DNA from: a virus
Virus record (IMG/VR): IMGVR_UViG_3300040808_000566
Location: 1 to 29,962 of that record
Length of the DNA: 29,962 nt
Strand: one strand, 5' to 3'
A program made the translations under genes and the position numbers. Positions 1 to 29,962 of the stretch are shown one piece after another. Positions within the stretch are counted from its first letter, which is position 1, and each line of letters begins with the position of its first letter. The notes beneath the pieces were generated by a model that did no database searches, was not told where the DNA came from, and saw only the letters and a program-made list of their open reading frames with translations.

Positions 1-1264
1 CACTGTTAAACTGACCAATAACATTAGAAAGTTCTAATATGCCAGTAACAACATTCCAAGATTTTACGATACCAGTTGCACCACTTTGTTGACCAGTTAT
101 AGATTCATTATACCTAAACGTTCCTATTCCAGGAACCGTTAAATCTGGAGTGGAGAATGTTACTGTGGGAGTTCTTGTATATCCCAAACCAGCATTTGTA
201 AATGCAACGGATGTGACTATACCAGCACCATTTATTCTTGCAACTGCTTCTGCTTGACTTGTAGTGATCCCAGTTGGAGTTCCAACAGGTTCAGAAATAG
301 TTACAATAGGAGGATTTAAGTATCCACCACCACCTTGAATAAGTCTAATCTCTTGCAGAACTCCTCTACCAATCTCAACAGTTGCAGATGCTCCTTGTCC
401 ACCACCCTCTAAGAATATAACCTGCGGTGGAGAAGATGCAGTATATCCATATCCACTATTAGTAATCTCAATAGATTTTACTGATTGGAATGTTTGTGGA
501 CCAAACATACTAGCAATACCAGCAGCAGGAGCACCCGCAAACTCAGTACCAAATCCAAGAATATCTTGCGGCATTGATATTCTGACTTTTGGTGGACTGG
601 TATATCCATCTCCACCACTATTTAAAATAAATCTTCTAATACCATCCCTAACAATATTGCTAATATATGCTGTAGCAGTTACACCAGCACCAGTAAACAT
701 CTGTAAAGTTTGGATATATCCAATATCTTTAGTGTTATCGTCAATATCTTCAATTGTTGTATCAATAACTTCATCCTGATATCTAAAGAGTTCACATCTT
801 AACTCATAAACATAGTTTTTATTGAGTTGATAAAAAGGTTTTTCATGCTCAACATATTTGATTTCAAATAATCTGTCCCCTAAAGGAAAATAGATTAAAT
901 CTCCTTCTTTTGGTCTATCTCCTAACTCTACATCATCTAGATTTTCTATTAATGGTTTTATATAAGTCTCATATCTATCTCTAGAAATAATCAAAGTAAT
1001 GTCATCAACTTCTTCTATACCAAACTTTGATAATATAGTACCTTGCCCACCATATCCATCGTAAGTTTCCAAATATGCTTCAAGTGGATAAGCATTACTG
1101 AACTCTGATTTTACAACTTCCTTTATGATAGAGTTTTTCTTTATAAACTGTCTTGGCATATAATATACATCAATGCCATACATTCGCAACTGTTCATTTA
1201 TTAAATCTTGGACTAGATTTTGTTCAAGTTTAGAACCTTGTAGAAAAAATGGATTTAATGGCAT
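1..1264 (-). CDS. gp14: Neck protein gp14, C-terminus cut by window edge
   Basis: The reading frame starts at ATG 1264 and stays open to base 1, so at least 421 residues are present and the C-terminus lies outside. The N-terminus (MPLNPFFLQGSKLEQNLVQD, then a YGIDVYYMPR segment) is the form I associate with cyanophage gp14. In T4, gp14 joins gp13 in the neck complex that completes the head and receives the tail. T4 gp14 is about 256 residues, so this one is much longer. The extra length contains glycine-rich repeats of the form GxGYxxxPxV near residues 220, 275, 310 and 362, probably beta-rich elaborations. It starts 4 bp after the gp13 stop, consistent with co-translation. The call is by motif memory and by its place directly after gp13. 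Confidence 0.9.
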   Translation of the reverse strand, partial: MPLNPFFLQGSKLEQNLVQDLINEQLRMYGIDVYYMPRQFIKKNSIIKEVVKSEFSNAYPLEAYLETYDGYGGQGTILSKFGIEEVDDITLIISRDRYETYIKPLIENLDDVELGDRPKEGDLIYFPLGDRLFEIKYVEHEKPFYQLNKNYVYELRCELFRYQDEVIDTTIEDIDDNTKDIGYIQTLQMFTGAGVTATAYISNIVRDGIRRFILNSGGDGYTSPPKVRISMPQDILGFGTEFAGAPAAGIASMFGPQTFQSVKSIEITNSGYGYTASSPPQVIFLEGGGQGASATVEIGRGVLQEIRLIQGGGGYLNPPIVTISEPVGTPTGITTSQAEAVARINGAGIVTSVAFTNAGLGYTRTPTVTFSTPDLTVPGIGTFRYNESITGQQSGATGIVKSWNVVTGILELSNVIGQFNS

Positions 1265-1268
1265 AGTA

Positions 1269-2111
1269 TCATCCTATCATGTCTAGAGGTGGTAACTCGT
1301 AGTCATATGTCATTTGCTGCATTAATAAATCTATCTCAGATTGACCATCATCGTAGAGTTGTCTTCCATTAAACTCAACTCCTCCTGGCAACTTAACTCC
1401 ATTAAACTTGATTAGGTTCTGTCCCCATTGCCTTTTAATCAAAGAAGTTAAATATTTTTTGATAAAAGAATCGTTCCAAACTCTTGAATAATCAGTGGGA
1501 TTCAACAATCTGTAGCAATCGATAACAAAATATTGACCAACACTAACGTTGTTCCAATCAATATCCAAATAAAGTCTATCTTGTCTTTTATTAAATCTTA
1601 CTTGTTTTTGTGTAGTTAATAAGAAATTAATATCTTCAAGATATGTTTTTGTCATAGCATATGTAAGTAACTCAGTAGAACCCCAATAATAAATATCATT
1701 CAAAAATAGTTGATATTTAATACTAAACATTCCAGAAGATACTGAGTTAGAACCCTCAAATGTAAAAATCTTATTTACGCCAGTAACATAATCTGGAACT
1801 TTTAAGTAGTTGCCATTTTCAAAGTATGAAAATGTTACTCCAACTCCAGCAACATTAGTAGAAACATCTGTAACATCTACTCCAACATCAGATACAGATT
1901 TTGCTTTTCCTCTATCAATATCCGCTTGAGTAATCTTATACTTTAAGAATGTTTGATAGACGCCATCAAAATGACGCTCATGGAAGAACTGTAAGGAATC
2001 ATCAACGAGATCTTCGATTTGCTCTTCGGCAACGTTTATCTCTAAAACTGGAGCGCCAAGTTTTCTTAAGCAGTAGTCTATTAGTTCTTGTCTCGTTGAT
2101 GGTTGTGCCAT
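1269..2111 (-). CDS. gp13: Neck protein gp13
   Basis: A 280-residue protein beginning MAQPSTRQELIDYCLRKLGA, followed by INVAEEQIEDLVDDSLQFFHERHFDGV. This N-terminus is very characteristic of T4-like gp13 in cyanophages. T4 gp13 is about 309 residues. With gp14 it forms the neck that seals the DNA-filled head and provides the tail docking site. The C-terminal half contains the SRVWNDSFIKKYLTSLIKRQWGQNL segment typical of the family. The ATG overlaps the stop of the upstream 54-aa gene (TAATG), and the TGA stop is 4 bp before the gp14 start, so the three are translationally linked. I see nothing missing. Confidence 0.95.
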   Translation of the reverse strand: MAQPSTRQELIDYCLRKLGAPVLEINVAEEQIEDLVDDSLQFFHERHFDGVYQTFLKYKITQADIDRGKAKSVSDVGVDVTDVSTNVAGVGVTFSYFENGNYLKVPDYVTGVNKIFTFEGSNSVSSGMFSIKYQLFLNDIYYWGSTELLTYAMTKTYLEDINFLLTTQKQVRFNKRQDRLYLDIDWNNVSVGQYFVIDCYRLLNPTDYSRVWNDSFIKKYLTSLIKRQWGQNLIKFNGVKLPGGVEFNGRQLYDDGQSEIDLLMQQMTYDYELPPLDMIG

Positions 2112-2275
2112 TATAGTTCAGAAAGGACTTCTTGCTGTTTTAAGTATAATTTATGCATTGACTTAGCAATATTTCGCAAAATCTCAATATCACTTATACT
2201 ATCTATGTTTCTAGCAATTTTTTCATACGTAAAGTTTTTTGCAACAGAGTCTAAAGTTATCTCAGAGGGATCCAT
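2111..2275 (-). CDS. Small conserved-looking protein upstream of gp13
   Basis: A 54-residue gene starting MDPSEITLDSVAKNF and ending QQEVLSEL. Its start lies inside the end of the upstream 75-aa gene (about 14 bp overlap) and its TAA overlaps the gp13 ATG, the compact packing expected of a real gene. The product is predicted mostly helical (segments around residues 16-24, 28-40 and 40-54), has no signal peptide or membrane segment, and contains both acidic and basic residues. A small protein of this type in front of gp13 matches my memory of cyanophage structural clusters, but I know no function. Position suggests a minor virion or assembly role; that is inference. Confidence 0.75.
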   Translation of the reverse strand: MDPSEITLDSVAKNFTYEKIARNIDSISDIEILRNIAKSMHKLYLKQQEVLSEL

Positions 2276-2489
2276 TTTTAATCTCCATAAGTAATGATTT
2301 TATATCATTTATATCCGATTTTAACATATTTAAATCATTTTCAATGTGTTCAATTTTACTATTTTCACTCTGTTGCTTCTCCCTCCTTGTTATATAGAGA
2401 TCATACTGACTCTTGTCAGTATTAATAATAGCATTGCTATTACTATCTCTATATAAATGGGATTGATCTTTTACTTTTAATCTGCTCAT
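2262..2489 (-). CDS. Small protein with C-terminal coiled coil
   Basis: A 75-residue protein. The N-terminal part (LKVKDQSHLYRDSNSNAIIN, then TDKSQYDLYITRREKQQ) contains a beta-like segment of a type I recall from cyanophage hypothetical proteins. Residues of about 38-72 form a regular amphipathic heptad pattern (SKIEHIENDLNMLKSDINDI and on), a likely coiled coil for oligomerisation or for binding a virion partner. The ATG is 1 bp after the stop of the 2573-aa DUF4815 gene, and its 3' end overlaps the start of the next gene. No function is known to me. It sits where T4 carries gene 12/wac, but it is far too short to be fibritin and I do not claim homology. Confidence 0.78.
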   Translation of the reverse strand: MSRLKVKDQSHLYRDSNSNAIINTDKSQYDLYITRREKQQSENSKIEHIENDLNMLKSDINDIKSLLMEIKNGSL

Positions 2490-2490
2490 A

Positions 2491-5400
2491 TTATGCTAAT
2501 CCAATGACTCTTAAATCTCTAAATCTTGGTGGGAATGCCTGATTTGTTGAGGTGCCTAACAACTTCACTGAGAAGAAGTTAAATGGCTCAAGGTTATCAA
2601 TATTAAACTCCAAATCAATATAGCTAATGTCACCTTGCTCATACCCTAGAGCATTATTTCTACTATATTGTTTATCTGGAGTTCCATCATTTTTGGTAAT
2701 ATCAATAACTTCACCAGATGCCAATCTATTTCTAAATCCAGGGAATGGATAATAAATTGGTTCTTCCTCTGCAGACTTCATAACAGCAAAGAATGCTCTA
2801 ACATCAGTATATTGATTTATATATGATTCAACAAGAACCTTTATAGAAGTTGCTGGGAACTCTAGTTGGACTGGTTTTGTTTGATATGTAAATGCGGTTG
2901 GATCTTCTATACTACTAGATGTTCTAGGATCATTAATATAATCTGTGATTGGATTATTTACTCTATTGGATACAAATGCAGCACCCAAACGATCCAGATC
3001 AATAATAGGACTGATAACTTGTTGATCTGTCGATAGATTTAAAGTGATTTCTAGAGATTTGTTTCCAGGTATTTGATCTGCAAAAGCAAGTTCATTGATT
3101 CTAGAAGCAATAACTCTAGGAGAATCAAAATAGTTATCTTCATTAATAGTTAATGGAACGGTTCCAGAATCAATGAATGATTCCTCATTTCCGCCAATGC
3201 TAGTACCAGATGTTGTTCTAACAGTAGCAGTTAGTGTTGCATCTGGAAGAACTAATGCATTTATAATGGGATGAATCATTTCATATGCAATGTTCTTAGA
3301 ACCGTAGACTCCAGGTCCACCACCACTCTTAGTTTCATTTAAGAATAGTTTTGGATATGCAACTCCAGTAGATCTATCTACTCCATTAGTTGAAGTATCT
3401 ATTTTAATATTATATCTGTCCAGATCAATTGGATTTTCTACTGTAGCATCTTGTAAGAAGTGTTCTTTATTGATTCTTCTTAAAGAAATACCATTATATT
3501 CATACTTATATACTTTTGGATTATGGTTAACAATACGAGGAATTGCTATTGATGATGTATCAATATCTCTTCCAATACCTGTTAAACTATTTCCATTAAT
3601 GCCAGTATATGAAATAATTTCATTTCCAATAGAAACATAACCAGGATTCTGGGCAGAAACTGGAATGTTTTCAAAAGTTTCAAATACTGAAATATTATCA
3701 ATATCTAACTCAATATCCTCAGTGGATGTTCCTGAAAGTGATCCTACTAATGTAGCAGGAGAAACATCAGATTCTACACCAGAAATCAATACTCTATTTT
3801 GTAGAGAATGCATTCCGTGATTTTTATGATTAACTTCAATATGCAATCCATCATAAACAGTTTCTATAGATTGAACTGTTACATCAGTATCGTCTCCACC
3901 ATTACCTAATGCATTTATAGTAGTTGTTCCAAATCCAACGACAGGATCATTACTATAGAAGTATAGAGATTTAGTAGGTGAAACATCAAAATCACCTTGG
4001 ATTTCATCCATAATGATTTGATTGACACCAAAAATATCAGTTACCGACAATACAAGGTTTCTTCCGACAGAAGAGATTCCTAGTTGAGATACTGTCAGTT
4101 CTTCGCCAATAACATATCCAGAACCACCATTTACGATAGTTGCAGCAATAGCAACACCGCCATCGATTGTAATATCAACAGTAGCATTCCTTCCATCACC
4201 TGTTAATGAAACTAAAGGAACATCTTCAAAAGTAAATGCAGGTGCTCCAAACTCAAAAGGAGTATATCCAATACCAGCATTTGCTAAAGAAAGATCTCCA
4301 GTTACAATACCAGCATTTCCAATATAAACACCACTTGCATTAGAACCTTCTTGGTATATTGTATTTCCAATCCTTAAGTTTGTGTCAGTTATAGTCGCAC
4401 CAAGAGAAACTCTCTGTGTTTTAGAATATGTTCTGAGTGGATCTTTATAGAGATTATTTGCTTGAGAAACGTCACTATTAACAAGAGTTACGCTACCTTG
4501 ATCTACAAATCTTGCATTAAAAAGAGTAAACTTAAGATCTTCATATTGACTTGGAGTCCAAGTTGATCCATTCTGAGATTTGAATAGAGATCCTAGTTCA
4601 TTTTGGGTTGTAATAGCAATCTCTTCACCATTAATATTGAATGTAGTTTCTCCCAATCTAGAAATCCAAACATAATAATCAGTAACATCAGATAGAAGAA
4701 CTACACAGTGCTCTTTATTACCTTCAAGGTAAACTGGTCCTTGGAAAGTAACTCTAGTTGCAGCTGTAGCATCATCAGAAATATTGATTTGATCTGGTAG
4801 TAACTCAACTCTGCTTAATGGATATACCTCTGTTGTGGGCAATCCAAGTTCCATGGATCTTAGTTCAACATAACATGGAAGATCTTCAGATTTTGCCTGG
4901 AAGAACAAATCCATATGAGTTACAAATACACCAGCAGCATTTGAAATAAAGAATGACTGTGCTAGTGGATCCTGGCGTTCTGGTGGTCTAGGTGGAGATA
5001 CTGTGAATGAACGACTACTTGTAGTTCTATTAGTTGGTACAAATCTTGTAGAGGTAGAAACAATCTCTCTTTCTCTACTAATAGTGGCAGATTCAATCAG
5101 AGTATTTCTTACTTGGATTGTAGTTTCCTGGGTCTGTGTAATAAATCCAGAAGAGAAGAACTGTCCAGTAGCTTCTGTAGTTTCTACGCCAAGAATAATA
5201 TCATTAGTTTGATCATTCGAAACTTTGAACGAAATAGCACCAGTAGTAAATCTTTGATTTGTGTCATCGTTTGGATTTGGTACAAATAATGATCCAATAA
5301 CAACACCAACTTGATCTGTAAATAATCTCTTATTTGAAATCGTAGCAACTGCTCCACTCGTAACACCTTCCGCTCTAGCGCCTATTAAAACGTTTCCACC

Positions 5401-8400
5401 ATAACCAGAAGAATAATCGCCAGAAGAAGTTGTATCTAGATTTAAAATATTTGAGGACTCTGTGTAAACAGTTGGCAACGAGCTCTGATCATAAGGATTT
5501 CTAGTATAGAAAGTTTGAGCATCTGGATCATTAATATTGCCATATTGATGATTTGGTGCTGCACAACGATATCCTGCTATTACAAAGTTATTTTCGTCAT
5601 AGAAGATAACATCTTCACCAATAGTAAATGATCCATCGACCATTTCTATTTCTAATAGTTTTGGCGTACAAAGCGAAGTAACATCCTGATCATCAAAGAA
5701 AGTATATAATCTTGTACTTGGTTTCATCTTTTTAGCGATGAATTCAACATTTCTTGATCTCAAGTAAGTAGCACTAGAAGCAGATACAACTCTATTTCCT
5801 AGATTTTTATCTTCAATAGGATTAGTTATCCTAGTAGATGTGCCTTGCTGAGTTGCAGTACCAGTATTAGTAGTTCGTACAATGTTACCACTAGTTGTTG
5901 TTGTAGTAGCAGTTACTCTGTTTCCTGTTTGTGATGTTGAAGATCTACTAAATGATCCTCTACCAATAACTGCTTGAGAAGATCCAGTCCAGTTGTTTGT
6001 CCAAGATCCCCAACTTACAGGATCAAATCCATCTTGAGATGCAAACTCTTGAGCAGTAAAAGTAGGACTTTCTTCAATAACTCTACCTTCAATACCAGTA
6101 ATGATTAGTGGTTCTAGAATAGTTTCTTCGCTCCAAACATCAGAAGATGGGTTTAAGTCAATTTGACCATAAAAGTTTGTTACAAGATATGGAGTAACAT
6201 TTACTACTCTTGTAGAGAAAGATTGTCTAATTCTAATCTGCTCATCATATGCTAAAGTTAGTAGTCCTTTACCCGTATTCTCATTACGAGATCCGCTACC
6301 ACCAGTTATTTGGATGTTATTTCCGATAATATTTCCTATTTCAGTAAACTTGATATCATCATATACACTTCTTGAAATACCTTTTACTGGATGAACAGAT
6401 GGAGCATTATTAGTGTTATAGTTAACATTATTTGCTAAAGTTAAATCAAGCTCTGTAGTATAACAAGATGGACGTAGTTCTCGATTTACTTTATCATTTG
6501 AGTTCTTAATCTGACCCTGAACAATATACTGATTATTTCTATTTGAGAAATCATCGACAAAAAAACCAGACTTGAATCTATTCAGTCCATTAGCATCTGG
6601 AACAGATAATGCTGAAGTTGATTGCTCTAGTAAATTTAATGTTGTATAATACTCAAGATTTTTAATGCGATTCTCTAACTTAGAAATATCAGACATTCTA
6701 TATCTTTTATGAGTTAAAAGTTGAATATCTGATGATTTTCTTGCATTTTCTGCATATGGTTTCAAAGTAACCCTAGCAATCTCAAGAGCATTTGATGGAG
6801 ATTCTGGAGGATCTAAATATTCTGATGAAACACCTTTCTTGACAATAATCTGCTCATTAATATCTAAGAATATTCTATCTATTCTACCGAGATAGAATGT
6901 ATAGTTTAAGATAATATCTTCATCTGCAACTAAAATATCCTTAAATGAGTTATTAGTTTCACTGTAGTTCTTTCCGAAGAACTCAAATGGAGATCTTTGA
7001 CCCTCATAAACGAGGAAAGGATCTGGAATAGGTCTTAAATCTAAAATATCAGTTTTTGATATCTGACCTGGTGCTGATGAAATTCTATTTCTAGGAATAC
7101 TAGAATATGAGTTTACACATACGATATCTCCAGAATCGTCAGATGGAATATATACTCTGTCATAAACGACTTTAATCCTTTTTCTTGGAGATGCTGAACT
7201 AGAAACTCTCTTTAAAAAGGAGTATCTATATGCTTGAGAAGTCTCTCCAGATTCAAGTAAATATCTATCAGTGATATTAACACTTTGTGTATCAATATAG
7301 TTTACTACTTGTGCTGTTATTCCAGTTTCTTTGCATTTTATTACTTCTGAAGTAGCAGGAGTTTTTTGGTTTACTGATACAACTTCAATAGTTGAAGAAT
7401 TTATAATAGCAGTACATACTAAAACACATTCTGAAGTACCTCCAACTAAACGCTCACCAACTTTAATATTATTTGCAGTAGTTGGGGTCTTTTCAGAAGT
7501 TAGAGCATTTGTTATTATTAACTTTGGTAAAATCGGATCTTCTGTAGTTCTCGATTCAAAAACACCATATAATCTAATGATTTCTGGATGATTTAAACAG
7601 ATTCTGTCATCTTGAACTCTTGTGCCATATGGATAGTTTCCATATGTCAATCCATCATTTAAAGTTGTTACACCAACACCAGATATATTTACGCCAGATT
7701 GCTCAATGGATGATTTTGAGAATGTAGCAACTTCAATCTTTTTAACTTTTGCCCTACTCTTGACTGTTGTTTTGTAAAGTGAAGCAATAAATCTTGCTTG
7801 ACCGTTAGTGGTAAGATTAGTTAATGTAACTTCTCTGCCACCATTTGAAAATGCAAAGTTTCCACTTTCTAATGGAATAATAGTTCCATCAAGAGCTATC
7901 AAAGAATATCTTTCTTCATCATATGGTTGAAAAGACTCATTTGCTGCTAATGTAGAAGCTGAAATGTTAAAACCGTTACTAGCAATAGTAACAGAATACT
8001 CTCTTCTAATAGAAATTCTAGACTCGCTAAGGTCTACAGATTCAATATTTTCCTTGGGGAGGGGGGTATACAATGCATTATTACCGACTTGCCTTTCCGT
8101 AGTTAAAATAGAAAAATCCAATCCAGTAGTTGTTGATAATGGAAGAGTTCCTATACAAATACCAGAAACAGATTGAACTGGTTCAATAACAATACTATTA
8201 GAGGATACTGATTGGATTTTTGCAAAGTTTGGTATAGTATTTTCGCCAATACTATAAGATACTAAATCTCCATCCTCACAAATACTGGTAAATATGGTTG
8301 ATGGTGATGTTACTGTAGATACACCAGCAGATTCACCTTGAATAGTAACACTTCCTAAGGAAACTTTTTTAGATTGCTTTAGATCTCCAGTAAATGTAGA

Positions 8401-10212
8401 TAGTCCTACATTTCCATAAACTGACTTAATATCGTCAATGCCATAAGATCTAATATTTGTGATTACTCTAGTTTCTCCATTACTAAAAGTAATCTTTTCT
8501 CCAATAGAATATTTTCCAGAACTACTATATGCGGTGATGACACCTGCATTTGACGCGCCAAATCTTAAGAAAGAAAATGCTCCAGTATATCTACCATCAA
8601 TTTTTGATGGAATAGTTTCTGTTACTGGTTGGTTTAATGTAATCTCTGTATAAAAATCTAAATCATATGCATTTAGATCCCATTCATTAAGATCTAGATT
8701 ACTTGTATTATATGCACCAGATTCTAGGGCAAAATCATATACTCTACTCAATCCAATCTCTTTGCCAGACGCTTCTAAATTATTTACTCCTAGTCTAGAA
8801 TCTCTCAAAGAAACGTGATAAGTTGAAATACCAATCTTTGGTGTCCCATGTACCCTATTGAGAGTTAGACCTGTTCCAGGGGCATACTGGATAGACTGGT
8901 TAGATAATGTTTTAGTATCTCTAGGTTTATCAAAATCGATTAAAGTACTAGATAACCTTTCAATCTCATATCCTTTAACATATGCTTTTCCTGGAGATAG
9001 TTTGTATACTCCCATACTTTCACTAGGAGTATTTTGTTCTCTAGTTTTTTCTCCTTCCTTAAATACACCTCTGCTACCTTCTAAGTCATTCAGAGATTCA
9101 TCTACACTTATAGTAAATGGTGTAATATAATAATCTCCAGACTCATCGTAAGTTCTTCTAGCAAGTTCATTACCAAGCTCATTATATTGAGGATTTCTAT
9201 TCAAGAATACAATATTACCTTCTTCTACTCTTGTAAGTTCAATAAAGTTATCTGTTTGATCATCATCTAAATCTAAAGATGCCAATCTTGCTGTGATTTT
9301 TAATCTATCTGCTCCAGGAGCAGCATAGTTTGAAAATCCTCTAGAGTTATCAAATAAAGTTGGATCATTATCGGAAGTTATAATCTGTTCAGTAACACTT
9401 AATCCGATCTTTACATTTGCTAAGAAACTAAACTTATCTACAACTAGCAACTCTTCAGCAACATTAACAAAGTTTCCTCTTATAAAATATACACCTTCGC
9501 TAATAATAGCTGCTGATCCAATAATAGGAGTTTTTACTAATAAAAAATCTTGACCACTTCTAAGAGTAATATCATCAACAGTACTAACATTTTCGTATTG
9601 GTACTGTCCAGAAATGTTGTTTGATGATCTTGAAGCAGTTACAATACTACTTTGTACACCCTGATCACCATAAATGTCTTCATTATTTTGAGTTGTTACA
9701 TTTACGACAGTGGAAGAAGTTACACCACGCCTCAATACGGGAAGAATCTCAGATTCTGCATAGAGAGATTCTCCTGGTTCAAACTCAGTTTGATTATCAG
9801 ATCCAGTATTTAAATACTGAAAATATACCAAAGTATTATTTAAATCTGGATAATCACTTTTTCTAAGTACTTTAACAACTTTAGCTCTTAGACCACTATC
9901 TCTGCCAACAATAACGTATCCATATAACTTAGCATCATTAATGTATTGATCAATATCAATAGCATTAAATGTATTTTGAACTTCAACGCCAGTAATCCTG
10001 GTAAAACTAATATTACCTGGAATTACAACGGATCCTTCTTTGAAAACATGGTTTCCAAACTGTTCGATCTGATTTTGCAATATCGATTGCACATTTGATA
10101 ACTCTCTAGCCTGAATGGGATATCCAGGTTTAAAAAGAACTTTATAGTAGTTTTTGTCCTCATCAAAGTCATCAAAATAAGGAAAGACGTTTATATTCGT
10201 TTTTGATGGCAT
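2491..10212 (-). CDS. Giant DUF4815-type baseplate or tail-fibre structural protein
   Basis: A 2573-residue virion protein. The N-terminus (NVFPYFDDFDEDKNYYKVLF, PGYPIQARELSNVQSILQNQ, then FGNHVFKEGSVVIPG) is the hallmark of DUF4815 proteins of cyanophages and other myoviruses. A coiled-coil segment (RYRMSDISKLENRIKNLEYY) lies near residue 1165, a Ser/Thr/Gly/Asn-rich linker near 1412-1460, and a conserved DPLAQSFF motif at D1748 followed by a beta-rich domain. Further on are GxGY repeats near 1977 and 2028 and an IGNEIISYTG module near 2190-2227. It starts 6 bp after gp8 and is followed directly by two small genes and gp13, so it fills the place of T4 genes 9, 10, 11, 12 and wac. I infer a peripheral baseplate or fibre component that may contact host receptors. 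Confidence 0.88.
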   Translation of the reverse strand: MPSKTNINVFPYFDDFDEDKNYYKVLFKPGYPIQARELSNVQSILQNQIEQFGNHVFKEGSVVIPGNISFTRITGVEVQNTFNAIDIDQYINDAKLYGYVIVGRDSGLRAKVVKVLRKSDYPDLNNTLVYFQYLNTGSDNQTEFEPGESLYAESEILPVLRRGVTSSTVVNVTTQNNEDIYGDQGVQSSIVTASRSSNNISGQYQYENVSTVDDITLRSGQDFLLVKTPIIGSAAIISEGVYFIRGNFVNVAEELLVVDKFSFLANVKIGLSVTEQIITSDNDPTLFDNSRGFSNYAAPGADRLKITARLASLDLDDDQTDNFIELTRVEEGNIVFLNRNPQYNELGNELARRTYDESGDYYITPFTISVDESLNDLEGSRGVFKEGEKTREQNTPSESMGVYKLSPGKAYVKGYEIERLSSTLIDFDKPRDTKTLSNQSIQYAPGTGLTLNRVHGTPKIGISTYHVSLRDSRLGVNNLEASGKEIGLSRVYDFALESGAYNTSNLDLNEWDLNAYDLDFYTEITLNQPVTETIPSKIDGRYTGAFSFLRFGASNAGVITAYSSSGKYSIGEKITFSNGETRVITNIRSYGIDDIKSVYGNVGLSTFTGDLKQSKKVSLGSVTIQGESAGVSTVTSPSTIFTSICEDGDLVSYSIGENTIPNFAKIQSVSSNSIVIEPVQSVSGICIGTLPLSTTTGLDFSILTTERQVGNNALYTPLPKENIESVDLSESRISIRREYSVTIASNGFNISASTLAANESFQPYDEERYSLIALDGTIIPLESGNFAFSNGGREVTLTNLTTNGQARFIASLYKTTVKSRAKVKKIEVATFSKSSIEQSGVNISGVGVTTLNDGLTYGNYPYGTRVQDDRICLNHPEIIRLYGVFESRTTEDPILPKLIITNALTSEKTPTTANNIKVGERLVGGTSECVLVCTAIINSSTIEVVSVNQKTPATSEVIKCKETGITAQVVNYIDTQSVNITDRYLLESGETSQAYRYSFLKRVSSSASPRKRIKVVYDRVYIPSDDSGDIVCVNSYSSIPRNRISSAPGQISKTDILDLRPIPDPFLVYEGQRSPFEFFGKNYSETNNSFKDILVADEDIILNYTFYLGRIDRIFLDINEQIIVKKGVSSEYLDPPESPSNALEIARVTLKPYAENARKSSDIQLLTHKRYRMSDISKLENRIKNLEYYTTLNLLEQSTSALSVPDANGLNRFKSGFFVDDFSNRNNQYIVQGQIKNSNDKVNRELRPSCYTTELDLTLANNVNYNTNNAPSVHPVKGISRSVYDDIKFTEIGNIIGNNIQITGGSGSRNENTGKGLLTLAYDEQIRIRQSFSTRVVNVTPYLVTNFYGQIDLNPSSDVWSEETILEPLIITGIEGRVIEESPTFTAQEFASQDGFDPVSWGSWTNNWTGSSQAVIGRGSFSRSSTSQTGNRVTATTTTTSGNIVRTTNTGTATQQGTSTRITNPIEDKNLGNRVVSASSATYLRSRNVEFIAKKMKPSTRLYTFFDDQDVTSLCTPKLLEIEMVDGSFTIGEDVIFYDENNFVIAGYRCAAPNHQYGNINDPDAQTFYTRNPYDQSSLPTVYTESSNILNLDTTSSGDYSSGYGGNVLIGARAEGVTSGAVATISNKRLFTDQVGVVIGSLFVPNPNDDTNQRFTTGAISFKVSNDQTNDIILGVETTEATGQFFSSGFITQTQETTIQVRNTLIESATISREREIVSTSTRFVPTNRTTSSRSFTVSPPRPPERQDPLAQSFFISNAAGVFVTHMDLFFQAKSEDLPCYVELRSMELGLPTTEVYPLSRVELLPDQINISDDATAATRVTFQGPVYLEGNKEHCVVLLSDVTDYYVWISRLGETTFNINGEEIAITTQNELGSLFKSQNGSTWTPSQYEDLKFTLFNARFVDQGSVTLVNSDVSQANNLYKDPLRTYSKTQRVSLGATITDTNLRIGNTIYQEGSNASGVYIGNAGIVTGDLSLANAGIGYTPFEFGAPAFTFEDVPLVSLTGDGRNATVDITIDGGVAIAATIVNGGSGYVIGEELTVSQLGISSVGRNLVLSVTDIFGVNQIIMDEIQGDFDVSPTKSLYFYSNDPVVGFGTTTINALGNGGDDTDVTVQSIETVYDGLHIEVNHKNHGMHSLQNRVLISGVESDVSPATLVGSLSGTSTEDIELDIDNISVFETFENIPVSAQNPGYVSIGNEIISYTGINGNSLTGIGRDIDTSSIAIPRIVNHNPKVYKYEYNGISLRRINKEHFLQDATVENPIDLDRYNIKIDTSTNGVDRSTGVAYPKLFLNETKSGGGPGVYGSKNIAYEMIHPIINALVLPDATLTATVRTTSGTSIGGNEESFIDSGTVPLTINEDNYFDSPRVIASRINELAFADQIPGNKSLEITLNLSTDQQVISPIIDLDRLGAAFVSNRVNNPITDYINDPRTSSSIEDPTAFTYQTKPVQLEFPATSIKVLVESYINQYTDVRAFFAVMKSAEEEPIYYPFPGFRNRLASGEVIDITKNDGTPDKQYSRNNALGYEQGDISYIDLEFNIDNLEPFNFFSVKLLGTSTNQAFPPRFRDLRVIGLA

Positions 10213-10218
10213 AATTCT

Positions 10219-11793
10219 TTAAAATTGCAAGATTACCTTGATATCTTCTTTTTGGTTTTGGGATCTTGTAATGGATGGTCTATTATCGACGTAGATAATG
10301 TCTCCAGAATATTTTTTAACTTCTGGATTTGATACCCCATTCTGAAATTCTTGACCCAAACTGTAGGTCCTATTATTTATTACAGTTGTTATACCAGGAT
10401 TAGATTCTGTTCCAAAATCTGTATCAATCTCTAATGAAGAAACTTCACCAATAATCAATAAACTCCCACCATCACCAATATTGGAAGTAAAGTCAACTTT
10501 ACCATATCCATATGATGGATTATAGTTTCTAGACTTGTCGAAGTTAAATCCATAAAGAGATCTATCTTGCCAATATTTAATAACTCCAGTATTTTCATTG
10601 TAAGAAACTACTCTTCCGACAGCAGTAGTACCTGTGGAAATATTTTGCGAAATAATACTATCTGGTAAATATCTACCGTCAGAAATATTTCCAATAAGCT
10701 TGATTGCGTGTAATGCACTTACCTTGTCATCATCAAGAATATCATTAGATCCAAATTTTAATGGATTTTTTACAATACCAAATCTAGCAACTTGATTTCC
10801 AAGAATAAAATCTGGATTTTGCAAATCATTTTCAATTCTACAGTAAACTAATACTCTCGTTGCACCCAACTCTTTATAAACGTTATATCCATGACCTCCT
10901 TGAGGTGGAATGATAACATCAACATCTGGTTCTTCATAACCAATAGTATCTACTGGTAAACCACCCCCAGCAAAATCTAATACTGCATACGTGTATCCAG
11001 ATCCACCATTGGTAACGATAACAGAATCTAACCTAGATTCCGAATCGACAATAACTGTAGCTTCCGCTCCAGACCCGTCACCTTTAATAGGTACTCTATT
11101 ATAGACTTGATTTGCTGGACCAATATTTGCGCCACTATCAGCGATTACTACATTTTTTATCTGTCCACTAGTAGAAGCATGAAGTTTGATTGCTGAAGAT
11201 GATTCATCTGAACCCCACTCATCTGGAAGTGGGATATAATCAATGCCATCAAACTTAATAATATCTGATGGATTAATAGTATACAAATATTTCCACAAAT
11301 AACCATCATTACTACTACCAGCAGGTTTTGGTTCTAAATCGGTAAACAGTGGTTCATCTAATGAAGGCTTACCCGAAAAGTTATTTTCGTCAGTTCCATT
11401 ATGAATACAAATATAAACTTTATAATCTTTATTAACTACATAAAAGTTTGAATAATATAAACTAGTTGCTTCAGATGGTTGTGATAAGTTTGTTCTACTT
11501 ATATCATGTCTATACATGTCATAAGTAAATCCACTTTCCCATTGAATTTTTCTAATAACCCTTTTGACATCATTTTTAGAAATCCTTTTTAAGGATGTCA
11601 TAGTGTCCCAATAATCATTCTCTTCATCAAAACAATCTTTGGGAGATGGTGGTGTTATATCCCACTCAGAGTCATAATCAGTCGCATTTGGGAGACCAAT
11701 GAATGCATAATAATAGTTTGAAGAAACTCCAATGGCATTGACAAAGTTCTCCGCATTAAGTATTCTTAGTTGATCAGTTATAATTGCTGACAT
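10219..11793 (-). CDS. gp8: Baseplate wedge protein gp8
   Basis: A 524-residue protein recognised by SAIITDQLRILNAENFVNAI at the N-terminus, the PPSPKDCFDEENDYWDTM segment, FTYDMYRHD, and SSNDGYLWKYLYTINPSDII. These are typical of cyanophage gp8. In T4, gp8 (about 334 residues) is a dimeric wedge component that binds gp10 and gp7. The cyanophage form is extended, here including a GGSGYTYAVLDFAGGG repeat near residue 262 that resembles repeats in gp14 and both giant proteins. It follows the giant structural gene after a 28-bp gap and precedes the DUF4815 gene by 6 bp. Confidence 0.93.
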   Translation of the reverse strand: MSAIITDQLRILNAENFVNAIGVSSNYYYAFIGLPNATDYDSEWDITPPSPKDCFDEENDYWDTMTSLKRISKNDVKRVIRKIQWESGFTYDMYRHDISRTNLSQPSEATSLYYSNFYVVNKDYKVYICIHNGTDENNFSGKPSLDEPLFTDLEPKPAGSSNDGYLWKYLYTINPSDIIKFDGIDYIPLPDEWGSDESSSAIKLHASTSGQIKNVVIADSGANIGPANQVYNRVPIKGDGSGAEATVIVDSESRLDSVIVTNGGSGYTYAVLDFAGGGLPVDTIGYEEPDVDVIIPPQGGHGYNVYKELGATRVLVYCRIENDLQNPDFILGNQVARFGIVKNPLKFGSNDILDDDKVSALHAIKLIGNISDGRYLPDSIISQNISTGTTAVGRVVSYNENTGVIKYWQDRSLYGFNFDKSRNYNPSYGYGKVDFTSNIGDGGSLLIIGEVSSLEIDTDFGTESNPGITTVINNRTYSLGQEFQNGVSNPEVKKYSGDIIYVDNRPSITRSQNQKEDIKVILQF

Positions 11794-11821
11794 TGGTAGA
11801 CTTTTTATCTATTTAGTAGGT

Positions 11822-14800
11822 TTACACGTATGATCTATAATCTAAACGATTTTTCCTGACAACAACAGGTGATGTATTTATTCCAGATAAGCGATTGCTA
11901 TTAACCGCAAAACTCATTGGTCTTCTTCTCCCTAGATTACTTATTTTACCCCACGTATAAGTTCCTGCTCTGGTAGTTATTCCTACAGGAGCATTATTTG
12001 TAGAAGAATCTACGTTTACTCTCACTCTGGTTATAAAGGTAACACCTACCCCTGGAACAGTAGATGATGTTGTAGAAACTGCTTGTACTTGGTAAACATT
12101 ATCTAAGAAACTATTACCAATAGAAACATTACCAACACCTAAAGTATCTTTAGATGTTATTCCATCACCAACATTTGTATTTTCTAGAATGAAATAATCG
12201 CCCACTTGTATTGCAGATAATCCAGTAGATGCAACTCCAACAGAAGCAACATCAGTATTTCTCAGATATGAATCTAATGGAACAAATAAATCTAAATCTA
12301 GATATGTATTTCCATTATTAATCTGAATCACATCACCAAAATCTCCTTCATAACTAACGTTTTCCATAACTTCATATGATGCTCTAGGAGACTCAATAAT
12401 GACTTGTGGTGGATTTGTTGTCGTATACCCAGATCCAGAAGAAACAACAGTTATTGAATCTACTAATCCATTAGTGATACTACTTTGTAGAACTGTTTGG
12501 TTAGTATAAAAGTTATTCTTATTTGTAAATGTTTGATTATCTGAGTTTGGTATAGATACAGATGGTGCAAACGTATATCCAAGACCACTATTACTAATAA
12601 CGACACCAGTAATAGTTCCAGCAGCAGAAACAATAGCAGTTGCAGCAGCTGAAACGATGGGTTCTTGTGACACTACTGTTATCGTTTGCTTCTTTGTTGG
12701 ATCAGTAGAATATTCTCTAAGATCATCAAAGAAAATCTTAACACCATCAACGTAAATATCTGTTGAAGTTGTATTGACACTATTAATCACTTTTGCGACT
12801 GGAGACATGTATGGCTCATAACTTGATCTAGATTTTCCAACATAACTACCATTCACTGCAATATCATGCTTTTGTTGGCAGAGAGCAATAGATCTGACAA
12901 TAGATTCGCTTTTATCTAATCCTGGACCTGGATATGCAATAGTTTCAACTGTATTTGTATTCACAATATCAGATACTTGACGCTCATTTTGTGCATATAA
13001 TGGATTATCGCTATTAATAGTAAATAGGTCACCTTCTTCGACTGATTCAACAATATCTACATTTCTAGTGTCAACTGATCCAGAACCTTTATAAAATACA
13101 ATATCTACCTTTGTTCCTATTTCTAAAGGAACTGGAAACTCGATAACGCTTCCATTTTCAAAGATATAACCTTCATCTGGAACTTGTAGAACATCATTTA
13201 CAAATACTAGAAGTGTAGATTTAACTTCAATACCAGATCCTGGTTTTGATCTAATAGTTGTTTGTTGACCATTAATAAAGATTGGGAAGAATCTTCTATT
13301 TCCGTCAATCAGGTCTTGAATAGAATCAATAGGTTGCAACTCTCCGAAATGCCATGCAGAGAAATCATCTGCATATAAACGATCCACAATAATGGTGAAG
13401 TATTCAAATGAACCATAATCCGACGTAGTTGGAATACCAGTCTCACCACCAACGGGAACTGTTAATAGGTCACGAACATTAAATCCATAACCATAGTTTC
13501 TTACCTCAAAGTTAAAAATACTAGAGTCTTGACTTACGACAAGATCTACATATGCCTCAGTTCCAAGTCCGCTAGAAGGTGCTTGATATTGAAGAGGAAT
13601 ATTCCAATATGGTTCTGGATCATCAAATATAACTTCTGGTGGATTTGATGAGGTATAACCAGTTCCTGGATTTGTAATAGCAATAGAAACTACTGACCCA
13701 TTATAAACAGTTGCAAATCCAATATATTCAATATCAGAATCTAAAGATGTTGTTACAACACCAATCTTGACATGAGTTTGGATTCCAGATCTATATCCAG
13801 AACCAGAGTTTCCAATAGAAATATTAGAAATTGATCCTGTACCAGATATTGTAGCGGTTCCTCCAGCAGAAACTAAAGGTTGATAACCAAGTCCAGCAGT
13901 AGAACCAACTGAAAGGATGATTCTGCCTCTGGGCAAACCAGATTGGTTAATGTCATAATAACTAGTGCTACTAAATCCAGTAAACTTGATTTTAGTTTCA
14001 CCGCCAACTTCCAGCAGTGAATAGTTTCCATTATTAAATGGACCATCTGGAATTTGGAAAACATTATTAACAAGAACTGCAGCATTTAGGGATGAAATGC
14101 CTGTCACATTATTGCTAAGACTTTTGATAGCAAACTCATGATCATACCCATTAAACTGATCAGATACTGTATCTAAGATAAAGTTATTGGTATATGGACC
14201 ATATTGAGACCCAGAAGAAGAACTTCTTAAGAAAACTCTACCATTAAACTTAGATCTCACATCAATACCAAAGTAATCAACTTCATCTGGTTTGTTGAGA
14301 GAGTTTTCAAATTGAATATTTCCAAAAGGCGGTTCTGGGAAATAAATGGTATTACCAACTATATTATAGTTTGCAGTTACTTTTGTTACTAGACTTCCAA
14401 CTGGATGAGTATTCCTCTTAGTACCAATAAATCCTCTTATACAATAAACAAAGTTTGGATTATCATTAAATCCAATAACAAAGATTCTCATGATTTCATC
14501 ATCAATCTGAATCAGATCTCCACCTTGGAATCCATCAACATCTTCAAACTCAAGGATAGCATTAAATGGAGTTGAATCTATTGCCAATATAGCGGTTGTT
14601 CCAGATGAAACTACTGGAGATTGAACAATATTATCTAAGCTAATCAGAGTTCTTGTATTTTGTTTTTTTGATGTAAATCTATGATCTGTAGTAATCCCCA
14701 AAGATGCAAACTCAAAGATTTTTGGATTAAATGCTAATGCATCTGATGCAGATGCTGCAACTTGAATACTTAACTCATCTACTTTAACAGCATATACCGT

Positions 14801-17800
14801 TGTGGGTAGTTTATCAGTAAGACCTATTCCTGGAACAGTGGTAGATGCAATAGAAATGGCATTATCAGTTAATCCAACATCAGAGAATCTATATGAATAA
14901 TCTAACTCTTCTCCAGTAACAAAATAATGTCCAGGTGTACTAATGATATTATTATCAATGTCAAGTTCACTTTCTTGAGTAGCATTAATATTTTTTTGGA
15001 ATAATGGTTGTTCTTTATGATACAGTTCAAATGATTTTCTGATTGAAAGCTCAGTTCCTTCATAATCGCCAAATCCAGAATCAACTCTCATGTTTCCAAG
15101 ATCAATGATTTTTTCTGGAGTTGTTATTTCATCATAGTATCCAATCTTGTACTCAAAAGTTCTAACGTCAACATCAATGTTTGGTTCTGGAGTAAAGACT
15201 ATACTACAAGTAACTCCATTAGATATTGCACCAAATGTTCCAATACCAGTATCAGTTCCACTAGAAACGATAGAAGCAACATAATCGACCTGTTTATTCC
15301 AGGTTGACATTACAACGAACTCTTCTGCAAAGTGAGTACCATTAGTTAGATCTTGTACAGAAGCAATCATATAAGTTGCATCATATCTACCGCCAAAAGA
15401 TGATAATGTAGTTGCTGTTGGTGTTGGTGATGCGGGGAAAGAAGTATATGTAGTCTCTAGTAGCGCACCATTTACTGCATCAGTTCCTATGCCAGTATTT
15501 GTTGAGGAAAATGCTGTAATAGATGCATCCACTTGGAAATCATTTGAGTTTGGTGAGTCAAATGCGCCAGTTACAATGATTTCAGATCCATCTATAGAAT
15601 ATGTGAAAGTGGCGATACCTGGGGTACTATTAGAACCACCACCAGAACTATTTAAAAATCCATATTCATTTATGTATAGATCTGTACCATCATTGGTAAT
15701 AATCAACTCTTCTGTCTGTACATATCCATTGTCAGCACCAACGTGAATAATCAACTTGTTAGTAGTATCATTCAGCGATAATCTGAAGACCTCAGATTCA
15801 CCAGGACCAATACTTGGAATCTGCTCAGAATACATGTGAACAGCATCTCCAAGAACTGATTCTGATATTGATCCAACACCAACTGTAGAAGCATCGATTT
15901 CTAAAGAAGTTACAAAAACTAAGTAGTTTGTTGTTTTATAACTGATTGGGAAGAATCTCAATAAAACTTCATTACCAGAAATCTCCGCATCAAAATCTCC
16001 AATAGTTGTCTGCGGGAATAATTTTGCATAGTCAACATTAAATACAGTTAGACCATCAGAGAGTAGTAGAACTACACCTGCTTGTCTTTCGTATGGATTA
16101 TCAATATTTTCAACAATAACAAAGTATTTTCTAAATCCAACGACTTTTTCATATACATCAATAGTTGAATATCTTGTAGATCTTACAGCCTGATTAAACT
16201 CCGAAGAAATATCATCTAGTTCTAATACTCTATTACCAACGGACTCAATATAATCTTGTAATAGTCTAGATCTCAGAATAACTTCCTTAGACTTTCTAGT
16301 CTCATTTATGATAGATGTAGTTTCTGTAACACTATCAAAGTCTTGGTAGCAATCTATATCAATGACTCGATGAATATCAGCAATACCACTAATATCTCCA
16401 GATGATTGAATAGTTTCTATTCCCACAAAAGAGTTTGGTTCTGATGGAACTAAAATATCACTAAACTTTTTAAATCCTACAGTATGGACTAAATTTGAAA
16501 CATATGGATTCCAAGTTTCATAATCAACTTCAGATTTTACAGAATAAGAGAAATATTGATAGTAATCACTATCATGTATTCTCTGCTCTGGATCATTTAA
16601 GAAACCTTTTCTTGTTGACCATCCATTTCTAACTACAGATCCAGAAGTAACTGGAAAATCTATCTCATCTGAGGTTACTTTTAATACTCTAGATCTTCTT
16701 CCAGAAACTAATCCTCTAAGAACGTCTCCAACTTTAAAATCATCTAGTGTATAAACTTTAATAATATCTCTATCATAATCAATACTCTGAATATTTCCTT
16801 TTGCACCAGAAGTTCCTACAACTGGTTCATTGCTAAAGAACTTAGTCTTTTGAGTTTCAATTTCAAAAGTTGGTAAATATTTTAATGGAACTATTCTCCC
16901 TACCGAGTTGAAAACATTAAACTTACCAGGAGATTCTCCATCTCCAAGAAGATTTTCTAGACTGTATGTAACAGTTGCTCCAATACCACCAAGGGCAGGA
17001 TCTCTATCGATAATAGTAAATGTAGTATAGTTGTAGTTTTCTGAGTTATAACCCGTACCAGTAGTTGCAATACCAACACTTACATTTTCAACTAATACTT
17101 TATCACCAATCTCAAATGGAAAATCTTGTAGGAAACTATATGTTGGAGAAAGTTCTACGGTTACATGCTTATTGACATCATTAAATGTAATGGTATTGAT
17201 TCCAATGCCATTTGAGTTGTTTATAGTAAGGATTTTTGGAGAATATTCGGATAATTTATATGTATTTTTGATAATATCAACTTTTCTTGAAGATATATCA
17301 TACTTAAACTCCAAATCTTCTACTAACTTATTCGTAAAACCATCAATAATAATGATATCTGGAGCAGTAGAATAGTTTTTACCTGGTGAGGTAACTTTAA
17401 CTTCTTTTACAGAAGATAAGTAATCTAACTCAATAATTGTGGGAGTTTTTGATGAGGGTCTAATAGTATTATCAGAATAATAATCATAACCAATATCGTC
17501 AAACTCGATACTTAATGGTAGACCAATATTATCACTTTCAACTTTTAGAATGGCACCGCTACCATTTTCTGAAACGATCTTATCTATTTTGGGGATACTC
17601 TTATATCCTTCACCTCTAGACTGAATCTCAACTTCAGCAATAGATCCTTCAACAACTGAAGATTTGATGAAATAGTTTAGAGCATTCCCTCTACCAGAAG
17701 TATATTCATATCTTTCTGGGGCATCAAACATAGGTGCCGTAAATGTGTTTGATGTTTTTGAGTTGATTTTAAATGTATTGGAAAACTTACTATCAATAAT

Positions 17801-20800
17801 GTTAATCGAGTTATTAATATATCCATCATCCGATCTATTTTCATAAACATAAAGTTCAAGATTTTCTACATTATTTCCAAATCTCTTCTTTGGAACTAGA
17901 TTGTAATAAATCTCTTTTGGTAGATTTGAACTATTTCTTAAAGTTGCTTTTGCATCACTTGAGATGCCCATAGAACCGTTATACGTGAGATCAAATGAAC
18001 GCTGTTCTGCACTTGTATAGAACTCATGGTTTAACATATGATCCCAATATAATCTAAAATCAAATGCTTCTTTTTCTCTTTCATCATCGATTGATAATGA
18101 AGAATCGGAAAGATCAAAGATAATATCTGAGTATTTTACAACTTCTAGTGGTGGATTTATTGGTAATATTGACCCAGCAAGAGATGCTGTAATATCTACA
18201 GAGTTTATACCCAAGAGAGCATCGTATTTCTGCTCTGCTAACTTGATTCTATCGGGAGTGATAGCAGACACATAATATGCCTTATCATGTTCTAATCCAG
18301 TAGATATTGCTGGATTGGATGATAGATATACTACTTTTTGTCCACTTTGATACTTATGGTTTCTAATTGTAATGAAGTTCTTTAAAGTATTTACATCAGA
18401 AGACTCAAAATCTCTTCTTCCGACGATAACAGCTCTGTTTTGTTTGTTATACTCTACTTTATAAGTTGTAGAAATACCTGATTTTACATGAAGATCAAAA
18501 CTATCTCCAACAGAAAGACCATGTGGAGTACTTGTAGTAACTAATACCCTATCATCTGAAATATCACACTCTAAAATATTTGGATATCTTGGTGTTAAAC
18601 TCTGAATCTCTGGCACAACATTGGTGAATACTAATAGTTGTGGATTTGTGCTAATTCCAGAAGATATGGTTGTCAAACCAATCGAGTTGCTATTTATTTT
18701 TACAGCATAAATCTGTTCAGCATCTGAAAGTAAGAATGCTCCATTTTCATTTTCTACAGTTATAGAAGTCCCACCTTCATTCGAATACTCCAACAAATCT
18801 CCAGTAACAAGAGGATGATTACTCATATTGATTGTTACTGTATTCAGTCCAACATCTTCCGAGGTGATAAAATATAATGGATTTTCTAGAGAGTTTGTAA
18901 AACTTGTTGTTATAAACGAATTTTGTGGACTAAAGGTAAACTTTCTTGGAACTTCAACAAATCCTGAAGCTGCTTGATGAGATGTTCCAATAGAACCATC
19001 ATATTCTCTTTGAACTAATAATCTAGACTTGTTAGGTTCTACTCTTAAAATCTTTATTTTTTCAATACCATTTTGATAAACATCATTTGGATAAATCGAA
19101 TCAAAAAAAGTTGCAACAGAAATATGAGTAGAAACTCCAGTTACTGCAGGAATATCAAGATTTTGCTTTAATGTTATTATGTTATACTTAACATCTATTT
19201 CAGTTGTTGTTAATAACTCATTATTAAATGTTAATGATAAACTTTCCCCAGTAGTATAACCATGTGGGTCTGCAGTAAATGCAGTAAATAGTTTACTATT
19301 TTTTATGATATTACATGTTTTCGATTCATTGTGAAGTAAACTGACAGATTCGATATCTACTCCTTTTACTTTACTAACCCTACCTTTTGCTTTAAAGGTG
19401 TCAATTTGCCCATCAAATACAACTCTATCTCCAACTTTATAGTTATAACCACCAGTAACAATGCCAACACTAGTTACTGATCCAAACTTTGTAGATTTTA
19501 CGATTGCGTTTTGATTTCTATACGCTTTATCATATTTTAAAAATGGATAATCAATAGTATTTGCCAGCAAACTATATGGGGCAGTATTTCTAATCAAATC
19601 TGAAGTATTTAAATCAAAGTATTCTAAAGTTGATGTTGATTTGAAGTTAAACTCTGTAGGAGAAGAAACAAATGTATCTCCAATAACATATGGGAAAACG
19701 GGTTTTCTATAAGATTTAAATAATCCATTTGCGTCAACTTGAGTGTTTATAGTACAGAAATATGCATAAACACCATTTGGATACTCTGGAGTAACACAAT
19801 ATCTTCCATTATGTTCATCTAATGTGCTATTTCCAGTAAACGTATAATCTTCAATAAAGAATCCAGCTGGAAAATCTATTAGATTTGGTCTATTTTTGTC
19901 TTTGTTTAGATCAGTTCTTAATGTATATCCTGAAGTCATCTGGACTATTCTACCACCAGTCTGTGATGAATAACCATAGGGACCATAGATTGGATTTCCG
20001 TCATATGCCCATCCAAGAATTGGTGAATGTGACAAAGAAACTGATTCGGATCCATTAATAAGTTCTAAATCTGGATTGAAAACTTCAACGCCATTCAAGA
20101 ATCTACTAGCAAGAGAAATCTCTCTAAGTTTTCTTGGTGCATAGGCATGAACATATTGAATGCCTCTTGATTTTGTTTTTCCTTCATATAAGAAAGAGTC
20201 TTCTGGCGAAATCAATCCAGTCGAAACATATCTCTCGACAAGATTTATTCTCCAAGTCTGAATATTTGCAGAAACACTAGCAGATCGTCCTCTATTGACT
20301 ACAAGTGCTTGAGTACCTTCAGATTTATATCCTATTCCAGGATTTTGGATTATAATATCAGAAATATAACCATCTTTCACGATTGGAATCAAGTTTGCAC
20401 CAACTCCACTACCAATAATAGAAATATCTGGTGTAGAATAATATTCTTTTCCTGGATCTTGGATTATTACCGAAATAATCTCACCATTTTTAATAATAGG
20501 TTTTAATCTAGCATTTCTGCCCTGTAAAATATCAATATTTGGTTGAGAAACAAAGTTTGAAACTTCAGATCCATACTTTTCACCAGTATTTTCAATAAAA
20601 ACACTATCAATTTCTCCACTAAAAATGGGTCTTATTTTAGCATTTGTATCTACATTGAGATCTTCCTGACTTAATGAAGATCTTCCGTCAATTGTGACTA
20701 CAATATCCTGATATTTGAAAGTATGGTCGCCTTCTACAAATCCATCGAAGTTAATATACTTTTTCTGCTTATAAAAAATGTCCTTTTGTGTTGAAATTCC

Positions 20801-23800
20801 TGAAATATTGCATATTCTGAAAGAATCATTGTCATTTTTTAGTACATAATAGTCTGTTCCAGATGAAAGTCCAGATACTGGAGCAATTTTTGGATTATAA
20901 GTGACTATTTCTCCACTTTTATATCCATGATCTTTGATTTCAATCAAATTTTTATATGTACTAATCCCAGATGATGAGCAAGATCTGTATTTTTTCTCAT
21001 AACTATATCCAGATTGAGAAATATTTACTCTTTTTACTCTATTTTTTCTATTTGTAGACTTTAAATTGTGTTTTCCAGTTCCAACTTGATGCAGATTGAT
21101 CGCATTTCTGTTATTTAAAGCATCAGATTGAGATTTGTGTAACTTTACATTGTAACTATCAACAATAGACACAAAATAATATGAAGATGTCGATAAACCA
21201 GCAATAGCTACTTGACCCAAAGTTTCATATTGAATAGATTCTCCATTTTTAAACTTGTGATAAGTAGAAAAACCAATACTATCATTAACAAGATCCACTT
21301 CAGAAGCACTAAAAGATGAAAAATGAACATATTTTTCAAGTTCTACTTCTGCTTTTGCTCCAGTTCCATTACCACCAGATATTGTTATCACTGGAGTTTC
21401 AATATAATCAAATCCCTTATCTAATACGTCGATTTTACTTAAATAACCTTTTACTGAAATGTTAGATACACATCCAGAACCGTTTGAATCACTAATTCTT
21501 AACTGAGGAACATTGATTACATCATAACCAGAACCTTTTGAAATAACATCTACGGATTTTATTTTACCATAAGAAATAAAATCTTTAGATTTGTAGTTTA
21601 ACAGTTCAATACCATTTCTCCAAATACCTATAGTACCCGATTTAGTAATCTTTGATGACTGATCATTAGAATTTTCATTTCCTGGATGACGAACTATTTT
21701 TCTGATGATATCTTGAGGTTCTATCTTTCTACTATCAAGATTTTTGTAAACATAATCATATGATTCAATAGTATCTTGGATAACGACACCACTAAATGAT
21801 ACTGACTGACCTTTAAGTATATTTGTTCTACTTCTATAAAGTTTGATCTGAGTTGGTGATACTTTTTCAATAAAATATATTCCTTTATCAATATCCAAAG
21901 ATTTTTGCTGATTTTCATCAATAATATTGATTACACCGCCCATTGCTTGGTGGTTCAAACATTGATAATATAAAACATCTGGGGTATCTTCTTGGACTTC
22001 CCAAACTAATACCCCATTACTTACATCATTATTTTTAATTCCATCATTGTATTGGTCACTAACTGTCCCATTAGACTCTACCTGAATCCTGAATGGGTGT
22101 TGATTCATGACATTTCTAAAGGTATACTTTTTACCTCTGATTAAAACCAAAGTCGGATTATTCTCATAAGTTCCAGTTTCATTATTAATAAACTTATAAC
22201 TTCTTACACCATTTGCATCAAGAGTATAACTTGGAACATATGAAGTAGTTCTGGGTTTGTATACTACAGCATCTCCAGTTATAAACCCATGTTTACCAAT
22301 ATTTAAAGTGTCTTCATTTTTGAAGATACCAGAAAATGCACGTATTCTTTTATTTACGTTTAACTCTTCAACTTCAAAAGATGGTCTATAAAGTGGTAAA
22401 GATTGTGAGTTTACATAAATATCACCTGTTTTTCTGTCATAATAAGTATTTTGAACATCAGCTGGATAGTTGATTATTCCATCAAAGTTTGATTTGTTTA
22501 GTCTTTTCTTTAAATCATATTTAATATTTTCATTTAGGAATACTCTACTACCTCTTACAATAACAGAAAACTGGTTGTTCCATTCAACAACAGTGCCATT
22601 ATAAGCATCAGAACTGTTAGATACTGGATCTAGAGTAATATTCTGACCGACTGATAGATCATGTTGTTCGTAAAAATAAACTCTGTAAGCAAAATCGGTG
22701 TTATCTAACAACTCAATAGATTTTACTTCATAAGTTTTAGGGATATTATAAATCCAAGAAGAAGATCTTGGATCATTTTTTATTTCAGCGCCAAGTGTTT
22801 TTATTGGCAGATAATCGTCTTTTTTTAGATTTTTTACAGATGGCAATATGGTCGTTTCAATACCATTATCAAGAACGCCTGTTACTCGTACCTTAACTTG
22901 ACCAGATGTAGTATTAACATACGAATATGCATCTAGATTAATATCAATATTTTCTTCAAAATCTTTTGATAATCCAGTGCATCCCAAAAACTGTGTAGAT
23001 GTTTTGGAAGTGTATTCTACACGGTATTCTATGTTAAAGTCATCTTTTAATACTAAAGTTCCGCTAAGAGGAAATCCAATGGTTGAATCAACATCAATAA
23101 ATGATTGATTTCTCTCTATTTTTACAGTATTTTTAGTTTTGGGATGAATAGTAAAGTTTCCATATGTAGAATCATAGTTTTCTTCAATGGAGCTATCAAT
23201 GTATAGACGATAAAAATCTTTATTATCTTTCTGCAGTTTTTCCAGTTTTGTAATAATACCTCTTGTATTTGGGATATTAAACTGGGTATCTTGATATAAT
23301 GTTCTATTTTGCAGATGGTTTGGATCACCTTCAAGAAGTTCTACAATAAGATTTTTTGTGATAGAATATCTTGAGCTGGAAGGTTCTATCAGATAGTTAC
23401 TTGGAATAACAATATCTACTGGCTTTCCATATAGTGCTTTGAATAATAGTTCAAATGAACATTCAGAACCCTTAGATCTATAAAAGTCTTTAATATTTTT
23501 TACAAAAGTTGACTCATTAATTTCATCATAAAACTCTTGATTTTCAAATCCAGGAGCAATCTGAACTTTTATTTTTCTAAAAAACTCTTTTAATAAGATA
23601 TTATTTAAGTTAGATACAACATCACCATTCTTATGCTTAGATGCCTTTGTAGATGTGAAAATCAGTTTATCCGACGTTACACTATCCTTTAGTCCTGTAA
23701 CCCCCGAGAAACCCCTTCTACACCCCGTAAACTTGGATCTGTTAATCTTACAGATGTATAGGTCAGAAGCTTCATATCCTTCAATATCTGAAGAAGGTAC

Positions 23801-24313
23801 TGGTGTAAAGTTGACTTTGATATTATTACCATCATTGTTGCCAGTTACAAGTCCTTCACCAATAAATTTGGATTCGTCTAAGTTATAAACTCTTACGTAC
23901 CAACCAATAGTGGATGTAGTATCCTCAGTTTCAGTGCTGGTAATCTCATTAAATCCAATATCAATCTTACCAACAAACTCAATAGGTTCATCTTCTACTG
24001 CTTTATCATAAAAAATAACCTCGTCATTGATCTGGATAAGACCTTGTGAGGATGGAAATCCTCTAGTAGTATCTACAAAGATATCCTTCTCGTAGTAAGA
24101 AACGTTAGCAGTTAGATTGCAAGAATCTACTAGGTTTGTCAAACTATCAATCTTAACATAATCTGCCAGATTTTGAATAAGATCTAGAGATTGTCCAGAA
24201 GTTTCTTGTGAGATATAGTATTCTTTTAAAAACTCTACAAGCAGGGGATACTCTTCCCTAACATATTCGGGAACAAGATTTTCTACAAGACTATTGAGAG
24301 ATACTTTTTCCAT
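11822..24313 (-). CDS. 4163-aa virion structural protein in the gp7 position
   Basis: A continuous 4163-residue frame between gp6 and gp8, where T4 carries gene 7 (about 1032 residues). The N-terminus (YVREEYPLLVEFLKEYYISQ, then LDLIQNLADYVKID) and a segment near residue 285-325 (FRSKGSECSFELLFKALYGK) match the start of large cyanophage baseplate-region proteins as I remember them. The rest is a mosaic: CRRGFSGVT-type modules near 90-200 and 3255-3310; a cupredoxin-like segment of about 705-800 (H739, C785, H788, M791); about eight H-G-x-x-x-G modules; more than a dozen GxGY repeats; and a YHYH-type domain of about 1395-1523 (GWAYDGNPIYGPYG from about 1434). It starts 4 bp after the gp6 stop. 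I infer a wedge component with surface-exposed decoration domains. Equivalence to gp7 is from position and the N-terminus only. Confidence 0.9.
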   Translation of the reverse strand: MEKVSLNSLVENLVPEYVREEYPLLVEFLKEYYISQETSGQSLDLIQNLADYVKIDSLTNLVDSCNLTANVSYYEKDIFVDTTRGFPSSQGLIQINDEVIFYDKAVEDEPIEFVGKIDIGFNEITSTETEDTTSTIGWYVRVYNLDESKFIGEGLVTGNNDGNNIKVNFTPVPSSDIEGYEASDLYICKINRSKFTGCRRGFSGVTGLKDSVTSDKLIFTSTKASKHKNGDVVSNLNNILLKEFFRKIKVQIAPGFENQEFYDEINESTFVKNIKDFYRSKGSECSFELLFKALYGKPVDIVIPSNYLIEPSSSRYSITKNLIVELLEGDPNHLQNRTLYQDTQFNIPNTRGIITKLEKLQKDNKDFYRLYIDSSIEENYDSTYGNFTIHPKTKNTVKIERNQSFIDVDSTIGFPLSGTLVLKDDFNIEYRVEYTSKTSTQFLGCTGLSKDFEENIDINLDAYSYVNTTSGQVKVRVTGVLDNGIETTILPSVKNLKKDDYLPIKTLGAEIKNDPRSSSWIYNIPKTYEVKSIELLDNTDFAYRVYFYEQHDLSVGQNITLDPVSNSSDAYNGTVVEWNNQFSVIVRGSRVFLNENIKYDLKKRLNKSNFDGIINYPADVQNTYYDRKTGDIYVNSQSLPLYRPSFEVEELNVNKRIRAFSGIFKNEDTLNIGKHGFITGDAVVYKPRTTSYVPSYTLDANGVRSYKFINNETGTYENNPTLVLIRGKKYTFRNVMNQHPFRIQVESNGTVSDQYNDGIKNNDVSNGVLVWEVQEDTPDVLYYQCLNHQAMGGVINIIDENQQKSLDIDKGIYFIEKVSPTQIKLYRSRTNILKGQSVSFSGVVIQDTIESYDYVYKNLDSRKIEPQDIIRKIVRHPGNENSNDQSSKITKSGTIGIWRNGIELLNYKSKDFISYGKIKSVDVISKGSGYDVINVPQLRISDSNGSGCVSNISVKGYLSKIDVLDKGFDYIETPVITISGGNGTGAKAEVELEKYVHFSSFSASEVDLVNDSIGFSTYHKFKNGESIQYETLGQVAIAGLSTSSYYFVSIVDSYNVKLHKSQSDALNNRNAINLHQVGTGKHNLKSTNRKNRVKRVNISQSGYSYEKKYRSCSSSGISTYKNLIEIKDHGYKSGEIVTYNPKIAPVSGLSSGTDYYVLKNDNDSFRICNISGISTQKDIFYKQKKYINFDGFVEGDHTFKYQDIVVTIDGRSSLSQEDLNVDTNAKIRPIFSGEIDSVFIENTGEKYGSEVSNFVSQPNIDILQGRNARLKPIIKNGEIISVIIQDPGKEYYSTPDISIIGSGVGANLIPIVKDGYISDIIIQNPGIGYKSEGTQALVVNRGRSASVSANIQTWRINLVERYVSTGLISPEDSFLYEGKTKSRGIQYVHAYAPRKLREISLASRFLNGVEVFNPDLELINGSESVSLSHSPILGWAYDGNPIYGPYGYSSQTGGRIVQMTSGYTLRTDLNKDKNRPNLIDFPAGFFIEDYTFTGNSTLDEHNGRYCVTPEYPNGVYAYFCTINTQVDANGLFKSYRKPVFPYVIGDTFVSSPTEFNFKSTSTLEYFDLNTSDLIRNTAPYSLLANTIDYPFLKYDKAYRNQNAIVKSTKFGSVTSVGIVTGGYNYKVGDRVVFDGQIDTFKAKGRVSKVKGVDIESVSLLHNESKTCNIIKNSKLFTAFTADPHGYTTGESLSLTFNNELLTTTEIDVKYNIITLKQNLDIPAVTGVSTHISVATFFDSIYPNDVYQNGIEKIKILRVEPNKSRLLVQREYDGSIGTSHQAASGFVEVPRKFTFSPQNSFITTSFTNSLENPLYFITSEDVGLNTVTINMSNHPLVTGDLLEYSNEGGTSITVENENGAFLLSDAEQIYAVKINSNSIGLTTISSGISTNPQLLVFTNVVPEIQSLTPRYPNILECDISDDRVLVTTSTPHGLSVGDSFDLHVKSGISTTYKVEYNKQNRAVIVGRRDFESSDVNTLKNFITIRNHKYQSGQKVVYLSSNPAISTGLEHDKAYYVSAITPDRIKLAEQKYDALLGINSVDITASLAGSILPINPPLEVVKYSDIIFDLSDSSLSIDDEREKEAFDFRLYWDHMLNHEFYTSAEQRSFDLTYNGSMGISSDAKATLRNSSNLPKEIYYNLVPKKRFGNNVENLELYVYENRSDDGYINNSINIIDSKFSNTFKINSKTSNTFTAPMFDAPERYEYTSGRGNALNYFIKSSVVEGSIAEVEIQSRGEGYKSIPKIDKIVSENGSGAILKVESDNIGLPLSIEFDDIGYDYYSDNTIRPSSKTPTIIELDYLSSVKEVKVTSPGKNYSTAPDIIIIDGFTNKLVEDLEFKYDISSRKVDIIKNTYKLSEYSPKILTINNSNGIGINTITFNDVNKHVTVELSPTYSFLQDFPFEIGDKVLVENVSVGIATTGTGYNSENYNYTTFTIIDRDPALGGIGATVTYSLENLLGDGESPGKFNVFNSVGRIVPLKYLPTFEIETQKTKFFSNEPVVGTSGAKGNIQSIDYDRDIIKVYTLDDFKVGDVLRGLVSGRRSRVLKVTSDEIDFPVTSGSVVRNGWSTRKGFLNDPEQRIHDSDYYQYFSYSVKSEVDYETWNPYVSNLVHTVGFKKFSDILVPSEPNSFVGIETIQSSGDISGIADIHRVIDIDCYQDFDSVTETTSIINETRKSKEVILRSRLLQDYIESVGNRVLELDDISSEFNQAVRSTRYSTIDVYEKVVGFRKYFVIVENIDNPYERQAGVVLLLSDGLTVFNVDYAKLFPQTTIGDFDAEISGNEVLLRFFPISYKTTNYLVFVTSLEIDASTVGVGSISESVLGDAVHMYSEQIPSIGPGESEVFRLSLNDTTNKLIIHVGADNGYVQTEELIITNDGTDLYINEYGFLNSSGGGSNSTPGIATFTYSIDGSEIIVTGAFDSPNSNDFQVDASITAFSSTNTGIGTDAVNGALLETTYTSFPASPTPTATTLSSFGGRYDATYMIASVQDLTNGTHFAEEFVVMSTWNKQVDYVASIVSSGTDTGIGTFGAISNGVTCSIVFTPEPNIDVDVRTFEYKIGYYDEITTPEKIIDLGNMRVDSGFGDYEGTELSIRKSFELYHKEQPLFQKNINATQESELDIDNNIISTPGHYFVTGEELDYSYRFSDVGLTDNAISIASTTVPGIGLTDKLPTTVYAVKVDELSIQVAASASDALAFNPKIFEFASLGITTDHRFTSKKQNTRTLISLDNIVQSPVVSSGTTAILAIDSTPFNAILEFEDVDGFQGGDLIQIDDEIMRIFVIGFNDNPNFVYCIRGFIGTKRNTHPVGSLVTKVTANYNIVGNTIYFPEPPFGNIQFENSLNKPDEVDYFGIDVRSKFNGRVFLRSSSSGSQYGPYTNNFILDTVSDQFNGYDHEFAIKSLSNNVTGISSLNAAVLVNNVFQIPDGPFNNGNYSLLEVGGETKIKFTGFSSTSYYDINQSGLPRGRIILSVGSTAGLGYQPLVSAGGTATISGTGSISNISIGNSGSGYRSGIQTHVKIGVVTTSLDSDIEYIGFATVYNGSVVSIAITNPGTGYTSSNPPEVIFDDPEPYWNIPLQYQAPSSGLGTEAYVDLVVSQDSSIFNFEVRNYGYGFNVRDLLTVPVGGETGIPTTSDYGSFEYFTIIVDRLYADDFSAWHFGELQPIDSIQDLIDGNRRFFPIFINGQQTTIRSKPGSGIEVKSTLLVFVNDVLQVPDEGYIFENGSVIEFPVPLEIGTKVDIVFYKGSGSVDTRNVDIVESVEEGDLFTINSDNPLYAQNERQVSDIVNTNTVETIAYPGPGLDKSESIVRSIALCQQKHDIAVNGSYVGKSRSSYEPYMSPVAKVINSVNTTSTDIYVDGVKIFFDDLREYSTDPTKKQTITVVSQEPIVSAAATAIVSAAGTITGVVISNSGLGYTFAPSVSIPNSDNQTFTNKNNFYTNQTVLQSSITNGLVDSITVVSSGSGYTTTNPPQVIIESPRASYEVMENVSYEGDFGDVIQINNGNTYLDLDLFVPLDSYLRNTDVASVGVASTGLSAIQVGDYFILENTNVGDGITSKDTLGVGNVSIGNSFLDNVYQVQAVSTTSSTVPGVGVTFITRVRVNVDSSTNNAPVGITTRAGTYTWGKISNLGRRRPMSFAVNSNRLSGINTSPVVVRKNRLDYRSYV

Positions 24314-24317
24314 ATTT

Positions 24318-26234
24318 TTAGTTTCTTATATACTGTCCGCTGGTTGAGTTTGTGTAGCTTGATGATGTTATATACGATGATCCCGAAGTATCTTCTCCAG
24401 AAGATATTGAATCTCTAATCATATTTAACACACTATTTGTAGTGTCTAACTGAAGATACAAATCTTGTAATCCAATCACATCATTTGAAACTGGAGATCC
24501 AGAGATTTCAATAATTGATGTATTAAACTTGATTTTTTCTGTGGAGGTAATAATGGTTGGATATAGAACAATCTCACCCTTCTTATAGTCTATCTTTCCA
24601 TAGTTTCTTCTTAGCACTACAGGAACGCCTCCATTCAACTTAAACAAGATTATCTCACCCATACCCCCTCTCATGGGAATATCGGTAATATAGACGGTAT
24701 CAATGTAGTTAGAGACTTTAAATCCAGAAGACCTTATATTGTAACCATCAAAGTTATTGACATGTATGCCATTACCGAAACAAATCTCATATTCACCCAA
24801 AGCATTGATAGATGCTTTTAGGTCTCTTCTCATGGAGATTTTTGTTATATTTGATGTGATAGATGTATCAGTATCATCAATAATCTTTAAAAACTTACTA
24901 TATTTAAATCTAGCACCATACTTATTTAACTCAACAGAGTTTGCATATTTTTCAATAGATTCTGCAATGTTTGATTTTAATCTATTTGCACTACCAACTT
25001 TATTGATATCATAGTAAACGCTACTATCATATTCAACATAGAGGTATTTAAGGTCAATGATTTCTGGTCGAATACCAGCAACACCATACTTACTTAAAGA
25101 ATCTTTAATATTATTTTTGACTGATATTGGTAAGATTTCTCCCTCATATGGTTTGATAGTAATAAAAACCTTACCATATTGTGGTGGATCTAACTCTTCA
25201 CCACCAAATACAGAAACTGATTCTGCTTCTGGATAAATCTGAGTGACTATAGATTCATAATCTGATGAAGTCACTGCCCTACCTTGAGCAGAATATAATC
25301 TAGGTGCAAACTTTTTAATGGAATCAATAGATTCAACGTTTCTACCACCTTGAGATGGTCCATCAGAAGATACTAAAGAAATTCCAGCATCTACAAATCT
25401 GTTATTGTTATCATAAATCTTACCAACATATTTAAATGTGTCAATATTATTGGCATTTTCGCCACCATCACTAACGATATAAGAAAGTTCTACAATATTA
25501 CTATCTTCCAGTTTCCTACCAAATACTCCATCACCAAAGATTACCTCATATCTTTGGTCTTCAATCTCTTGTAGGAAAAATACTTTAGATTCTGATCCAA
25601 TAGCACAAAAGTCCTTACAAAGACTAAAAACTTCAGTAACAGAACTTTCAGCACTTTTTCTTATGACTGCCCTAATAGTATTAGTGTCAATATTTGGATT
25701 ATCTAAAATATATCTTTGATTTGGAAGAATACTATTAACAGTAAACGTTTGTGAGACTAGACTTCCTTCTAAAATCTCAATATTATTAAAAACTGCAATC
25801 CCGTTTATAACAGGAGCAACAACATCATCTCTTAAAGAGAAAATATAGTTTTGCTTACTGAATCCAACCTGGGTTGTGCAGATGATACCAGATTTTAGCG
25901 TCAAGTAAGTTGGTGATCTGTTACCCGATGCTAGATTAACAATAAATGATATAATAGCTTTAGGACAGCTTCTAGATCTTGGTAAGTATCCAATATGCTT
26001 TGCCAGAGATACTACATTCTCTCTTAAGGTAGCACTGTCAATAAAAACTTCATTAGTTATCATATTAGCATTATATGCCGATATGTAACTGTTATATGCT
26101 AGTGCATCAACAATAGTTGACAGATTAGATCCTTCAAAATCATAATCTGTGAAGTTTGAGTTTGACCTTAGATATTGCGTTATAGTAGCTTTTATCTGAT
26201 CAAAATCTAAATTTGTGAAGTTTACTATTGCCAT
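24318..26234 (-). CDS. gp6: Baseplate wedge protein gp6
   Basis: A 638-residue protein close in length to T4 gp6 (about 660). The N-terminus (AIVNFTNLDFDQIKATITQY), the YDFEGSNLSTIVDALAYNSY stretch and the following NMITNEVFIDSATLRENVVS are diagnostic of gp6 in T4-like phages. gp6 forms the continuous ring that links the six wedges around the baseplate hub and rearranges on sheath contraction. The middle contains the J-like baseplate core (GGRNVESIDSIKKFAPR then VTSSDYESI), also seen in Mu gp47/P2 gpJ-type proteins. Its ATG directly follows the gp25 stop (TAAATG), so the two are translationally coupled. The C-terminus is Ser/Thr/Gly-rich. Confidence 0.95.
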   Translation of the reverse strand: MAIVNFTNLDFDQIKATITQYLRSNSNFTDYDFEGSNLSTIVDALAYNSYISAYNANMITNEVFIDSATLRENVVSLAKHIGYLPRSRSCPKAIISFIVNLASGNRSPTYLTLKSGIICTTQVGFSKQNYIFSLRDDVVAPVINGIAVFNNIEILEGSLVSQTFTVNSILPNQRYILDNPNIDTNTIRAVIRKSAESSVTEVFSLCKDFCAIGSESKVFFLQEIEDQRYEVIFGDGVFGRKLEDSNIVELSYIVSDGGENANNIDTFKYVGKIYDNNNRFVDAGISLVSSDGPSQGGRNVESIDSIKKFAPRLYSAQGRAVTSSDYESIVTQIYPEAESVSVFGGEELDPPQYGKVFITIKPYEGEILPISVKNNIKDSLSKYGVAGIRPEIIDLKYLYVEYDSSVYYDINKVGSANRLKSNIAESIEKYANSVELNKYGARFKYSKFLKIIDDTDTSITSNITKISMRRDLKASINALGEYEICFGNGIHVNNFDGYNIRSSGFKVSNYIDTVYITDIPMRGGMGEIILFKLNGGVPVVLRRNYGKIDYKKGEIVLYPTIITSTEKIKFNTSIIEISGSPVSNDVIGLQDLYLQLDTTNSVLNMIRDSISSGEDTSGSSYITSSSYTNSTSGQYIRN

Positions 26235-26636
26235 TTATCTAGTAGGCTGCAGTGCGAACGATAGTTGTTGTGGTAAAGCATCTATACCAATAATAAAATA
26301 CTTAATAGTAATATTAAATTCGCTATTATCATAGTCTGGTGTAACAATAACAGTATCAAGTTCTACTCTTGGTTCATAGTTTTCAATAGAATTTGTTATT
26401 TGATCCTTGATTAGTGCTGCAGTAGCAAAATCTAGGTTATCAAATAAAAGTTCTGATACCCTAGAACCAAATCTTGGATTAAATGGTTTTTCTTCGGGGG
26501 TAGTCATTACAATATTTCGAATAGAACGGGATATTGCGGTCTCATTTTTGATTGCAATAAGGTCCCTATTCAGTGGGTTAAACTGAAAACTTGCACTAAT
26601 ATCCTTAAAACCCGCTGATACCCGTTCTAATGGCAT
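26235..26636 (-). CDS. gp25: Baseplate wedge protein gp25 (sheath initiator)
   Basis: A 133-residue protein, essentially the length of T4 gp25 (132). It has the family's conserved EPR motif (E88-P89-R90, within ENYEPRVELDTV), the NPRFGSRVSELLFDN segment before it, and the C-terminal beta strand. gp25 sits in the inner wedge with gp6 and gp53, and nucleates assembly of the contractile sheath through a handshake with sheath subunits. It opens the tightly packed structural operon. A GATAAATAA motif about 22 bp upstream may be its late promoter. No clear Shine-Dalgarno sequence precedes the ATG. Confidence 0.95.
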   Translation of the reverse strand: MPLERVSAGFKDISASFQFNPLNRDLIAIKNETAISRSIRNIVMTTPEEKPFNPRFGSRVSELLFDNLDFATAALIKDQITNSIENYEPRVELDTVIVTPDYDNSEFNITIKYFIIGIDALPQQLSFALQPTR

Positions 26637-26657
26637 TTAATAGTACTTAAACTATGT

Positions 26658-26666
26658 TTATTTATC
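26658..26666 (-). promoter_or_regulatory. Putative late promoter in front of gp25
   Basis: On the minus strand the sequence is TGATAAATAAAC, one base from the T4 late promoter consensus TATAAATA, ending about 22 bp upstream of the gp25 ATG. The same 9-mer GATAAATAA occurs at 28339-28347 in front of the glycosyltransferase gene, and both lie at or just after the stop of the previous gene. T4-like phages read late genes from such -10-only elements using gp55. Given the AT-rich genome, chance occurrence is possible. Confidence 0.45.
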
Positions 26667-26898
26667 ACCCAAATATAGGTTCTGTTCCATGTTCCAAATC
26701 ATCATCATTACCAATTCTTTCATGAACCTCTTTTTGCACCTTAAAATCATGCTTTTTAGGTGTCATATCGTCTTCTGCAATCTCACGAAGCATTTTAGGC
26801 TTTGATCGACCTGCCCAATAATCGGTGATTAAGCTCGTTGTTCCCCAAATTTCTTTCATGTAACTTACATTTCTGTCTGGTTCTGGATGGATAGCCAT
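26665..26898 (-). CDS. Hypothetical protein, 77 aa
   Basis: A soluble 77-residue protein starting AIHPEPDRNVSYMKEIWG and ending DDDLEHGTEPIFG. It has no membrane segment or signal peptide and is rich in charged residues. It has the clearest Shine-Dalgarno sequence in this part of the window (AGGAG at 26907-26911, 8 bp before the ATG), supporting the start. It lies between a disrupted gene and gp25, with its TGA inside the GATAAATAA motif that may drive gp25. I do not recognise the family with confidence, although a protein of this style near gp25 fits cyanophage genomes. Function unknown. Confidence 0.75.
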   Translation of the reverse strand: MAIHPEPDRNVSYMKEIWGTTSLITDYWAGRSKPKMLREIAEDDMTPKKHDFKVQKEVHERIGNDDDLEHGTEPIFG

Positions 26899-26906
26899 CT
26901 TTTTTA

Positions 26907-26925
26907 CTCCTGTTTAGGTTAACAG
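26907..26925 (-). promoter_or_regulatory. Shine-Dalgarno partly inside a small hairpin
   Basis: On the minus strand CTGTT (26925-26921) can pair with AACAG (26914-26910), and the latter runs into AGGAG, the ribosome binding site of the 77-aa gene. The 5-bp stem is weak, so a regulatory role is only a possibility; the ribosome binding site itself is clear. Confidence 0.35.
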
Positions 26926-26960
26926 AACTTTTTACGGGGTTTCTATCCCGTATCAATCTA

Positions 26961-27229
26961 TTAAAATCCCTCTCTTAAATAATCTAGATCTTCCATATAC
27001 TTATATTTACTATTTTTAGGTGTTTCATCTCTACTTATAGAGAGCTTTTCCGTGATTTTATATGTATTTTACCGAGCGAAGCGCCTCATACACATAAAAT
27101 TCATACATGATCTGACAATAAAAAAGTCGGATTTGGGTACAGGGACCCAAGTTTCCGACTTAAAATAAGTTTATTATAAACCCAAAGGTCATCTTGATGA
27201 ATTTGTGAGTATTCATCAAAGACTTTCAT
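26961..27229 (-). pseudogene. Disrupted cyanophage-type gene
   Basis: The ATG at 27229 overlaps the TAA of the upstream gene (TAATG). The start reads MKVFDEYSQIHQDDLWVYNK and continues LILSRKLG, which I recall as the beginning of a conserved cyanophage protein. In that frame it stops after 42 residues at 27101. In another frame the sequence reads GVPVPKSDFFIVRSCMNFMC then MRRFAR, which I recall as the continuation of the same family (LSRxLGY-x-CGPxGVPVP..FYIVRPCMN..). A frame-changing loss of roughly 20 bases after LSRKLG therefore looks likely. A TAA follows RFAR, but the same frame then runs open to SKYKYMEDLDYLREGF and a stop at 26961. Frameshift plus nonsense codon make this a decaying gene. 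Alternative: a genuine 42-aa gene (27101-27229), or assembly errors. Confidence 0.65.
27115..27161 (-). terminator. Rho-independent terminator after the small basic-protein gene
   Basis: On the minus strand AAGTCGGA (27161-27154) pairs perfectly with TCCGACTT (27131-27124). An inner stem TTGGGT/ACCCAA closes a loop of about five bases, and the 3' arm runs into TTTTTT then ATTG. This is a strong intrinsic terminator for transcription coming from the glycosyltransferase cluster. It lies within the disrupted gene at 26961-27229. Confidence 0.8.
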
Positions 27230-27372
27230 TACTTGCCCTGACCACGATAAGGTTTGCGAGCATTATTACGAGATGTGGCAGCATATTTTGTGTTCTTCCC
27301 TTGACCCTGAAGGGTAGATTTGGGTTTGGACTCAATCTTTTGCCCGCCAGTAAAACTAGGTCGCTTTGCCAT
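27229..27372 (-). CDS. Small very basic protein, 47 aa
   Basis: A 47-residue protein beginning MAKRPSFTGGQKIESKPKST and ending NNARKPYRGQGK. Twelve of 47 residues are Lys or Arg and only one is acidic, and it is rich in Gly, Gln and Ser, suggesting a disordered nucleic-acid-binding peptide. I recall near-identical small basic proteins (MAKRPxFTGxQKIESKPK..) in cyanophage genomes, with no assigned function. It starts 2 bp after the stop of the 56-aa gene, and its TAA overlaps the ATG of the disrupted gene. Too short for most gene callers, but supported by packing and family memory. Confidence 0.78.
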   Translation of the reverse strand: MAKRPSFTGGQKIESKPKSTLQGQGKNTKYAATSRNNARKPYRGQGK

Positions 27373-27374
27373 AA

Positions 27375-27545
27375 TCAGTTAATCTCCAGTTCGATTTTGT
27401 TTGGATCGTATGCATTGTTATCATAAAACTGAGATGCCATTTCGTCAAGCATCTCAGTTGTTTCATCGTAAGTTAAATCTTTATAAAGGATCTTTCCATC
27501 ATAATAGATTGTAACCCTTGGATCAGATGACTCGGGTTTTTTCAT
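27375..27545 (-). CDS. Small acidic protein overlapping the glycosyltransferase end
   Basis: A 56-residue protein starting MKKPESSDPRVTIYYDGKIL and ending DPNKIELEIN. The first 20 or so residues suggest a beta hairpin (RVTIYYDGKILYKDL), followed by an acidic helix (TYDETTEMLDEMASQFYD). Its ATG lies 23 bp inside the glycosyltransferase gene in another frame, and its TGA is 2 bp before the next start, so it is part of the same transcript. No family recognised. Short length lowers certainty, but the overlap on both sides and sensible composition support it. Confidence 0.7.
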   Translation of the reverse strand: MKKPESSDPRVTIYYDGKILYKDLTYDETTEMLDEMASQFYDNNAYDPNKIELEIN

Positions 27546-28302
27546 GTCCTACACGAATACGTGGATCACACCAGATTTCAAATCCTGCTTCAATAGCATC
27601 GAGACAGAATGACACATCCTCTCCACACATGTCTTGTACTGCACCAGACTCAAAAATTTGCATCTTAGGTGCAAACCATGGATACTTCATATCCTCATGC
27701 TCAAATACACCATTCTTAATCATAACCCATCCGAATCCTGTATAATCAACAGTGAATGGCTTACGACGCTTGCTGATACCATCAACCATTTCATGATTCA
27801 TGACACCACCATTACTACGGAAATCATCCTCCTCTAACCAATGTGCTACTGATGTAGTACGACCATCTTCTGTAGAATACCAACCAGCAACAATCTCTTT
27901 CTCTTCCCCTTCTGCTGGTACTGCTAGATCACATAGTTGCCAAAACTTTTGAGTGTTGAAAACAATGTCACTATCAATCCATAGTTGATAATCATACTGT
28001 AGTTTTCCATCCCAGGGAATCTGATCAGGTCCACGTAGTACATTTGCACCAAGACACTTACAACGTGCAAAGTTGACCATCGATGAGTAATCTTGTGAAA
28101 TCTGAATACTCATTCCGTTTTGTACTAAGTCAAATGCTAACTGTACAAATGCTTTTAGAAATGTAAATGAACATCCCCTTCCTGGTAGACAGAATACAAT
28201 GCTCTTGCCTCGCATCCTCTCTTTGATTGCTTCATAATCCCAGTCCTCAACTGGTGCGCCCGCTGTGGGGGTTTTTGCTTTTACTGTGAATCCTTTTGCC
28301 AT
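27523..28302 (-). CDS. GT-A-like glycosyltransferase (family 2-like)
   Basis: A 259-residue soluble protein with the layout of a GT-A fold enzyme. An N-terminal nucleotide-binding strand and loop (SIVFCLPGRGCSFTFLKAFV, residues 34-53) leads to the DxD-type motif LWIDSDIVF (D110, D112), expected to hold the metal and sugar nucleotide. Then come YTGFGWVMIKNGVFE (187-201), the GED acid segment (227-229, likely catalytic base region), and a terminal DPRIRVGHEK with H253. It would move a sugar from a nucleotide sugar to an unknown acceptor, such as a virion protein, phage DNA base or host surface glycan. It has no membrane segment. A GATAAATAA motif 37 bp upstream may be a late promoter, suggesting expression during assembly. 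Family assignment is by motif only. Confidence 0.75.
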   Translation of the reverse strand: MAKGFTVKAKTPTAGAPVEDWDYEAIKERMRGKSIVFCLPGRGCSFTFLKAFVQLAFDLVQNGMSIQISQDYSSMVNFARCKCLGANVLRGPDQIPWDGKLQYDYQLWIDSDIVFNTQKFWQLCDLAVPAEGEEKEIVAGWYSTEDGRTTSVAHWLEEDDFRSNGGVMNHEMVDGISKRRKPFTVDYTGFGWVMIKNGVFEHEDMKYPWFAPKMQIFESGAVQDMCGEDVSFCLDAIEAGFEIWCDPRIRVGHEKTRVI

Positions 28303-28338
28303 GAGTGAATAATCAACCTCAAATCAAACTCTAACGTC

Positions 28339-28347
28339 TTATTTATC
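28339..28347 (-). promoter_or_regulatory. Putative late promoter in front of the glycosyltransferase
   Basis: Minus strand reads GAGATAAATAAGACG. The GATAAATAA core is identical to that before gp25 and differs by one base from the T4 late consensus TATAAATA. It lies just downstream of the stop of the 63-aa gene and 37 bp before the glycosyltransferase ATG. Confidence 0.42.
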
Positions 28348-28352
28348 TCTTG

Positions 28353-28544
28353 TCAATACGATGCGTTTATCGTATTGTCCCTACTAGATAAACACTCTAA
28401 GTAACTTAGATCCTCTGATTTATACTCCGTATTTAAAAACTCTACCAGAGTATTCAAAGTCCTCCATACTGTATCAAAGTCTTCCTCTGATACATTATGA
28501 ATAATACATCTATCTTTTGCATATATGTGATAAACTTTATCCAT
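28353..28544 (-). CDS. Hypothetical protein, 63 aa
   Basis: Starting at ATG 28544 the product is 63 residues, beginning MDKVYHIYAKDRCIIHNVSE and then EEDFDTVWRTLNTLVEFL. I recall similar small cyanophage proteins beginning M-x-KVYHIYAKDKC, which favours this start over the upstream TTG at 28571. A GGCGG sequence lies about 11 bp upstream. The pattern is a short beta hairpin followed by one or two helices; no membrane segment, no known function. It lies between a small membrane peptide and the glycosyltransferase. Confidence 0.72.
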   Translation of the reverse strand: MDKVYHIYAKDRCIIHNVSEEDFDTVWRTLNTLVEFLNTEYKSEDLSYLECLSSRDNTINASY

Positions 28545-28577
28545 ATAAAAATTTACCGCCGATTTTTTCAATCATTC

Positions 28578-28721
28578 TTAGTTTGTTACCGCTTTATATA
28601 TGCATACTAATGCAATGCCTGTCGGAATCCCTAAGATACGAAGAAATACTTTCGGATACCTAATCATCCATCCTGCTAATACAACCTTCCAAAAGTTCCA
28701 ATACGGTCGCCGTTTTTTCAT
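28578..28721 (-). CDS. Small membrane peptide, 47 aa
   Basis: A 47-residue product starting MKKRRPYWNFWKVVLAGWMI and ending CIYKAVTN. The basic N-terminus (KKRR) is followed by two hydrophobic stretches, about residues 10-20 and 25-42 (VFLRILGIPTGIALVCIY), so it should insert in the host inner membrane with the N-terminus probably cytoplasmic. Coding quality is plausible and AGAGG lies about 13 bp upstream, a weak ribosome binding site. I do not recognise the family. A role in the host membrane during infection is conceivable but unsupported. Confidence 0.6.
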   Translation of the reverse strand: MKKRRPYWNFWKVVLAGWMIRYPKVFLRILGIPTGIALVCIYKAVTN

Positions 28722-28769
28722 CTCTGATAAAACCTCTTAGACTACTCTTATACCCCTCGGATTTTTTTT

Positions 28770-28789
28770 GAGAGTCTTATATCACTCTC
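28770..28789. repeat. Small inverted repeat beside a T run
   Basis: GAGAGT and ACTCTC pair across the 8-base loop CTTATATC. The adjacent eight T residues lie on the 5' side of the stem on the plus strand, so this is not an ordinary intrinsic terminator in either direction. Confidence 0.4.
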
Positions 28790-28875
28790 GCGCTTTGTCA
28801 CCTCTGTAGGTTAGGGTAGTTAAGCGTTTTTATACGGTACGCCCGCTTATTATAATAACCCACAAATCGCATTTA

Positions 28876-28931
28876 CTGTTGTTACGAATAACGAATAAGT
28901 CGTAATCGCTGTTGTTACGAATAACGAATAA
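28876..28931. repeat. Two identical 23-bp direct repeats, 33-bp period
   Basis: The same 23 bases (beginning CTGTTGTTACG and ending CGAATAA) occur at 28876-28898 and 28909-28931 with a 10-base spacer. Each copy contains the heptamer CGAATAA (TTATTCG on the minus strand) twice in tandem. Confidence 0.9.
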
Positions 28932-28944
28932 ATCGGTTATTCGT
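28924..28944. repeat. Inverted repeat ACGAATAA / TTATTCGT
   Basis: A perfect 8-bp stem with the 5-base loop ATCGG. It uses the last heptamer of the second direct repeat and one copy in opposite orientation, so it can form a hairpin or bind a dimeric protein. Confidence 0.8.
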
Positions 28945-28954
28945 GCTATAAAGA

Positions 28955-28998
28955 ATAACGAAATAAGTGGGGGCACTGTGTATAACGAATGCCCCCAC
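28955..28998 (-). terminator. GC-rich hairpin, likely terminator of the 29-kb genes
   Basis: On the minus strand GTGGGGGCA (28998-28990) pairs perfectly over 9 bp with TGCCCCCAC (28975-28967) across a 14-base loop, followed by TTATTTCGTTATTC. It begins 8 bp after the stop of the KTSC-like gene. The T tract is interrupted, so termination efficiency is uncertain, and the loop holds another partial copy of the TTATTCG repeat (TTCGTTAT). Confidence 0.6.
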
Positions 28999-29006
28999 GA
29001 TTACAC

Positions 29007-29228
29007 TCAGGCAGCGATACGCTGCAGGGTCTCATTCTTGATCGCGATGTTGACGAACTTGCCAACACTTTCCCCTGCTTCGATCACCTTGCTGAGCGAA
29101 GTTACGAAGTTGGTGACATCGGTCACCGTGTAATCATAAGCACGACCGCCAGTAAAAGTGAGGGTGGCGGTGTTATCTTCCAGAGCGATGTTCTCGATTG
29201 CGGTGCTGTTGGAGATAGCGAAGTTCAT
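29007..29228 (-). CDS. KTSC-like small protein, 73 aa
   Basis: From ATG 29228 the product is 73 residues: MNFAISNSTAIENIALEDNT, then ATLTFTGGRAYDYTV, VTNFVTSLSKVIEAGESVGK and FVNIAIKN. The order (S..I..I, a beta strand, F.GG..Y.Y.V, a helix, S.G.FVN..I) matches the KTSC domain, a small fold whose function is not well defined. An in-frame ATG at 29288 would add 20 residues that look unlike the domain and overlap poor sequence, so the shorter start is preferred, although no clear Shine-Dalgarno precedes either. The gene is G+C-rich compared with the virion operon and is followed by a GC-rich hairpin. Confidence 0.72.
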   Translation of the reverse strand: MNFAISNSTAIENIALEDNTATLTFTGGRAYDYTVTDVTNFVTSLSKVIEAGESVGKFVNIAIKNETLQRIAA

Positions 29229-29294
29229 TGTGAAATAAGAAATCAAAGTGTACGGTTTGGGTGTCTTTAGAGCGCATCCCATTCTCATTAGTTA

Positions 29295-29642
29295 TCAGGC
29301 GAACATAAACTCACCGTTAAACTCGAAGGTGTTATAAACCTTAGAAGTTCCTGCCTGTCCGATGAACTTATGAACGAACCACTTAAAGTTGCGTTGAAAT
29401 ACATACTCACCCTCGATTGCGTGCTCAGAGAGAATAGCATTCAGTCTAGACTTAGTGGTCTTTGACTGATACCCACCATCGAAGATTTGTACGAAATCTT
29501 CACCCACAGTGGCAATGTGATTGCCATGGAGGTAAACCTTAGACTCGCCAGTTTCCTCACAGTAGGTTACAGCGGTGTTAGCAGACTGCCAGTTCTCGTT
29601 GTTGGAAATGGCGGCAATCATCAGAGATTCGATCTTACGCAT
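29295..29642 (-). CDS. Conserved hypothetical protein, 115 aa
   Basis: A 115-residue soluble protein starting MRKIESLMIAAISNNENWQS, with VYLHGNHIATVGEDFVQIFD, then GGYQSKTTKSRLNAILSEH and a Phe/Trp-rich end (VFQRNFKWFVHKF). The set MRKIE..M..AI, NT.V, VYLHG.HIA, G.YQ..TTKSRLNA is one I recall from many phage hypothetical proteins, including cyanophages. No function is known to me. It has beta-rich character with no membrane segment or signal peptide. A sigma70-like promoter lies about 55-80 bp upstream, and the KTSC-like gene follows, so they are probably one transcript expressed earlier than the virion genes. Confidence 0.85.
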   Translation of the reverse strand: MRKIESLMIAAISNNENWQSANTAVTYCEETGESKVYLHGNHIATVGEDFVQIFDGGYQSKTTKSRLNAILSEHAIEGEYVFQRNFKWFVHKFIGQAGTSKVYNTFEFNGEFMFA

Positions 29643-29695
29643 TGTGAGAAGTGACGTAATGTGTGCGGGGTTTGTTTCCTCCCCCCGATGAACCT

Positions 29696-29724
29696 ATAGT
29701 AGGTCGTTTTAGGGAGGAGATCAA
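29696..29724 (-). promoter_or_regulatory. Sigma70-like promoter for the 115-aa gene
   Basis: On the minus strand TTGATC (29724-29719) and TACTAT (29701-29696) are separated by exactly 17 bases, each matching the consensus at 4 of 6 positions. The element lies in the only gap upstream of the 115-aa gene and follows the stop of the partial gene. The leader between it and the ATG can form a short CGGGG/CCCCG hairpin (29666-29687) and lacks a clear Shine-Dalgarno at the start codon. Confidence 0.5.
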
Positions 29725-29756
29725 GCGGTTGTGGACGGTTTGGTGATTGTCACACC

Positions 29757-29962
29757 TCAGATTCGATGACACAAACCTGCAGGCAATTCCCGATTCTTAC
29801 GTGTAAACTCCATGCCATACGTTGCTGCCTGATCAAGATAGAAACCCTCACGAATTGGGTTCCACCCTTTCATATTTTCGGCGGCAGAATAGCAGTCCTT
29901 AATAACATATTTTAGAGTGTACATGTCGCAGGTTTTAGCATGTGCTTCCCAACGTGCGAAAT
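29757..29962 (-). CDS. C-terminal end of an unidentified protein
   Basis: A reading frame enters from the right edge and ends at TGA 29757-29759, giving the last 67 or so residues: FARWEAHAKTCDMYTLKYVI, then KDCYSAAENMKGWNPIREGF, YLDQAATYGMEFTRKNRELP and AGLCHRI. It is soluble and helix-rich, with three Cys and several Trp/Tyr. G+C content and codon use look like the two genes that follow. I recall similar C-termini in cyanophage hypothetical proteins but cannot name a family. The 113 bp between it and the next gene contain the putative promoter. Confidence 0.72.
   Translation of the reverse strand, partial: FARWEAHAKTCDMYTLKYVIKDCYSAAENMKGWNPIREGFYLDQAATYGMEFTRKNRELPAGLCHRI

Follow-up and report, generated by a model that had tools for sequence, protein, structure and literature searches.

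What does a domain that carries the complete ligand set of a blue-copper protein do in the baseplate of a virus? This question is raised by the IMG/VR record IMGVR_UViG_3300040808_000566, a virus record of 29,962 bases, of which positions 1-29,962 were analysed and are referred to as the window. Within a 4163-aa protein of a baseplate region, a sequence-only reading had noticed a small cupredoxin-like stretch with H739, C785, H788 and M791 as potential ligands. The positions of the relevant features are compiled in Table 1.

The protein that carries the domain matched phrog_2885 (baseplate wedge subunit) with a reported E = 0, and it aligned with gp7 of S-SM2, which is annotated as "baseplate wedge initiator", with an identity of 34-44% in the segments aa 2-126, 186-685 and 811-1299. 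Its gene is located between the genes for gp6 and a gp8-type protein, and this position, together with the orthology to an annotated gp7, identifies the carrier as a T4 gp7-type baseplate wedge protein. The best relatives of gp6 are found in cyanophages (P-TIM68, 54%), and the window DNA is that of a marine T4-like phage. Also on the minus strand, a 2573-aa protein of phrog_358 (function not assigned; window 2491-10212) adjoins the gp8-type gene, and a 259-aa protein of phrog_1574 (window 27523-28302) is weakly similar to the glycosyltransferase family phrog_34859 (3e-6).

Table 1 Features of the window that relate to the predicted cupredoxin and its carrier protein.
Feature	Window coordinates	Strand	Evidence
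gp8-type baseplate wedge protein	10219..11793	-	PF09215 2e-14, phrog_438
gp7-type baseplate wedge protein, 4163 aa, cupredoxin carrier	11822..24313	-	phrog_2885, S-SM2 gp7 alignment, gene order
YHYH domain (PF14240) of the 4163-aa protein, aa 1427-1524, second predicted metal-site domain	19742..20035	-	Pfam 5.3e-24
Right edge of host module, GIYFIEKVSPTQIKL, aa 811-825	21839..21883	-	conserved in gp7 orthologues
Inserted stretch, aa 686-810 (125 aa)	21884..22258	-	loop of 8-44 aa in 78/80 gp7 orthologues
Predicted cupredoxin domain, aa 695-799 of the 4163-aa protein	21917..22231	-	AlphaFold2, Foldseek, type 1 copper profile match
M791 codon, predicted axial copper ligand	21941..21943	-	invariant in phage copies; aligned with amicyanin Met
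H788 codon, predicted copper ligand	21950..21952	-	invariant; aligned with amicyanin ligand His
C785 codon, predicted copper ligand, sole Cys in domain	21959..21961	-	invariant; aligned with amicyanin Cys
H739 codon, first predicted copper ligand	22097..22099	-	invariant; aligned with amicyanin His
Left edge of host module, HGFITGDAVVY, aa 675-685	22259..22291	-	conserved in gp7 orthologues
gp6 baseplate wedge protein	24318..26234	-	phrog_219 and Pfam gp6 domains
gp25 baseplate wedge protein, adjoins gp6	26235..26636	-	PF04965, 2e-16

In the minus-strand frame, the strings TLVLIRGKKYTFRN (aa 721-734), QHPFRI (aa 738-743) and LYYQCLNHQAMGG (aa 781-793) as well as the four potential ligands are located exactly where the sequence-only reading had placed them. 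Its range of about 705-800 was slightly too short, the domain extending over aa 695-799. A motif of the form C-x(2-5)-H-x(1-6)-M occurs a single time in the whole 4163-aa protein.

Structure prediction with AlphaFold2, based on 41 natural sequences (IMG/VR loci and the window copy), resulted in an all-beta model with a pLDDT of 95.8 and a pTM of 0.86. When this model was compared with the PDB using Foldseek, the best 50 matches were all type 1 copper or multicopper proteins, which include rusticyanin, copper nitrite reductase, pseudoazurin (among these a variant engineered to have the amicyanin loop), plastocyanin, amicyanin, other cupredoxins, CueO and laccases. E-values started at 2.7e-4, while the TM-scores to known cupredoxins were moderate, mostly 0.45-0.58, and the rmsd was high. 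The model and the best 50 matches place the domain in the cupredoxin superfamily of Greek-key beta-sandwiches, and we conclude that aa 695-799 are, as judged by the predicted structure, a cupredoxin that is built like a blue-copper protein. The Foldseek neighbours of the domain also include "Beta-sandwich proteins" of Pithovirus and Marseillevirus (BFVD A0A481Z6J5, A0A481Z7Q7, A0A481YWX9 and A0A481YVH3).

At the sequence level, the relationship is visible to profiles alone, as phmmer searches of the PDB with a single sequence found no cupredoxin. A profile built only from 18 phage sequences matched nitrite reductase (2.1e-4), amicyanin (2.9e-4) and plastocyanin (3.4e-4); its top amicyanin matches were loop variants, with the wild type 1aac at 0.0011. 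In a profile widened with bacterial members, all four ligand columns line up with the ligands of amicyanin, which, together with their invariance in the family, puts the His, Cys, His and Met of a type 1 copper site at the right places in the alignment. We base the claim of sequence homology on profiles A1 and A8 and not on A4, which is deeper but narrower and whose PDB matches were weak (0.2). Existing family models were approached rather than reached: scans of single sequences with NCBIfam gave weak matches to amicyanin, halocyanin, plastocyanin and rusticyanin, those to the amicyanin model TIGR02657 involving 9 of the 18 phage members (best E 0.0079), all below the cut-off, with no match for the window copy. 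PF00127 (Copper-bind) was weakly matched by five of the 18 (best 0.0011), L069 scoring 17.6 bits against a cut-off of 21.2, and the window copy reached 23.4 of the 27 bits demanded by PF25489 (At5g54830-like domain), a cut-off that the bacterial relatives L109, L120 and L125 passed, with L125 spanning nearly the whole profile. A distant homology of the domain to type 1 copper proteins is thus supported by profile and predicted fold, which agree. The spacing C-x2-H-x2-M of the window copy, which had been taken as a departure from the usual one, turned out to be the natural loop of amicyanin (C-T-x-H-P-F-M, aligned column by column). The copy in a baseplate wedge subunit of the phage S-SKS1 (L009) has two additional residues in this loop (C-x4-H-x2-M), which indicates that the loop differs in length between copies, as is the case in known cupredoxins.

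We then consider how strictly the potential ligands are maintained. An alignment of 31 diverse sequences from phages and bacteria, whose identity to the window copy is 26-68%, contains only six invariant columns (H45, G64, Y89, C91, H94 and M97 in domain numbering), four of which are the ligands; by our own arithmetic, the probability that four named columns all fall within six invariant ones out of 105 by random placement is about 3e-6. Free variation of the ligands among homologues, which had been named as an argument against a copper site, is therefore not what the family shows. The first His was present in 81 of 81 viral loci and Cys, second His and Met in 80 of 80 each (one locus is cut off), and the 23 loci from bacterial genome assemblies had H, C and H throughout and Met in 22 cases, where the counts for the first His and the Cys are biased, since the patterns used to collect the loci contain one or the other, and those for the second His and the Met are unbiased. 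These patterns were derived from an alignment narrower than that of all 18 phage members, which are too diverse for this purpose. GenBank copies chosen by overall similarity keep all four ligands, the apparent exception L018 has its His past a long insertion, and even very divergent second copies possess the full set in nearly every case, L131 being without the Met.

As a non-circular test, the ligand columns of the profile were masked to X, and 17 phage records were searched in 40 stretches of 20 kb each. This resulted in 26 copies with H, C, H and M, four copies with none of them and otherwise fragments; because many of the seeds stem from the same phages, the search tests the ligands and not the number of copies. 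The four copies without ligands, in S-CAM22 (L156), S-SSM5 (L150), P-SSM4 (L154) and MS29 (L167), keep the rest of the profile. The ligands are thus kept or lost together, as expected of one metal site, and the few copies without the site that still keep the domain indicate that the fold also has a metal-free use. A single Cys was found in 77 of the 81 viral and in all 23 bacterial-assembly domains, so that an intradomain disulphide can be discarded for those 77. For the gp7 copy, dN/dS was 0.055 between the window and L003 and 0.18 between the window and L005, the latter with dS near saturation. As far as these sequence comparisons go, the gp7 copy is under strong purifying selection, and the ratios, read with the same reservation for L005, argue against a decaying site. 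Of the two options once offered for the window copy, metal-binding or formerly metal-binding, the second is unlikely.

The site at which the domain resides was compared in 80 IMG/VR orthologues of gp7, for whose collection the sequence adjoining the domain on its right side was used. The gap between HGFxTGDxVxY and GIYFIKKV comprises 8-44 aa in 78 of them and 125 aa including the cupredoxin in the other two, both of which belong to the lineage of the window, and the site is likewise empty in S-SM2, B23 and AG-345-E15. Judging from these alignments, the cupredoxin is a lineage-specific, clean insertion into a variable loop of gp7, a location that suggests a surface position of the domain.

The same domain is found in other tail proteins. 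Using tblastn, it was detected in 339 of 50,697 public phage records, 332 of which are named Synechococcus phage, cyanophage or Prochlorococcus phage. The window domain is matched at 1e-23 by phrog_677 (cyanophage gp9, baseplate wedge tail fibre connector), and in many Kyanoviridae gp9 has a relative of the window cupredoxin as its C-terminal domain. In gp9 of T4, no such domain was found. P-SSM2 has four copies and bears a relative within its "proximal tail fibre", while in the podovirus P-GSP1 the gene next to that of the tail fibre encodes a protein with the domain close to its start; partner domains in the relatives include collagen, collar, pectate-lyase-like and S74 chaperone domains. 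A tail location of the relatives is shown by their annotations, and a modular transfer of the domain is shown as well. With a phrog_677 match of this strength, 339 phage records and profile matches to copper proteins, a chance motif is ruled out. As far as the literature that we searched goes, a metal domain is indeed an unusual part of a phage tail, but the domain is common in cyanophage tails.

Among the bacterial relatives, those of Gallionellaceae (L109) and Marinifilum have, as read by eye, an apparent signal peptide and a lipobox, respectively, and some bacterial relatives look secreted on this basis. In the Gallionellaceae locus, two adjacent genes (2782-4104 and 4386-5705) each encode a protein of some 440 aa in which an apparent signal peptide is combined with a cupredoxin and a helical tail; L110, on a different contig, is a third copy and has Ala in place of the Met ligand. 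Three of the loci from bacterial assemblies (L112, L116 and L124) look like phage contigs or prophages.

The 4163-aa protein additionally contains a YHYH domain, a type of domain for which a zinc site has been predicted (PMC7824862). In some Kyanoviridae, the protein following gp9 has a cupredoxin nested in its YHYH domain (L016, 1819-3306; L013, 3318-6341). The nested copy has intact ligands in ACG-2014d and has lost them in S-CAM22, and the other three copies without ligands (S-SSM5, P-SSM4 and MS29) are located at similar residue numbers; in S-CAM22, the nested one is directly preceded by another cupredoxin, which is intact. The two predicted metal-site domains are recurrently combined.

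The domain is best read as a mobile, probably surface-exposed and putatively copper-binding accessory domain of marine phage tails. We consider it probable that a whole cupredoxin with an intact type 1 site was inserted into gp7 and that this mobile tail domain is copper-loaded and acts on the outside of the tail. Its occupancy by copper, its exposure and its role are what we infer here, and bound copper would best explain the lone Cys together with the invariant Met; the wide occurrence of such domains on cyanophage tails suggests that these virus particles carry copper. In the proposed sequence of events, the cupredoxin would have entered the variable gp7 loop whole, with its type 1 copper site intact, as one copy of an accessory domain that moves among the tails of marine phages, mainly cyanophages (gp9, proximal fibres, podovirus fibres). 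Virions would be assembled with an empty domain in the copper-poor cytoplasm and would obtain one copper, with the host envelope, the lysate or seawater as its source; this metal would lock the loops that provide His, Cys, His and Met. The copper-loaded domain would then act on the tail exterior, most likely in host-surface contact during adsorption, and might secondarily stiffen the part that carries it. A more far-reaching proposal, that the tails of virions of cyanophages and related marine phages bear functional type 1 sites loaded with copper and that these virions use the copper, through its redox state or a metal-locked surface, in adsorption or baseplate triggering, is put forward tentatively and we ourselves find it rather doubtful.

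The copper could alternatively cycle between Cu(I) and Cu(II) and serve electron transfer or a switch at the host envelope, for example as a trigger of the baseplate. The neighbours of the domain in Foldseek and profile searches are electron-transfer proteins and, to our knowledge, type 1 sites of His2-Cys-Met composition are electron-transfer sites in all characterised relatives. We nevertheless regard redox activity as unlikely, since the positions surrounding the exposed ligand His are free to vary and leave no obvious conserved docking face, and since the domain occurs in many unrelated tail proteins and places, with a few lineages that lost the site and kept the domain. The variety of carriers and the variable residues by the exposed His favour a general accessory role, either host-surface contact or a metal-stiffened decoration, over that of a redox partner or trigger. 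A pure beta-sandwich decoration in the manner of Ig-like domains, for whose work the metal site would be unimportant, is in keeping with the modular and variable placement and with the retained fold of the metal-less copies nested in YHYH domains; it is improbable, as conservation in the family is highest at the four ligands, which are kept or lost together, and the window copy is under strong purifying selection. It is very improbable that zinc or iron is bound instead as a structural metal: the cytoplasm in which virions are formed offers little free copper and isolated cupredoxins can bind zinc in vitro, but Met is rare in structural zinc sites and a His2-Cys-Met set, with Met in 80 of 80 viral copies, is a copper signature. 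Equally little probability is given to tail copper as a lure recognised by a metal-uptake receptor of the host, as proposed for iron in the Trojan horse hypothesis, to which the iron at the tip of the T4 fibre and the HxH motifs of marine phage fibres gave rise (PMC11705849), because a type 1 copper would be buried behind protein ligands and gp7 and gp9 are parts of the baseplate and not fibre tips, even though the domain also occurs on fibres and on the fibre connector. A copper-dependent attachment that resembles the use of iron in phage fibres (PMC11705849) is possible but weaker than the accessory role favoured above.

Cyanophages belong to the most abundant viruses, and many domains on their tails are without known function. 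If their connector and wedge proteins carry copper sites, a large set of such domains obtains a fold and a testable set of residues, and the natural copies without ligands represent ready-made metal-less controls. A metal cofactor, perhaps with redox chemistry, would then enter phage adsorption, and the debate on the iron "Trojan horse" would gain a copper counterpart that is directly measurable by metal analysis of virions. Should the more far-reaching proposal hold, these would be, with respect to the literature searched, the first virions known with a blue-copper site in use, and they would contribute colloidal copper to the sea in a measurable amount. The openly licensed literature contained no description that links cupredoxins, blue copper or copper binding to a phage tail, tail fibre, virion or cyanophage, and the PHROG and GenBank names met for the relatives gave no hint of copper. 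The fold and the type of site are already known; new, by the openly licensed literature, is the link of the cupredoxin to phage tails.

Among known systems, amicyanin (TIGR02657) shares the cupredoxin fold, the C-x2-H-x2-M loop, a Gly two residues past the Met in its consensus and four aligned ligand columns, but it is a soluble periplasmic electron carrier for methylamine dehydrogenase and has Asn after the first His, where the phage domain has Pro. Plastocyanin, pseudoazurin and rusticyanin, the best PDB matches by fold and profile, agree in fold and ligand types, whereas their loop from Cys to Met is longer and they are independent electron carriers and not parts of virions. PF25489 covers the same domain, although the family is named for a plant protein and a phage role is absent from the literature searched. 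Cyanophages are known to possess a plastocyanin gene, petE (PMC3037559), so that a copper protein is familiar from the same kind of phages; petE is, however, a small gene of its own to which a role in host photosynthesis is ascribed, and its different ligand loop and gene rule out that the tail domain is a copy of it. The iron-binding HxH fibres of T4 and marine phages (PMC11705849) are likewise metal-binding tail modules, but differ from the tail cupredoxin in metal, fold and ligands. A further known relative is the C-terminal domain of cyanophage gp9 (phrog_677), which the literature searched does not describe as a copper domain: it is the same domain with the same ligands at 33-52% identity and part of the virion tail, and differs in being placed at the C-terminus of gp9 and not inserted in gp7.
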